Below are positions 1 to 64,000 of a stretch of DNA of 64,000 bases, piece by piece; within the stretch, counting starts at the first letter, position 1; the number at the start of each line of letters is the position of its first letter. The position numbers were made by a program, and so were the translations under genes. The stretch covers positions 124,001 through 188,000 of the forward strand of contig JAPJBO010000286.1 in assembly GCA_030068145.1 (NCBI GenBank), given 5' to 3'. The DNA is from Diplonema papillatum. Lineage: Eukaryota; Euglenozoa; Diplonemea; Diplonemida; Diplonemidae. The notes below the pieces were generated by a model that was not told where the DNA came from, did not search any database, and saw only the letters and a program-made list of their open reading frames with translations.

Positions 1-122
1 CAAAACACACACGGAACCTTAAAACTCGAAACAGTCTTACCACCGCGCTGCACACAGGCTCACCACACCCCCCCCCCTCGGGGTGATTCGCATCGACCGA
101 AAGAAGACCTTTGCCGCCCAAA

Positions 123-1511
123 ATGATGCCGGCCAGCCCGCGCGAGGGCTGCCTGTCGCGCGGGGCGATGCTGGTGCGGGTGTGCAGCTGGAACGTCGGC
201 GAGGCGAGCTGCCGGGACAGCGCGGACGCGTGGCTCGACTCGTGGCTGCTGGGCCGCGGCAAGGAGAGCTCGCTGAAGGGGTACGACCGCAACCTCGCGG
301 AGCCGGACGTGGTCGTCGTCGGGCTGCAGGAGGTCGACATGACCTGCTTCGCGATGTGGCTTGGCTGCTGCTCGGCGTTCACGTCGTCGGGAAGCAACTG
401 GAAGAGGTGCCTTGACGCCCGCCTGAAAGACTACACCCTCGTAGCCGACGAACAGCTTATGGGCCTCGTGCTCCTAGTTTGGATTCGAGATTCAGTCATC
501 CAACGGTCGAAGGTTGCGGTGGACGTTCGATCGGCGTCCAGCGGGTTCCTTTGCGGGCTTTTCGGTAATAAAGGAGCGACTGCGTTGCGCCTCTCGGTGC
601 TCAACTCGCGGTCGGGGCAGCAGACGCACGTCTGCTTCGTGAACAGCCATCTCGCGGCGAAGGACCGGAACACCGAGCGCCGCAACGACGACCACGACCG
701 GATCTCGCGGAAAATCCGGTTCAAGGACCACCCCCGCGAGATCCAGGAGAACGACTACGTGTTTTGGTTCGGCGACTTGAACTACCGGCTCGAGGCCAGC
801 GACGAGGAGTTCGTGCAGGTCTGCCTGCCGTCCGCCGAGAAGCACCACATAATATCCCGCTCCGACCAGCTCCATGCGCAGATGGGGACGGGGCGCGTGT
901 TCAAGGACTTCACGGAGCCTGTGATCACGTGGACCCCGACGTACAAGGTGATGAAGCGGAGTGGCGGTGAATACGACACCCGACGGAATCCGTCGTACTG
1001 CGACCGGATCTTGTACTACACGTATTCGTCGGCCGGTGACCGGAAAGAGAGCGAATGCAGCGCGGTGTTCAGCAGGAGCATCGGCGACATTGAATCGTCG
1101 ACGCAGTCGCCGCTGCTGGGGGACGTCGAACTCGGCTTGCACAACGGGACTTCCATCGACAACACGATGCTCAAAGAGCTCAATTCGACGACTAGCGGGC
1201 TCCGCATGAAGCCGACGCCCGTCCTCCAGCTGCCCCTCGAGCACCCGTCTCTCGACGGCCACCTGCAGAGCCCGATCATCTGCCTTGACTACGACGCCCC
1301 GGCTGACCACGGCGGGTGTGCTATTTTGTTCGTTTTGGCCTTTTCTTTTACGTATGCGCCAGCTTCGAAGGAAATGCCCGACGAAAGCCAGACAACGATA
1401 TCTTCCCTTAACGACGAAGGTCACCCGGAGACTTTAAAACCCCGGAGTTTCAAGCGAACTTTCACTCTAAAGAAGCGAAGGGGGTGCTGTAACTACCGAA
1501 CCACGTGTTGA
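123..1511 (+). CDS. Inositol polyphosphate 5-phosphatase-like protein, 3' end running into a repeat
   Basis: Phosphoinositide 5-phosphatase of the endonuclease/exonuclease/phosphatase fold, which removes the 5-phosphate of inositol lipids or soluble inositol phosphates. Visible motifs in order: SWNVG near residue 22, GLQEV near 67 (metal-binding Glu), FGNKGA, VNSHLAA, ERRNDDHDR, WFGDLNYRL, PTYK and PSYCDRIL, the family signatures. The usual SDHxPV motif is represented by ADHGG near residue 395, after an unusually long insert of about 100 residues behind CDRIL. I start at the ATG at 123; another ATG follows at once, and the open frame further upstream has no ATG. From about 1320 base composition drops and the sequence matches dispersed repeats found elsewhere in the window, so the last ~60 codons are repeat-derived. 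Either the true 3' end was replaced, or a GT donor near 1313 opens an intron. Enzyme family is confident; substrate is not predictable. Confidence 0.9.
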   Translation: MMPASPREGCLSRGAMLVRVCSWNVGEASCRDSADAWLDSWLLGRGKESSLKGYDRNLAEPDVVVVGLQEVDMTCFAMWLGCCSAFTSSGSNWKRCLDARLKDYTLVADEQLMGLVLLVWIRDSVIQRSKVAVDVRSASSGFLCGLFGNKGATALRLSVLNSRSGQQTHVCFVNSHLAAKDRNTERRNDDHDRISRKIRFKDHPREIQENDYVFWFGDLNYRLEASDEEFVQVCLPSAEKHHIISRSDQLHAQMGTGRVFKDFTEPVITWTPTYKVMKRSGGEYDTRRNPSYCDRILYYTYSSAGDRKESECSAVFSRSIGDIESSTQSPLLGDVELGLHNGTSIDNTMLKELNSTTSGLRMKPTPVLQLPLEHPSLDGHLQSPIICLDYDAPADHGGCAILFVLAFSFTYAPASKEMPDESQTTISSLNDEGHPETLKPRSFKRTFTLKKRRGCCNYRTTC

Positions 1512-1605
1512 ACGGACGTCAGGTCATGCGGGTCTACTATTACACAACAAGACACAGCAAACCCAACAGGTCAAAAGTTCTGGGTGAGAAAACAACACAC
1601 ACCCC
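1336..1605 (+). repeat. Mosaic of dispersed repeats (family B head and middle, family C)
   Basis: 1346-1384 resembles the head of family B (ACATAAGCGCCAGCTTGAAA type). 1380-1475 is a family C segment (GGTCACCCGGAGACTTTAAA onward). 1485-1605 is the middle of family B (ACCACGTGTTGAACGGACGT). The same pieces recur at 41.5, 43.3, 50.4 and 52.0 kb. The mosaic supplies the C-terminal codons and stop of the phosphatase ORF. Confidence 0.75.
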
Positions 1606-2558
1606 GAAAACATTGGAAACTTCACCCTTGCCCCCTTTTCTAAAGCCCCGTGTGCTGAGGCGTCGCGGTTGTGACAAACACCGCTCCAGATACAAATCTC
1701 GCCTGAAGCACCACCGCGCACTTGAAGGTAGCAATTTGCCACAACTACACAGATCCGACCACCGCGCACTCGTTGGGTTGTATCTCTTACGAAATGTGTG
1801 TCTTGAGCGAGCTGTGGACGACGACTTCGAGTGATCGAAGCAGTACGGAGGCTGGGCATTAGCAGAGATACTCACCTGTTGCACGGGGCCGAAACCCCCG
1901 CGCTGCCAACACCGCAAGATGAAAACAGAATTCCCGAGCCGAATGCCGGGTCGTGAAGCATGGCAACCCCCTCCACGCTCTATCCGTCCCCCGAAGGATC
2001 CCGCCCTGCCCCATCCTTCGGAGAGTCACAGGACCTGAAAGCAGCCGGCGACAGTGGCAAGTGGGCGCTTCTAGCCAGCTGCTGTGTGACCTTCGGGCTC
2101 ACACGTGCGGACAGGCAGCACATCAGGTAGGAGGGATGTCCCACCGGTACACTTTGACCGACACTGCGGTCGCTTTTGATCCAATGACAGACCCACAGTC
2201 GAACAGTAGCTTCGCTGGTCAAGAGGCGAGAACCCATCATGCACTGCATCACTCCGCCAAGTGACCAACGGGTGCTCGCCGAAGCTGGAGTGCGCGAAGC
2301 TTGCGTGCAGCTGGTCAGGCTCGTAGGAGCCGGGCTTCGCGGCTGGCCCGCGTCGCCTTCCTGCGAGGCAGCACTTGCCGCTCGCTCACCTGCTCAGTCA
2401 GTTCCGGTTGAAGCGGTGTAAACGGCCTCGTTTGTTTAGATTAGAATGCAAAATAATCTATGCCAATATCCTTGCAAGCCGGCTTCGCAATCATCTTTTC
2501 GCGCGCACGGTCGAACTCGTTCTGGACATACAACTAAGCCAACTGACACCACCCGGGA
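1606..2558. other. Intergenic, no recognised gene
   Basis: No domain or rRNA similarity recognised. A short GC-rich ATG ORF of 60 codons lies at 2239-2421 (plus); it may be a gene fragment, but nothing in it is recognisable. Confidence 0.5.
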
Positions 2559-2722
2559 ATTCTGCTTACTGGTCTGTCTGCGCCTTTTGTGTTCGCTGAC
2601 GTAAAGTCTGCGGGATACTTCTTGGTCATGATTGCAAGAAAGAACGAAGAGGAATCAAACCATCCAGGGTAAACCTATCACTTACATTGCGTAGGGGCAA
2701 GATGAAAATACCCGTCCAGGGG
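2559..2722 (+). repeat. Dispersed ~165-bp repeat, copy 1
   Basis: Nearly identical to 15003-15172: both begin TCTGCTTACTGGTCTGTCTG and end near ACCCGTCCAGGGGACT. Both copies lie beside rDNA relics, so it could belong to an rDNA spacer, or to a mobile element that targets one. Confidence 0.85.
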
Positions 2723-3087
2723 ACTCACGGAAATAAGCTTGTCTGGACAAGGTCACAGGGGGAAGAGAGGGTGGGTTTTCTTCCCGTCCAACGACACCCC
2801 CCCCAACCACCTGGTTCTTGGGTGGCTGGACGACTGCGAAGCAGCATTCCCGCAGTGAGACTGTAAAAAATCTCCCCAAAGTCGGGCGGGGGTTCGTGCC
2901 AGTCGAAGGTCCGACGAGTTGTGGATATCCCGTGTAGAGATACGATCGAGGACTGCCCCATTGAAAGCTGAAGAATGAATAGAGTGATCATGCATCAATC
3001 TAGGCTTGACACGATACAATCTCTGGTATCGGGGGGTCTCTGATTCGTCAGATTTTCCTCGGTCCAGTCTGGTTTGAGTGACAAGAA
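2723..3087. other. Intergenic, nothing recognised
   Basis: Contains G- and C-runs but no repeat shared with the rest of the window that I can see, and no convincing ORF. Confidence 0.5.
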
Positions 3088-3220
3088 ACCTGGTTGATCC
3101 TGCCAGTTGTCATATGCTTGTTTCAAGGATTAAGCCATGCAAGTCTCAGCGCAAATGGATTAATGGCGGGTCTGCGGACGGCTCATCGAATCGGTGGCAA
3201 TCTTGGGAAGGTGCCTTTTG
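3088..3220 (+). pseudogene. 18S rRNA 5'-end relic
   Basis: Begins AACCTGGTTGATCCTGCCAG, the universal 5' end of eukaryotic 18S rRNA, followed by GTCATATGCTTGTTTCAAGG and AAGCCATGCAAGTCTCAG. Similarity fades after about 130 bases, so it is a fragment rather than a working gene. TTGTTTCAAGG and CTCAG after the GCCATGCA element are closer to euglenozoan than to animal, fungal or plant 18S. Confidence 0.85.
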
Positions 3221-3484
3221 GGCCCAGTTGGATAACAAAGGTGGCTCCATCGCAAATACACACGCCAAGATTAGGTTCCGCTCGTTATCCGGCCGATCCT
3301 TTAGAACTCAAACTTCTTCAAAACCTACAAGCTCGAGCCACCCGATTCTGTGGTCGTCTGCATCGGCAGCATCGGGGTTTTTGAATCAGCGCCTGCTTCG
3401 TGGGAAACCACCCGAAGAGGCCGCCCGTTGCAAAGTCTTCTGGGTGTAGTGCCCCCCCTTCCCGCGCAAGCGTTGAACAAAACG
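3221..3484. other. Spacer between rDNA relics
   Basis: No recognisable rRNA core or coding sequence. The stretch has moderate GC and leads into a tandem repeat shared with 4.6-4.9 kb. Confidence 0.4.
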
Positions 3485-3788
3485 AAACTTATTAGCAAAG
3501 TTGTATTGCCTACTCCTGTGGCCTCCGGTCGAAGTTAGCACCGGGCGGCCCCCTGCGGGTGGTTTCACTGTTCAATTTAATGGTTCATCCGGTCAAATGG
3601 CTGGTCAGTCCCCTGAAGATCGTAAACCGTGCGCGAGATGCGGGTGGTTTCACTGTTCAATTTAATGGTTCATCCGGTCAAATGGCTGGTCAGTCCCCTG
3701 AAGATCGTAAACCGTGCGCGAGATGCGGGTGGTTTTACTGTTCAATATAATGGTTCATCCGGTCAAATGGCTGGTCAGTCCGGCGCAA
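3485..3788 (+). repeat. Tandem repeat within rDNA relic (85-bp and ~165-bp units)
   Basis: An 85-bp unit beginning GGGTGGTTTCACTGTTCAAT is repeated about 2.5 times from 3559 to 3778. Upstream, 3485-3558 is the other half of a longer ~165-bp unit that recurs at 4560-4915. It sits directly against the 5' boundary of the 28S relic. Confidence 0.8.
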
Positions 3789-3789
3789 G

Positions 3790-4570
3790 CTGCTTGGGGA
3801 CACAACTGGCGTCGAGGTAAGTCTCTTGGAATGGGGTATCCACAGAGGGTGAGAGTCCCGTATTTCCTCGACGAGCCATGTTGGTTAACTCCTTGCTAGC
3901 ACGAGTCGCTCAGTTTGGGAATGCTGAGCTAATCGGCAGGTATCCCTCTGCTAAGGCTAAATATCTCCCGGAGGCCGATAGCGAACAAGTACAGTGATGG
4001 AAAGATGCAAAGAACTTTGAAAAGAGGGTTAAAAGTCCCTGAAACCGATGAGTGGTAAGAGTTGGAGATGCGTTCAAATCTTAATCATTGCTCCTTCACT
4101 GGGGTTTATGGTTGAGACGTCTGGACCTATTCGGATCGTCCAAGCTTCTGTTGCGAGACGGCTTGCCGGCTGCCTCAGTTTTGCTCGGATCGACCAGGAT
4201 AGGAATGAGTTGAGGAGGTGACCCGCGGCATCGTCAGCGAAGGGTAAGTGTCGGCGTCTTCGGACAACGTCCTTGCTCCCGCTGGCCTGACGTGGTTAAA
4301 CGCTCGCAGGCTCATGTCAGACACAGCGATCTTCTACTACCCGTCTTGAAACACGGACCAAGGAGTCTAACACGTGTGCGAGGCTTAGGGTGTCAAACCC
4401 ACAAGCCGCACTGAAAGGGAGATGTGCCAATCCTTGAGGACGCAGCACAGCCCGATCCTGATTTACTGGAAAGGGATTTGAGGTTAAGTACACTTGTTGG
4501 GACCCGAAAGATGGTGAACTATGCCTGGATAGGACGAAGCCGGGGGAAACCCTGGTGGAGGTCCTGAAGA
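3790..4570 (+). pseudogene. 28S rRNA 5'-domain relic
   Basis: Recognisable LSU core pieces in order: a GAGGGTGAGAGTCCCGTAT element; CCGATAGCGAACAAGTACAG; AAGAACTTTGAAAAGAGGGT with the following AAACCGATGAGTGG; GTCTTGAAACACGGACCAAG followed by GAGTCTAACACGTG; GACCCGAAAGATGGTGAACT with the following ATGCCTGGATAGG. This is the first third of 28S (domains I-II) in the right order. It breaks off at about 4565, where a tandem repeat begins. With no full 18S or 5.8S adjacent, it is a fragment. Confidence 0.85.
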
Positions 4571-4915
4571 TCGTAAACCGTGCGCGAGACCTCGTAGAGG
4601 TACCATCAGCAAAGTTGTATTGCCTACTCCTGTGGCCTCCGGTCAAAGTTACCACTGGGCGGCCCTCTCCGGGTGGTTTCACTGTTCAAGTTAATGGTTC
4701 GTCCGGTCAAATGGCTGGTCAGTCCCCTGAAGATCGTAAACCGTGCGCGAGACCTCGTGGAGGTACCATCAGCAAAGTTGTATTGTCTCCTCCTGTGGCC
4801 TCCGGTCGAAGTTAGCACCGGGGTGGTTTCACTGTTCAATTTAATGGTTCATCCGGTCAAATGGCTGGTCAGTCCCCTGAAGATCGTAAACCGTGCGCGA
4901 GACCCCGTGGAGGTA
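4560..4915 (+). repeat. Tandem ~165-bp units at 3' edge of 28S relic
   Basis: Two-plus copies of a unit running CCTGAAGATCGTAAACCGTG, AGCAAAGTTGTATTG, GTGGCCTCCGGTC, then GGTTCATCCGGTCAAATGGC. The same unit flanks the 5' side of the 28S relic at 3485-3620, so the relic is bracketed by copies of one repeat. Confidence 0.8.
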
Positions 4916-5567
4916 CTAGGTTGGAGGTCTCATTTGTCCAATTCCCTGGTCATGGCGATCGTGACCGTGCTCAAGACTTGTCCGGATAAGGGGGAGGATT
5001 TTCATTGTTTCAATTCACAGCTCAACTCACGGTTGCGGTTTGCCGAAAGCGACCACTGGGCGGACTCCTTCACCACACTCAAAGGGTACGAGTACCACCG
5101 GATCCACCCCGTATACAGTAAACAACAAGTTTCGCGTACCTGGGGGTTGGCCCTTATGTGCAACCCATGGCCAAGTCAAGAGAAAAAGCGCCAGTGACAG
5201 CGGCTCTTTTCGCGTCATTTTCCCATCAACAAAAGTGAGGGCGGAGTGGTGCGGCCTCAAGGTACGTTAGGGTTGTCGGACTCCCGCAATCGTGGGGAAG
5301 CGCAAACTCGAAGGGTCTGGCCAACTAGTCCCTGCAGTACTTTGCACACTTTCAAAAGAATCACCACAAAAAAGAGCGGGCCCCTTTTTCTCTGGGCCAA
5401 CCAGGGCACCTTGCTTCCCTGATGGGGACCGGGGTTGGGTTAGCGGGTTGGGAGACCCTGCAACCGTGCAGTTGTAGTAAACCCTTCACACGAAGGACGT
5501 ACCCTAAACGGAAATATTCCGGACCGGAAGACGTCCAGACCGGCATTTTGCATGTGTGTACGTGCCG
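4916..5567. other. Intergenic, nothing recognised
   Basis: No domain recognised. 5321-5360 is a fragment of repeat family J (CCCTGCAGTACTTTGCACAC type). The ORFs here are short and not convincing. Confidence 0.45.
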
Positions 5568-5687
5568 AGGGAGGATTAGCCTGCGAGCGGACGATAATGA
5601 GTGAATATGCTCGTTAGGCTAATCTTCTTCCAAACACGCTGCCAGCGTTCTGTTTCGTGTTTACAATGCATTGTTACTATGAAAATA
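5568..5687 (+). repeat. Repeat family E (hairpin repeat)
   Basis: About 120 bp with an internal inverted repeat: GGAGGATTAGCCTG pairs with TTAGGCTAATCTTC. It is followed by AACACGCTGCCAGCGTTCTG and ends ATGCATTGTTACTATGAAAA. Other copies are at 32512-32640 (minus), 40048-40173, 41765-41872 (diverged) and 46573-46688. Confidence 0.85.
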
Positions 5688-5868
5688 CTCGAGGGACTGC
5701 CTTGTGCTCATTTCGAAGGAGGCTAGAGGGGGAGAAAACAACACAGCTACAAAGTGGGTCTTTTTTGTTGAACGCTTACACCCGCCACTGAACCCAGATT
5801 TACCTGTGTTTCGTGTGGGCTGCAGCGCATTTACCTCCTTTGCCCTATCGCAACTGGCAGTCTCCTCT
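5683..5868 (+). repeat. Repeat family A (short TIR element, MITE-like)
   Basis: Starts AAATACTCGAGGGACTGCC. The family ends in a near inverted copy of this (GGCAGTCTCCTCAAGCATTT in complete members). Internal markers are TCGAAGGAGGCTAGAGG, AAAGTGGGTCTTTTTTGTTG and CCACTGAACCCAGATTTACC. It abuts a family E copy. Confidence 0.85.
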
Positions 5869-6087
5869 ACAGTCAAAGGCTGCTGAGTGCAGAACGGGCC
5901 TGAATAATTTTGGACCGGAAAAAGCTTGGAACGAAGAGGTTTGGACTTATCCCGGTCCAGGTGTCATGTCGAAAAAGCCAAAACCCGAGCTGGAGAGGAA
6001 AGACTTGGTCAATGCTTGTTGCTGTGAAGAGATGTGTTACGAAACTTTTCCAAGGAACACCAGGTCTCCATTTTGGAGAGGGAATAG
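5869..6087. other. Intergenic, nothing recognised
   Basis: No shared repeat or convincing coding sequence seen. Confidence 0.4.
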
Positions 6088-6235
6088 TTGACCCTCTTGA
6101 GTTTGTGCTAACCACGAATCGGGGAGTCTGGAAAACCAAAAGCAGGGCCGACCCCCCCGTTCGTGAGAAAAAGCGAAGAACAAAAACACCTTCTTTTTTC
6201 CAAGAGCTGCAACTCAACTATTCTTTGGTATAAGC
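6088..6235 (+). repeat. Repeat family J
   Basis: Contains CTCTTGAGTTTGTGCTAACC, CGACCCCCCCGTTCGTGA and AAAAGCGAAGAACA. Copies are at 9858-10040 (same orientation) and 26728-26880 (opposite). Confidence 0.8.
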
Positions 6236-6363
6236 ACCCGGCTTTGTAGGAAATACCTAGTGAACAGATGGGGTTAATCGTTACCACGACATCGAGAATA
6301 CTATCCTGCCGTGAACTTCTACGATACGGGGCCGGTCATTATAGTAACCTTTTCTTCTTCTTT

Positions 6364-6500
6364 TTTGTATAAACACCTGCTTTGTAGGAAAGACTCCAAG
6401 GAGGCCAACAGTTGCAAACTCTCATTTGTATAAGCACCTGCTTTGTAGGAAAGACTCCCAGGAGGCCAACAGTTGCAAACTCTCAAAGTGGGGAATACTC
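6364..6500 (-). repeat. Two tandem family A end segments
   Basis: The ~55-bp end sequence GCACCTGCTTTGTAGGAAAG, followed by CTCCNAGGAGGCCAACAGTT, is present twice in tandem. Solo ends of this kind show that the terminal segment can move or duplicate without the element body. Confidence 0.75.
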
Positions 6501-6519
6501 GAGGAGATGGTCTGTAGCC

Positions 6520-6600
6520 CGCGGCTCCGGCATCGAAGCTTAGCTCCCGTGCAGCGGGCACTCTCCCCGGGCACCCTTTGCTTGTGTAGGAAGCTTGCGA
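6520..6600 (+). repeat. Diverged family F fragment
   Basis: TGTAGCCCGCGGCTCCGGCA through AGCTTAGCTCCCGTGCAGCG resembles the 3' part of family F copies at 12.3, 22.5 and 48.9 kb. Confidence 0.55.
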
Positions 6601-7060
6601 AAGGCATCAAGGAGAACCCTGGGTCCCCGTGATCCCGTCAGCATTATGGCCGCTTTGTGTGCCATACCGGCCGTTGCCGGTCGCGGAAAGTTCGAATTGT
6701 GCCAGATTCCTGCCAGAGGGGGAACTTTGGTTCAAGTTGAAGGTTTTCATGTTCACCAGAATGCAAATAAAGCAACTCGATGCGCAGCCGAATATCCGAT
6801 CGGGCGGCGGCGCACTAGTCTTCTACGGCCGGCAGGCCGCAGCCAGTAGATCTCGAGATAGTCGCGGACGCCACACAGCACTGGGCGTCGCCCTTCGCCA
6901 CTGCCGACCACTCTTCACGACAAACCGCGTCCCTGCCGGGCCATCACATCTCGAGTAGCTCGGTTCCAACTGCCGCCGCTTTCAACCCTACCCCAAGAAA
7001 GGCGAAGTATACTGTCTGTTCGTACGAGGATGACCTCTGTCGCCTGGTCATAATAAGACT
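6601..7060. other. Intergenic, nothing recognised
   Basis: A GC-rich stretch with two overlapping ORFs under 110 codons. Neither has a recognisable domain. Confidence 0.4.
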
Positions 7061-7070
7061 AGGAAACCGT

Positions 7071-7290
7071 TTTTTACATAAGCGCCAGCTTGAAAGGAAA
7101 TGCTCGACGATGCTGCCCGACAAAGAACAGAAGGGATCCCAAACGACCGAACCACGCGTAGAAACAGACGTGAGGTCATGCGGAGCTACCCCTACACGAC
7201 AAATCCCACAAACACAACAGGTCAAAGTCCTGAGGGAGAAGAGAAAGCAACACTCACGGTGGTGTAAGCGAAGAACAAAGTCGTTCTGCT
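7071..7290 (+). repeat. Repeat family B copy (short TIR element)
   Basis: Carries ACATAAGCGCCAGCTTGAAA, AAATGCTCGACGATGCTGCC, CAAAGAACAGAAGGGATCCC and the GACGTGAGGTCATGCGG core. The 3' end present in other copies (CGTCGAGTATTT) is missing or diverged. Confidence 0.8.
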
Positions 7291-7690
7291 CTCATGCGGA
7301 ACACTCGTATTCGCTGATTGGTCCTTCAATCAGAGAGCGGCAGTGTTTTCCTGTGTGGCTAAAAAATGTTTTTTCGCCACAGGAATTTCATCTACACACA
7401 GTTCTACAGCAAACTCACAAGCCCAAACCCAGTTCTACACCAAGCCGGAAGCCACAACCTGCCGACCCTCCTAACACCATGCAAAAAGATCGGTCGAGAG
7501 AAAAAGATTTTTTATTGACCTCTTTTTGTGAACCGTGAAAATTTTTAGCCAACCAATTTCATTTTGTTGGCTACGTCCACAAAAGAACTCCGGACTTCTT
7601 CCCCACTCCTCCTTTTCTTTTGTGTGTTCCTATTCTTGTCTGTTTCGCAGCCCGTTCGGGCTCGTCAGTTTCGAGCTAGCTCCCCCGTCC
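7291..7690. other. Intergenic, nothing recognised
   Basis: AT-richer than its surroundings, with only short ORFs and no shared repeat recognised. Confidence 0.4.
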
Positions 7691-8050
7691 CCCTGCTTAC
7701 AATCATGCGGGTTGTCTTTCGAGTCCTACAATGTATTTTGAAGGATGAAAAGACGTAGGCCGGCGCGCTTCAGTGGTTGATCAGAGTTCCTGACCTGCAA
7801 CTGAAACAGGGGAAGGATATAGCAAGTGGTAATTCGATGAACTAACACGCGCAAACAAAACGAAGCGCTGTCTTTTTAGGACTAACAATCTTGCGGGTTG
7901 CCCTTCAATGTATGGTGCCGGCTAAAAGTCCACACAAAACAACGCAAAAAAAGAGACGTGGACAGCGTGTTCTGGTGGTTGATCAGAATTTCTAACCTGG
8001 AAACGACACAGGGTGAAGACAAGTGAGAAAACGATCATAGTTCGCTGCAT
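7690..8050 (+). repeat. Two tandem copies of repeat family G
   Basis: Each ~170-bp unit has the order TGCGGGTTGCCCTTCAATGT, AAAAGACGTAGGC, GTGGTTGATCAGA, a CCTGAAAC-type segment, then AAACAAAACGAAGCGCTGTC. Related copies lie at 27955-28260 (two in tandem), 29900-30045 and 31100-31160. Confidence 0.7.
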
Positions 8051-8084
8051 CTGCATGAAGGCGTCTCCGCAATACCGGGGCATT

Positions 8085-8200
8085 GCGGAGACGAAGTCAG
8101 CAGCTGGAGGTAAAAAGCGTGTGTCACACCCGCTTTCCGGGTGTGGACCTACACACGCGTTTTGGTTGTAGCACATCCGCACTTGCTTTCTTGTGTTTCT
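8085..8200 (+). repeat. Repeat family H fragment
   Basis: TCACACCCGCTTTCCGGGTG and ACACGCGTTTTGGTTGTAGC match the 27.3-27.7 kb cluster and 31580-31665. Confidence 0.65.
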
Positions 8201-8483
8201 CAGACAGCCGATCTTCGTGTAAAAATTTGTTCACTTTGCTGCACGCACCTACGAAGCGAAGCGCCTGTCATTTTTGTTAGTCAGAATGTACTATTCCGTT
8301 GCTTCATCGTATTCACTACGAAAAGCGAGGCCCGTGCGAACCCCCTCATCCCAGCGGACAGAATCTTGGCCGATATGGGAGTGTCTCATGAGAGTGTAAG
8401 CCCGGCGTGCCCAACAAATCAGGGCATAAGCTTGGTCGCCGGCCCATTTTCCAAATTTGGACCGCTACGGCTTTTTTTTTTTT

Positions 8484-8699
8484 TGTATAAGCACCTGCTT
8501 TGTAGGAAATGCTTGAGGAGACTGCCAGTTGCGATAGGGCAAAGGAGGTAAATGTGCTGTAGCCCACACGAAACACAGGTAAATCTGGGTTTAGTGGCGG
8601 GCGGAAGCGGCCTACAAAAAAGACCCACTTTGTAGTTGTATTGTTTTCTCCCCCTCTAGCCTCCTTCGAAATGAGCACAAGGCAGTCCCTCGAGTATTT
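8484..8699 (-). repeat. Repeat family A, near-complete copy
   Basis: Reads, on the plus strand, from the flank GTATAAGCACCTGCTTTGTA through AAATGCTTGAGGAGACTGCC to GGCAGTCCCTCGAGTATTT, so both inverted ends are present. The body is the reverse complement of 5683-5868. Confidence 0.85.
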
Positions 8700-9247
8700 T
8701 GTCTTCACTCAGGGATGGGCTCAGCACACCGCGAAGCGACGTATCCTCACGGCAATGCTGGGCCCTGAGATGCCCTTGGATTGCACACTGGCCACCAGCC
8801 GGGGCCTGGGTGGTGGTGTAGTGCCATCCTCTGTGTCTAACAAATGCAATTGGTCAAGAACGAAAACAGATCGATGGCAGCGTACTATCGTCACTCCCGT
8901 TAGATGAACAAAACAGGTTTTGAAGGAAGTGCGCACAAACAAACCAGTAACCACCTTAGTGGGCATACTTTTGTTACAGCTAAAACGTTGGCAGCTGAAC
9001 GCGTACAGGTCAAATCGCACACACAAAAAATTGGTCGCTCGTGCCGAAACAGATTTAGGGGTTACTAAAATGTCCGTGCACCTGAAGACGTTCGACTGGG
9101 CTCCGGTGCCCATTTTCCCCCGCCGGCCTTTCCAAATTTGGACTGGAATACAGAAGCTAATCCCCTCTCCCACTCGGATCAGCGTGCCCTCTGACCGGCA
9201 ATCGCCACCCATCCCAAGGGAAAAGACAAGTGCGCCCCATACCACAG
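8700..9247. other. Intergenic, nothing recognised
   Basis: Open frames exist on both strands (up to 174 codons), but none starts with ATG near its head and none has a recognisable domain. Confidence 0.4.
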
Positions 9248-9465
9248 AAATACTCGAGGGGCTGCCTTGTGCTTACTTCGAAGGAGGCTAGAGGTGGAGA
9301 AAACAATACAACTACAAAGTGGGTCTTTTTTGTTGAACGCTTACGCCCGCCACTGAACCCAGATTCACCTGTGTTTCGTGTGGGCTACAGCACATTTACC
9401 TCCTTTGATCTCTTGCAGCTGGCAACCTCCAAGTATTTCCTACAAAGCAGGTGCTTATACAAAAA
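9248..9465 (+). repeat. Repeat family A, near-complete copy
   Basis: Starts AAATACTCGAGGGGCTGCC and ends AAGTATTTCCTACAAAGCAG plus the GTGCTTATAC flank. The body is highly similar to the 8.5-kb and 42.6-kb copies. Confidence 0.85.
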
Positions 9466-9558
9466 CACTCGGACGGCCCGCCGGGCGCTTATTTCGGCGG
9501 AGGCTAGATCCAAATAGAGGGGGAAGGGAGAAACAATACAACCGCAAATTCGGTCTTT

Positions 9559-9765
9559 ATTACATAAGCGCCAGCTTGAAAGGAAATGCTCGATGATGCT
9601 GCCCGACAAAGAACAGAAGGGATCCCAAGTGCTGTAACTACTGAACCACGTGTTGAACGGACGTGAGGTCATGCGGGTCCCGTACACGACAAATCACACA
9701 AACACAACGGGTCAAAGTCCTGTGTGAGAAAACAACAAACGGTGGTGTAAGCGAAGAACAAAAGG
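9559..9765 (+). repeat. Repeat family B copy
   Basis: ACATAAGCGCCAGCTTGAAA, AAATGCTCGATGATGCTGCC, ACCACGTGTTGAACGGACGT and GTCAAAGTCCTGTGTGAG are all present. The 3' tail of a family B copy appears separately at 10043-10122. Confidence 0.8.
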
Positions 9766-9857
9766 GGATGGAGTGAAGCAGGGAGGCCGGGGTGGTGGAA
9801 GCGAAGAACAAATCAGATTGTGATTGTATTATATTTTTAGCGTTTATTATTTTTGAA

Positions 9858-10122
9858 AGTATGCCAATACTGCACGGAATAGTTGACTAGACCTCTTGAG
9901 TTTGTGCTAACCACGAATTGGGGAGTCGGGAGAACCTACAAAGCCAAAAGCAGGACCGACCCCCCCGTTCGTGAAAAAAAGCGAAGAACATAAACACCTT
10001 CTTTTTTCCATCTATCTTTGTCAAGAGCTGCAACTCAACTATTCGCCCCTTACGGTAAGGCTTACCTCTATATTTCCTCCCTTCCGTTCGGAGTCGAAGC
10101 AGCTACGTCGAGTATTTTTGTT
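9858..10122 (+). repeat. Repeat family J followed by family B tail
   Basis: 9858-10040 is family J. 10043-10122 is the B tail (ATATTTCCTCCCTTCCGTTC, then GTCGAAGCAGCTACGTCGAG and TATTT). The B element looks split by the J segment. Confidence 0.7.
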
Positions 10123-10289
10123 CCAACGCCCAGCTCTGCACGCTTACCCCGTTGAGGCAATACGCGTTGCGCGCCGGCACGAAAACCACGGTTTTACCCT
10201 GTGGTTTGCGTGGGCTGCACCGCACAGTGTTCCTCCTTCGTGGTTTTGCAACGGGCGGTCTCCTTGGAGTGGCTGAGATAAACCCCTCG

Positions 10290-10860
10290 GCCGGTGTTCT
10301 GAAAAAATGCGAGTTTCTGTTGGCTATAACACAAGCAAGTGGGGGAGGGGGCCCTGGGACTGCTACGGCGTGACCACCGTTCTTTCTCTGTCCCTTTGGT
10401 CCTCCTGAAAACACGAGTTTCTGATGAGGGGAGCGATGGCTATAGCACATGCAAGTGGGGGAGGGAGCTCTGGGACTGCTGAGGCGTGACCACCGTTCTC
10501 TTCCATTTGGTCCTCCGGAAAACGCGAGTTTCTCGTGAGGGAGCAATGCCTATAACACATGCAAGTGGGGAAGGGGGCTCTGGTACTGCAAAGGCGTGAC
10601 CACCGTTCTCTCTCTGTCCCTTTGGTCCTCCTGAAAACACGAGTTTCTGATGAGGGGAGCGATGGCTATAGCACATGCAAGTGGGGGAGGGAGCTCTGGG
10701 ACTGCTGAGGCGTGACCACCGTTCTCTTCCATTTGGTCCTGAAAACGCGAGTTTCTCATGAGGGAGCAATGCCTATAACACATGCAAGGGGGGAAGGGGG
10801 CTCTGGGACTGCAAAGGCGTGACCACCGTTCTCTCTCTGTCCCTTTGGTCCTCCTGGACT
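10290..10860 (+). repeat. Tandem array, ~116-bp alternating units
   Basis: CACATGCAAGTGGGG recurs near 10329, 10447, 10557, 10671 and 10781. Two unit types alternate: one with GATGAGGGGAGCGATGGCTA and TGGGACTGCTGAGG, the other with GAGGGAGCAATGCCTATAAC and CTGCAAAGGCGTG. The basic repeat is therefore a ~230-bp dimer. The ORFs crossing it are repeat translations. Confidence 0.9.
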
Positions 10861-11181
10861 GCGCGTTCCCGGTCCGGGTCCTGTCATAGTGGCCGCCGGC
10901 TCCGCGCTTTCTTCCCGACAGAAAGGAGAAGGGATTCGAAGGACCCCCCATCGTATACACAAAGCGCGTGTCCTTGAAAGTAAATGTGACGTCGACTTTC
11001 CGCTCGTTTTCTCACCGCCAACCCGCGAAGTCAGAAAGCCGGGACGCAGCCCCTGAAAGGGCTAGGTGCTTTTTGCGACGCCCAGCAGATGGGCTGCTTC
11101 GTCTATAGTTTCTCGGATACGCGTCTATTTCGACGAGCGATGCTCATCTGCCGACGGACTAGGCGGGGCAGTGCTTGCCGG
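10861..11181. other. Intergenic; short copy of a neighbouring ORF head
   Basis: 11130-11180 contains GATGCTCATCTGCCGACGGA, similar to the head of the small basic ORF at 11856 (GATGCTCGTCTGCCGATGGA). The rest is unrecognised. Confidence 0.5.
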
Positions 11182-11482
11182 TTCGTCTGATTAATTCTAT
11201 TTCGACGATTACCAGCACTCGCGGTTCGTCTGATTAATTCTATTTCGACGATTACCAGCACTCGCGGTTCGTCTGATTAATTCTATTTCGACGATTGCCA
11301 GCACTCGCGGTTCGTCTGATTAATTCTATTTCGACGATTGCCAGCACTCGCGGTTCGTCTGATTAATTCTATTTCGACGATTACCAGCACTCGCGGTTCG
11401 TCTGATTAATTCTATTTCGACGATTGCCAGCACTCGCGGTTCGTCTGATTAATTCTATTTCGACGATTACCAGCACTCGTAC
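11182..11482 (+). repeat. 43-bp minisatellite, seven copies
   Basis: Unit starts TTCGTCTGATTAATTCTATT and ends ACCAGCACTCGCGG (or GCCAGCACTCGCGG); starts at 11182, 11225, 11268, 11311, 11354, 11397 and 11440. It begins exactly where a duplicate of the 11.86-kb ORF head (ending TTCGTCTG) stops. Confidence 0.97.
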
Positions 11483-11620
11483 AAGGTACGGGTTGTCGAG
11501 CGACGCTAAACTGACAGGCTCTTTGTCGATACTTTCTCGGATACGCATTCGTGCAAGTACGATTTCAGGAGCACACCAAAGGTGGACAGTCCGAACCCAA
11601 ACCGAAGCGGAGCCGCGAAG

Positions 11621-11746
11621 ATGAGCCGGCGAAGACAAGATGAACGTAGAAGAATCAAGACCTCAGGCTCCTCAGACTCCACAGCGGACGTGAAGCGCGC
11701 ACCGGTGACAAACAGTAAGCGGGGCAAGACCGAAGCGACCGAATGA
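11621..11746 (+). CDS. Short basic ORF, hypothetical
   Basis: An ATG ORF of 41 residues, rich in Arg, Lys, Ser and Thr (starts MSRRRQDERRRIKTSG). It may be the remains of a paralogue of the 11856 ORF. Nothing beyond composition supports it as a gene. Confidence 0.3.
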   Translation: MSRRRQDERRRIKTSGSSDSTADVKRAPVTNSKRGKTEATE

Positions 11747-11855
11747 TGGCACGACGCGTGCAAAGAGGTAGTCAGCAGCGACGGCTTATTGTTGCTGCAC
11801 ATCAAGTTCAAACTGTTGCGACGTAGTATAAACACTCGTCAAAAGGTTCCAAGCG

Positions 11856-12164
11856 ATGCTCGTCTGCCGATGGACTTGGCGGGTCAATTTTCGTCGTTTC
11901 GTCTGGTTCTCTTGCACTCCCCTCTCCGGATTCTCAAGCGGACCACCAGCAAGGAAGGCATCAGCGCCGGTAAAGCGAAGACGAGAGACGACGACCCCCC
12001 AACGAAAGAAGGAGTGCCCAGCGCCGCGTGTAAAAGCGAAGGCAAAGGCCGCAGAAGCATGCAAACCGGCAAGGAAGGGAAGGGTCGCAAAGCGACCGCG
12101 TGAGGACGACGATTCGAATGAGTGCAAACGCCAGAAGCACGACACGGTACGATCGAAGAGGTAG
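11856..12164 (+). CDS. Small Lys/Arg-rich hypothetical protein
   Basis: An ATG ORF of 102 residues. The C-terminal two thirds are strongly basic with several nuclear-localisation-like clusters (PVKRRRE, PQRKKE, KAKAKA, RVAKRPRE, CKRQK), separated by Ala/Pro; this resembles a histone-tail or linker-histone-like composition. I recognise no domain. Its head is duplicated at 11130-11180 in front of the 43-bp minisatellite, so this locus has undergone partial tandem duplication. The GC-rich, codon-biased tail argues weakly for real coding. It could equally be a chance ORF. Confidence 0.4.
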   Translation: MLVCRWTWRVNFRRFVWFSCTPLSGFSSGPPARKASAPVKRRRETTTPQRKKECPAPRVKAKAKAAEACKPARKGRVAKRPREDDDSNECKRQKHDTVRSKR

Positions 12165-12264
12165 GCATCCAGTGGCTAATGCAGATTATCGCCACCGATT
12201 CTTTGCATTCTAACCCAAAACTCAAGCGGACTATCACTCTCAACAGGGTGCACGAGAGAGAGAA

Positions 12265-12545
12265 AAAAGAGAAAAAGGCCGCTCCTGGTCCAGGAACGTG
12301 ACGGTCAACCACAGCTTGCAAAGCTTGAGTCGGAGGCAGCACAGTGCCACAACCCCGTCCGCTCTGCCCTGCGGCTGACCGTCTCGACGAGCTTGTGTTC
12401 AGCGCGAGCGCCAAGCCCCAAGGTGCGTCAAGCCTTGATGCTTTAGTCTGGGAAATCAGTAGCCACTTGCCGTAGGCCCGTGGCTCTGCAGTACCGCCGA
12501 ACACGTGAAGCTTGGCTCCCGTGTAGCAGGCTTTCCCTGGTACCC
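12265..12545 (+). repeat. Repeat family F copy
   Basis: About 280 bp: GGCCGCTCCTGGTCCAGGAA, AGCTTGCAAAGCTTGAGTCG, CTGACCGTCTCGACGAGCTT, GGGAAATCAGTAGCCACTTG and GTACCGCCGAACACGTGAAG. Strong matches at 22230-22700 (two partial copies) and 48795-49075. It is the right size for a SINE, but I see no clear A/B box. Confidence 0.9.
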
Positions 12546-12639
12546 CAGGTGCACGTATAATTAAAAAAAAAGTGTCGGTTGCAACACTTACAAACTTGGC
12601 TAGCCGTAGTTGAAGTGTGTAATCATACCTACATCCCTC

Positions 12640-12715
12640 ACACTACCCGCCTCACAGCTTCAATGGTCAACCGGAGACCCTAAAACACCGAACCTCTAAA
12701 CCACAATGAACGCTA
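12640..12715 (+). repeat. Repeat L copy 1
   Basis: CAATGGTCAACCGGAGACCC, then TAAAACACCGAACCTCT, matches 51760-51835 almost exactly. Confidence 0.8.
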
Positions 12716-12985
12716 AAAGTATCCCATCCAAAAAGAACGCCCCTGACAGGCAACTGACTGAGCGAATTTCGCCGGAAACACAATAAAAAGGGGGGGTTCC
12801 AACCGTCGCCGCGGCCTGCCTGCCGCCCATCAGGTTGAGTTGAGGGGAGCACCCCCCGCTGGGACCCATGGCCGATCTACCGCCAGGATGCGCGTTCGAT
12901 TTCTCCGTGACGAACCCTGAGAAGAAAGGATCCGGCGCGTTTGCCCACTGGGTGTACACGATTCACACCACGGTATGTCTTGTTC
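12716..12985. other. Intergenic, nothing recognised
   Basis: No repeat or convincing coding sequence seen. Confidence 0.4.
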
Positions 12986-12989
12986 CCGG

Positions 12990-13235
12990 AGTTTGGAACT
13001 TAGCCGTAGGCTCTCGAAGGGGACTTGGTGGACTTTTTTCATAACGGAAACTACTGGTGGAAAGTTCTCTCACGACAGAAACCTGATGGAAACTTTCTCG
13101 TGGCGGAATACTTGCGGAAATTTCTTTCGTGGGAAATTGTTGGTGGAAACTTTCTACAACGGAAACAGTTGGTGGAAAATTTCTCTCACGAAAACCTGGT
13201 GGAGTTTTTCTTGTGGGCAAAAACTACGCTGAAAC
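12990..13235 (+). repeat. Degenerate tandem repeat, 30-40 bp period
   Basis: Variants of GGTGGAAACTTTCT / CTACAACGGAAACAGTTG recur six or seven times with drift. All three forward frames stay open because of the GGAAA-rich unit. Confidence 0.75.
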
Positions 13236-13489
13236 GCGACTTTTGCGGTTGGCGTAACTTACTGGCCAGTACTGTAAGTTCCACAGGTCATCGTTCCTAG
13301 GTTCGTGTGTGTGTGTTGGTAGGACATTTGGTGACTTGACCGCGCTGAAGGCGCAGAAAAGTGAGACTCCGATGTTTCACCTATCATAGGGTCCAGAACG
13401 TTGCCAAGCTGTTCCCCGCCAGTCAAAACTCTCCCGCCCTCCGCAGCCTGTATTCTGAGACTGAATGGAGGCCCGAATCCATCCGGGTA

Positions 13490-14125
13490 TTATTCCTTCT
13501 CGGGCTAAGAGACCAACGAAAAGAGTCGAGAGAATCGATCCCTTGTTATTCCATGCTTTATCATTCACGGCGAACGCCTGCTTTGGGCACGCTGGTTTGT
13601 TCACAGTAACATCGGTGGTCGACCCGTATGCGTATGGTGTACGCGTAAGCGCTTTCATCCCGATGAAGAGATTCCTTGCAAGGCACCACTACCACCGTTC
13701 ATGGAGCACAGGTCTTGATGCGAGGGGTTGATCCCAGCCTTCTGAATACCAGCAGTACGCTGATGCCCAGCAAACTGGGCCACCTTGCAACCTGAGCTCT
13801 GGATCCAACTACGAGCTTTTTAACAGCAGCAACATTAATATACGCTATTGGTGCTGGAATTACCGCGGGTGCTGGCACCAGTCCACCAATTGTGTTCATT
13901 GACAGGTTTAGATATCATCCATTACGAAGTACGTGTCGAGGCTATTTCTCTTCGCTGCCTCAGCAGTGTTGCTATTGGGCAATTTGCGTACCTGCTGCCA
14001 TCCTTAGATGTGGTAGCCGTTTCTCAGGCTCCCTCTCCGGAATCGAACCCTAATTCCCCGTTACCCGTTGCAGCCACGGTAGTCCACTACACTACCGTCA
14101 AAAGCTGATAGGGCAGAAGCTCTTC
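13490..14125 (-). pseudogene. 18S rRNA central-domain relic, euglenozoan-like
   Basis: Reading the minus strand: ACGGGGAATTAGGGTTCGAT, GGAGAGGGAGCCTGAGAAAC, GGCAGCAGGTACGCAAATTG, GAGGCAGCGAAGAGAAATAG, CAATTGGTGGACTGGTGCCA then GCACCCGCGGTAATTCCAGC, AATAGCGTATATTAATGTTG, AAAAGCTCGTAGTTGGATC, CAAAGCAGGCGTTCGCCGTG, AGCATGGAATAAC. This is 18S from about position 350 through V4. Flanking rRNA is absent or unrecognisable, so it is a fragment. GCACCCGCGG (13861-13880 on plus) replaces the usual GCAGCCGCGG, as in kinetoplastids and relatives. Confidence 0.88.
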
Positions 14126-14219
14126 GCGCGGGCTTGCACCGACTTGATGTCGTGAGCTATCCCTCGATTGACCTGTTTCATCCGCACACCGCTGCTATTG
14201 CTAGCGTTGGTTCTTATCT

Positions 14220-14290
14220 TGGTCAATTGCAAAACTCTCCCACCCTCCAGAGCTTGTACTGAGACTGAATGGAGGCCCAAATCCAGAAGC
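14220..14290 (-). repeat. Partial duplicate of 18S-relic flank
   Basis: CAAAACTCTCCCACCCTCCA through GAGACTGAATGGAGGCCC matches 13425-13485 with few changes, so the segment beyond V4 is present on both sides of the relic. Confidence 0.65.
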
Positions 14291-14387
14291 TGGCCTTCAG
14301 AGGGGTGGTCTTATCCGGGAAGCCTTCTTTCTACCAGAAACCCCCGTTTCTTTGGGTTTGGAAGTCTCTGTTGGTTAAAGCGGGGGG

Positions 14388-14416
14388 TCGAATAATAACC
14401 CCTGTGTTATTATTCG
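14388..14416. other. 12-bp perfect hairpin
   Basis: TCGAATAATAAC, loop CCCTGT, GTTATTATTCGA: a perfect 12-bp AT-rich stem. Role unknown. Confidence 0.7.
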
Positions 14417-15002
14417 ATTTGTCGAATACTAAACAAAGTTCCGGGTAGCCAAACAGTAGCAGGATCAAATAGTGGCAGTGTTTTTAGACAACCAGACGTG
14501 TGTCAAATAACTGTTATTGTCATTCGACCCCCCCTTTACACTTTTCCTTTTGTACTTCAACCATTGGTACCCCACGGCACAGACGAGACCAGTGCGGTGT
14601 TGAGCACATATCCATTCCAAGCACGTTCTTGCTATCCCCACAGAGGTCGCATCGTACTTCGCCAGAATCTTTCTGCCAAAACCACCCCCCTTTGCCTTTT
14701 GGCATCGTAGATTCCCTCATCCCCAAGGGGCCATGCACTTTCCTCACACATTGCATGTGGCTGAAAACACAAAGGTGGATGACTAACGATCCCGTTCGAA
14801 CGGCGTTGATTGGCGAAGACTTGTGTATTGAAGTTGGAGCGAAAGCAAATCGGCGGTCGAAACCGCGCCTTTGGCGTTTTCAAGTGTGTCCCCTCCGCAT
14901 TGCCGGTCGTACGAGCGAGCGTGCAAACCTGCACCATCCAGTCTCGAGCGGGCCGTCGGACGCAAACAGAACAGGCGCGGCTGCACCGGGAAAGGGGGGC
15001 AT
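14417..15002. other. Intergenic, overlapping weak ORFs
   Basis: Open frames of 191 codons (plus, no ATG head) and 170 codons (minus) overlap here and run into the repeat at 15003. Neither has recognisable similarity, and I do not call either one. Confidence 0.4.
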
Positions 15003-15172
15003 TCTGCTTACTGGTCTGTCTGCGCCTTTTGTGTTCGCTGACGTAAAGTCTGCGGTATACTTCTTGGTGACATGACTGCAAGAAAGAACGAAGAGGAATC
15101 AAACCATCCAGGGTAAACCTATCACTTACATTGCGTAGGGGCAAGATGAAAATACCCGTCCAGGGGACTTAC
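15003..15172 (+). repeat. Dispersed ~165-bp repeat, copy 2
   Basis: Near-identical to 2559-2722. It ends only ~20 bp before the left inverted array of the 15.2-20.8 kb element. Confidence 0.85.
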
Positions 15173-15194
15173 TTAGCGATTCTTCCCGCACGGT

Positions 15195-15390
15195 GCACTA
15201 GTCAAGGGATTTTTTGACTTTGACTAGTGGTTTTACTAGTCAAAATTTTGACTAGTAAAATGAGTAGTGCCACTAGTAAAAATGACTAGTGCGCTAGTAA
15301 AAATGACTAGTGCACTAGTAAAAATGACTAGTGCACTAGTAAAAATGACTAGTGTTCCTGGTAAAAATGACCAGTGCCCCTGGTAAAAAC
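15195..15390 (+). repeat. Left inverted terminal array
   Basis: ACTAGTCAAAATTTTGACTA at the outer side, then five or six units of the type GTGCACTAGTAAAAATGACT, decaying inwards (CCTGGTAAAAATGACCAGTG). Each unit is itself palindromic around ACTAGT or GTGCAC. Confidence 0.9.
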
Positions 15391-15825
15391 CCCGGATTTG
15401 CTGGGAATTCCCCTTGGAAATGACAAGTTCTTTCTTACACGGGGAAGTTCAGTTCTGTCGATTTGGCCACACTCAAATTCTGGTCTGCAGAGGTTCGGTT
15501 TGCAGCTATCGGTGCTTCTGTTGCACTCGTCATTGGTGATAACCTGTTCGGGGCCTGAAGGTGCTAATAACTGGCGATGAGAGCCGAAAATAGTGGCTGC
15601 CATGAAGCTTTTGTGCTCCGCATCTTGCCACTGTCGCGGACGAGAGACATCGTAGAAGAAGGGTGAACACGAGAGGCTGCTGCCAACAACAGTGAAGAAG
15701 GGGCCAACATGACCGTTTTATTATGGTGATCGCGGACAAAGTCGGGATGTTGAGTACAAGAAACAGAACGAGACATCAGTGACAGTGCCAACTGCTGCAC
15801 TACATCTGCATTCTAGAAATTAGGA
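15391..15825. other. Element interior, no gene recognised
   Basis: Lies downstream of the zinc-finger gene. Short ORFs only. Confidence 0.4.
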
Positions 15826-17061
15826 CTAACCTCCACCCAAGTGGGTATCGCGCATATGTAAATCCCTACTGCGGGAATCTGCGAACCTTTGCATGCATAG
15901 TGGGCAGGTTTTCTTGTCGAGCTTCTCAGCATGAATGTACAACAGGTGCTGGCTCAGCCTGCCCTTACGAACTGTTTTATTGCACGCTGGGCATCGCGTT
16001 GTGCATTCACAAGTGACTGCGGGGCGGTGGTTCGCATCGTAGTGAGCAAAAAGGCCGTAGATTCGAGAGAAGCTATTTCCACAAATAATACACGCGTGCT
16101 CACTGCTGTCGTTCTCGGTGCTGTCGATCTCGGTGTCGTTTTCGGTTGTGCTGCTATCCGAATCATCAGTATCATCCCCTTCGGAGGTCAGGTTGCTATG
16201 CCACGGCTCTTCGCTGCAAATGCACATCTTTAGCAGAGTACCTTCACGATCAGGAATGCTGCGAAACTTCTGTCCCCATCGAGTTCTCCGGCAGATGTGG
16301 GCCTCCAACCCAGCCCTTCGGAGACGCGCCTCCAAGTTCGTCGTGGCTTTCCTCCATAGCGTGCTTCGGCTTGTAATACATTTGCAGAGAAAAACAGTTT
16401 CGTGCTGATACAGGTGCGGGAGGCGGTTGCGACACACTGGTGCCAGCTCGGGAGTGTTGCGTTTTGTGCTAGAGCCATCGAGATGCTTTGTCTGCAGTTC
16501 GAACGCTTGGAAGTCACGTTCCATTGTTTTTTGGGACGTGCAGGCGGACCACCTTTTGCGCTCACCGTTCAACTGTTCAAAGCTTTCATCGGACAGGACA
16601 AGGCGATGGGCATCTTCGGCGTCGAACCAGTGCTCGAGACTGTGCGCGTAGGCAGACCGTGTCACTCCAGGCCTTCCCCACTCCAAGAGGAACATGAGTA
16701 CGTGGTAACTTAGTACCGCGAACACGAAGTCTTTGCGGTACGGTTCGGTGTCGTCAGAGAAGTGGAACCGGACGGGAATGTCTTGGTAGCGAAAGTAGAC
16801 AAGCACGTCCATCGCACAGCACAGCAGATTCTGGTTTCCACTTGTTTGGCACAGGAGCTTTCCAAGAACTTCTCGTGCTTGTGAACCCGTCATGTTTCCG
16901 CCTGCGGTTCCAAGCGCATCCTCTTCGACCCGGCTAGCATCGGGAAGCGTGCGAATGATGAGCCGCATCAAGCCCTTCACATCGTGCAAGGCGGGCGTTA
17001 TGGTATACGCTGGTTCTTCAAGACGGGCAGCAATGTTGCAAGGGAACTCCTGAGTATCCAT
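15826..17061 (-). CDS. C2H2 zinc-finger protein within the TIR element
   Basis: A 411-residue protein from the first in-frame ATG (17061, MDTQEFPC). The open frame extends upstream to 17289 but there only translates a poly-A/T tract, so I exclude it. The N-terminal ~270 residues are unrecognised, with helical-looking segments and scattered Cys/His. An acidic Ser/Thr/Asp/Glu linker follows, then three C-terminal C2H2 fingers: CIICGNSFSRIYGLFAHYD, CPACNKTVRKGRLSQHLL and CPLCMQRFADSRSRDLHM, each with its closing His. It is probably a nucleic-acid-binding protein of the element, either a regulator or part of a mobility protein. No DDE or other catalytic triad can be assigned by eye. The reading frame looks intact. 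Confidence 0.75.
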   Translation of the reverse strand: MDTQEFPCNIAARLEEPAYTITPALHDVKGLMRLIIRTLPDASRVEEDALGTAGGNMTGSQAREVLGKLLCQTSGNQNLLCCAMDVLVYFRYQDIPVRFHFSDDTEPYRKDFVFAVLSYHVLMFLLEWGRPGVTRSAYAHSLEHWFDAEDAHRLVLSDESFEQLNGERKRWSACTSQKTMERDFQAFELQTKHLDGSSTKRNTPELAPVCRNRLPHLYQHETVFLCKCITSRSTLWRKATTNLEARLRRAGLEAHICRRTRWGQKFRSIPDREGTLLKMCICSEEPWHSNLTSEGDDTDDSDSSTTENDTEIDSTENDSSEHACIICGNSFSRIYGLFAHYDANHRPAVTCECTTRCPACNKTVRKGRLSQHLLYIHAEKLDKKTCPLCMQRFADSRSRDLHMRDTHLGGG

Positions 17062-17227
17062 TTCTTGAAGGCTCAGCCGTTGACAACTGTGAAGGTGTTC
17101 CAGCCGGTCATCAATTCGTGTGGCACAAAAGGCGCTTCTGTGCCCGCCACCCCCCACGCCTCGAAAAAGCGACCATAGCTCTGCATGGTCACCGCCAAAC
17201 ACGATCCGTCTCAGAGGAATGCGTAAG

Positions 17228-17263
17228 TTATTTTTTTTTATTTTTATTTTTTTTTTTTTTTTC
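17228..17263 (+). repeat. T-rich tract
   Basis: T-run interrupted by two A residues, between the zinc-finger gene and the plus-strand ORFs of the element. Confidence 0.9.
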
Positions 17264-17419
17264 AACTGGGAGCATCGTACGGGAAACAAATGGGGCTAGG
17301 GGTGTGTTGGGCTAGTTCCTTTTCAATTTTCTCGTGGGATACGAGAAGAACCCTCTTCCTTCGCGTCCACCCGCGGGGAAGATCTTACACCCAAAGAGAA
17401 GTTCCTTCACCAAGCGGCC

Positions 17420-17929
17420 ATGTCATTTTGCGAATCGGCGCTTGGAGTGAAGGAAAGTCTCTTGGGAGCAAGTCTCCTGGGAAAAAAATTGCACCGCCGT
17501 ACTGTTTCCAGACGTTTACCTGGTGCCTGGTCGGTGTTCTCCGTGTTATTTTCGGTTCGTCGCAAACAGAAAAAGGCACAACCACACCACTGGCAGGCGC
17601 AGTTTTTGACCGCACCGGTTCACATTGAACCGGCGCCTGCCACACGGCACTGGGGAACCCCTTCTTTTTCTTTCTGGGGGTTCAGCTGGGAGCCTGGAAA
17701 GGCCGCCGCTTCGCCACAAGCAACCCTTTCTAACTCAGACAAAGGAAATTCTACGACATTGGCCCCGCAAGAAAAGCCAAGCACCAAAGCAACCTCGCCT
17801 TCGCAGCAAGAAAGACCCACCGGGGAGTCCAGCCTTCCGGAAACGGAAACGGTTTGTCAAGCCGCTTCTGCCTTCGAGTTCTGCGGAACTGGTTTTGTTG
17901 TATGGCACTCAACTGTGGCAGACAACTGA
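17420..17929 (+). CDS. Hypothetical ORF inside the TIR element
   Basis: An ATG ORF of 169 residues, with a basic N-terminal half (RRKQKKAQ) and a Ser/Thr/Pro/Gln-rich middle. It lies divergent from the zinc-finger gene. A different frame (17625-17942) is also open and strongly basic, so which frame is used, if any, is unclear. No domain recognised. Confidence 0.3.
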   Translation: MSFCESALGVKESLLGASLLGKKLHRRTVSRRLPGAWSVFSVLFSVRRKQKKAQPHHWQAQFLTAPVHIEPAPATRHWGTPSFSFWGFSWEPGKAAASPQATLSNSDKGNSTTLAPQEKPSTKATSPSQQERPTGESSLPETETVCQAASAFEFCGTGFVVWHSTVADN

Positions 17930-17940
17930 GAACCCACCAT

Positions 17941-18309
17941 GAGTGGAATGCAGGCTTCCGTCTATCGCAAACCGTAAGGAATCGCGTTGCCTCGACCCCT
18001 CTTGAAAGTCCAACAGCAAGCCGTTGTCTTGCCGTTGCCCCACGGAAGGCGTTGCCGGGCTTGTACCCTCAGGACGTAGCCTTCGCTCAAAGGAAGCTGA
18101 AGTTTCCCATCAAGGTGTTAGCCGCCGCCGTAGGCCGCGCAGTCGCGAGGAAGAAGAGGGCCCGCAGCGTTACAAGGCGGCGATCCCCCGCGAGACGAGC
18201 TCGCCCGCCGGCCAGAGCGCCCGCTGCAGCACCAACTCCGGTGCCGCCACTCACTGTAGCAGAGCCGCAACCTGCAGCGCGCCTCCGGAGCGACTTACGC
18301 CCGCCGTAG
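17941..18309 (+). other. Open frame for an Arg/Ala/Pro-rich basic segment
   Basis: The frame ending at 18309 encodes VGRAVARKKRARSVTRRRSP, then Ala/Pro-rich sequence. It is open from 17854 but no suitable ATG is visible. It could be the C-terminal part of a DNA-binding protein of the element. Composition is the only evidence. Confidence 0.3.
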
Positions 18310-18757
18310 CAGTGCGAAGAGAAGTGAGGAGACCGGAAACTCCCCGGAGAGATGGTCCCTGCACTCTAACTCGTCTCTCTCTCTCTCTCAACACTACTGC
18401 AGGCGGACAATCACTATGCTTCGGTGGAAACTTTGACAGCAGGAACGCTACTGCCTTCGGGATATCTCCGATTAACTTGTCGGCCACGGCTTTGAACCTC
18501 GTTTCGCGGGCACAAAGAGTGTTATGCGACAGGCTCATCGAAAGCCCAAGGTCTCTATGAACCAGTGAGCCGATCAGGGCACACTGACGCATCGACATGC
18601 TTAGGTGCATCCTGTTATCGGCAATGATGGCACCGATAGCGCGCGCCGTGGGGGCATGGCGTTCCATTTTCTCAGTGCTTCCTGCGTGTTTGAGTCGTAA
18701 AGCCGGACAAATGATGAGCAATGGTGAGAGGGGCAGTAAAGACACACTAGCGAACAA
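18251..18757 (-). other. Open frame, possibly coding, inside the TIR element
   Basis: A minus-strand open frame of 168 codons. Residues ~30-118 (from MERHAPTARAIGAII to KFPPKHSDCPP) look protein-like, whereas the rest crosses a GA-microsatellite. Unrecognised. Confidence 0.3.
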
Positions 18758-18851
18758 GGCCTACGAAGATATGCAGTAACTATTAGAAGGCGGACTTGAG
18801 TGTGCGATGATGATGAGCAAGTATTAAAGACGGGAGAATCAGGTATTCGGG

Positions 18852-19726
18852 CTAGTAGGTGCCCAAGAAAAATACATCATCATGGTCAGGCTCGGAATCA
18901 ATCTTAAGCGCCCCATCAATGTCGACGACGTTTTTGTTGCCGGAACTGTCGGTATTGTCGTCTTCGTCCTGCACAGCTGCCGTCCCTTTTATGGCATGTT
19001 TCCACGACTCCTGCACAACAGAGGTCCCAGATGACTCCTTGGGGTCTGACAGTGTTCCACTGTGTTTCCACACAAGGCCGGCATCTTGCCATCCGGAATT
19101 ACCGTGCAGCCGTTTTCTATCACGAAGCCCCAGTATCGTCCAGCAACAGGGGCTTCGTGCGCCCCCAGCATGCGCACGCCCAATTCCGTGATGTCGGGCC
19201 ATTTTGTGAAAGTTTGGCGCTTGCCCCGGGAAGGAACGGTCGCAGCAGCACTCTGGGAAACGCAGCTCTTGTACAGCAACAGAATGTCGGCCTCGTCCAA
19301 GTTTGCCTCACAAGCCAGCTTCAGCCTCTTGTACTGCTCGGTGGCCTTCTATGTTGGGGTAGCCTGCGGCCTCACTGTCATACCGCAGAATACCAGTTCA
19401 GTGTTGGCGTTTCTGCGTATAACATACAAATCGCTGTCTCCGATGTCAGCGCGGTTCTTCGGTGTTGCGATGTTCTTGAATTTGGCCATAATGGCCTTGC
19501 TCACCATGCCGTTGGTTGTTCCCAGGGGGGAACCCAGCAGCTTTCCAACAAGAGACTTCACCGCCCCATGCAGGAGTTCCTTCCCGGCTTTCTTCACGCA
19601 AAAGACCTCGACAAAGTCAGCAATGGACTGGCCGAGTTGTTTGGTCTCTTCCTGCTCCAATTGGGACGAATCAACCCTGCGCTTCTTGGAGGATGGTGTA
19701 GCCGGAGGTGTTGCGGGTTTGCTCAT
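18852..19726 (-). pseudogene. Nuclear-type protein gene of the TIR element, frame interrupted
   Basis: Begins at an ATG with MSKPATPPATPSSKKRRVDS, which contains a classical nuclear localisation signal. A Lys/Glu-rich, probably helical region follows (QLGQSIADFVEVFCVKK). Further along, the same strand encodes RGKRQTFTKWPDITELGVRM and a Trp/Gly/Cys-containing stretch, then an acidic C-terminus (DSEPDHDDVFFLGTY). The whole spans about 290 codons on one strand but not in one uninterrupted frame; it has a couple of breaks, unless an intron is present. No family recognised. The overlapping plus-strand open frame lacks an ATG and is taken as its shadow. Confidence 0.45.
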
Positions 19727-19749
19727 CTTGTTTTAGTTGTCAGTTTTGA

Positions 19750-20080
19750 GTAGTCCTGTTGAGTCGGTGTTTTTAAGCATATTGTCGTGGTTCATAGTGC
19801 ACCGCTCATCGTTTTTACACGACAATAGACTTGACAACACCGACCCATCAAGACTCACACCTAAAACAAAATGGGCAGCCCGTCTACCCGTGCTGCATAA
19901 CTGATGACCCGATTCGTTACCGCTTGTTTGCCCTCTATGGCCTCGTCGACCGTTCAACACCTATGACGATGACAACTGCAGCATGCGACAATGACGAACC
20001 GGAGTAATACAGGTCCTGCCTCACAGAAATCGCATCCTTGTGTTTCCGTCTCTTGTGATGATTCTCCTTCCTGTCTGTAG
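19750..20080. other. Element interior, nothing recognised
   Basis: Upstream region of the minus-strand gene. No ORF of note. Confidence 0.4.
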
Positions 20081-20165
20081 GGCAATGTCAGACAAATGCC
20101 AGACGTTTGCCAAACGGCAAACGTTTGCCGTTTGCAAACGTTTGCCATTTGGCAAATCGTGCCAA
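20081..20165. repeat. Cluster of GCAAACGTTTGC palindromes
   Basis: Overlapping copies of GGCAAACGTTTGCC and half-sites (TTTGCCAAACGGCAAACG) fill ~85 bp. A second, smaller cluster lies at 20470-20535 near the right end of the element. They look like subterminal binding sites for an element-encoded protein, or a strong cruciform. Confidence 0.85.
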
Positions 20166-20469
20166 ACGCGGTTTATTAGCCGTTTTTTTAGTCACCGGGC
20201 TAGGGTAGCTTATCTTGGCCCCACCACCCACCACCTAGCAACCCTTTTCCGCAAGAATGGCTGAGTCCAAGGAGTTTCTGGAAAGTTGTTGCACGGTGGA
20301 CATTGCGTTGGTCTTTCGAAAGCTACTACAGAGCGGTGGTGTAAGACTGTGTGTCAAGGCCTTCCCCTGCACAGTCTGACCCAGTCTGCAGCAAGTGACT
20401 GATGCGGGATGACGGACACTTCTACTTGCCTGCTACGCTATAGATATTTCTCAAGGGCTTAAAAAAACG

Positions 20470-20535
20470 CGTTTGGCAGGATGGCAGGATTTGCCAAACG
20501 GCAAACGTTGGAAAACGGCAAACGTTTGCGACGTT
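20470..20535. repeat. Second GCAAACG palindrome cluster
   Basis: GGCAGGATTTGCCAAACGGC, then AAACGGCAAACGTTTGCGAC. Same motif as 20081-20165. Confidence 0.8.
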
Positions 20536-20621
20536 TTTTTTAAACACTGCCCTGGCCTAGGATAGGGACCCTCGAAAGTCCACATCACCGAGATTTGGGC
20601 CGGATCAGGTGGATTTCTACT

Positions 20622-20770
20622 TGGACACTAGTCATTTTTACTAGTGCACTAGTCATTTTGACTAGTGCACTAGTCATTTTTACTAGTGTTTTTACTAGTG
20701 CACTAGTCATTTTTACTAGTGCACTAGTCATGCTTTTTCACTAGTAAAATGACTAGTCAAAACACCTTTT
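20622..20770 (-). repeat. Right inverted terminal array
   Basis: Units of TAGTCATTTTTACTAGTGCA in tandem; reverse complement of the left array. Closes with ACTAGTAAAATGACTAGTCA. Confidence 0.9.
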
Positions 20771-20789
20771 TTACTTGACACGACCTCCT

Positions 20790-21060
20790 TTTTCCTGGAT
20801 AAACACGCAGTCATTTTTCCACCGAGGTTTTATTGTCGCAAACGAATCCCCGTGTGCAGCGGGCGGTGCCCACGGCACACGGCACCAAGCATCCATGCGG
20901 AGCATCAAGCTCGCGGAACAGCCAGCGCACACGTATCAGGCTGCCCCGCAAACCCACATCATGGCACACCCGCGTATCAGGTTACCACACAACGCACACA
21001 CACCCTCTCCGGTAGCTCCCGGTCCGCTGACTCCCGCGGTCTTTGAAAAGTTAGAAAGGT
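20790..21060 (+). repeat. Repeat family I copy 1
   Basis: GGATAAACACGCAGTC, GGTTTTATTGTCGCAAACGA, then ATCCCCGTGTGCA, GTATCAGGTTACCACACAAC and CTCTCCGGTAGCTCC match 31860-32095. It lies between the TIR element and the sorting-nexin exon. Confidence 0.85.
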
Positions 21061-21068
21061 AGAAATGA

Positions 21069-22178
21069 TTGTTCTTGTCTTCCTCCCAAGAAGACGTCGA
21101 CGTCTCCCCAGACGGCTCTGCGATTAAACACCAGCTTCCCCTTGCACAGACCTCGCTGCCGACGTTCAAGCAGAAGAAGCTGGTGACTGTGAAGAGGTAC
21201 AGCCATTTCGTGTGGCTGCGGGACCAACTCGTCGTGGAGCACCCCGGGTGCATTGTGCCGCCCATCCCGGAGAAGGACTTCGCGTCGCAGATGCAGCGGG
21301 TGGCCGGCAGCAACGAGCCGACGGAGCTGGTGGCCTACAGGCAGCGGGCCCTGCGGAAGTTCCTCGTGCGGGTCGGCGCGCACCCGAAGCTGCAGAAGGC
21401 GACCGTGATGCACGACTTCCTGCAGCTCAGCGAGGAGGACTTCGCGAAGCGGATGAAGGAGCCGCTGAAGAAGGCGTTCGACATCATGTCGATGCCGTCC
21501 ACCGTCAAGATCGCCGGCGGCATGGCCGCCAAGTCGAACTCCCCTGACTACGCCCAATGGTGGGACACTATCGCGTATTTCGACAAACTCGAGTTTCAGC
21601 TAGGGGAAGTCAGGTCGAAGGTCAACAAACTCATGCACGCACGCCTCAGCACGGGCTTGTCGTTTCGCGACTTCGGCATGGCTTACGTCGCTGCTGGTGA
21701 AGTTGAAGCGGATAAGCAATCGCAGGAAGTCGGGTCGATGATGAAGCTTCTCGGCGACCTCTCGCGGCAGCAGACGCCGGCGTGCGAAGAACAAGCGAGC
21801 AACGAGTGCGTCCACGTCGCAGAGTCCGTGACGTATTACCAAGGGATGTGCACCAGCGTCAAGGACGCGATCAAACGCCTCGTGGACCTCCAGCAGACCC
21901 GCGACTGGCTGGCCACCGCGACGAAGAAGGCGGAGAGGAAGCGGGACACCGACTCGGACGTCAAATCCGCGGAAAAAGCGAGCCAGCTCGACGACAACCA
22001 CTCCCGCGCGGTGGCTGCGGCCCGGGACGTGGGCCGGGAGCTCACTGAGGAGCTTGCTCGGTTCCACCGCGAGAAGGCGTACGACCTCAAAATGGTGCTC
22101 TCGACGTTCGTTGAGCTCACGAGGGACTACTCCGGCAAGCAGAAAGCAGCGTGGGAGTCCCTCACTTTCGAGCGGTGA
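21069..22178 (+). CDS. PX-domain sorting nexin, 5' end missing
   Basis: An endosomal sorting protein that binds phosphoinositides through a PX domain. Visible: TVKRYSHFVWLRDQLVVEHP, PPIPEKDF, RQRALRKFLVRVGAHPKL, then VMHDFLQLSEEDF, the central and C-terminal PX motifs. A ~200-residue helical region follows with the layout of a BAR domain (FGMAYVAAGEVEA, then YYQGMCTSVKDAIKRLVDLQ and KKAERKRD, with a final long helix), as in SNX1/2-type proteins. The open frame has no ATG before the PX core and the first PX strands are lacking. A tract TTCCCCTTGCACAG ending at 21149 is a good 3' splice site, so an upstream exon probably exists or has been displaced by the repeats at 20.6-21.06 kb. The stop at 22178 looks genuine. 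Confidence 0.82.
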   Translation: MFLSSSQEDVDVSPDGSAIKHQLPLAQTSLPTFKQKKLVTVKRYSHFVWLRDQLVVEHPGCIVPPIPEKDFASQMQRVAGSNEPTELVAYRQRALRKFLVRVGAHPKLQKATVMHDFLQLSEEDFAKRMKEPLKKAFDIMSMPSTVKIAGGMAAKSNSPDYAQWWDTIAYFDKLEFQLGEVRSKVNKLMHARLSTGLSFRDFGMAYVAAGEVEADKQSQEVGSMMKLLGDLSRQQTPACEEQASNECVHVAESVTYYQGMCTSVKDAIKRLVDLQQTRDWLATATKKAERKRDTDSDVKSAEKASQLDDNHSRAVAAARDVGRELTEELARFHREKAYDLKMVLSTFVELTRDYSGKQKAAWESLTFER

Positions 22179-22229
22179 TGATGACGGGAGAGCGCTGCGG
22201 ATTCGGAAAGCAAAGGAAAGGAAAGAGAG

Positions 22230-22700
22230 AAAAGAGAAAAAGGCCGCTCCTGGTCCAGGAACGTGACGGTCAACCACAGCTTGCAAAGCTTGAGTCGGAG
22301 GGAGCACACAGTGTTACAACCCCGTCCGCTCTGCCCTGCTGCTGACCGTCTCGACGAGCTTGTGTTCAGCGAGCGCCAAGCCCCAAGGTGTGCCAAGCCT
22401 TGCAAAGGAAAGGAAAAATGAAAAAGCCGCTCCGGGTCCAGGAGCGTGCCGGTCAACCACACCTCTTGCAAAGCTTGAGTCGGAGGGCAGAGCAGTGCTA
22501 CAACCCCGTCCGCTCTGCCCTGTGGCTGACCATCTCGACGAGCTCGTGTTCGGCGCAAGCGCCAAGCCCCAAGGTACGCCGCGCCTGGATGCTTTAGCTT
22601 GGGAAATCGGTAGCCACTTGAACCGTAGGCCCCATGGCTCTGCAGTACCGCCGAACACGTGAAGTTTGGCTCTCGTGTAGCAGGCTTTCTGGTACCTGCG
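22230..22700 (+). repeat. Two repeat family F copies in tandem
   Basis: 22230-22385 and 22405-22700 both carry CCGCTCC, GGTCAACCACA, CAAAGCTTGAGTCGGAGG and GACGAGCT. The second runs on to GTACCGCCGAACACGTGAAG. The first copy is truncated at the start of the second. Confidence 0.88.
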
Positions 22701-23440
22701 GAATCGGGGAAAAAAAGCGAAGGCAACCGACACCTGACGTTCGTCGTCGGAAAACACGCAAAATACAGAAACAGTCGAATGTGGGGGGTGTGAAGAAACA
22801 GAAGCGAAGGATGCGCATCGTGCACCTCGCTGTCTACTCTTCCGCTCCGTTTGGCATTCTCGCTCGCATGGGAGAATGCCCGTTTGCGTTACACGGGCAC
22901 ACGAAGTTAATATCTTCACCAAACATGAAATGTTTGAGAAAATGAGAAGCTCGTCGTCGCAAACCGTGGCGTTTTCACTTGCGTCCTGAACCCAGCTTTA
23001 CGTAAACACGATCAGGCACTTCGTTCAACAAAGCAACTCTCTTGAAACTCTTGAGACTTCCCGTCATCATTACCATTGGGTTTGTATCAGCCGCGGTTGT
23101 GCGAGTGACGGGCTCTTGTTTTTAGCACCAACAATCTGTGCTGCGCGCTCTTATTGTGAAAGCTAAAGGAGATAATGTGCTGCAACAATCTGTGCTGCGC
23201 ACTCGTATTGTGAAAGCTGAAGGAGATAATGTGTGCTGTTGCCCCACACGAAGGCAAGTAAGTCTTGGTACCGGGCCAGTAGCTTATACGCCAGTATGAA
23301 GTAAGTAACCCTTACTTTTCTAGAGAAGACAAGAACCCTGCTCATTCCTGGATGTTGGAAAGCTGTCTGCTCACCACAAAGTTGCCCGAGTTTGTGGTGA
23401 GCAGGCAGCTTTTATAGCACCACAGACTGATGTGGAATTC
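22701..23440. other. Intergenic; includes a 50-bp tandem duplication
   Basis: AATCTGTGCTGCGC and TATTGTGAAAGCT(G/A)AAGGAGATAATGTG occur twice (23125-23185, 23186-23235). No gene recognised. Confidence 0.5.
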
Positions 23441-24160
23441 AAGGCCGTGGCTTTTTTGGACCCTTTCCTAGCGCCCCTGTAAAATTGCACACCTTACTTT
23501 GGGGGGCGTGTGCCAGGCGTGAACAAAAACAATTTGCCCTTTGTCGTTGTCGTTGTACTTCTCCTCCCCCCCTCCCCTCTAGCCTCCGTCGAAATGAGCA
23601 CTGGGCGGCTCGAATGTTTTTCCCCGCCCAGCCATAGAGAAATTCTGGTAGGTGGTTCGTGTGCTTGGTGTTCACGCGGCGAATCGCAAAAAAATCTGTC
23701 TGAGAGATGGCGGACTGAAGAAGAAGGAGGACACAAAAAGGCGAAGGGTGTGGATCTCCGGCAGCATTCCTGACGTTGCATTTTACTACGGGCATACAGG
23801 GGGGAACGCAGCAACCTTGCTAGCTCATCCCCTTGTGCGCAGACTCCGGCCTACCTTTTCAATGGACTCGCCGTCGGAGACTTAAAAACACACCGACTAA
23901 AACAAGTACCTACGGTGACGTGTGATTGTCACCCCTCAAATTGCAAAAGTCGCCGAGGGGTAACAAGTTCAAACGTAGGGGTGACAATTACGCACGTCAC
24001 CGGTGTTTCCACAGTAAAGAGACATTCTTCTGATATCCTGTGTGTAGACACGGCGACGTTTGAACTAGTCACCCTACGTTCGAAATTGTCACCGACACGG
24101 CCGTGGCACGCAGCAATTGTGCCACTCTTGCGGTAGCCAGCTCGTTTGCGCCAATCCGAG
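23441..24160. other. Intergenic with a diverged family A end
   Basis: 23565-23620 (CCCTCTAGCCTCCGTCGAAA) is a diverged, minus-oriented family A piece. 23925-24070 contains partial inverted and direct copies of GGGTGACAATTACG-like sequence. No gene recognised. Confidence 0.45.
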
Positions 24161-24586
24161 AAAGCCCCATTCTGCTTTTTTTTTTTTTTTTTTTCGACTG
24201 TCGACAATCTCAAAGGGCGTTGCTCACCCTTTCGCGGAAAGAATCCTTCGCAATCCAGGAAGCGGGATGCCGGTTATGGTTTGCCCACACGAAGTTTTGC
24301 TGTGCAAGAGGCCCCTGGACAATCAGTCCAAGCCCTGAATGTCCGCTAACTTGGATGGAGAGGAACCCTCTTGTCTGAATTTTCGTTGACACATTGACCA
24401 ATTTGGTACGTCTTTATTCATACTGAAAACCAAAAGTGTGAGGAAAGACATCAAAACGCAGCTGCAAAGACCACCCAACAGACGAACTAACAGGGACCAG
24501 CTCTTCCCACCCAAGGAAAGAAAACAACCCGCCTTGACTGTCGACCGTCGACACAAAACACGGATTCTTCAAACGAAACAGTCTTG

Positions 24587-24614
24587 AAAAAAAAAAAAAA
24601 AAAAAAAAAAAAAA
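24587..24614 (+). repeat. A28 homopolymer
   Basis: 28 consecutive A residues. A T-run of about 17 lies at 24178-24194. Confidence 0.95.
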
Positions 24615-24674
24615 CAAGGCCGTCTTGCCCTTTGCACAAGTGGAGAGCCGAATCTCCGTGTGACTTTTTTTTGC

Positions 24675-24795
24675 TGTTGAAAAAGCACCCTTCGTAGGAA
24701 ATACTCGAGGAGGCCGCCAGCTGCAAAATCACAAAAAAGGGAGAAAACGTGCCGCAGCCCCACACGAAACACAGGGTACGTCTGGATTTAGTCGC
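24675..24795 (-). repeat. Diverged family A copy
   Basis: GCACCCTTCGTAGGAAATAC, CTCGAGGAGGCCGCCAGC, then ACGAAACACAGGGTACGTCT match the family A head in minus orientation. Confidence 0.7.
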
Positions 24796-24860
24796 GGGCC
24801 CAAGCACCGCACAACAATACCCAGTTTTGTGTACCCTGGACGTAAAGCGTAGTCGTATTG

Positions 24861-25156
24861 TTTTACATAAGCGCCAGCTTGGAAGGAAATGCTCGACAAT
24901 AGCTGCCAGACAAAGAACCGAAGGGTCCCAAGGGCTGTAGCTACCAAACCACGTGTTGAACGGACGTGAGGTCATGCGGGTCTACCCCTACACGACAAAT
25001 CACACAAGCACAACAGGTCAAAGTCCTGAGTGAGAAACCAACACACGGTGGTGTAAGCGAAGAACAAATCAGGTTTGTGTTTGTATTGCATTTTCCCCCT
25101 CTACCTCCGCATTTCCTCCCTTCCATTCGGAGTCGAAGCAGCAACGTCGAGTATTT
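24861..25156 (+). repeat. Repeat family B, complete copy
   Basis: From ACATAAGCGCCAGCTTGGAA through AAATGCTCGACAATAGCTGC to CGTCGAGTATTT, so both inverted ends are present. Internal TGAGGTCATGCGGGTCTACC and GTGGTGTAAGCGAAGAACAA. Confidence 0.88.
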
Positions 25157-25434
25157 TCTCCCCTCTCTTTCCGTCCCGTCGAATCGCGCACCGGACCCCT
25201 CCGGGCGTTCTTGTTGAGGAGTAGCACCTGCTTTGTGGGTAATACCTGCGAAAAGGGCGAACTGGCTGCCACGAAGTACGAAGGAGGAAGGCTGCAAAAG
25301 GTCAGCTGGCAGTGCGGATGCGGGCTTGTGACACTGCGTCCCCTGGCGGACGGGGGACCTTTTTTTGACGTCGGTAAAGGCAGAACTGTAGCTGAGTTCG
25401 AACTGTGTGCCTCCAAAGAAAAGTCGTGTCGAAA

Positions 25435-25602
25435 ACAGTCCCGGACATGGCTAACCATAGCCCGTAACGAAAGTGTGCACCAAATATACAACCCGTAACC
25501 ATTTAGCCCTTTCTTGCTCTAAGAGAACCCATTTAACAACGGTCACACGGAGGCCCTAAAGCCCCCGAGTTTCAAGCGGACTTTAACTCTAAAAAAGGAT
25601 AC
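25435..25602 (+). repeat. Repeat K/C copy 1
   Basis: CAGTCCCGGACATGGCTAAC through TTAGCCCTTTCTTGCTCTAA to TTTCAAGCGGACTTTAACTC. Near-identical to 42190-42357. The last ~60 bp are the widespread family C tail. Confidence 0.88.
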
Positions 25603-26727
25603 AATGTTTGTATGCTATGGGTAGACGTGTTCCCGTGAAACCTTTTGCAAGGAACCCATTCGGATCCTCGGTTTGGAGTCATAAATTGCTTGACCCATAG
25701 TTTCTCCAAAACGCTTTCTGCACCCTCGACAGCCCGCCACACCCCCTCCATCCGTATGGGGGTTAACTTCGATTCAAGCCTTGCGTGCTGTGGTTGACCG
25801 TGGCGCTCTCGCCTCGGAACTTCTTCTTCTTCTTCTGTTTCTTCTTCTTCGTAGTCTTCTTCTTCTTCTTCTTCTTCGTCCAACGTGCCCTGGTACATGA
25901 CCATTGAGAGCAGCCGTTGCGGTCGCAAGGGGGTTCTTTGCCCCTCTTACTAGTAAGCGCCCTCTGTTTTTCTGCTTCTCTCTCTCCCCTCGCCCCTTGG
26001 CCGCCCTCGGGTTACTTCTTTTTTTTTTTTTTTTTTTTTTTCCCCCTCTGTCTTTTCTCTCTCTTTTTCTTGTATCCTCGACTCTCCTTCGTTCAATTGC
26101 GCCCACAGTCGACGATGCTCTCTCTCTTTTCGGAACGCCGCTTTCTCTGTCTTCGGAGAGGGAGAGTTAGCACACCCGCGAGCAGAGCCAGCAGCAATGA
26201 AAAGCGCGTTGTGATTGCCGTCATGCGGTGTTGCGCGCAGAACTTCACAGGCCGTCGTCTTCCTTGTGGCGGGCCTCCCAACACCACGCCACCGACTTGC
26301 CCCGGAGCTTGCAGACGTCGCACTTCACTTTTTAGTGCTCGTGGCGCGACCTTTTCCATTTCCTTTGGCAGAAATGGTGAAGATGGTACTTGTCACAGGG
26401 TTGGTGAAATGAAAGCAAGAATTTTGGGGGAGCCCTGATTATTAGATTCACGGTTAAACGAAGCTAGCGCACAAGGTTTGCCTGATCTCGCACCTGCTTT
26501 CCGATACCAAATAGATGCTCTATTCTAACTCGCTCACCCCACTTTTTCGTGTAGGGAACCCCTTTCGGCACGGTCATGAGCCCAGCGGCTGCAGCTTGAT
26601 GAGACTCTCACCAGGTGCTTAAGCGCGCCGTTCCCTAGCCCCAGAAGCTGCACGTATGGTCCCCATTTGCGGCTCTGGCACCCGATGCATCGCTATCCCA
26701 CCGTAACCCAAACTCTCCGTACGTAAG
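25603..26727. other. Intergenic with microsatellites
   Basis: A CTT microsatellite (about 25817-25880) and a T-run (26019-26041) generate long low-complexity ORFs on both strands. The minus strand at 26250-26410 encodes a Cys-rich piece (KCDVCKLRGKSVAWCWEARH) that might be a gene fragment, but no frame is long enough to call. Confidence 0.45.
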
Positions 26728-26880
26728 GTGATTTTATTCTTCGCTTTTTCTCACGAACGGGGGGGTCGGTCCTGCTTTTGGCGTTGTAGGTTCTCCCGAC
26801 TCCCCAATTCGTGGTTAGCACAAACTCAAGAGGTCTAATCAACTATTCCCTGCAGTATTGGCATACTTTCAAAAAAAAAA
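26728..26880 (-). repeat. Repeat family J copy
   Basis: Reverse complement of 9858-10000: TTCTCACGAACGGGGGGGTC, then CCAATTCGTGGTTAGCACAA. Confidence 0.82.
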
Positions 26881-27274
26881 ATGATTTTCTAAACAGGCAG
26901 TTGGCCAGGGTCAGTCATCGATCACACGGACACACTCGCTGGCTTTTTAGCTCCAAATGCAGAATCTGCTGGGCATGCTCGAGTGCCCGGAAGGAGAAGT
27001 GTCAGCAGCTCAAGTCGAAAGCGCAGGTGCTGGTGCCAGGAAACTAGATCGGGGCTAACGTCCAGTTGGAACACAAGCAGACCCTTGTTGTCCTGACACC
27101 TCTTCTTGCCGCACTGCCAAGTTGACACCTGGCTGGGCGAGCGTGACACAGCAGTGTCCAACGTGGGACGAGAAGCGTCGGAAGCTTCTGCCAAAGGCAA
27201 CATTCCAACTGCCCAAGTTTCACCCATTGCACTCCCAACTTTCCCGCCAAATCTCTCTGACCCATTTAAGTCCC
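26881..27274. other. Intergenic, nothing recognised
   Basis: Open frames on both strands around 26922-27320 have no recognisable domain. Confidence 0.4.
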
Positions 27275-27930
27275 TGGCTGGAGTCGAAGCTGGAGTTAAC
27301 AAAGCGGGAGTCACACCCACTTGTATTTACACGCGTTTTGGTTGCAGCACACCCGCTTTTCGGCCGTGTAGAGCAATCCGACCCCCTCCCCTTCGTGAGG
27401 AAAAGTGGAGAATTTGCGCACCTCATCTCCGTACCCTTCCCTGATCCGGGCAACACGCTCAACAGTCCGGGCGGGGGGACGTGGGCAGAAACGGTTCTGG
27501 CAAAGGACGATGCTGCGCATCATCCTTCATCATACACGGTGGAGTCCACGCCTCAGAAGCTGGAGTCGAAGCTGGAGTTAAAAAAAAGCGGGTGTCACAC
27601 CGCTTTTCGGGTTTGGATTTACACGCGTTTTGGTTGCAGCACACCCGCTTTTCGGGTGTGACTCGGGCACACCCTCTTTAACTCCAGCTTCTGAGGCTGG
27701 ACCTCACCGTGCAGAGCATACCCGACCCCCTCCTCTTCGTGAGGAAATGTGGAGAATTTGCGCACCTCATCTCCGTACCCTTCCCTGATCCGGGCAACAC
27801 GCTCAACAGTCCGGGGACGGGGGGACGTGGGCAGAACGGTTCTGGCAAAGGCCGATGCTGTGCATCTTAGAGCAAACCCGACCCCCTCCCCTTCGTGAGG
27901 AAAAGCGGAGAAGCGCACCTCCTTTTTCCG
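27275..27930. repeat. Repeat family H cluster with large inverted repeat
   Basis: 27540-27720 folds on itself: CGCCTCAGAAGCTGGAGTCG at the left pairs with TTTAACTCCAGCTTCTGAGG at the right, with GCGGGTGT / ACACCC inside. A ~150-bp segment (GAGAATTTGCGCACCTCATC through CAACACGCTCAACAGTCCGG) lies on both sides of it, at 27405-27510 and 27750-27850, in direct orientation. Confidence 0.85.
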
Positions 27931-27954
27931 CAGTAGTACTGAATTAGAGTCTAG

Positions 27955-28260
27955 TACTAACAATCTTGCGGGTTGCCCTTCAATGTATTGTGCAGGCTGA
28001 AGTGAAGTAGACAGCGTGTTTTGGTGGATCCGAATTCCGAACCTGAAAACGACGCAGGGTGAATGCGAGTGGGAAAACGATCTCCCGGCACGCACAAACA
28101 AAACGAAGCGCTGTGCGGGTTGCCCTTCAATGTATTGTGCAGGCTAAAAAGACGTAGGCAGCGTGTTTTGGTGGTTGATCACAATTCCTTACCTGACAGG
28201 GTAAATACAAGTGGGAAAGCGATCACCCGGCACGCACGAACAAAACGAAGCGCCTGTCTT
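27955..28260 (+). repeat. Two tandem family G copies
   Basis: CGGGTTGCCCTTCAATGTAT, TGTGCAGGCT, CAGCGTGTTTTGGTGG, CACGCACAAACAAAACGAAG occur twice (27955-28110 and 28112-28260). Confidence 0.85.
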
Positions 28261-28398
28261 GTTCTACCTGTTTTGTCAAGAGCTGCGACTCAACTGTTCA
28301 CGAGGTGGGGCTTTGAGGGGGGTGGCTTCGACGCATCGTCCTACGGCATCATGCCGCGTAACTGGCACCAGCCTTGAGAATACTTTGCCCACTGCAGA

Positions 28399-28914
28399 AT
28401 GAAGCAGGCCGGGCCGGGGAATAGTTGGGTTATGTCGGTTGATGCACTGCTGTTCGGCTCCAGTGGCGTCGGGAAGTCGGAGTTGAAGGCGACCCTGGGC
28501 GCGTGTGGCATTGGCGGCAAGGCTGGCGACCCAGGTGCGAGGCTCCGATTGACCGAATTGGAAGAGTGCCCCCCCAGGCTCATCCCGGTGGCTGCAGCGG
28601 CGTACTCTATCGTCTGCGGAGTGTTCCAAGACGAGCCGAGCTTGGCCTATGCCGTCAAGTGCCTGTCGTTGATCGTCCGCCCGTGCGTCCGGCTTCTGGT
28701 TATGAACTTGAGGGGGGGGTCGTCCAACCGACGGACTGCCGTCACTGAGGTTGCAGTTGCCGAAGAGGACCAGCGTTTGATGCAAGAGGCAACCCGGCAG
28801 GCGCCCGGGGGTGCATGCTTTGCTGTCGACGCCGTGCGAATGGCTGGCGTCGCTGCGCTGCGGCGGTGGTTGCTGGAAGCTGTCGAACAGTTCGAAAAGC
28901 CATCCAACGACTGA
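28399..28914 (+). CDS. Divergent small GTPase-like (P-loop) protein
   Basis: 171 residues from the ATG at 28399; the upstream CCCACTGCAG (ending 28396) is a plausible splice acceptor. Residues 15-30 read DALLFGSSGVGKSELK, a Walker A/P-loop (GxxxxGKS, residues 20-27) in the position and context of Rab/Ras proteins. SIVCGVFQDE, then LLVMNLRG and FAVDAVRMAGVAALRRWLLE, sit where a Rab would have its central strands, NKxD loop and SAK-containing C-terminal helix. The NKxD and DxxG motifs are not visible, so nucleotide specificity is doubtful. There is no C-terminal prenylation Cys. It could be a degenerate Rab-like or IFT-type GTPase, or another P-loop protein. Confidence 0.7.
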   Translation: MKQAGPGNSWVMSVDALLFGSSGVGKSELKATLGACGIGGKAGDPGARLRLTELEECPPRLIPVAAAAYSIVCGVFQDEPSLAYAVKCLSLIVRPCVRLLVMNLRGGSSNRRTAVTEVAVAEEDQRLMQEATRQAPGGACFAVDAVRMAGVAALRRWLLEAVEQFEKPSND

Positions 28915-29899
28915 GGGGAGCCCCCGCGCGGCGCGGGCCCACCGGGGCTGCGCGGCATTGGCCGGCAATGCGAAGAAAACGGCGTTGGCGGACAATTGTA
29001 CGCGATCGTCGTCCTTGCGGGCGCCTCTTCGCTCGTGTCCGCACCGCGCTTTTGCCCCTGTTCAGCACGTCTGCCGGACCACTACAATGCATGCTGTAAG
29101 GTCGTACCCACCATTGCAACGTGCAGTGTCTGATCTGCACCCTGTGATAGCCGCTGAACCGACATCTGCAATGTAGGCCGGTGGGGGTCCTGCGTAGTAG
29201 CCTTCAGGGGCCTTGGACTGCAGTGGCGGCCTCTACGGGCCTTGGACTGCAATGTCTACCTTTCAGGTCGGCCTTGGACTGCGTTGTCTGTCTGTCTGTA
29301 GGGACCTGTGGCTGCTATCTAGCCTGCAGGCGTCTTGCACTGTATAAAGGCAAGGCCTTTAGAGGCCTTGAACTGCAGTACCGCAAAATCGATACAGTCT
29401 GATGGTGACGTACATCCCTACGCCCATGTGGGTACCATGGGGCTTACACGGAGCACGCTATTGCACGACGAAGACGTGCAAACGCAATTCACGCCGGGAA
29501 TTGCGAAGGGACGGAATTGCTGGAATTCCTTCGAGCCTTTCCCTCCTAACTCTGTGCGCATTTTATTTTCGACCTCCAGGGTTTTTGTATGCGAGACACG
29601 CGCGTTGGAAGCTAGCAAGGAATACTTCGAGAGGCCGGTGCTTGGTAGGCTACATTGAGCCGGTCCGTCCCTATCTCTTGAAACTGCATCGAAGTGCCTG
29701 CCGCTGTTTATCACAGTGAATCACGGTCCACCACGGTCTATCAGGTCCATCCCTAGTCCCTAGAGCTGCATCGAATTGCCCGGTGCTGTATTCTTCGGTC
29801 TATCACGGTCTATCAAGAGGGAATGGACCGGCTCAAGGGGATGAACCGGCTCAGAAATAGAGCGAAGGATCAATAGACCTACACAAGGGGTACTTTCTT
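28915..29899. other. Intergenic with short repeated motifs
   Basis: 29195-29375 repeats GGCCTTGGACTGCA four times with variation. 29650-29860 repeats ATCACGGTC(T/C)A(T/C)CA and GAACCGGCTCA-type motifs. No gene recognised. Confidence 0.45.
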
Positions 29900-30045
29900 T
29901 AGGACTACCGATCTTGCGGGTTGCCCTCCAAGGTATTGTAGGCGGCGTGTTTTGGTGGTTGATCAGAATTCCTTACCCGAAAATGACACAGGGTAAATAC
30001 AAGTGGGAGAACGGCACTCACAAACAAAACGAAGCGCCTGTCTTT
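29900..30045 (+). repeat. Repeat family G copy
   Basis: ATCTTGCGGGTTGCCCTCCA, GTGTTTTGGTGGTTGATCAG, AAACAAAACGAAGCGCCTGT. Confidence 0.8.
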
Positions 30046-30195
30046 TTTGTTGAACGCTGAAACCCGGGCACTGAACCCAGATTCACCCGTGTGTTGTGTG
30101 GGTTATGACGCAGTCTTTCCTTGTGATTCTGCAACTTGCGGCCTCCTCACCCCACTAAGCCCATCATTCTTCCCACCATCACTACATCGTCCCCG

Positions 30196-30410
30196 CATCG
30201 TATCAACCTCAACATTCCACCGTATCAGCCTCATCATCCCCATCGTATCAACCTCAACATTCCACCGTTTCAGCCTCATCATCCCCATCGTATCAACCTC
30301 AACATTCCACCGTTTCAGCCTCATCATCCCCATCGTATCAACCTCAACATTCCACCGTGTCAGCCTCATCATCCCCATCGTATCAACCTCAACATTCCCA
30401 CCGTACCAAA
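30196..30410 (+). repeat. 45-bp minisatellite, about five copies
   Basis: CATCGTATCAACCTCAACAT starts at 30196, 30241, 30286, 30331 and 30376. The period is a multiple of three, so all frames stay open and translate as 15-residue repeats. I see no evidence that it is translated. Confidence 0.95.
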
Positions 30411-30800
30411 TTGATAGTACCTCGGAATCGACTGTAACAAGTCGAAGCCGAACAAGGCTGCGCGTTGACCGTTATCACTCTCGCTTCGGAGCGAACGTCT
30501 CTTCTCTCCGCTTCATTGTCCTCCGCAGTCATTCACTTGTCACGTGGGCAACCCTGAGATTACCCCCCTCGGGTGACGCCACCGATTTACTTTGAACCAT
30601 ACTTTAACTTCCTTGTGACCACGTTGTCCTCCAAGAACAGCGAGTGTGGGTAAACGGAGGAGGGGAGCACCTTTCTGCTTCATTGTCTTCCGCAACACAG
30701 TGGGTGTGGGCGTGAAAGGAAGGGGGGGGTGGGCAGTAAATGGGGCAGCGAGTGAACGACAGGCGATGAGTCATCGGAAGAATCCGCACGATCGCCGCAG
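30411..30800. other. Intergenic, nothing recognised
   Basis: Contains two related GTTGTCTTCC/AGTGTGGG-type segments (30620-30660 and 30685-30725). No gene recognised. Confidence 0.4.
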
Positions 30801-31100
30801 ATGATGCTGCGGGTCGACAAGCTTGCGCGCAAGATCCAGGCGCCGCAGGAGTTTATTGCCGTGTGCAAGCAGTTCAAGGGGGATCGGCTTGCTCTCCAGC
30901 GGCTGTCTCCTATTCTCGGCAGGCAGGTGAAATGGCACTCGATCAGCCAAGCAGACGGGTTAACTATCCTCCAAATGCACTCGGGTGCTTCAGACACTGC
31001 TCAGAACCTAAGCCGCATCGTCCTCAAGCTCCCTTGCAGCGCGCAACACCTCGCCGCCTTCGCAGAATTTGCCACGGTGTGGATCCCGCAGCTTTTTTAG
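30801..31100 (+). CDS. Small hypothetical protein, 3' end abutting a repeat
   Basis: 99 residues from the ATG at 30801 (MMLRVDKLARKIQAPQEFIA). Normal-looking amino-acid composition, GC-rich codons, and a mostly helical prediction by eye with repeated hydrophobic spacing. The last codons and the stop lie at the exact start of a family G copy (TTTTTTAGTACTAACAATC), so the gene is either fortuitously terminated or truncated by the insertion. No family recognised. The G-rich region upstream offers a CCGCAG acceptor directly before the ATG. Confidence 0.55.
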   Translation: MMLRVDKLARKIQAPQEFIAVCKQFKGDRLALQRLSPILGRQVKWHSISQADGLTILQMHSGASDTAQNLSRIVLKLPCSAQHLAAFAEFATVWIPQLF

Positions 31101-31160
31101 TACTAACAATCTTGTGGGTTGCCCTTCAATGTAATGTGCAGGCTCAAAAGACCTAGGCAG
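31100..31160 (+). repeat. Family G 5' fragment
   Basis: ACTAACAATCTTGTGGGTTG, then CCCTTCAATGTAATGTGCAG. Confidence 0.8.
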
Positions 31161-31164
31161 CGTG

Positions 31165-31466
31165 ACAGGTAAATCTGGGTTTAGTGGCGGGCGTAAGCAT
31201 TCAACAAAAAAGACCCACTTTGTAGTTGTATTGTTTTCTCCCCCTCTAGCCTCCTTCGAAATGAGCACAAGGCAGTCCCTCGAGTATTTGTTGTCTAAGC
31301 ACCTGCTTTGTAGGAAATACTTGAGGAGACTGCCGGTTGCGAAATCTCACACCAAAGGTAAATCTGGGTTTGGTGGCGGCATAAGCGTTCAACATAGTTG
31401 TACAACGTAGTCGTGTTGTTTTCTCCCTCCGTCGAAATAAAACACAAGGTAGTCCCTCGAGTATTT
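31165..31466 (-). repeat. Two tandem family A copies
   Basis: 31165-31289 lacks the outer end with the GTATAAGC flank. 31290-31466 has both ends but a diverged body. They are head-to-tail, joined at the CTCGAGTATTT end. Confidence 0.85.
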
Positions 31467-31859
31467 TGGTCGTTGTTCGTACCTTAGTACTTGTGGGAGT
31501 ATTGCCACGAAGTGCCGACGCCGACTCGAAGGAGGCGAAGCGTTTAAGCGTACAGGGTGTGCCCGATGAAGAACTGATCAAAACGCGTGTATATCCACAC
31601 CCGAAAAGATGGGGACACCCGCTTTTTCAACTCCAGCTTTAACTCCAAGACTCCGGCGTGTGGTCTTTTCTGCAACTGTCAAGAACCGCCGACTTAGCTC
31701 TTCTTACGGCACCGAGCCATCCAGTCTACCAACCTCCGCAGCGCGTTCGCTTGTTCTTTCCGCCAGTGCTGCGGAAGGTCAGCATCATCGCCGCACGTAC
31801 GTCGAAAACGTTGGATCCGAATCAGGTGCTTCAGGTATTCCTCCGTCCTTTTTTTCGTA
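31467..31859. other. Intergenic with a family H fragment
   Basis: 31575-31660 carries ACACCCGCTTTTTCAACTCC-type family H sequence. The rest has no recognised gene. Confidence 0.45.
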
Positions 31860-32095
31860 AGGGGATAAACACGCAGTCTTTTTCCCTCAGGTTTTATTGT
31901 CGCAAACGAATCCCCGTGTGCATCGGGCGGCGCGCACACGGAACCAAGCGCCCATGCGGGCCTCAAGCTCATCTAACAATCGATACATAACCTAATCAAC
32001 TTACCGCACGAACGTATCAGGTTACCACACAACGCAAGCACACTCTCTCCGGTAGCTCCGGTCAGTTGACCTCCGCCGGGTTAAAAAAGTTCTCA
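31860..32095 (+). repeat. Repeat family I copy 2
   Basis: GGGATAAACACGCAGTC, GTTTTATTGTCGCAAACGAA and GTATCAGGTTACCACACAAC, as at 20790-21060. Confidence 0.85.
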
Positions 32096-32511
32096 GTTGC
32101 CCCCTAAGTTGCGATGGCAAGAGCTCCGCGGAGGGGAGCTACCGGAGAATGGGGGGAGTACACGACCCGATGTCGACGACGACGATTTCACGTTCCTCGG
32201 CCCTGAGCGATGGACAATATGTGTGCGCTCGAGTCTGGCCTTGAGGATGGCCCTTTATGGCCTACTGTTTCCTTCCGCGTGGAGGCACACGGAAGAGGGT
32301 CTCCGCAGGGGTGCCGACCCCAGCGAGTAAAAGGTTGCCTCTTCCGCGGCAGGATTTACCTAGCAAGTTGGCCGGTGCTTCTCACCGGCCCCTGGCGTGC
32401 GTCCTCCTCCAAACCCTCACTGTCTTTCTCTGTGTCTCTCTCCCTCTTTTCTGACGTACACGGAAGCGAGGTTGGCGGCTGGTTCTCCAAGAGAAGGGAA
32501 ATAAAAGCAGT
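32096..32511. other. Intergenic, nothing recognised
   Basis: Short ORFs only, and no repeat match seen. Confidence 0.4.
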
Positions 32512-32640
32512 AACAATTAATTGTAAACACGAAAGAGAACGCTGGCAGCGTGTTTGGGAGAAGATTAGCCTACCGATCATATTCACTCACTATCACTCAC
32601 TAACAGGCTAATCCTCCCCCGGCACGTACAAACAAGTATC
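32512..32640 (-). repeat. Repeat family E copy
   Basis: AACACGAAAGAGAACGCTGG, GGAGAAGATTAGCCTACC and AACAGGCTAATCCTCCCCC: reverse complement of 5568-5687, with the hairpin retained. Confidence 0.85.
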
Positions 32641-32711
32641 GCGTCTATTCTTTTTCGGTCCATCCAAGGTTTGTGTTGGAATGTCTCTGCTACGCTACCG
32701 TCGGCCAGTTG

Positions 32712-33015
32712 CATGTACAACGTGTTCCTGACGTCTACGCTGCCGTCTGTTCTCCGCCGGTTCGTGGCCGACGAAGTCGAGGTGCCGCCGGGGGGCTTGC
32801 GGGCAGCCTGTGCGCCGCGGCGCCGCTCGACAGCGCCGCGCACAACCCGCTCGCGCTGCTGCTGGCGAACATCCCGCTGCGCCAGCGGACGATCCCCTAC
32901 TTCGCCCCCGCCGACGCCGTGAGGCTGCTGGAGTACGCGGCGGCGGTGCGCGCATCGGTCGCGGCCCTCACCCGACCCCCCAACTCAGCAAATGAAGCGG
33001 AACCCCCAACTTAGC
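32712..33015 (+). pseudogene. Partial tandem copy 1 of the 33.6-kb gene
   Basis: From AACGTGTTCCTGACGTCTAC to CGCATCGGTCGCGGCC, nearly identical to 33812-34070 of the full gene. Then it departs into CGACCCCCCAACTCAGC instead of the rest of the gene. A short deletion removes the EVVA codons. Unit spacing to the next copy is 549 bp. Confidence 0.9.
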
Positions 33016-33224
33016 GCAGTGATCCCCCCAACTAGATGATTGTCCTATGCGATTGTCCTACTTTCTACAAATCCGGGGGTCACCCGCAAAGTGATACCCC
33101 CAACTAGATGATTGTCCTATGCGACTGTCCTGTACATCAAATTCGCACACCTACTTACTAGAAATCCTGTACAGACACTCGAAACCCCGGATTTTCAAAC
33201 GAATCCTCACTGTACAAAACTTGT

Positions 33225-33552
33225 CACGCAGCTGGCGCTGTTCTACGAAGCAGCGAAGCACATTGACAACGTGTTCCTGACGTCTACGCTGCCGTCTGTT
33301 CTCCGCCGGTTCGTGGCCGACGAAGTCGAGGTGCCGCCGGAGGTGGTGGCCGGGCTTGCGGGCAGCCTGCGCGCCGCGGCGCCGCTCGACAGCGCCGCGC
33401 ACAACCCGCTCTCGCTGCGCCAGCGGACGATCCCCTACTTCGCCCCTGCCGACGCCGTGAGGCTGCTGGAGTACGCGGCGGCGGTGCGCGCATCGGTCGC
33501 GGCCCTCACCCGACCCCCCAACTCAGCAAATGAAGCGGAACCCCCAACTTAG
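33225..33552 (+). pseudogene. Partial tandem copy 2 of the 33.6-kb gene
   Basis: From GTCACGCAGCTGGCGCTGTT to CGCATCGGTCGCGGCC. Has the EVVAGLAGSL codons but lacks those for LLANIP. Ends at the same breakpoint as copy 1 and carries the same downstream segment. Spacing to the full gene is 545 bp. Confidence 0.9.
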
Positions 33553-33641
33553 CGCAAAGTGCCAACTAGATGATTGTCCTATGCTATTGTCCTACTTTCT
33601 ACAAATCCGGGGGTTACCCGCAAAGTGATACCCCCAACTAG

Positions 33642-35153
33642 ATGATTGTCCTATGCGTGTCCTGTACATCAAATTCGCACACCTACTTACTAGAAATCCT
33701 GGGTTTTGAGTGTCTGTACAGTGTACAGACACTCGAAACCCCCGGATTTTCAAGCGAATCCTCACTTGTCACGCAGCTGGCGCTGTTCTACGAAGCAGCG
33801 AAGCACATCGACAACGTGTTCCTGACGTCTACGCTGCCGTCCGTTCTCCGCCGGTTCGTGGCCGACGAAGTCGAGGTGCCGCCGGAGGTGGTGGCTGGGC
33901 TTGCGGGCAGCCTGCGCGCCGCGGCGCCGCTCGACAGCGCCGCGCACAACCCGCTCTCGCTGCTGCTGGCGAACATCCCGCTGCGCCAGCGGACGATCCC
34001 CTACTTCGCCCCCGCCGACGCCGTGAGGCTGCTGGAGTACGTGGCGGCGGTGCGCGCATCGGTCGCGGCGCTGCCCAGGGCGACGCAGAAGGGCCCGCCC
34101 CCCAGGCGCAAGCAGCCGCTCAAAATCCTCGAGCTGCTGCAGCGCCGCCTCACCGAACACTGCCACGCCCCGCACGTCCTCCGCCGCATGACCCCCGCCC
34201 TCGGCGGGCGGCTGCTCGCTGCGGGCATCGAGTCGCGCGCCCTGACCGACATCATCTTGAACACCGAATCCAGCGACTCTCCCGACGAAGCCACCGCCGC
34301 CGGTGTCCTGCACTACCTCCGGCTGAACTCTGCCAAGGACGACAGTGACACCACACGCGCCGTCTCGATCGTCCTTCGGTATTTGGGGGTCACCGACCCA
34401 CTGCAGGGCGCGCAAGCATTTGCGGCCTATGGTCCGATTTTGGACTGCGTGGCGGACGTCGACGGGGTGTGGAAAAGGGGCGCGGGGATGCTCTCGGTGA
34501 CGGACGTGACGCTGGGGCACTGCGAAGAGTGGAAAGACGGAATTTTGCGGAGCAAAATGACGCTGCTCCTGTTTGTGCTCGCGAGGTTGTACCGCAGGGG
34601 GGAGGGAGACCTCGTCGTGCGTCTCGCGGCCACGGTCTTCGAGGGGTCGGCGTTGCTGAGCCGTGGAGTGAGGATGCCTGACCTCGAAGCACTCGCTGCG
34701 ATCCTCGCCTCGTGCCCAACTCCCCCGCCGCTGCCCCTGACGCAGCGCCTGCTCGACCAAGCGAGGTGGCGCAGCGGGCAGGTAGCCCGGCCCATACAGT
34801 TCGCGGCGAACGTCGCGTGGCTCGCGCAGGGCGGGCGATCACTCACCGCACCGCCGGACGTCGCCTTCGCCGACCTGCTTCCCACGGCCTGGAGGCCGCA
34901 GAACCAGGTTGAGCTCGTCTATTTGCGGCCGTTCGACGCCGTGCGCTGCCTCGTCTGCTTTCGCCGGTACGCGGAATACCGCAGGGACAGCCAAGTGCCG
35001 GAGTCGAGCACAGTGCCTTCGCACATCGTCAAAGAGCTCCTGCGCCGCGCCAGTCTCAACCGACCGGTAGATCCAGCTGTTCTGGCTTACATCAACGGGT
35101 CGACTCCCGAGATGCGATCTCAATCCGGTAGATCCAGCTGTTCTGACCGGTAG
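33642..35153 (+). CDS. Unrecognised helical protein, N-terminus uncertain
   Basis: A 503-residue open frame from an ATG at 33642. The convincing part starts near VTQLALFYEAAKHIDNVFLT (about 33767); the first ~40 codons lie in repeat-like sequence including a hairpin, so the true start may be an upstream exon. The body is Leu/Ala/Arg-rich with many short amphipathic helices (LLANIPLRQRTIPYFAPADA, LKILELLQRRLTEHCHAP, LLLFVLARLYRRGEGDLVVR), the texture of a helical-repeat protein such as organellar RNA-binding or mitoribosome-associated factors, but no motif assigns it. The stop at 35153 lies inside a 22-bp minisatellite. A second copy of the C-terminal codons after the minisatellite ends in a different stop at 35352, probably the original terminus. 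Confidence 0.7.
   Translation: MIVLCVSCTSNSHTYLLEILGFECLYSVQTLETPGFSSESSLVTQLALFYEAAKHIDNVFLTSTLPSVLRRFVADEVEVPPEVVAGLAGSLRAAAPLDSAAHNPLSLLLANIPLRQRTIPYFAPADAVRLLEYVAAVRASVAALPRATQKGPPPRRKQPLKILELLQRRLTEHCHAPHVLRRMTPALGGRLLAAGIESRALTDIILNTESSDSPDEATAAGVLHYLRLNSAKDDSDTTRAVSIVLRYLGVTDPLQGAQAFAAYGPILDCVADVDGVWKRGAGMLSVTDVTLGHCEEWKDGILRSKMTLLLFVLARLYRRGEGDLVVRLAATVFEGSALLSRGVRMPDLEALAAILASCPTPPPLPLTQRLLDQARWRSGQVARPIQFAANVAWLAQGGRSLTAPPDVAFADLLPTAWRPQNQVELVYLRPFDAVRCLVCFRRYAEYRRDSQVPESSTVPSHIVKELLRRASLNRPVDPAVLAYINGSTPEMRSQSGRSSCSDR
33703..33746. other. Long near-perfect hairpin in upstream segment
   Basis: GGGTTTTGAGTGTCTGTAC, AGT, GTACAGACACTCGAAACCC: a 19-bp stem with one mismatch. The other two copies of the upstream unit lack it or keep only one arm. 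Confidence 0.85.
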
Positions 35154-35340
35154 ATCCAGCTGTTCTGACCGGTAGATCCAGCTGTTCTGACCGGTAGATC
35201 CAGCTGTTCTGACCGGTAGATCCAGCTGTTCTGACCGGTAGATCCAGCTGTTCTGACGGTAGATCCAGCTGTTCTGACCGGTAGATCCAGCTCTTCTGGC
35301 TTACATCAACGGGTCGACTCCCGAGATGCGATCTCAATCT
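35065..35340 (+). repeat. 22-bp minisatellite at the 3' end of the gene
   Basis: CCGGTAGATCCAGCTGTTCT plus GA repeats at 35125, 35147, 35169, 35191, 35213, 35235 and onward. An initial copy is in the coding sequence at 35065. The segment GGCTTACATCAACGGGTCGA through GAGATGCGATCTCAAT is present on both sides (35084-35124 and 35298-35338). Confidence 0.95.
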
Positions 35341-35352
35341 CCGCTTAGTTGA

Positions 35353-36110
35353 GAGTAACCGGTGCTTCTCGTCTCAGACACTCAAGCGAACTTAGGCACC
35401 TGAGCTTCCGTGTTCGGGTTCTTCGCCGAGAAACCGACAAAATACAGTGACCGGCGTATCACCACGCAGCTTGCGTCCCCAGTTCGCGAACAAGAAAGGC
35501 CTTGCCACGTCTTCTCTGCCTGGGGTGGGAGATCCGAAGAGACTCTAACCCGACCCTTCTACCAACGCATTTGCAGCTTGCTTCCACCGTTCTTTCTGCA
35601 TACGAGGAGATAGAGCTTCGATCCTGCCGGTGCCACGTCAGGACTTGGCACGTGAGCAGAGCGGCTCTCCTTCTGCGAGCGCGTCTTGCTTCACGTGTTC
35701 GTCGTGGGCTTACGGGCCAAGTGGCTGCGATTTCACGGGTGCGCCAGACGGCATGGCTACCTTTTACAGCGCCAGCAGGCTCGCCTGGCGGCAACGGATT
35801 CCGTGCATTTTTTGCACGCACCGGCGAACTTGACACGAACAGCGCTACGGACGTGTTTTTCTGATGGTACCAACTGCGGTTGTCATTATCAAAAAGTGAC
35901 GGCTGACAGTGTACTGTGAATCTTACCTAAACAGGTACGACCAGGGAATTAGCTTCTATCCGAGGCCTACTGCTCTTTATGCGACTGGCGCAAGTCCACA
36001 ATGCACTGAAAGGCTCTACTGTGCTTTCTCTCCCTTCGTACAGGTCCGAAGCACGAAAAACTCCTTCAGGACACGCCTGCGTCGGTCCGAATCTGGCAGC
36101 GCCCAAAAAG
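35353..36110. other. Intergenic, nothing recognised
   Basis: GC-rich open frames at 35459-35864 on both strands have no ATG head or recognisable domain. Confidence 0.4.
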
Positions 36111-36205
36111 TCTTACGACACTCAGAGCACAAAGGATATCTTCCCAGAACGACGAAGGTCACCCGGACGGAGTTTCAAGCGAACTTTCACTCTAAAAGGT
36201 GCAGC
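36111..36205 (+). repeat. Family C segment
   Basis: TTACGACACTCAGAGCACAA, ACGACGAAGGTCACCCGGA, TTTCAAGCGAACTTTCACTC; matches 1380-1475 and 50375-50475. Confidence 0.8.
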
Positions 36206-37340
36206 TAGTACCCTGGGTACAACACATTCGCGCAAGCAAAGCCCAGTTTTTTGCACCCGGCAAGAGAAAGCCGTAAAAAACTCGGACGCGCAATCTTCCC
36301 AGGAAAAAGAAAACAAAAATACGAGAAAGACCATCAAGAAAGAACCATCAACACAACAACCGTTTCCGTTTGATCCCGAGGTCTCGGGCCGTCCCTCTCG
36401 CGCCTCCCGCGGAGAGAACAAACTCCGCCCTTCTGTCACGCGCGCGGCCGACCGGTTGGGCCGGCCGTTATCAGACCATCAGGAGTTATTCTCCCCCTCT
36501 CCCAGTCTTCTCGCTCTCGGCTGATACGTGGTTTATTTTTCCCAGAAACAAAAAAAAACCAAAGGAAATCAACTGCCTTCGGGGAAAGCTAGTCTGACAC
36601 TTGCTGCCGCCGGGGGGGGGGGGGGGGGGGGAAGCAGCGAGCCCGGCGACTTAAAAGCCGGCTGGGGCAGATAAGGCCGGCGGCACTTAGCCTCGGTAGT
36701 GTTGCCCGCGAAGAGCTCTCTGACTCAAACATTCGCTGGCAAGAGTTGCGCCGGGCGCGCGGCGAACGATAAGGTCCAAGGCTTCAGCAACCAACCGCAA
36801 CGGTGTGGGGCCGGGTGACTGAGCAGCGCGTTGCTGGTATTCAGCGACGCAAGCAACCCCCTCCCATCCCCGCTCAAGGCTGGGGATCTTGACCCCATCG
36901 CCGCGACGAGCGCCGCATCAACAAACGACGTCCCACCGCCCCCAAGAGCCCGCGATACCGATTAGGCCGCGCTTTGCCCCGAAGAAGATAGAGGCCCTTC
37001 CCTGACGCACCCAGGGAGGGGTATTCTTTTCTCGCTCCCTGTCTCGTGATAAAAACAAAACGGAGCACATACAAAACGCCTGTTTTCTTTTTGCCGAGAG
37101 AGCTGCGACTCAACTGTTTGTTCATCCGAGAGTTAAGCGCCCAGTGTCGCTTTCTATCTGGTGCGGCGTGTGTGTGCGTGAGTACACGAGAAGCCGAGTT
37201 TAGATAAACAAACGGAGTGTAGTCAAAACTACCTGACCGACGGAAACCACGGGAAAGTCTTATCTTGCCTTCCTTTGTTCCTCAAAGAAACCCATAGCGC
37301 CATACAACAACGGCCCATCCCCTCCCTCTTTTTTTTTTGG
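36206..37340. other. Intergenic with a G20 run
   Basis: 20 consecutive G at 36612-36631. The nearby CCGGCGACTTAAAAGCCGGC forms a small hairpin. No gene recognised. Confidence 0.5.
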
Positions 37341-37344
37341 CCAG
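37321..37344 (+). promoter_or_regulatory. Probable trans-splice (or 3' splice) acceptor of MFS gene
   Basis: CCTCCCTCTTTTTTTTTTGG followed by CCAG: a long pyrimidine tract and AG 55 nt before the ATG. It is compatible with spliced-leader addition if the organism is euglenozoan. Confidence 0.5.
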
Positions 37345-37398
37345 CGCGTGCAAGCAAACACACGGCTACCAGTTGTCCCCCCCCGGCGGCGCTTCGGG

Positions 37399-39462
37399 AT
37401 GTACCGCAGCGCGTTGGTGCGGGCGTCGAGGGGCGGGTTGCTCGTCGCAGGGGGTGGGGTGTCCGGGAGCTTGCGGGCGGAGGGGTGCAGTTTCAGCACG
37501 CGTTCTCAGGGCGGGTTGCTGATCACGAGTAGTGGAGTGTCCTCCGGGAGCTTGCGGACGGGGGCTTGCACTTTCAGCACGCGTTCGCACGGCGGGTTGC
37601 TGACCGCGGGTGGTAAGATGTCTGGGAGCTTGCGGACGGGGGCGTGCGCTTTCAGCATGCGTTCGTTGCTGATCACGGGTAGTGGAATGTCCGGGAGCTT
37701 GCGGACAGGGATCAGCACGCGTTCGCACGGCAGGTTGCTGATCACGGGTGGTGGGGCATGCACTTTCAGCACGCGTTCACACGGCGGGTTGCTGGCCGCG
37801 GGTGGTAAGATGCCTGGGAGCTTGCGGACAGGGGCGTGCGCTTTCAGCATGCGTTCGCACGGCGGGTTGCTGATCACGGGTGGTGGAGTGTCCGGAAGCT
37901 TGCGGACGGGGGCGTGCACTTTAAGCACGCGTTCGCACGGCGGCCCCCGCGCCCTCGCGCCGCGGCCGGGCTGCGCCCGCCAGCTGCGCGGCGGGACGGC
38001 CGGGGCCGACGCCGTCTTCGCGCCGCCGCCGAAGCCGGCTGCCCGCGCGGCCGCGGCGGACGCGGGGCCCGAAACCGGCCTCGTCCCGGGGGACGCCGCG
38101 GGGGCTGCGAAGCACGAGGATCCGCCCCGGGAAACGCCGGGAGACGACGCACCTGGAACGGAAGCACCCCCCGCGGAGGACTTCCGGCTTGACCGCCGTG
38201 TGTACAGCGTCGCGATGTCGTCGCTCCTGACGGGGATGGGCATCGGCGTCATCATCCCGGTGATGCCGCTGTTCGCACAGAGCATCGGGATTTCGCCCGC
38301 GGGACTGGGCCTGGTGATCTCCGCCATGGGTTTTGCCCGCCTCGCATGCAACCTGCCGGCGGCGTGGGCCGCGGATAAGTACGGCAGGAAGCCGTTGATG
38401 GTCATGGGCCCCGCCCTCTCGTCAGTCGGGATGCTCCTCTGCTCGGTAGCCTCGTCTCTCGAGGAGCTGCTGGCCATGCGCACCCTCAGCGGCGCCGGTG
38501 GGTCGTTCCAGATGACCGGGAGCCAGCTGTACCTGGCGGACATCTCCCGGCCGGAGAACAGGGCGCGCACGATGGCCCCGCTGGCGGCCGCGTTCTCCAC
38601 GGGGGCCGCGACCGGCCCGATCGTCGGCGGCATCATCGCCGCCGAGTGTGGGCTTGCCGCACCGTTCCTCTTCGTCGGCGCCGCGCTGCTCTGCGCGAGC
38701 GTTAACAACTACGCGATGCTCACCGAGACCCTCCCGAAGCAGCCGTCCCCGCCACCTGGCGCGCAACCCGGGTCCCTCGCGAGCGTGGCCGCTTCCGTGA
38801 AAGCGACGACGACCGCGTGGAAACCGCTGTTCCGATCACCGAGCATGCGTGCGCTGCTGGCCTTGCACACTGCGTACTGGGCGTGCAGTACAGGCGCGAT
38901 GTTCATGCTTCTCCCGCTGGTGGCGGCAGACTCTTTTGGGATGGGAGCCGCGGAGATCGGCCAGGGGTTCACCGTGTACGCGCTGATCAACGTGCTGGGG
39001 TCTCAGCCAGCGGCGTGGGCCTCCGACAAGTACGGGCGGAAGGCTGTCGTCGGGCCGGCGTGTCTCGCCATGGCGGCGTCCGCGCTGCTGATCCCGTTCG
39101 CGACGACGTGGGTCGAGCTCTCGGGGCTCTGGCTGCTGTGGGGCTGCGGCGCGACCTGCCTGGGCACGACGCCGACGGCCTACGCGACGGACCTGCACGA
39201 CTCGTCGATCCGCAGCCAGGCGCTCGCCCTCCTGCGGTCGGCGGGCGACGTGGGGCTGATGCTGGGCGCCGGGACCATCGGCTTGATAGCCAAAGTGGCC
39301 GGCATCACGGCCGGGTTCTGGTCCGTGTCGTTCTGCATCGCCTTCGTCGGCGTCAACTTCATGCTCCACGCCCGCGAAACCGTCGGCAAGTACAAACAGC
39401 CCGACCCCGACTTGAAAACACCGCTCAACCTGGTGAACGCGAAAAAACTCGACTCGGAGTGA
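37399..39462 (+). CDS. MFS transporter (drug/H+ antiporter-like) with repeat-built N-terminus
   Basis: 687 residues from the ATG at 37399. Residues ~1-12 (MYRSALVRASRG) are Arg-containing and presequence-like. About 180 residues then consist of seven variants of a 26-residue unit (GGLLITGGGVSGSLRTGACT type), followed by an Ala/Pro-rich linker to ~260. From FRLDRRVYS on, a 12-helix major facilitator domain is clear. It has motif A as AADKYGRKPLMVMGP after helix 2 and again as ASDKYGRKAVVGP after helix 8, Gly-rich helices (GAGGSFQMTGSQLYLADI, GAATGPIVGGIIAAECG), and a short hydrophilic tail ending KKLDSE. It resembles TetA-like drug:H+ antiporters; substrate unknown. The N-terminal repeats may be organelle targeting sequence amplified in tandem. 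The 3' third is duplicated just downstream. Confidence 0.9.
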   Translation: MYRSALVRASRGGLLVAGGGVSGSLRAEGCSFSTRSQGGLLITSSGVSSGSLRTGACTFSTRSHGGLLTAGGKMSGSLRTGACAFSMRSLLITGSGMSGSLRTGISTRSHGRLLITGGGACTFSTRSHGGLLAAGGKMPGSLRTGACAFSMRSHGGLLITGGGVSGSLRTGACTLSTRSHGGPRALAPRPGCARQLRGGTAGADAVFAPPPKPAARAAAADAGPETGLVPGDAAGAAKHEDPPRETPGDDAPGTEAPPAEDFRLDRRVYSVAMSSLLTGMGIGVIIPVMPLFAQSIGISPAGLGLVISAMGFARLACNLPAAWAADKYGRKPLMVMGPALSSVGMLLCSVASSLEELLAMRTLSGAGGSFQMTGSQLYLADISRPENRARTMAPLAAAFSTGAATGPIVGGIIAAECGLAAPFLFVGAALLCASVNNYAMLTETLPKQPSPPPGAQPGSLASVAASVKATTTAWKPLFRSPSMRALLALHTAYWACSTGAMFMLLPLVAADSFGMGAAEIGQGFTVYALINVLGSQPAAWASDKYGRKAVVGPACLAMAASALLIPFATTWVELSGLWLLWGCGATCLGTTPTAYATDLHDSSIRSQALALLRSAGDVGLMLGAGTIGLIAKVAGITAGFWSVSFCIAFVGVNFMLHARETVGKYKQPDPDLKTPLNLVNAKKLDSE
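37432..37955 (+). repeat. 78-bp coding minisatellite
   Basis: GCGTTCGCACGGCGGGTTGC and GGAGCTTGCGGACGGGGGC recur about seven times, with two shortened units. Every length change keeps the reading frame, so selection on the frame is likely. Confidence 0.9.
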
Positions 39463-39654
39463 ACACGTCTCCTGCGCCTTGGTCATCCGCGGCGATTACA
39501 CTCTCATGTGCGCTCGATTATTTGCTCGATTACGCTCTGTTACATTCTGTCGAGCCGGCAAAGGAGGAGAGAAGCGCCCACGCGACGATCAAGGCGAGCT
39601 GAAGAGGCGAAAGCATGACACATCACGTGCAAAGAGATGACCGTGAAGCTGGCG

Positions 39655-40040
39655 ATGCCTGCCTCGCCATGGCGGCTTCCGCGCTGCTGATCCCGTGCGC
39701 GACGACATAGGTCGAGCTCTCGGGGCTCTGGCTGCTGTGGGGCTGCGGCACGACCTGCCTGGGCACGACGCCGACGGCCTACGCGACGGACCTGCACGAC
39801 TCGTCGATCCGCAGCCAGGCGCTCGCCCTCCTGCGGTCGGCGGGCGACGTGGGGCTGATGCTGGGCGCCGGGACCATCGGCTTGATAGCCAAAGTGGCCG
39901 GCATCACGGCCGGGTTCTGGTCCGTGTCGTTCTGCATCGCCTTCGTCGGCGTCAGCTTCATGCTCCACGCCCGCGAAACCGTCGGCAAGTACAAACAGCC
40001 TGAAAATACCGCTGAACCTGGTGAATGCGAAAAAAGAATA
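39655..40040 (+). pseudogene. Broken copy of the MFS 3' third
   Basis: CTCGCCATGGCGGC(T/G)TC through GCCGGGTTCTGGTCCGTGTC to GGTGAATGCGAAAAAA duplicates 39062-39445 at roughly 97-98% by eye. It carries an in-frame TAG near 39708, a 10-bp loss near the end and no 5' part, so it is not expressed as a transporter. Confidence 0.92.
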
Positions 40041-40047
40041 GGCGTGT

Positions 40048-40173
40048 GTTTGTTTGGGGGAGGATTAGCCTGCTAGTGGATGATAGTGAGTGAATATGCT
40101 CGTTAGGCTAACCTTCTCCCAAACACGCTGCCAGCGTTCTCTTTCGTGTTTATAATGCATTGTTACTACGAAA
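40048..40173 (+). repeat. Repeat family E copy
   Basis: GGGGGAGGATTAGCCTGCTA, GCTCGTTAGGCTAACCTTCT, GCCAGCGTTCTCTTTCGTGT, ending TGCATTGTTACTACGAAAAA. It starts where the MFS pseudogene ends. Confidence 0.88.
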
Positions 40174-40469
40174 AACTCGACTTGGAGTGAACACTCCTCC
40201 TGTTCGCCTCGATCTCGCGGCGATTCCACTCGGTTAATCGCCACACACATTCCTTGCGTTCCAATCCTAACTTACCCTCCGACGACCAGCAGCTCGTTAC
40301 TGCCGCATTTTCGCGGCAGATCTCTCCAATCGATCAGCGGTTCCAAAAGATGCATGGCCACCCGGGGGGCGGCGATCTCTGGTGAAATGCGGTACCGTCC
40401 GGCCTCTCGAAACGACGGGAGGAAGCTTCACCGAAAACGTCAGTTCGCGTGGGCCCACACCGTCCAGAA
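40174..40469. other. Intergenic; includes MFS 3' flank similarity
   Basis: AAACTCGACTTGGAGTGAAC at 40172-40191 repeats the last codons and stop of the MFS gene (39446-39465). The E copy therefore sits inside the duplicated MFS 3' end. Confidence 0.7.
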
Positions 40470-41272
40470 CACCAGTCACACCGTCCAGCCGACCACGAAC
40501 ACCAGTCACACCTTCCAGCCGACCACGAACACCAGTCACACCGTCCAGCCGACCACGAACACAGTCACACCTTCCAGCCGACCACGAACACCAGTCACAC
40601 CTTCCAGCCGACCACGAACACCAGTCACACCGTCCAGCCGACCACGAACACCAGTCACACCGTCCAGCCGACCACGAACACCAGTCACACCGTCCAGCCG
40701 ACCACGAACACAGTCACACCTTCCAGCCGACCACGAACACCAGTCACACCGTCCAGCCGACCACGAACACCAGTCACACCGTCCAGCCGACCACGAACAC
40801 CAGTCACACCGTCCAGCCGACCACGAACACAGTCACACCTTCCAGCCGACCACGAACACCAGTCACACCTTCCAGCCGACCACGAACACCAGTCACACCG
40901 TCCAGCCGACCACGAACACCAGTCACACCTTCCAGCCGACCACGAACACCAGTCACACCTTCCAGCCGACCACGAACACCAGTCACACCTTCCAGCCGAC
41001 CACGAACACCAGTCACACCGTCCAGCCGACCACGAACACCAGTCACACCTTCCAGCCGACCACGAACACCAGTCACACCTTCCAGCCGACCACGAACACC
41101 AGTCACACCTTCCAGCCGACCACGAACACCAGTCACACCTTCCAGCCGACCACGAACACCAGTCACACCGTCCAGCCGACCACGAACACCAGTCACACCT
41201 TCCAGCCGACCACGAACACCAGTCACACCTTCCAGCCGACCACGAACACCAGTCACACCGTCCAGCCGGCCG
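40470..41272 (+). repeat. 30-bp minisatellite, about 26 copies
   Basis: Unit ACCAGTCACACCGTCCAGCC plus GACCACGAAC. Most copies are 30 bp; four are 29 bp (one C lost, e.g. near 40560 and 40710). ACCGTCC and ACCTTCC variants are interspersed. With no stop codon in any forward frame, three overlapping long open frames result; all are repeat translations. Confidence 0.97.
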
Positions 41273-41456
41273 GGCCGCAGTTTCCGTCCAGCACGGAAAC
41301 GAACGGTGTACTGAACCGACTACACGGTGGACACCTCACGCCGTCCAGCCAATCGGGACCGCGTATCCGTACGAAACGAATACGGCCGGTATTCACCGAA
41401 CAACCGAACGGTGAACTTCTTCGGCTGCGGCGTCTACATCACTCCCCCCTTTTCGT

Positions 41457-41747
41457 TTTACATAAGCGCCAGCTTGAAAGGAAATGCTCGACGATGCTGC
41501 CCGACAAAGAACAGAAGGGATCCCAAGTGCTGTAACTACCGAACCACGTGTTGAACGGACGTGAGGTCATGCGGGTCTACCCCTACACGACAAATCACAC
41601 AAACACAACAGGTCAAAGTCCTGAGTGAGAAAACAACACACGGTGGTGTAAGCGAAGAACAAATCAGATTGTGTTTGTATTGTATTTGCCCCTTACCTCT
41701 ATATTTCCCCCCCTTCATTCGGAGTCGAAGCAGCTACGTCGAGTATT
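41457..41747 (+). repeat. Repeat family B, complete copy
   Basis: ACATAAGCGCCAGCTTGAAA, AAATGCTCGACGATGCTGCC to GCAGCTACGTCGAGTATTT; ~290 bp including the flank. Confidence 0.9.
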
Positions 41748-41764
41748 TTTTTTTACCTGCTCAG

Positions 41765-41872
41765 TTTATGGCCTGCGCGTGAACATGATCGCTCGGCTTG
41801 TCTCCTCCCGAACACGCTGCAAGCGTTGTTTCGAGCTTACAATTGTTACCGTGAAAAAGAATTGTCGTGTAG
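41765..41872 (+). repeat. Diverged family E copy
   Basis: GTGAACATGATCGCTCGGCT, CCGAACACGCTGCAAGCGTT and ACAATTGTTACCGTGAAAAA; the left hairpin arm is lost. Confidence 0.7.
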
Positions 41873-42189
41873 TCCAGAAAAAAGTGTCACACGCTTTCCT
41901 TGTGTGGCACTGCTGGCTCGCACAGCCAAAGGCCGCGGGTACGGGTGCCACGGGTACACTCTACCAGCAGATGCAGCTCGTCATGAGCGGCGAAGTTATG
42001 CCTGCCGCCTGGGAACCTTCCTCTTTTTCTTTTTTTCCTGTTTCTATTTCGAACAAGCGCCTGCTTCGTGGGAAGTACTCGAGGCCGGCGTTCCAAACCA
42101 CAAAAACGCAAGGCAACCCCTGCTCAACTTGTAGAACGTGGGGGGCCCAAGACTACACTCCACGAAGGAATGTACTTGGTGTCGGTCAC
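41873..42189. other. Intergenic, nothing recognised
   Basis: 42050-42085 (CGCCTGCTTCGTGGGAAGTA, then CTCGAGG) is a diverged family A end. No gene recognised. Confidence 0.5.
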
Positions 42190-42357
42190 AAACAGTCCCG
42201 GACATGGCTAGCCATAACCCATAACGAAAGCGTGCACCAAATATACAACCCGTAACCACATAGCCCTTTCTTGCTCTAAGAGAACCCATTCATGAACGGT
42301 CACACGGAAACCCTAAAACCCCGGAATTTCAAGCGAACTTTAACTCTAAAAAAGGAG
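42190..42357 (+). repeat. Repeat K/C copy 2
   Basis: CAGTCCCGGACATGGCTAGC to TTTCAAGCGAACTTTAACTC; near-identical to 25435-25602. Confidence 0.88.
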
Positions 42358-42527
42358 GGAGTGTGCTGCGGCCCCGCACAAAACACGTGTATACCCAGGT
42401 TTGGTGCCATGGGGGAGGAAAGTGAACCGCTCGAGTACCATGGTCATTTGCCTGCCACCTGGAATCACGTCCAGGATTTGGGTTCAAGGCGGTTCAGGGG
42501 TTTTTCCCTTCAGTGAAAAAATCTTTT

Positions 42528-42745
42528 TTTGTATAAGCACCTGCTTTGTAGGAAAATACTTGAGGAGGCTGCCAGCTGCAAAAGATCAAAGGAGGTAAAT
42601 GTGCTGCAGCCCACACGAAACACAGGTGACTCTGGGTTCAGTGGCGGGCGTAAGCGTTCAACAAAAAAGACCCATTTTGTAGTTGTATTGTTTCTCCCCC
42701 TCTAGCCTCCTTCGAAGTAAGCACAAGGCAGCCCCTCGAGTATTT
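42528..42745 (-). repeat. Repeat family A, complete copy
   Basis: GTATAAGCACCTGCTTTGTA, ACTTGAGGAGGCTGCCAGCT to GGCAGCCCCTCGAGTATTT. Confidence 0.88.
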
Positions 42746-43283
42746 CCACTAAAGGGATTTAGTGTGGGAGAGCTGTGGCAGCGACTTGCGGAGCTGTGGC
42801 AGCGGTGGGTACTGTGAGTGTTAGGTTCGGGGTTTCCAGTGTCGTGGGAGCGAGCCACGAGAACACAGACCACACTCAGACAGGCACAAGCATGACCCGA
42901 CCGGCCCACAGCACACTTCAGTTGACCCGTGCCGTCAGGGATTATCCTGCATGGTTAAAAAAAGGTTTCCGGCCATGCTACGGACTTTTTAACCACGGTT
43001 TCCCGAATTTCGGGGATTAGAATAATCCCTGCGTGCCGTCGAAAAAAAAAGTTGCCAAGACCGGCCCAAGTGAAAATCTTTTTTCGGTGTGGCCCGCAAC
43101 TGGTGTTTGGAAAAACCCCTGATGCGGTTAACGAAAACGCTGGGTTCTCTTTCTTCTTTCTCCTACTCTCGCGGGTGTACGGACGTCTCCGGCCGGTTCA
43201 CTCAGCAATCGACGCGTGCTACCTGTCGTCGGTTTGCTGTCTGGGCTCGTTGTCGACGATCTTCAGCCGCTTTCCCGTTTTCT
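42746..43283. other. Intergenic, nothing recognised
   Basis: 42765-42805 repeats GAGCTGTGGCAGCG. 42950-43000 contains GGTTAAAAAAAGG and TTTTTAACC arms. No gene recognised. Confidence 0.45.
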
Positions 43284-43577
43284 TTTACATACGCGCCAAG
43301 CTTGGAAAGAGATGCTCGACCAAAAGCTGCCAGACAAAGAACCGAAGGGATCCCCAAGTGCTGCAACTACCAAACCACGTGTTGAACGGACGTGAGGTCA
43401 TGAGGGTCTACCCCAACACGACAAATCACACAAACACAACAGGTCAAAGCCTGAGTGAGAAAACAACACACGGTGGTGTAAGCGAAGAACAAATCAGCAT
43501 GTGTTGGTATTGTATTTGCCCCTACCTCTATATTTCCTCCCTTCCATTCGGAGTCGAAGCAGCTACGTCGAGTATTT
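43284..43577 (+). repeat. Repeat family B, complete copy
   Basis: From TTTACATACGCGCCAAGCTT and GAGATGCTCGACCAAAAGCT to GCAGCTACGTCGAGTATTT. Confidence 0.88.
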
Positions 43578-43889
43578 CTTGGCAAGTTTTCCACACCGTT
43601 CGCTCAGCGATCGACACGTGCTAGCTGTCGTCGGTCTGCTGCTATTTGTGCGCTGCTCCGGCTGTGATAATCGCGCTCTGTTGGCTGCACCCGATCCGCG
43701 CTGAGGACGTCGTCGGCTGTCCAGGGCAGGTAGCTAAAGAGGGTGTTCCCGTTCTGCGCCCTTTCTCCTGAATGGGCGGGCTCCCGCAAATTGTGGGCAG
43801 CACAACGCTCAAGAGGTCTTAGTCAGCATGAGGGACGACGCCCAGCGAACCTTGACCCATGGCACGATATCGTACTCAGTCGCACCTTT
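43578..43889. other. Intergenic, nothing recognised
   Basis: 43580-43690 repeats a CTCAGCGATCGACACGTGCT segment seen at 43200-43225. No gene recognised. Confidence 0.5.
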
Positions 43890-44033
43890 TTTGTTTTGTT
43901 TAAGCACCTGCTTCGTAGGAAATGCTTGAGGAGACTGCCAGTTGCGATAGATCACAGGAGGTAAATGTGCTGTAGCCCAACACGAACCACAGGTAAATCT
44001 GGGTTTAGCGGGCGTAAGCGTTCAACCAAAAAA
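43890..44033 (-). repeat. Partial family A copy
   Basis: TTTAAGCACCTGCTTCGTAG, ATGCTTGAGGAGACTGCCAG to GCGGGCGTAAGCGTTCAACC; the CTCGAGTATTT end is missing here, and a matching 3' end lies at 44466-44542. Confidence 0.8.
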
Positions 44034-44465
44034 TAGGTGCTTGAATCAGCTCATCCCGAGCAAAGCCCCGGCGGGAGCGCGGATCTCCACCAAACCGGAT
44101 CAGTCATTAGTTTCAGGGATAGAGCCATTGGGATAATCCCAGAGTCCCGCGAGGCGAATGCGAGCAGCCAGGCATCGTGAGCCGGCCCAGTTGTGTTGGA
44201 TTGAAGCCAACTCAGGCCTTCGCCAGTTGAGCTGGATTCTTGGCTGACTGATGCGGTAGCCAGGAGCGCCGATCTCCCCAACTGAGGCAGCCGCCGGACA
44301 GCCAACTTCGCCGGTCAGCTCCCAAGGTACCAGCAAGCCAGCCAAGGAGAGCTAACCCGTGAATGATCCTTTGGGTTGGTGTGACATGAATTAAACGAAT
44401 GTTAAATTGGCGGGTGGAGAAGGAACAACGGCTCCGAGTGACTCTCTCCAAGGAGGCAATTTAAG
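44034..44465. other. Insert between two halves of a family A copy
   Basis: The family A element is split: 43890-44033 is one half and 44466-44542 the other. The 430 bp between is GC-rich and unrecognised, with repeated CCAGTTG/GCCAGC motifs and ORFs of about 80 codons on the minus strand. It may be an insertion. Confidence 0.6.
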
Positions 44466-44542
44466 ATCCACTTTGTAGTTGTCTTGTTTTCTCCCCCTCT
44501 AGCCTCCTTCGAAATGAGCACAAGGCAGTCCCTCGAGTATTT
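44466..44542 (-). repeat. Family A 3' end
   Basis: CACTTTGTAGTTGTCTTGTT, CTCCTTCGAAATGAGCACAA, then GGCAGTCCCTCGAGTATTT. Confidence 0.85.
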
Positions 44543-44654
44543 CAGTTCTTTGCCCCACCCAGTTGCTTTCCACGGGATGTGTCGTGGGATTTTTCGGATC
44601 TCTCGGATTCATTTCTCGGAAGGTCCGTTTGTCCATCATTGCCGGCCCCGCACC

Positions 44655-44825
44655 AAGAACTTTGGAAAGAGGGTTAAAAGTCCCTGAAACCGACGGGTGG
44701 TAAGAGTTGGAGCGGAGAGATGCGTCTCCGTATCTCAATCATTGCTCCTTCGCCGGGGGTGTTTGTTTGGAACGTCTGGACCCATTCGGACCGTCCAAGC
44801 AGTTTCTGTCGCGAACCGCCGAATT
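44655..44825 (+). pseudogene. Degenerate 28S rRNA fragment
   Basis: AAGAACTTTGGAAAGAGGGT, then CCCTGAAACCGACGGGTGGT and TCATTGCTCCTTCGCCGGGG match 4011-4165 of the larger 28S relic, with more divergence than the 46.1-kb copy. Confidence 0.75.
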
Positions 44826-45020
44826 CTTCGGGTTCTAACTCTCGCGACTGTTCCTTTTTTCCCGCGCGCTTTCATGCCGCCTCCGCCGCGGCAAAGCATG
44901 TTTCTATCTCCGTCCCTCTGACCCTACGGCTAGCCCGCTTCGTCACTGCACTTCGTTGTTCGCAGGTACAGACGCTCGCTTATCCGAAAATACGACCCAA
45001 ACTGCATTTTCTCTTCTTTT

Positions 45021-45187
45021 GTTTTTACATACGCGCCCGCTTGGAAGAAAATGCTCGACGAAGCTGCCAGACAAAGAGCCGAAAGAATCCCACCGAACGG
45101 ACGTGAGGTCATGCGGGTCTACCCCTACACGACAAGACACGCAAAACACAACAAGGGAAAAAAGTCCTGAATGAAAAAAAAAAAAAA
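45021..45187 (+). repeat. Partial family B copy
   Basis: TTTTTACATACGCGCCCGCT, AAATGCTCGACGAAGCTGCC, ACGTGAGGTCATGCGGGTCT; ends in an A-run. Confidence 0.82.
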
Positions 45188-45207
45188 AAAACAAAAGAAA
45201 GCGCCTT

Positions 45208-45525
45208 ACTAATTGTACAAGCACCTGTTGATCACTTGAGGAATCTGCCAGTTGCGAAAATCTCAAAGAGGAGGCAAAAGTGTGGTACTCATCAGCATGC
45301 CGATGACTCCCGACGATTGCACCAATGTTACAATCTCATAGCGGACTACCGTCATCGATGGCGAGCTGGCACGACCAACCGACCCCCCCTCGGTAACTGA
45401 TCGCAGCACCCAGCGGAAGTGCACACACGACACCGCCATATACACGAACGCTGACGCCACTGAACCCAGATTTACCTGTGTTTCGTGTGGGCTACAGCAC
45501 ATTTACCTCCTTTGCGATTGGAATA
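45208..45525 (-). repeat. Family A copy interrupted by a small TIR element
   Basis: 45208-45262 (ACAAGCACCTGTTGATCACT, GGAATCTGCCAGTTGCGAAA) is one end of a family A copy. 45459-45515 (CTGAACCCAGATTTACCTGT) is family A body in the opposite orientation. Confidence 0.6.
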
Positions 45526-45566
45526 TTGTTGCGATCGTGGGGAGTCATCGGCATGCCGATGAGTAC
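45285..45566. mobile_element. ~280-bp element with palindromic inverted ends
   Basis: Left end GTACTCATCAGCATGCCGAT then GACTCCCGACGATTGCA. Right end is the reverse complement with few changes (ATCGTGGGGAGTCATCGGCA then TGCCGATGAGTAC). Each arm is itself a palindrome centred on GCATGC. No coding capacity; a MITE-like element. Confidence 0.75.
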
Positions 45567-45567
45567 A

Positions 45568-46144
45568 ACACTGCGCGCCTGAGCGCGACGATCAAGACGA
45601 GCTTAAGAGGCGAAAGCATGACACATCACGTGCGAAGAGATAACCGCGACGCCGGCGATGCAGATTATCGCCACAGATTCTTTGCATTCTAACCCAAACT
45701 ATGCCTGCCTTTCGCTACGTGACACCGGATGGGTCACTCTTGGCGCGCTTCCGTCGTGGTGCAACCCGCGACGGCTGCAACTGCTGCCGGGTAGTTTGTG
45801 ACAAGTTCGCAGTCAGATCCGGAATCGGAGTCCTCGTTCTCTCGCTACCGGCGAGCGGCACGGCGAGATGCGGCAGTTGTTGAGGGTCGAGCTGTGTCGG
45901 CAGTGGCTCGCGATCGTCGTGCGACCCGTCGCGGTCGCAGAGGCCGAGGAGCCGCGTCTCGTTCAGACCCGGTACAAGTACCACGACCCGATGCAGCGTG
46001 GGGGTCTAAGTTAAAACCGCCCAGGTGGCAGCTGAATCAGGGTCGCCAATACCACCCAACATTGCGAAGAAAGATTCACACGGCCAGCGTGTTCGGTCAG
46101 ATTCTGCCGATTCTTTCAGATTCTGCCGATTCTTTCAACACACC
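45568..46144. other. Intergenic; segment shared with 39.6 kb and 12.2 kb
   Basis: 45586-45698 (GAGGCGAAAGCATGACACAT, then CACGTGCGAAGAGATAACCG and AGATTATCGCCACAGATTCT) matches 39588-39655 in its first part and 12175-12215 in its last. 45699-46010 has open frames but no recognised domain. Confidence 0.6.
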
Positions 46145-46375
46145 AGATGCAACCTCCGGAGGCCGATAGCGAACAAGTACAGTGACGGAAAGACGCAAAG
46201 AACCTTGAAAAGAGGGTTAAAAGTACCTGAAACCGATGAGTGGTAAGAGTTGGAGATGCGTCCAAGTCTTAATCATTGCTCCTTCACTGGGGTTTTATGG
46301 TTGAGACGTCTGGACCTATTCGGATCGTCCAAGCTTATGTTGCGAGACGGCTTGCCGGCTGCCTCAGTTTTGCTT
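46145..46375 (+). pseudogene. 28S rRNA fragment
   Basis: CGGAGGCCGATAGCGAACAA, AAAGAACCTTGAAAAGAGGG, GAAACCGATGAGTGGTAAGA, GTTGAGACGTCTGGACCTAT: matches 3968-4195 of the larger relic at about 95% by eye. Confidence 0.85.
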
Positions 46376-46572
46376 CGGCCTTCACAGATACTGAGAACAT
46401 TGCTGAAGATGGTGATGCGTCAACAATTTTTGAGGTGATGACGGCAATTGGCTCTACTGAGCATGCGCCCCTGGAGATGCCGCAATGCATGATGTACTTA
46501 GGCTTTTCAAAGTTCGATATGCTGCTGCAGCATACGAAGAGCGTGGTTGAGAGCGTGGTTGAGTGGAGTGTT

Positions 46573-46688
46573 TGTTTGTACGTGCCGGGGGAAGATTAGC
46601 CTGCCAGTAATTGATAGTGAGTGAACAAGATCGTTCGGCTACTGGGCGTTTTCTTTCGTGTTTACAGAGCATTGTTACTACGAAAAAA
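46573..46688 (+). repeat. Repeat family E copy
   Basis: GTACGTGCCGGGGGAAGATT, AGCCTGCCAG, GATCGTTCGGCTA, ending ATTGTTACTACGAAAAAATG; shortened right hairpin arm. Confidence 0.78.
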
Positions 46689-47081
46689 TGACTGCAACAG
46701 AAATATGCCAAAAAGGGGACCAGCGGTGGAGAACAGAGAAGGGCAGAGAGCACAGTGACAAGGGTGGGTGAAAAAGGTTATACAACCACCATGTCTCGAG
46801 CAAGGCAAGGCGTTGTTTAGCTACTGAACCGCCGCTCCTGTTTCTGCCAGGTGTACAGCAAAATGCGCAGTTAAGGGGTTGCACCTGGCTGTCTTCTCTC
46901 TGGAGTTGTGCTCGGTCATGCCACAACTATGAGATTTCTCAGGTGATTCTGGTACCAGACAAAATCGAACATTGCAAATGGCAGGGATAGCTTTGGCTGG
47001 ACTAAGCCATGCACGTCAACACGCACACACATGCCCCCATACACACCAGGTTCAAACAGGTACTAAAATATACTTCCTCGT
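46689..47081. other. Upstream region of the cysteine-rich gene
   Basis: No repeat or gene recognised. CACACACATGCCCCCATACA, then CACCAG is a candidate acceptor about 30 nt before the ATG. Confidence 0.45.
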
Positions 47082-47969
47082 ATGCGGCTCGTCTTCATTC
47101 TCTTCCTTGTCCTGCTGCTATGCGCCGCGGAAGTGCGCGCCGGCAAGCTCAAGAAGATGAAGAAGAAGCTGAAGAAATGGACGAAGCGCCTGTTCGGGCA
47201 GGGCGACAGGGAAGAATCGCACGCTCCCGCCTCGGCCCCGCGCGAGTGCTCGCTGGCGACGGACTGCCGGTTGCGGGCGGAACCTTGCCAGTCCGTCCAG
47301 TGCACCGTGGACGGGCGGTGCACTGTCGTGTTGAAAGCCTACGGCAGTACCTGCGGGCTGAGGAGGAGGACCTTACCCTGCCAGGAGGATAGCGTGTGCG
47401 ATGGGGAGCATGCGGCGTGTCCGCAACCAACCGCATCCTTAGCTGGCACCCCGTGTAAGAATTCAGAAGGCCAACTGGGTGAGTGTGATGGCGTGGGCAT
47501 GCTGTGTGCGGCTGCCCGCCGACCGGATTGCAAACCGGTGCGCGAGCATTCCGCCGCCGGCGAGTGCGTTTCGAACGGCACCCAGCTCTCCGCCGTCTCT
47601 CCCAGCGGGCAGTGCGTAGTGTTCAACACGTTCGACTTGGAGGGCACGTTCTACGCGGCCCCCGTGGGCCCCGCCCCGGTGGGAGAAGCCGGCGAATTGT
47701 GCGCGTCGCTGCTGTTCAACGGCTGCGCAGGCCAAGCCGCCCTGTCCGCCGACGGGGCAGGCTACCTCTGCACCTTCCGCTGCGGCGGAGGCCGCTTCTG
47801 GCCGGCGGACCTGCGCCCCGCTCTGCTTGCCTTGGCCGGTCTTCTCGTCTTCTTCGTCGTCGTTCGGAAGGTGCTGCGCACAGGTATACCTTACGCCTTC
47901 TCCACACTCCCTGATGTAGTGAGGGCAGCAACCAGGATTCGCACCGCCCAGCGGGTCTCGGTTAGGTGA
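47082..47969 (+). CDS. Secreted/type I membrane cysteine-rich protein
   Basis: 295 residues from the ATG at 47082. Residues 1-20 (MRLVFILFLVLLLCAAEVRA) are a textbook signal peptide with an AxA-type cleavage site. Residues 21-45 are extremely basic (KLKKMKKKLKKWTKRLF), predicted to be a cationic amphipathic helix right after cleavage. Residues ~55-235 contain about twenty Cys in short loops (CSLATDCRLRAEPCQSVQCT, CGLRRRTLPCQEDSVCDG, CKNSEGQLGECDGVGMLC), an extracellular disulfide-rich domain reminiscent of, but not assignable to, disintegrin- or EGF-like cysteine-rich modules. Near residues 243-263 LRPALLALAGLLVFFVVV is a transmembrane helix, followed by a 30-residue basic cytosolic tail. It is a cell-surface protein of unknown role; the frame and codon use are convincing. 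Confidence 0.85.
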   Translation: MRLVFILFLVLLLCAAEVRAGKLKKMKKKLKKWTKRLFGQGDREESHAPASAPRECSLATDCRLRAEPCQSVQCTVDGRCTVVLKAYGSTCGLRRRTLPCQEDSVCDGEHAACPQPTASLAGTPCKNSEGQLGECDGVGMLCAAARRPDCKPVREHSAAGECVSNGTQLSAVSPSGQCVVFNTFDLEGTFYAAPVGPAPVGEAGELCASLLFNGCAGQAALSADGAGYLCTFRCGGGRFWPADLRPALLALAGLLVFFVVVRKVLRTGIPYAFSTLPDVVRAATRIRTAQRVSVR

Positions 47970-48091
47970 GTTGCGACACCTCCCCACAAGCGAGCTAGCC
48001 CAGACGGTTGAAATCAACCGGTCGGTAGCCCGCCCAAGTGCTACATGACTACAAACTCAACGCCGAGAGAACCCGTGACAGGTCGGCCGCC

Positions 48092-48126
48092 GGATTTCAC
48101 CCTGTTAGGCCAACAGGGTGAAATCC
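48092..48126. other. Perfect 15-bp hairpin 3' of the cysteine-rich gene
   Basis: GGATTTCACCCTGTT, loop AGGCC, AACAGGGTGAAATCC. It lies ~120 nt after the stop codon, so is probably in the 3' UTR, where it might act in mRNA 3'-end formation or stability. Confidence 0.85.
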
Positions 48127-48790
48127 AAGAGCACGACTGATGATGCCTGGTATAGGATTAGTCTCGTGTACCGGGCGAAACTAAGGCGGGTCTGTCACCA
48201 GGGCAACAACCAGGAACACACTGGTAGGTGAGCCAAGGGCGAAGGACGTATCTGCGGCTACTGCGGCAGTTGCCCGGTGGTAACCCCACACGCAGAACGC
48301 GGGGAAGGGGAACGTGTTTACCCAACTACTTTGGAGCCCCTCCCCGACCGTAGCATCCGAAGAAGGTGCTAACATGGAGGGTGCTACGGTAGCCGTGCAC
48401 GGGTGTTGGGCGCGTGCCTCGTGCAGGGTGGGCGCTTTGTGACCCGCCGTGAAGTTCTTTCCAGGTGCAGTCCGGAGAGACCGGCGCCGAGTTTCGGCTC
48501 ACAGCCGGTTCCCTCGGGCGGCAATCCTAAGGGAGAGAGAGCGCAGACACAATCCATCTTAAAAAGGACCACAGACTCCCTGATGCAGTGTCGCTCCTCT
48601 GAGCAAGGTCCCAGCCTAAACACACAAAGACAAGGAGACCTCCTCCTGCACGTGGGGAGCCCAGGCAGGGCTTGCTTGGGCCTCAGAGAAAATACGTGTG
48701 GTCCACATGTGGACGCTTGAGGTTCGAGGGGGAAAAAAACCTTTCCCCCCTCCTATGACATAGAATGTGCGACGGGCAGAAGAAGAAGAA
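48127..48790. other. Intergenic, nothing recognised
   Basis: GC-rich, with short open frames only. AGAAGAAGAAGAGAAAGAAG at 48779-48798 precedes the family F copy. Confidence 0.4.
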
Positions 48791-48794
48791 GAGA

Positions 48795-49075
48795 AAGAAG
48801 AAGGCCGCTCCTGGTCCAGGAACGTGACGGTCAACCACAGCTTGCAAAGCTTGAGTCGGAGGCAGCACAGTGCCACAACCCCGTCCGCTCTGCCCTGCGG
48901 CTGACCGTCTCGACGAGCTTGTGTTCAGCGCGAGCGCCAAGCCCCAAGGTGCGCCAAGCCTTGATGCTTTAGTTTGGGAAATCGGTAGCCACTTGACCCG
49001 TAGGCCCCGTGGCTCTGCAGTACCGCCGAACACGTGAAGCTTGGCTCCCGTGTAGCAAGCTTTCCCTGGTACCTA
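48795..49075 (+). repeat. Repeat family F copy
   Basis: Almost identical to 12265-12545 over ~270 bp, starting GGCCGCTCCTGGTCCAGGAA. Confidence 0.92.
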
Positions 49076-49455
49076 CGTGCGACGGGCAAAAAAAATAAAT
49101 TAGCGCCACTACTGGACTTGGAGGCACTTGGCTGTACGGCCTCGTCAGTCCGACCGGGTAGCCGGGCCTAGACTCCCTGCATGTGGACCTACCTGGGTGG
49201 AAGCACATGCGGAGAAGAAGAGCCGGCAAGCCGGCTGATCACGCGCACACTGGATACGACCGCCAAATAGAATGTTCTTGCCTTCCCTGATTTCTCGAAA
49301 CCAGCACCATGGGTCCCCCCCGGGACTCCATCCCCCCCTCTTCGACAGTAGTGAGTAGAGAAGACGACGTGTGTAGAAGAACGGAGGTACCAGACCAGCG
49401 GAGGCCACCGCAAAAAAGATTTCTCACCTTTTCTTTCTTTATCCCTCAAAACCAG
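49076..49455. other. Intergenic, partial self-similarity
   Basis: TTTCTCGAAACCAGCACCAT at 49291-49310 and TCCCTCAAAACCAGCACCAA at 49441-49460 head two related C-rich segments. This suggests a ~150-bp duplication in front of the 49.5-kb coding fragment. Confidence 0.5.
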
Positions 49456-49489
49456 CACCAAAAACAACGACCCCCCTCCTCGAGGCACA

Positions 49490-49650
49490 CGGACCCTTGG
49501 GCGACCGTTCCTGCGATCGCGAACATCGTCAAAGGAGCGCTCCCCGCGCTTCGCGAGTTGGAGGACCGGGACAACCTCCAATCGACCGACGAGAGCTACT
49601 GGCACTTCGTCGACCGCCTGATCCTGCCGGTGCGGTTCTCGGATGGACAT
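49490..49650 (+). pseudogene. Coding fragment, unrecognised gene
   Basis: The frame encodes WATVPAIANIVKGALPALRE, LEDRDNLQSTDESYWHF, VDRLILPVRFSDG in strongly GC3-biased codons, then drops abruptly into AT-rich sequence at ~49645. It looks like a single exon or truncated 5' part of a real gene, whose rest is absent or lies elsewhere. An in-frame ATG exists only far upstream at 49309, in sequence unlike coding DNA. Confidence 0.5.
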
Positions 49651-49799
49651 TATACAACGACCCCCAGGCCTTAGGTTCAGCATGCTGGACATACTGATTT
49701 CAGCACGTTAATTTTCTTAGTTTCTTTTTTGCCTGACTCTACGTACTGATTTTCAGTAGGTATTTAGCTCCAAGACAAATGAGCTGCGTAAGCCCTGAC

Positions 49800-50065
49800 G
49801 ACCCCTTCCTCGAGCTGTGACTTGGACCCCTGATCCTCTTGGAAGCCTGAGAATAGCCCAAAAAGGGGCACACAACTCCGAAATTGCGACCATCACTCTA
49901 AACTCTGCAGACCGCATCTCGGAAAGCTACACCACCCATCTGCCTGCTCCGTCGGCACCTCTGTACGAGACGCCCCACGTGGCGCGCAACAACGTGCAAG
50001 CGCCGCCGAACGAAACGCTGGTTAAGGAAAATGTCTTCGACTGGCTGCCGACCTCTTTGCGTTGA
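49800..50065 (+). pseudogene. Second coding fragment, unrecognised
   Basis: An open frame of ~85 codons ending at 50065: PDPLGSLRIAQKGAHNSEIA, TITLNSADRISESYTTHL, PPNETLVKENVFDWLPTSLR. It has protein-like composition but no ATG and no recognised family. It may be a 3' exon of the same gene as 49490-49650, across a ~150-bp AT-rich spacer. Confidence 0.4.
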
Positions 50066-50374
50066 AACACCATCCAATCAACGATTGTGCTTCCTTTTTT
50101 TTTAACGAGTATGATTCTGTTTGCCTAAAGGCTAGGCTCAAGTCAGAAGCGCGCAGAGTGAGGCGCAAGTACGTCAAGCAGACAAAAACCATAAGCAGCA
50201 CCACAAATACACGAAAAGAGACGGTCAGACGGTACCAAGAAGACGGACAGTCACCTACTGCGGCACCACACTGAGGAGGGCCTACCGTCAGTAAGGTATG
50301 TGGACAATGGCCGAAACCACCAATGACCAACGACCAAGGTACCCACCGATCCTCTTACCTCGTGTAACCACCAC

Positions 50375-50475
50375 TCTTACGACACTCAGAGCACAAAGAA
50401 TACCTTCCCTTAACGACGAAGGTCACCCGGAGACTTTAAACCCCCGGAGTTTCAAGCGAAGTTTCACTCTAAAAT
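50375..50475 (+). repeat. Family C segment
   Basis: TTACGACACTCAGAGCACAA, TTCCCTTAACGACGAAGGTC, AGTTTCAAGCGAAGTTTCAC. Confidence 0.8.
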
Positions 50476-51759
50476 ACGCATCGACTGTGCGCACTCGGTC
50501 ATGGCTGTACGCGCTGCGGTTGAGCAGCACCACCGTCTTCGTACAGCGCAACAGTCTACACTGCATTCTGTGAGTCCCAAACCCCTGCTGGGGGCAGCGG
50601 TTCTGGAGTGTCTCAACGAAGGCGGTTTCAAGGTGCCGGTTCGTGAAGGGCGTTGCAGGGGAATTGGAGCAGGCCTCACGCACTATGGGGCTTTTGTTGA
50701 CCCCTTCCTCCGGTACGGCTCGTGCATCTCCATCTCAAACAAAAGGTGACACCAAATCGCAAAATAATTGGGAAGGTGTGATGAGTGGTTCGGGTTAGTT
50801 GAGGAGTGCTGCCTTTTACCGGAATATTACTAGTTGTAGAAGCCAGCCCCACCCCGATTTCTCCCGGTGTCGATTCGAGGTGTTCGTGCTCATTTAGCCA
50901 TGCGTCTTGCTCCTATTCCCTCAGTTAACTGCAAGTATTGTGCCCTGAAATTGCATGTATCGTCCCTGACCCTCGGTCTCTGGGTGCCTTCTTTGGGTCG
51001 CCTGTTTTCTGTAGCTCGTTGGTATCCGGCCGGAGTGTTGTGCCCCTTCGTCGTTCGCCATCACTCCGTCACCGCTCTCTTCTCTGCGGTTTGACTCTGT
51101 TGTGGTCTGCGTCTCCTGCGTAGCGTCTGCTTCGATCGGTTCGCACTCGCCTCTCTCTTCTTGGTCCGTCCCGGCAATGTGATCAGCCCTGAGTATGGCG
51201 CACCCCAGCGGCAACTGGTGGACACTGGCTAGGTCCAGTTTGTGTCTGTGAAAGCTGGCGGGTCCAGTTCTATGGTGAAAACTGGACCCAGCGACGTGGT
51301 TGCTGTATCCGGTTCTTGGTGAAAGGACGGGACCCACGTACCAGCCCTGAACTTTGCGATTGTACCCCCCCTGAACCCATAATCTTTGATTTCTCGTTCG
51401 GGGAGTGGCCAAAATGACTTCCCTCGATCCTGAGACGGCATCGTGTGCAGCAGTGGACTACGACGGTATCTAATCATCTTGGATCCCCACGATCTCGTTC
51501 TCGATTAATGAAGACGTTCTTGTCGAATGCTTTTTGCAGAAGTTCGTCGTCCTACGATCTAAGAATTGAGTGCGCAAGGAGGGCAAGGCAAACCGATTCC
51601 CTGGGGTAGAATGTGATGGTCTAGGCCGTTTTCTGAGGCGGACCAGATTATCGCGGCTCGCCAGCTTGCGATACGGTTCTTCAGCATCGCCGTCTCAAGC
51701 GCATGATGCCCGGTATCTGCCAGAAAGGTGGCGCACACACAAAACCTCCTCATACGAAC
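50476..51759. other. Intergenic, nothing recognised
   Basis: A minus-strand open frame of 163 codons (50921-51412) lacks an ATG head and any recognisable domain. 51235-51330 contains two GGTCCAGTTCTATGGTGAAA-like arms. No gene called. Confidence 0.45.
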
Positions 51760-51835
51760 CGCCTCACAGCCTCAATGGTCAACCGGAGACCCTAAAACAC
51801 CGAACCTCTTAACCACAATAAACGCTACAAAATTT
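51760..51835 (+). repeat. Repeat L copy 2
   Basis: CGCCTCACAGCCTCAATGGT, then CAACCGGAGACCCTAAAACA matches 12640-12715. Confidence 0.82.
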
Positions 51836-52011
51836 AAACCCAGAGAATTGTTCGTTGAGTGACCAGGCGGCCAGACTTCCAGCATCTCGTTTTTCATTAC
51901 ACCAAACAAGGCGCACAAGTGGGGTTTCTAGACCCTTTTCTGTCCTGTTTCCTCCTTCCTAGCTTATTCAACTTGCTTTCTGACTTCATACCGTCTTCTA
52001 ACCATATTCAG

Positions 52012-52299
52012 TTTTTTTTTTTGCATTAGCGCCAGCTTGAAAGGAAATGCTCGACGATGCTGCCCGACAAAGAACAGAAGGGATCCCAAGTGCTGTATCT
52101 ACCGAACCACGTGTTGAACGGACGTGAGGTCATGCGGGTCTACCCCTACACGACAAATCACACAAACACGACAGGTTAACGTTCTGAGTGAGAAAACAAC
52201 GCACGGTGGTGTAAGCGAAGAACAAATCAGATTGTGTTTGTATTGTATTTGCCCCGTCCTCCCTTCCATTCGGAGTCGAAGCAGCTACGCCGAGTATTT
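52012..52299 (+). repeat. Repeat family B, complete copy
   Basis: TTAGCGCCAGCTTGAAAGG, AAATGCTCGACGATGCTGCC to GCAGCTACGCCGAGTATTT. Confidence 0.88.
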
Positions 52300-53158
52300 C
52301 TCGTGCGGAGGTGCGAAGGAAGTCGAGTATAGTTGTTAACGGCCGGTGCAACCTGACGTCTCTGTGAAACCCTGATGATTGTCCACCATGTCTGTGGCTG
52401 TCTGTCTTTTTCCGTTCCATTCTTGCGAGGAATTGAAAGCCTCTTGCCACAAAGCGAGCCAGCGGAGGGGAACGCGCAAGCAGGCCCCGATGGAAGCAGG
52501 AATTGAAGCAAGAGAGACGAGAGACGGCGAGCAGACCCAGACGTTGGCCATATTCGCTACTACAACCAAGATCTGTACTCATCCATGCTCCATCGAGGCT
52601 CACGCCACCGACTCCGCGGCGTGGACAACACACTCCAACGCACGCCTGGCTACCAGCACGCGGCCAACTATGGGTGGATCGCTTGAGCATCATCCATTTT
52701 CGGGACCGGTGCATTCGGCAGGTGAACACACTCGTTATCGGAGCCGACTTCCATGGCCACCGTCTCCGTGTTCGCATGTGCAGGGTGACGCTGAAGCCGT
52801 GTGTGTTCGCATGTGCAGGGTGACGCTGAAGCCGACGGCGAACCGCCGTCCAAATGCATAGGCATCCGATTCCAGTCACGCAGACACACGGCAGCCCCCA
52901 ACCGGGGTTTCAGGCTCAAACCTTTTTGCTCAGTCAGCCAAAGTGCTGGTTGGTACCACGCACTTGAAGGAGTCCACCACGAACGTACCAGCCGAGAACA
53001 GCCTTATCAGGGAGCCTCCCAGGGCAGAGGAGAACCTGCGGCGGTGAAGGAACGAAGCTAACTTGCGTTTCTGGTGCAACCCTTCGTCAAAGCCCTTGAC
53101 GGCTGTGACACGTGCACAATACCGGGCGTTGCCGTGGATCGCACTGAGTAAAGGGAGT
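52300..53158. other. Region upstream of the tandem array; weak ORF
   Basis: An ATG ORF of 157 codons (52388-52861, plus) spans a 35-bp direct duplication (TTCGCATGTGCAGGGTGACG, twice, at 52770-52832). Another frame and the minus strand are also open, so none is called with confidence. 52900-53150 looks like non-coding or eroded coding sequence. Confidence 0.35.
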
Positions 53159-53169
53159 CCACGTAGCGG

Positions 53170-53430
53170 GGACTACGCGGACGCGATGCGGCAGCGGAAG
53201 CGGCGCGAGCAGACCTGCCAGAGGGCGGGCGGCGACGACACGTCCTCTCCGAAGCAGCAGCCGCCAGCCGCCAGCCGCAGCAAAAAGCGGGGCAGCAGCA
53301 CGAAGCGGGGGAACAAGCCGCCCGAAGACGCGCGACCCGTCGGCGGCGCCGCCCGCGAAGAAAAAGCCGTCGGCGACGAAGAAGCGGTCCTCCAGCAAAC
53401 CCAGTGCGCACGCCCTTTGGGACTAGCCCC
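53170..53430 (+). pseudogene. Truncated first unit of the ARL2BP-gene array
   Basis: Begins inside the unit at GACTACGCGGACGCGATGCG and lacks the 5' third. It carries its own substitutions (ACCTGCCAGAGG, GAAGCAGCAG) and a small deletion. It is the most diverged unit, as expected at the edge of an array homogenised by unequal exchange. Confidence 0.9.
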
Positions 53431-53525
53431 CCAGGCGCATTACCATAAACTAATATTTCCCCCCCTCTTTTCTGTTGAGTTGTTCTTGATTTTTGGTATT
53501 ACAGGCCTGGGGGTTTTTCGGGGGG

Positions 53526-53912
53526 ATGGCCGCCTCCGACAGCGACTCGATTAGTACGACCAGTTCCCAGGCGGACCGAGAACGCGATGAGCGCGACGAA
53601 GAGCTGCGGCTGCAGCAGGAGCAGCAGACGGACTACGCGGACGTGATGCGGCAGCGGAAGCGGCGCGAGCAGACCTACCAGAGGGCGGGCGGCGACGACG
53701 CGTCCTCTCCGAGCGAGCCACCAGGGCCGAAGAAGCAGGAGCCGCCAGCCGCCAGCCGCAGCAAAAAGCGGGGCAGCAGCACGAAGCGGGGGAAAATGCC
53801 GCCCGAAGACGTGCGACGCGACCCGTCGGCGGCGCCGCCCGCGAAGAAAAAGCCGTCGGCGACGAAGAAGCGGTCCTCCAGCAAACCCAGTGCGCACGCC
53901 CTTTGGGACTAG
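53526..53912 (+). CDS. Array unit 1: intact short ORF (128 aa)
   Basis: Encodes the N-terminal basic, disordered part of the downstream protein (MAASDSDSISTTSSQADRER to KKPSATKKRSSSKPS) and ends AHALWD. The last six codons replace the continuation seen in the complete gene. The BART domain is absent. The same full-type unit recurs at 54939-55322 and 57743-58126, each with one Arg-Ala dipeptide changed. Whether any is translated is unknown; each has its own acceptor-like CTTGATTTTTGGTATTACAG 32 nt before the ATG. Confidence 0.5.
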   Translation: MAASDSDSISTTSSQADRERDERDEELRLQQEQQTDYADVMRQRKRREQTYQRAGGDDASSPSEPPGPKKQEPPAASRSKKRGSSTKRGKMPPEDVRRDPSAAPPAKKKPSATKKRSSSKPSAHALWD

Positions 53913-56900
53913 CCCCCCAGGCGCATTACCATAAACTAATATTTCCCCCCCTCTTTTCTGTTGAGTTGTTCTTGATTTTTGGTATTACAGGCCTGGGGGT
54001 TTTTCGGGGGGATGGCCGCCTCCGACAGCGACTCGATTAGTACGACCAGTTCCCAGGCGGACCGAGAACGCGATGAGCGCGACGAAGAGCTGCGGCTGCA
54101 GCAGGAGCAGCAGACGGACTACGCGGACGTGATGCGGCAGCGGAAGCGGCGCGAGCAGACCTACCAGAGGGCGGGCGGCGACGACGCGTCCTCTCCGAGC
54201 GATCCACCAGGGCCGAAGAAGCAGGAGCCGCCAGCCGCCAGCCGCAGCAAAAAGCGGGGCAGCGCCCGAAGACGTGCGACGCGACCCGTCGGCGGCGCCG
54301 CCCGCGAAGAAAAAGCCGTCGGCGACGAAGAAGCGGTCCTCCAGCAAACCCAGTGCGCACGCCCTTTGGGACTAGCCCCCCAGGCGCATTACCATAAACT
54401 AATATTTCCCCCCCTCTTTTCTGTTGAGTTGTTCTTGATTTTTGGTATTACAGGCCTGGGGGTTTTTCGGGGGGGATGGCCGCCTCCGACAGCGACTCGA
54501 TTAGTACGACCAGTTCCCAGGCGGACCGAGAACGCGATGAGCGCGACGAAGAGCTGCGGCTGCAGCAGGAGCAGCAGACGGACTACGCGGACGTGATGCG
54601 GCAGCGGAAGCGGCGCGAGCAGACCTACCAGAGGGCGGGCGGCGACGACGCGTCCTCTCCGAGCGACCCACCAGGGCCGAAGAAGCAGGAGCCGCCAGCC
54701 GCCAGCCGCAGCAAAAAGCGGGGCAGCGCCCGAAGACGTGCGATGCGACCTGTCGGCGGCGCTGCCCGCGAAGAAAAAGCCGTCGGCGACGAAGAAGCGG
54801 TCCTCCAGCAAACCCAGTGCGCACGCCCTTTGGGACTAGCCCCCCAGGCGCATTACCATAAACTAATATTTCCCCCCCTCTTTTCTGTTGAGTTGTTCTT
54901 GATTTTTGGTATTACAGGCCTGGGGGTTTTTCGGGGGGATGGCCGCCTCCGACAGCGACTCGATTAGTACGACCAGTTCCCAGGCGGACCGAGAACGCGA
55001 TGAGCGCGACGAAGAGCTGCGGCTGCAGCAGGAGCAGCAGACGGACTACGCGGACGTGATGCGGCAGCGGAAGCGGCGCGAGCAGACCTACCAGGCGGGC
55101 GGCGACGACGCGTCCTCTCCGAGCGAGCCACCAGGGCCGAAGAAGCAGGAGCCGCCAGCCGCCAGCCGCAGCAAAAAGCGGGGCAGCAGCACGAAGCGGG
55201 GGAAAATGCCGCCCGAAGACGTGCGACGCGACCCGTCGGCGGCGCCGCCCGCGAAGAAAAAGCCGTCGGCGACGAAGAAGCGGTCCTCCAGCAAACCCAG
55301 TGCGCACGCCCTTTGGGACTAGCCCCCCAGGCGCATTACCATAAACTAATATTTCCCCCCCTCTTTTCTGTTGAGTTGTTCTTGATTTTTGGTATTACAG
55401 GCCTGGGGGTTTTTCGGGGGGATGGCCGCCTCCGACAGCGACTCGATTAGTACGACCAGTTCCCAGGCGGACCGAGAACGCGATGAGCGCGACGAAGAGC
55501 TGCGGCTGCAGCAGGAGCAGCAGACGGACTACGCGGACGTGATGCGGCAGCGGAAGCGGCGCGAGCAGACCTACCAGAGGGCGGGCGGCGACGACGCGTC
55601 CTCTCCGAGCGACCCACCAGGGCCGAAGAAGCAGGAGCCGCCAGCCGCCAGCCGCAGCAAAAAGCGGGGCAGCAGCACGAAGCGGGGGAAATAGCCGCCC
55701 GAAGACGTGCGACGCGACCTGTCGGCGGCGCTGCCCGCGAAGAAAAAGCCGTCGGCGACGAAGAAGCGGTCCTCCAGCAAACCCAGTGCGCACGCCCTTT
55801 GGGACTAGCCCCCCAGGCGCATTACCATAAACTAATATTTCCCCCCCTCTTTTCTGTTGAGTTGTTCTTGATTTTTGGTATTACAGACCTGGGGGTTTTT
55901 CGGGGGGGATGGCCGCCTCCGACAGCGACTCGATTAGTACGACCAGTTCCCAGGCGGACCGAGAACGCGATGAGCGCGACGAAGAGCTGCGGCTGCAGCA
56001 GGAGCAGCAGACGGACTACGCGGACGTGATGCGGCAGCGGAAGCGGCGCGAGCAGACCTACCAGAGGGCGGGCGGCGACGACGCGTCCTCTCCGAGCGAT
56101 CCACCAGGGCCGAAGAAGCAGGAGTCGCCAGCCGCCAGCCGCAGCAAAAAGCGGGGCAGCGCCCGAAGACGTGCGACGCGACCCGTCGGCGGCGCTGCCC
56201 GCGAAGAAAAAGCCGTCGGCGACGAAGAAGCGGTCCTCCAGCAAACCCAGTGCGCACGCCCTTTGGGACTAGCCCCCCAGGCGCATTCCCCCTCTTTTCT
56301 GTTGAGTTGTTCTTGATTTTTGGTATTACAGGCCTGGGGGTTTTTCGGGGGGATGGCCGCCTCCGACAGCGACTCGATTAGTACGACCAGTTCCCAGGCG
56401 GACCGAGAACGCGATGAGCGCGACGAAGAGCTGCGGCTGCAGCAGGAGCAGCAGACGGACTACGCGGACGTGATGCGGCAGCGGAAGCGGCGCGAGCAGA
56501 CCTACCAGAGGGCGGGCGGCGACGACGCGTCCTCTCCGAGCGAGCCACCAGGGCCGAAGAAGCAGGAGCCGCCAGCCGCCAGCCGCAGCAAAAAGCGGGG
56601 CAGCGCCCGAAGACGTGCGACGCGACCCGTCGGCGGCGCCGCCCGCGAAGAAAAAGCCGTCGGCGACGAAGAAGCGGTCCTCCAGCAAACCCAGTGCGCA
56701 CGCCCTTTGGGACTAGCCCCCCAGGCGCATTACCATAAACTAATATTTCCCCCCCTCTTTTCTGTTGAGTTGTTCTTGATTTTTGGTATTACAGGCCTGG
56801 GGGTTTTTCGGGGGGATGGCCGCCTCCGACAGCGACTCGATTAGTACGACCAGTTCCCAGGCGGACCGAGAACGCGATGAGCGCGACGAAGAGCTGCGGC

Positions 56901-59561
56901 TGCAGCAGGAGCAGCAGACGGACTACGCGGACGTGATGCGGCAGCGGAAGCGGCGCGAGCAGACCTACCAGAGGGCGGGCGGCGACGACGCGTCCTCTCC
57001 GAGCGAGCCACCAGGGCCGAAGAAGCAGGAGCCGCCAGCCGCCAGCCGCAGCAAAAAGCGGGGCAGCGCCCGAAGACGTGCGACGCGACCCGTCGGCGGC
57101 GCCGCCCGCGAAGAAAAAGCCGTCGGCGACGAAGAAGCGGTCCTCCAGCAAACCCAGTGCGCACGCCCTTTGGGACTAGCCCCCCAGGCGCATTACCATA
57201 AACTAATATTTCCCCCCCTCTTTTCTGTTGAGTTGTTCTTGATTTTTGGTATTACAGGCCTGGGGGTTTTTCGGGGGGGATGGCCGCCTCCGACAGCGAC
57301 TCGATTAGTACGACCAGTTCCCAGGCGGACCGAGAACGCGATGAGCGCGACGAAGAGCTGCGGCTGCAGCAGGAGCAGCAGACGGACTACGCGGACGTGA
57401 TGCGGCAGCGGAAGCGGCGCGAGCAGACCTACCAGAGGGCGGGCGGCGACGACGCGTCCTCTCCGAGCGACCCACCAGGGCCGAAGAAGCAGGAGCCGCC
57501 AGCCGCCAGCCGCAGCAAAAAGCGGGGCAGCGCCCGAAGACGTGCGATGCGACCTGTCGGCGGCGCTGCCCGCGAAGAAAAAGCCGTCGGCGACGAAGAA
57601 GCGGTCCTCCAGCAAACCCAGTGCGCACGCCCTTTGGGACTAGCCCCCCAGGCGCATTACCATAAACTAATATTTCCCCCCCTCTTTTCTGTTGAGTTGT
57701 TCTTGATTTTTGGTATTACAGGCCTGGGGGTTTTTCGGGGGGATGGCCGCCTCCGACAGCGACTCGATTAGTACGACCAGTTCCCAGGCGGACCGAGAAC
57801 GCGATGAGCGCGACGAAGAGCTGCGGCTGCAGCAGGAGCAGCAGACGGACTACGCGGACGTGATGCGGCAGCGGAAGCGGCGCGAGCAGACCTACCAGGC
57901 GGGCGGCGACGACGCGTCCTCTCCGAGCGAGCCACCAGGGCCGAAGAAGCAGGAGCCGCCAGCCGCCAGCCGCAGCAAAAAGCGGGGCAGCAGCACGAAG
58001 CGGGGGAAAATGCCGCCCGAAGACGTGCGACGCGACCCGTCGGCGGCGCCGCCCGCGAAGAAAAAGCCGTCGGCGACGAAGAAGCGGTCCTCCAGCAAAC
58101 CCAGTGCGCACGCCCTTTGGGACTAGCCCCCCAGGCGCATTACCATAAACTAATATTTCCCCCCCTCTTTTCTGTTGAGTTGTTCTTGATTTTTGGTATT
58201 ACAGGCCTGGGGGTTTTTCGGGGGGATGGCCGCCTCCGACAGCGACTCGATTAGTACGACCAGTTCCCAGGCGGACCGAGAACGCGATGAGCGCGACGAA
58301 GAGCTGCGGCTGCAGCAGGAGCAGCAGACGGACTACGCGGACGTGATGCGGCAGCGGAAGCGGCGCGAGCAGACCTACCAGAGGGCGGGCGGCGACGACG
58401 CGTCCTCTCCGAGCGACCCACCAGGGCCGAAGAAGCAGGAGCCGCCAGCCGCCAGCCGCAGCAAAAAGCGGGGCAGCAGCACGAAGCGGGGGAAATAGCC
58501 GCCCGAAGACGTGCGACGCGACCTGTCGGCGGCGCTGCCCGCGAAGAAAAAGCCGTCGGCGACGAAGAAGCGGTCCTCCAGCAAACCCAGTGCGCACGCC
58601 CTTTGGGACTAGCCCCCCAGGCGCATTACCATAAACTAATATTTCCCCCCCTCTTTTCTGTTGAGTTGTTCTTGATTTTTGGTATTACAGGCCTGGGGGT
58701 TTTTCGGGGGGGATGGCCGCCTCCGACAGCGACTCGATTAGTACGACCAGTTCCCAGGCGGACCGAGAACGCGATGAGCGCGACGAAGAGCTGCGGCTGC
58801 AGCAGGAGCAGCAGACGGACTACGCGGACGTGATGCGGCAGCGGAAGCGGCGCGAGCAGACCTACCAGAGGGCGGGCGGCGACGACGCGTCCTCTCCGAG
58901 CGATCCACCAGGGCCGAAGAAGCAGGAGTCGCCAGCCGCCAGCCGCAGCAAAAAGCGGGGCAGCGCCCGAAGACGTGCGACGCGACCCGTCGGCGGCGCT
59001 GCCCGCGAAGAAAAAGCCGTCGGCGACGAAGAAGCGGTCCTCCAGCAAACCCAGTGCGCACGCCCTTTGGGACTAGCCCCCCAGGCGCATTCCCCCTCTT
59101 TTCTGTTGAGTTGTTCTTGATTTTTGGTATTACAGGCCTGGGGGTTTTTCGGGGGGATGGCCGCCTCCGACAGCGACTCGATTAGTACGACCAGTTCCCA
59201 GGCGGACCGAGAACGCGATGAGCGCGACGAAGAGCTGCGGCTGCAGCAGGAGCAGCAGACGGACTACGCGGACGTGATGCGGCAGCGGAAGCGGCGCGAG
59301 CAGACCTACCAGAGGGCGGGCGGCGACGACGCGTCCTCTCCGAGCGATCCACCAGGGCCGAAGAAGCAGGAGCCGCCAGCCGCCAGCCGCAGCAAAAAGC
59401 GGGGCAGCGCCCGAAGACGTGCGACGCGACCCGTCGGCGGCGCCGCCCGCGAAGAAAAAGCCGTCGGCGACGAAGAAGCGGTCCTCCAGCAAACCCAGTG
59501 CGCACGCCCTTTGGGACTAGCCCCCCAGGCGCATTACCATAAACTAATATTTCCCCCCCTC

Positions 59562-59598
59562 TTTTCTGTTGAGTTGTTCTTGATTTTTGGTATTACAG
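59562..59598 (+). promoter_or_regulatory. Pyrimidine tract and AG acceptor before the ARL2BP-like gene
   Basis: CTCTTTTCTGTTGAGTTGTT, then CTTGATTTTTGGTATTACAG; preceded by ACTAAT at ~59543, a branch-point-like motif. The AG is ~20 nt before the ATG at 59620. Because the same leader is copied in front of every unit, it probably marks the 5' end of the mature message (spliced-leader site) or the end of a first intron. Confidence 0.6.
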
Positions 59599-59619
59599 GC
59601 CTGGGGGTTTTTCGGGGGG

Positions 59620-61071
59620 ATGGCCGCCTCCGACAGCGACTCGATTAGTACGACCAGTTCCCAGGCGGACCGAGAACGCGATGAGCGCGACGAAGAGCTG
59701 CGGCTGCAGCAGGAGCAGCAGACGGACTACGCGGACGTGATGCGGCAGCGGAAGCGGCGCGAGCAGACCTACCAGAGGGCGGGCGGCGACGACGCGTCCT
59801 CTCCGAGCGAGCCACCAGGGCCGAAGAAGCAGGAGCCGCCAGCCGCCAGCCGCAGCAAAAAGCGGGGCAGCAGCACGAAGCGGGGGAAGAAGCCGCCCGA
59901 AGACGTGCGACGCGACCCGTCGGCGGCGCTGCCCGCGAAGAAAAAGCCGTCGGCGACGAAGAAGCGGTCCTCCAGCAAACCCAAGGCGCACGCCCTCTCC
60001 TCCACCCTACCGCCCGGCGCCGCGCCTTCCAAGTCCACTAAGGCCGCCGACCCCCTCTCCCAGACGACCGTCCAACCACGTATTGACGCCGGTCCCCCCG
60101 AATCCCTTCCCGCGCGGCCCCACACGCAGTCGTCGCCACCCAACGGCGCCGCGGGGAAGGGAAAACCGCACCCGGGGCTGGTCCCCAGCCGCGGGTGGGA
60201 GGCTGCGCGTTCAGACCCCGTGCGGGAGAATGCGGCAGACGAGCGTGGGGCGCTCTTCGTGGCAGGGGGTGTCGGCGATGAGGGGGTTTCCGGTGTGGGG
60301 GAGAGCGGTGCAACGAACGTGCGCCGAACGGCGTACGACTTCGAGTATGACCCGCTGCTGGATTTCAACCCGGCGGGGCTCGCGAGCTTCGTTGAGGCGC
60401 AGACCGAAGGGGACGGCCACCTGCCCGACTGGAACGTGGTCAAGCGGACCAAGCGCAAGGGCAAGCGTCACCACGCGTGGAAAAGCCAGCTCCCGGCCAC
60501 CTCCGCCGCGGCCGCCGCATCGCCGGCGGCGTCGGACGTGATGGCGCGAATCATGTTCGAAGAGGAGAAGAACCGGAAGTTCGACCTGGCGCAGTCGGTG
60601 CTCGAGGAGATGGTCGAGTCGGACGCGCGGTTCTACGCCCTGCAGGACCGCTTCAAAAACGCGCACTGCGGCGTCTTCGACGACGCCGACGAGAACAAGC
60701 TGGAGTACACCCCCCTGTTCAAAGAGTGGGTCCGCCTCATGGACGGCTACACGACCGCCAAGCTCAACAACCGCATCGTCGGCTTCGACCTAGAAGAGTT
60801 CATGGGCATCCTCGAAGAGCGAAGGGACGAGGTGTCGGCAGGCCTCTGGAGCTTCCTGCTGTCGTTCACCGATTTCGAGGCGTTCAAGCAGGCGATGCTT
60901 GACCACAAAGCCGGCGTCGAGGACGACCTCAGGCTGGATCCCGAACTGAATGGCATCATCGACGAGGGGCAGAAGATCATGGACGATTGCTTCGCACAGG
61001 CAGAATCGGAGCGGGAGCGGACACTGGCTGACGAGGCTGTCAGCCGGGCGGAGGACCGCATGGGATTCTGA
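59620..61071 (+). CDS. ARL2BP: ARL2BP/BART-domain protein with long disordered N-terminus
   Basis: 483 residues. Residues ~320-445 match the BART domain of ADP-ribosylation-factor-like 2 binding protein: FDLAQSVLEEMVESDARFYA, then DENKLEYTPLFKEWVRLMDG, LNNRIVGFDLEEFMGILEER, RDEVSAGLWSFLLSFTDFEA, FKQAMLDHKAG. Human ARL2BP has the same ENKL-YTP-F-E, DEV and LL-FTDF-AFK pattern. The domain binds GTP-loaded ARL2/ARL3 and, in other eukaryotes, acts at centrosomes, cilia or mitochondria, and also occurs in CFAP36. The first 300 residues are low complexity: an acidic/Gln-rich start (residues 1-50), Lys/Arg/Pro/Ser-rich repeats to ~130, then a Gly/Pro-rich linker. Human ARL2BP is only ~163 residues, so the extension is unusual. 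This is the last and only complete unit of the 53-59.6 kb array. Continuous frame; start chosen at the ATG after the acceptor. Confidence 0.9.
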   Translation: MAASDSDSISTTSSQADRERDERDEELRLQQEQQTDYADVMRQRKRREQTYQRAGGDDASSPSEPPGPKKQEPPAASRSKKRGSSTKRGKKPPEDVRRDPSAALPAKKKPSATKKRSSSKPKAHALSSTLPPGAAPSKSTKAADPLSQTTVQPRIDAGPPESLPARPHTQSSPPNGAAGKGKPHPGLVPSRGWEAARSDPVRENAADERGALFVAGGVGDEGVSGVGESGATNVRRTAYDFEYDPLLDFNPAGLASFVEAQTEGDGHLPDWNVVKRTKRKGKRHHAWKSQLPATSAAAAASPAASDVMARIMFEEEKNRKFDLAQSVLEEMVESDARFYALQDRFKNAHCGVFDDADENKLEYTPLFKEWVRLMDGYTTAKLNNRIVGFDLEEFMGILEERRDEVSAGLWSFLLSFTDFEAFKQAMLDHKAGVEDDLRLDPELNGIIDEGQKIMDDCFAQAESERERTLADEAVSRAEDRMGF

Positions 61072-63044
61072 TTCGATGCGGCAAAATAAAGGCAAAAATT
61101 TCGAGTGCCCGCGTGTACCGAAAAGCTGGATAGCCCAGTAGCGGACTGTCGAAGGACGTAGACGAAACACCTGCCTGGAACGTGGTCAAGCGGACCAACG
61201 CTGTAGGTGCAAAAAGGGATAGTTGAAGGAAACACTTGCTCTTTGTCGTGTTAGTCACTGGACAGACCAAGACTTCACCGCTCGAGCTTTTCTTTGTCTG
61301 CACACACACCATCCTGCAGAATCCAGCAGCTAGTACTGATGGGGGAGCCGTTGGCATGCGGCATGTCTCTCAAGAGCCGCAAAGCGCGCTGTTGCGGGCT
61401 ACAACACAGGGACCAGTGCAAAAACGCGCACTGCGGCTTCTTCTCTTCAAAGACGTTCGATGCGAACACATGTGCATGCTCGCTGATTGAACGCGTCCAA
61501 GGGTGCCGTACGCCATTCCTTGCGGAGATTCGATACGAGAAAAAGCAGACATTGGCGCCCCGTTGCCGTATCGAATCTTCGCGATCTAGCAACCCCGCTT
61601 GCCATTTCTAGCCTTTCTCGCTCTGGCACGATTGCCTGTTACACGTTCCAACGGAGGCTGCCCGCCCAGTTTTTGCAGAGCTCTGAAATGAGCGGTCAAG
61701 TCGCATTGCCTTTTTTTGTGCTCCGAAGAGAACAAGGAACCCCAGAATATGGAGTTAGCACGGCGCCAGGACTCTGCGTAGGCTGCCTCACCCGGTGATG
61801 TCGGTGATCCCTCGACGAATCGCAACAACTTCGTCCGCTTGGACCCGGCTGACCGGATTGTGCTCAGCGCAAGCTCCAATAAGCCACGCCTTTTGATGCT
61901 TTGCTTTGGGCGTCGACAACAACGGCTTGGTTAACAATGCATTGTAGGTACTAAAAATTAGTAGTTGGCAGCGTACTACATGAAACTTACCAAAGCAGGT
62001 GAGCTCCGCTAGTGCGCACAAACAAAAAGGAATCATTGTTTGTGCTTGTAAAAGGAGAGGCCTCGCTGCTCATCTGTGAGATCCGTGCCGAAGTAACCAC
62101 CGGCCGCTACCTTTGGCCCGTTAGAAATGGGAAAGGGAAGTTCGAGAAAAACCACCGCAACAACAAAGACCGTTCTCTTTCAATAAAAAGAAAATAGAAG
62201 AGGCCGACGGCAGTAGAAACAAATAAAGCTTTTTAAGTGGCACGCTCTCGGGTGCTACCCCGTGGCGGCTTCCTGGGTTCCTTTTTTGCACCGTTGTGCC
62301 GTCAACGAAGTATCAGCTGAGAACCGTTGCGCGCAAGAGGAACCTAGCCGACTCATGAAACCCCAGCATTTCGCTTCCTGAAAGCGTTGCCAAGTGGAGT
62401 GCAACTCCTGCGGGTAAACGGTTGAGAGTAACTGACTGTGGATGCACCATCTTTTTTTAATTGAAGACGCATGGTTGGAACAAAGAGATTCTGGTCACGC
62501 TCAGTTTGTCGGTCAAGGGCCTGCTTAAGTAGAATCACACCGCATACCCTCCGTACTGGTGTCCAGTCAGACGAGGGTGAAACTCAGCCACACATTAGGG
62601 GTTTCTTAGTCTGTTGACAGTGAAGTCCGTCTCCTTGAGCAGCAGCCGTCGTCCCGTCATACACAGACAAGTAAAACGACGGTTCCTTTTGTTGCGACTT
62701 CCCCCACCTACGCCTCCGCGTGCACATTGCGCAAACGTCAGACTAAAGCAGGGAGTTCTTTCCCCGCCAACACGTTAGTCCGTCCCCGTGGTTGCCGTTT
62801 CGCCAGATAAGCAGAGACAGAAGTAATCTGTTGGTCCATTCACGCGAAGCTGCGCGGAGGCAAATCGAGTTCCACGAGGCAAGCATTCCGCGAGTGGCGT
62901 CCGTTTCCACCGTTTCCAAACCCCGTCAGGGCGGGCTGGGCAGAGACGCATTTTACCCTAGTCGGGGGTGGGCGGGAAGCGAGAGAGAAGCCCCACACAA
63001 GAAAGAAACCCTAAAAAAGGACATCCACACGCTCAACCACGCAA
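61072..63044. other. Intergenic, mostly unrecognised
   Basis: 61150-61205 repeats CTGGAACGTGGTCAAGCGGA from the ARL2BP-like gene (60430-60450), and 61415-61440 repeats AAAACGCGCACTGCGGC from 60656. Small pieces of the gene are therefore scattered downstream. 61845-61925 is a diverged family F fragment (GATTGTGCTCAGCGCAAGCT). No other gene recognised. Confidence 0.55.
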
Positions 63045-63398
63045 ATGTTCCGCATTGTGCGCGCGTCGGCTGTGCTCCGCACGTTTCCGTTGGTGCGGCA
63101 GGCAGCATTCAAGCACTTGCCGGCCTGTTTTGACAAGGTCAAAGCCAGCGACGAAGGCAAGAAGCTGGCGAAGACGTGGTTCGAAGGCAAGCGTGATGAG
63201 CTGCGGTGCCTCGAATACGACGAGTTCAGCAAATTTATCTCCGAAATCAACGCCGACCTGACTCCCGAAGAGAAGGACCAGGTGTTCGACTTCTTCGACC
63301 GTGACCACACCGGCGACATCAGCTACGATCAGCTGATGTCTGCCGTGATGGGGCTGCCGATTTCGCACACGAGGTCGTCTTCCCTGGACTTCTTGTAG
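63045..63398 (+). CDS. EF-hand protein, probably mitochondrial
   Basis: 117 residues from the ATG at 63045. Residues 1-22 (MFRIVRASAVLRTFPLVRQA) form an Arg-containing, acid-free amphipathic stretch typical of a mitochondrial presequence. Residues ~52-100 form an EF-hand pair: a degenerate first hand (LEYDEFSKFISEI) and a second with loop DRDHTGDISYDQ (85-96). That loop has the Asp at 1, 3 and 7, Thr at 5 and Ile at 8, but Gln instead of Glu at position 12, which should weaken calcium binding. The C-terminus (MGLPISHTRSSSLDFL) is short. Downstream copies of the last segment (63530, 63718, 63935) suggest alternative 3' ends or an expanding array; one encodes Glu at loop position 12. Confidence 0.75.
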   Translation: MFRIVRASAVLRTFPLVRQAAFKHLPACFDKVKASDEGKKLAKTWFEGKRDELRCLEYDEFSKFISEINADLTPEEKDQVFDFFDRDHTGDISYDQLMSAVMGLPISHTRSSSLDFL

Positions 63399-63529
63399 CT
63401 GTGTGTGTAAGTGCGCATGTGTGCATGGCTACGTGAACCGCTTGTTTTCAACCAGCTCAGGCTGCGAGAAACTGAGGATCCATAGCCGGGGATCGTGATC
63501 ACACGCCTACTTGACTACGAAGAGGGATC

Positions 63530-63620
63530 AGGGCGGTCGCAGCTACGATCAGCTGATGTCTGCCGTGATGGGGCTGCCGATTTCGCACACGCGGGCGTTT
63601 TCCCCGGACTTCTTGTAGCT
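63530..63620 (+). pseudogene. Tandem copy 1 of the EF-hand gene 3' segment
   Basis: AGCTACGATCAGCTGATGTC through CCGATTTCGCACACG to GGACTTCTTGTAGCTGTGTG repeats 63321-63405; spacing ~218 bp. The acidic loop start is not retained (GATCAGGGCGGTCGC). Confidence 0.88.
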
Positions 63621-63714
63621 GTGTGTGTGTACGTGCGCACGTGTGTATGGTTGAGTGAACCGCTTGTTTTTCACCCAGCTAGAAACTGAGGATCCATCGC
63701 CGCTGCGACGCGAA

Positions 63715-63805
63715 GGATCAGGCGGTATCAGCTACGAACAGCTGATGTCTGCCATGACGGGGCAGCCGATCTCGCACGCCGTCGTCTTCCCTGGACTTAT
63801 AGAAG
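63715..63805 (+). pseudogene. Tandem copy 2 of the EF-hand gene 3' segment
   Basis: GGCGGTATCAGCTACGAACA, then GCTGATGTCTGCCATGACG encodes GGISYEQLMSAMTG, with Glu where the main gene has Gln. Spacing ~193 bp; flanked by a GT microsatellite and CCCAGCTCAGGCTGCGAGAG. Confidence 0.88.
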
Positions 63806-63934
63806 CTGTGTGTGTGTGTGTGTGTGCGCGCATGTGTGTATGTTGCAGGGTTACGTGAACCGCTTTCTTTTCACCCAGCTCAGGCTGCGAGAGGATCAAT
63901 AGCCGGGGATCGAGATCACACGCCTACTTGACAG

Positions 63935-64000
63935 CCACGATCTTCGTCGTCTTCGACCGTAACCACATCGGCGCGACAGGCTTTGCCCTCCCTGGCGTAT
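63935..64000 (+). pseudogene. Start of a further EF-hand copy at the window edge
   Basis: TCGTCGTCTTCGACCGTAAC, then CACATCGGCGCGACAGGC resembles 63288-63325 (TTCGACCGTGACCACACCGG). Cut by the window end, so the array may continue. Confidence 0.7.

Follow-up and report, generated by a model that had tools for sequence, protein, structure and literature searches.

The array upstream of the ARL2BP-like gene

The window analysed here, a 64-kb stretch of Diplonema papillatum DNA, corresponds to bases 124001–188000 of a contig 247,655 bp long, one of 2910 in a 271-Mb genome. At 53171–59497, it encompasses head-to-tail copies of the 5' end of one gene that extend over 6.3 kb upstream of the sole complete gene. 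The array consists of one 5'-truncated copy and 13 partial units, each with a leader, a TTACAG motif and an ATG, followed by the complete gene for a 483-aa protein (Table 1).

Table 1 Features of the array and its surroundings, in window coordinates
Feature	Position	Strand	Remarks
rRNA-gene matches	2934–3260, 3782–4564, 13489–14229, 24201–24276, 44655–44814
rRNA-gene matches, continued	46156–46374, 51354–51567, 52550–52764, 62236–62411, 62737–62846
28S rRNA gene fragment	52550–52764	+	90% to the 28S of this genome; outside the repeat, ~400 bp from its left end
Unit 0	53171–53403	+	leftmost copy; begins within the coding part; no leader, no ATG; most diverged
Unit 1	53404–53889	+	101-bp leader ending in TTACAG; ATG 53526; ORF 128 aa
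Unit 2	53890–54352	+	leader; ATG 54012; 23-nt deletion, frameshift
Unit 3	54353–54816	+	leader; ATG 54476; 23-nt deletion
Unit 4	54817–55299	+	leader; ATG 54939; in-frame ORF, 127 aa
Unit 5	55300–55785	+	leader; ATG 55422; codon 91 is TAG
Unit 6	55786–56249	+	leader; ATG 55909; 23-nt deletion; A, not G, after TTACAG
Unit 7	56250–56693	+	19-bp leader deletion, CTAAT-like branch site lost; ATG 56353; 23-nt deletion
Unit 8	56694–57156	+	counterpart of unit 2 in block B; 1 substitution
Unit 9	57157–57620	+	counterpart of unit 3, identical
Unit 10	57621–58103	+	counterpart of unit 4, identical
Unit 11	58104–58589	+	counterpart of unit 5, identical
Unit 12	58590–59053	+	counterpart of unit 6 in block B; 1 substitution
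Unit 13	59054–59497	+	counterpart of unit 7 in block B, sharing its 19-bp leader deletion; 1 substitution
Six-unit block A (units 2–7)	53890–56693	+	2804 bp
Six-unit block B (units 8–13)	56694–59497	+	2804 bp
Full-gene leader	59498–59598	+	ends in GGTATTACAG; same sequence as the unit 1 leader; predicted acceptor for SL trans-splicing
Complete ARL2BP-like gene, single ORF	59620–61071	+	483 aa; ATG 59620, stop 61071
BART domain	60598–60921	+	PF11527, E 3.2e-21; PDB ARL2BP 2k0s, E 1.5e-20
Short copy of gene-body sequence 3' of the stop	61168–61198	+	89% to 60418–60452
Short copy of gene-body sequence 3' of the stop	61410–61443	+	88% to 60645–60678

For the array, TRF reported a period of 463 with 14.2 copies and 95% matches (53331–59996). 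A 27-nt core of the acceptor and leader occurs 14 times from 53497 to 59591 (13 exact occurrences and one with a single mismatch) and is absent from 100 shuffles; the array is not due to chance. A DNA search of the entire 271-Mb genome with the unit, in which very common words were skipped, gave 15 matches, all 15 inside the array. The junction CCCAGTGCGCACGCCC is present in all 14 upstream copies, whereas the full gene carries CCCAAGGCGCACGCCCTCTC instead.

The preliminary description of this locus, in which the 5' end of a gene is amplified in tandem ahead of one complete ARL2BP-like gene, with a precise junction, is borne out, and so are the extent and copy number that it gave. It also listed fourteen units, the last one complete; the array and the single full gene stand, but the exon segment is present in 15 copies rather than 14 because the leftmost copy, which lacks the leader and the ATG, also counts.

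The leader is 101 bp long in 11 partial units and the full gene, and 82 bp long in units 7 and 13; the distance between TTACAG and the ATG is 21 or 22 nt in the 13 leader-bearing partial units and 21 nt in the full gene. Unit 0 differs by 6–8 substitutions from the copies that retain a 23-nt segment deleted in others and by 4–7 from the copies without this segment, and additionally has 21-nt and 5-nt deletions. The two six-unit blocks differ at 3 of the 2805 compared positions (53983–56787 against the positions 2804 bp downstream), and given this near-identity, the latest large growth step was probably a duplication of six units.

The complete gene

The match of the predicted protein to the BART domain (PF11527) scores 76.1 bits, against a Pfam gathering cutoff of 23, and covers positions 8–115 of 116. 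With E-values of 1.5e-20 to 8.5e-20 for the ARL2BP chains 2k0s, 3doe and 2k9a, compared to only 0.0024 for CFAP36, the product appears to be an ARL2BP-type rather than a CFAP36-type BART protein, the former being by far the better match. It shares with ARL2BP the nearly end-to-end BART domain but has ~310 residues N-terminal of this match, whereas solved chains of ARL2BP comprise 130–165 residues. In the protein library, where the 7986 candidates sharing the most words were scored, the only relatives were the protein itself and one 319-aa EukProt protein that is 54% identical over the BART part; a second protein search gave this EukProt protein alone. Downstream of the gene lie two 31–34 bp fragments of its own body, 88–89% identical to their sources (Table 1).

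Reading frames and divergence among the units

Among the 13 ATG-bearing partial units, units 1, 4 and 10 keep the frame and terminate as ...ALWD* just beyond the junction, units 5 and 11 have TAG as codon 91, and the other eight (units 2, 3, 6, 7, 8, 9, 12 and 13) have a common 23-nt deletion after codon ~84 that shifts the frame. The deletion or the early TAG is found in 10 of these 13 units, whereas the full-length unit is intact. The units do stop or shift frame, as the preliminary description had it; its further statement that each upstream unit has a TTACAG leader, an ATG and ~130 codons holds for the TTACAG and the ATG of 13 units but not for unit 0, nor for the ORFs, which range from 90 to 194 codons.

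Gaps aside, units 1–13 are at least 98.9% identical; the differences among them amount to nine substitution changes and a few indels that are shared between units. Codons 1–52 are invariant in all 14 ATG-bearing copies, and only one of the nine changes among units 1–13 falls within the 278 nt at the 5' end of the 486 (post hoc P = 0.006). This invariance might point to constraint, although recent homogenisation is the simpler reading of the 5' identity.

The units might be functional, either as decoys, whose spliced leader (SL) acceptors and start codons would modulate the expression of the gene, or as a source of N-terminal Lys/Ser-rich peptides. Such a role would fit the retention of TTACAG and ATG in 13 of 13 leader-bearing partial units, the unchanged 5' codons, the concentration of variation in the 3' part, and the 7 of 13 ORFs that are complete before the next acceptor. 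We nevertheless consider it improbable: the other 6 of 13 ORFs run beyond the next acceptor, the frames diverge after codon ~84, recent homogenisation accounts for the 5' identity as well, and an array already published for this genome, that of DIPPA_19968, is reportedly absent from mature mRNA (PMC10161547).

Putative splicing signals

At every junction there is a GT whose distance to the end of TTACAG is 101 (or 82) nt. CTAAT and pyrimidine runs are discernible by eye between the two, except that CTAAT is absent from the two 82-nt leaders. These features would suit ordinary repeated exons of one longer cis-spliced gene, with introns of the form GTGCGC...TTACAG, 82 or 101 nt long, as in intron gain by tandem duplication, for which the potato RdRp gene is a precedent (PMC4974935). 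The introns of D. papillatum are mainly GT-AG (PMC12621601). YTRAY branch motifs are reported in just 2.4–15.8% of the introns of six other diplonemids (PMC12621601), so the CTAAT in the leaders counts as weak evidence.

We considered ordered exon chains, with TTACAG as the acceptor and either the shared junction GT or the position one base later as the donor. Through the shared GT, none of the 8191 chains reaches the gene stop in the BART frame, and only the donor moved one base later, which has no GT, yields in-frame chains (195 of 8191); furthermore, GTGCGC looks, in our judgement, like a poor donor. The ordinary repeated exons that the preliminary description had named as the reading to be set against its own accordingly fail through the shared junction GT, and we reject them as very improbable. 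Considering the organism, the better reading of TTACAG is an SL trans-splice acceptor, in preference to a cis acceptor.

Genomic context

The 21-nt word that we take to be the diplonemid SL has 613 exact matches in the genome (324 + 289), and its reversed control has none, as fits a diplonemid genome. Set against the 110 SL RNA genes reported for D. papillatum (PMC10161547), this number suggests many reinserted SL-tagged copies. At one locus (L042, G000:C91:17001-20000), the SL sequence within positions 1–400 abuts an AT-rich stretch or ORF with an ATG and is not obviously an SL RNA gene; L042 has four SL words 1994 bp apart, and an Rfam search of this locus gave no match. Several genes lie in one long ORF, which, together with the acceptor-like leader close to the ATG and the rRNA, points to a trans-splicing protist.

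The genome contains near-complete 28S and complete 18S genes, and on one contig, rDNA matches are spaced at 7.62–7.63 kb in most pairs and at 7.85 kb in one. For the published D. papillatum assembly (~280 Mb, 6181 contigs), rDNA units of ~7.6 kb and about 3600 scattered 28S pieces are described (PMC10161547), and the observed spacing and scattered 28S/18S fragments fit these values. The window itself includes ten rRNA-gene matches that are 73–99.9% identical to the genome's own 18S/28S (Table 1). One of these, near the left edge of the array, first looked like an LTR because of the ~7.6-kb spacing of its copies; this candidate was rejected, the high-copy sequence being 28S rDNA.

Similar arrays elsewhere in the genome

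Tandem repeats make up 0.3–34% of each of 20 sampled 10-kb pieces of the genome. The same design as in the BART array was found in two more cases, one in the window and one in a sampled piece (L028, G000:C205), that is, in at least one of the 20 pieces, L028 being the one examined closely. In the window, an array of ~2.4 units of 545–549 bp (32717–34072) lies ahead of a 503-aa ORF (33642–35153). In L028, a 1235-aa ORF follows partial copies of the 5' end of a gene (2929–5015): ATG 3956 and ATG 4377 open ORFs of 73 and 72 aa, both ending in GAC TAG, and the gene itself reads 1221 aa from ATG 4795 or 1235 aa from ATG 4753. This piece also contains two further copies, a truncated one at 3677 and, at 2929–3054, an older, diverged one with the ATG. 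The L028 partial ORFs share their GAC TAG ending at the junction with three units of the BART array (1, 4 and 10).

Two generalisations were tried and rejected. GGACTAG, as a shared recombination motif, is present at the junctions of the BART array and L028 but not, by eye, at the junction of the 32.7-kb array, and the rule that the most distal copy is truncated inside the CDS fits the BART array and the array at 32717 but is broken by the diverged ATG copy of L028.

One duplication of the 3' type was encountered as well, the end of an MFS gene (39058–39447) being copied at 39657–40035. With too small a sample, and a window selected on account of its array, we make no claim of a 5'-end bias.

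Repeats of other kinds include repeats of 69–81 bp, with lengths divisible by three, in the N-terminal region of the ORF of this same MFS transporter (window 37432–37943), a 30-bp unit present 27 times inside a 393-aa ORF (window 40460–41268), and, in the piece L010 (4994–7198), tandem repeats of ~495 and ~618 bp within which lie two 121-bp 18S rRNA fragments.

Proposed origin and tolerance of the array

Inflation of a single copy during assembly is hardly credible: the near-identity of the 2804-bp blocks would be compatible with it, but several units are marked by private indels and substitutions, the array lies inside its contig, and the published assembly is PacBio-based, with the comparable DIPPA_19968 array verified by reads (PMC10161547).

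In our view, the locus is very likely a repeat-bounded gene, in which tandemly duplicated, homogenised and neutral 5'-end debris precedes an intact gene that is rescued by SL trans-splicing at the last acceptor. The pre-gene leader and the first ~360 nt of the coding sequence would have been duplicated in tandem, and this segment would then have been expanded and homogenised by unequal exchange, with the six-unit block duplication, which is apparent in the sequence, probably coming late.

The last TTACAG would be the SL acceptor that cuts the mRNA of the gene free of everything upstream. The array would be tolerated because trans-splicing at this acceptor supplies the intact gene with an mRNA of its own, such that the upstream copies would be harmless and drift. 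The genes of D. papillatum are described as forming co-oriented (unidirectional) clusters that are probably co-transcribed, and the SL is added to essentially all mRNAs by trans-splicing (PMC10161547); because of this combination, the last acceptor would be enough for the intact gene to keep working. The upstream acceptors may yield short SL-capped by-products, none of which is needed.

A broader proposition, which we regard as speculative and rather unlikely, is that SL trans-splicing makes the genome permissive for '5' stutter', the arrays constituting a recurrent, fast-evolving diplonemid class whose acceptors possibly set mRNA levels by leader competition. Under this permissive reading, leader-plus-CDS segments could amplify without limit upstream of needed genes because any acceptor immediately ahead of the last ATG gives a clean mRNA. 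The BART array, which keeps a record of successive duplication steps, first of the unit and then of the six-unit block, is a clean test case for whether trans-splicing shields genes from upstream duplications.

Comparison with known systems

The potato RdRp gene acquired an intron through a tandem duplication that spanned an intron/exon border (PMC4974935). As in that case, the copied segment in the BART array covers the acceptor signals and the start of the next exon, so that an exonic GT precedes the copied acceptor. The potato gene, however, underwent a single duplication, and its intron is in use (PMC4974935), whereas the BART array has ~14 copies, its donor looks weak, the frame through this donor does not work, and its acceptor is probably employed for SL trans-splicing.

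For D. papillatum itself, dozens of gene models with adjacent repeats have been described, many of these repeats being tandem copies of the 5'UTR and CDS (PMC10161547). The BART array matches this repeat-bounded design, in that the tandem repeats hold part of the 5' region of the gene (5'UTR and CDS) and abut the gene. Given that the kind is already published for this genome (PMC10161547), the BART array is a further, longer member: it is ordinary for this genome, a large new example and not a new phenomenon. The preliminary description knew of no case for this family, which may hold for this gene family only, the kind as such having been described for the genome (PMC10161547). In the literature on ARL2BP with tandem repeats in algae or with Diplonema, the array of this gene was not found. 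The architecture was found described in just one diplonemid genome paper, and the BART array adds a large, young and well-structured example.

The longest case named in the text of that paper, DIPPA_19968, has 12–13 upstream copies of ~400 bp, nearly 5 kb in total, in a PacBio-supported array, the most distal copy of which is the most diverged (PMC10161547). The two loci have in common an upstream array of ~400-bp units, the greatest divergence in the most distal copy, and an intact gene at the downstream end. They differ in the gene involved and in size, the BART array comprising 13 leader-bearing partial copies and one truncated copy over 6.3 kb, as opposed to nearly 5 kb; in the similarity of the copies, at least 98.9% among units 1–13 (gaps aside) compared to 71–96% for DIPPA_19968; and in the six-unit block duplication of the BART array. 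What is new here is the 6.3-kb length, the six-unit block duplication and the explanation by permissive trans-splicing.
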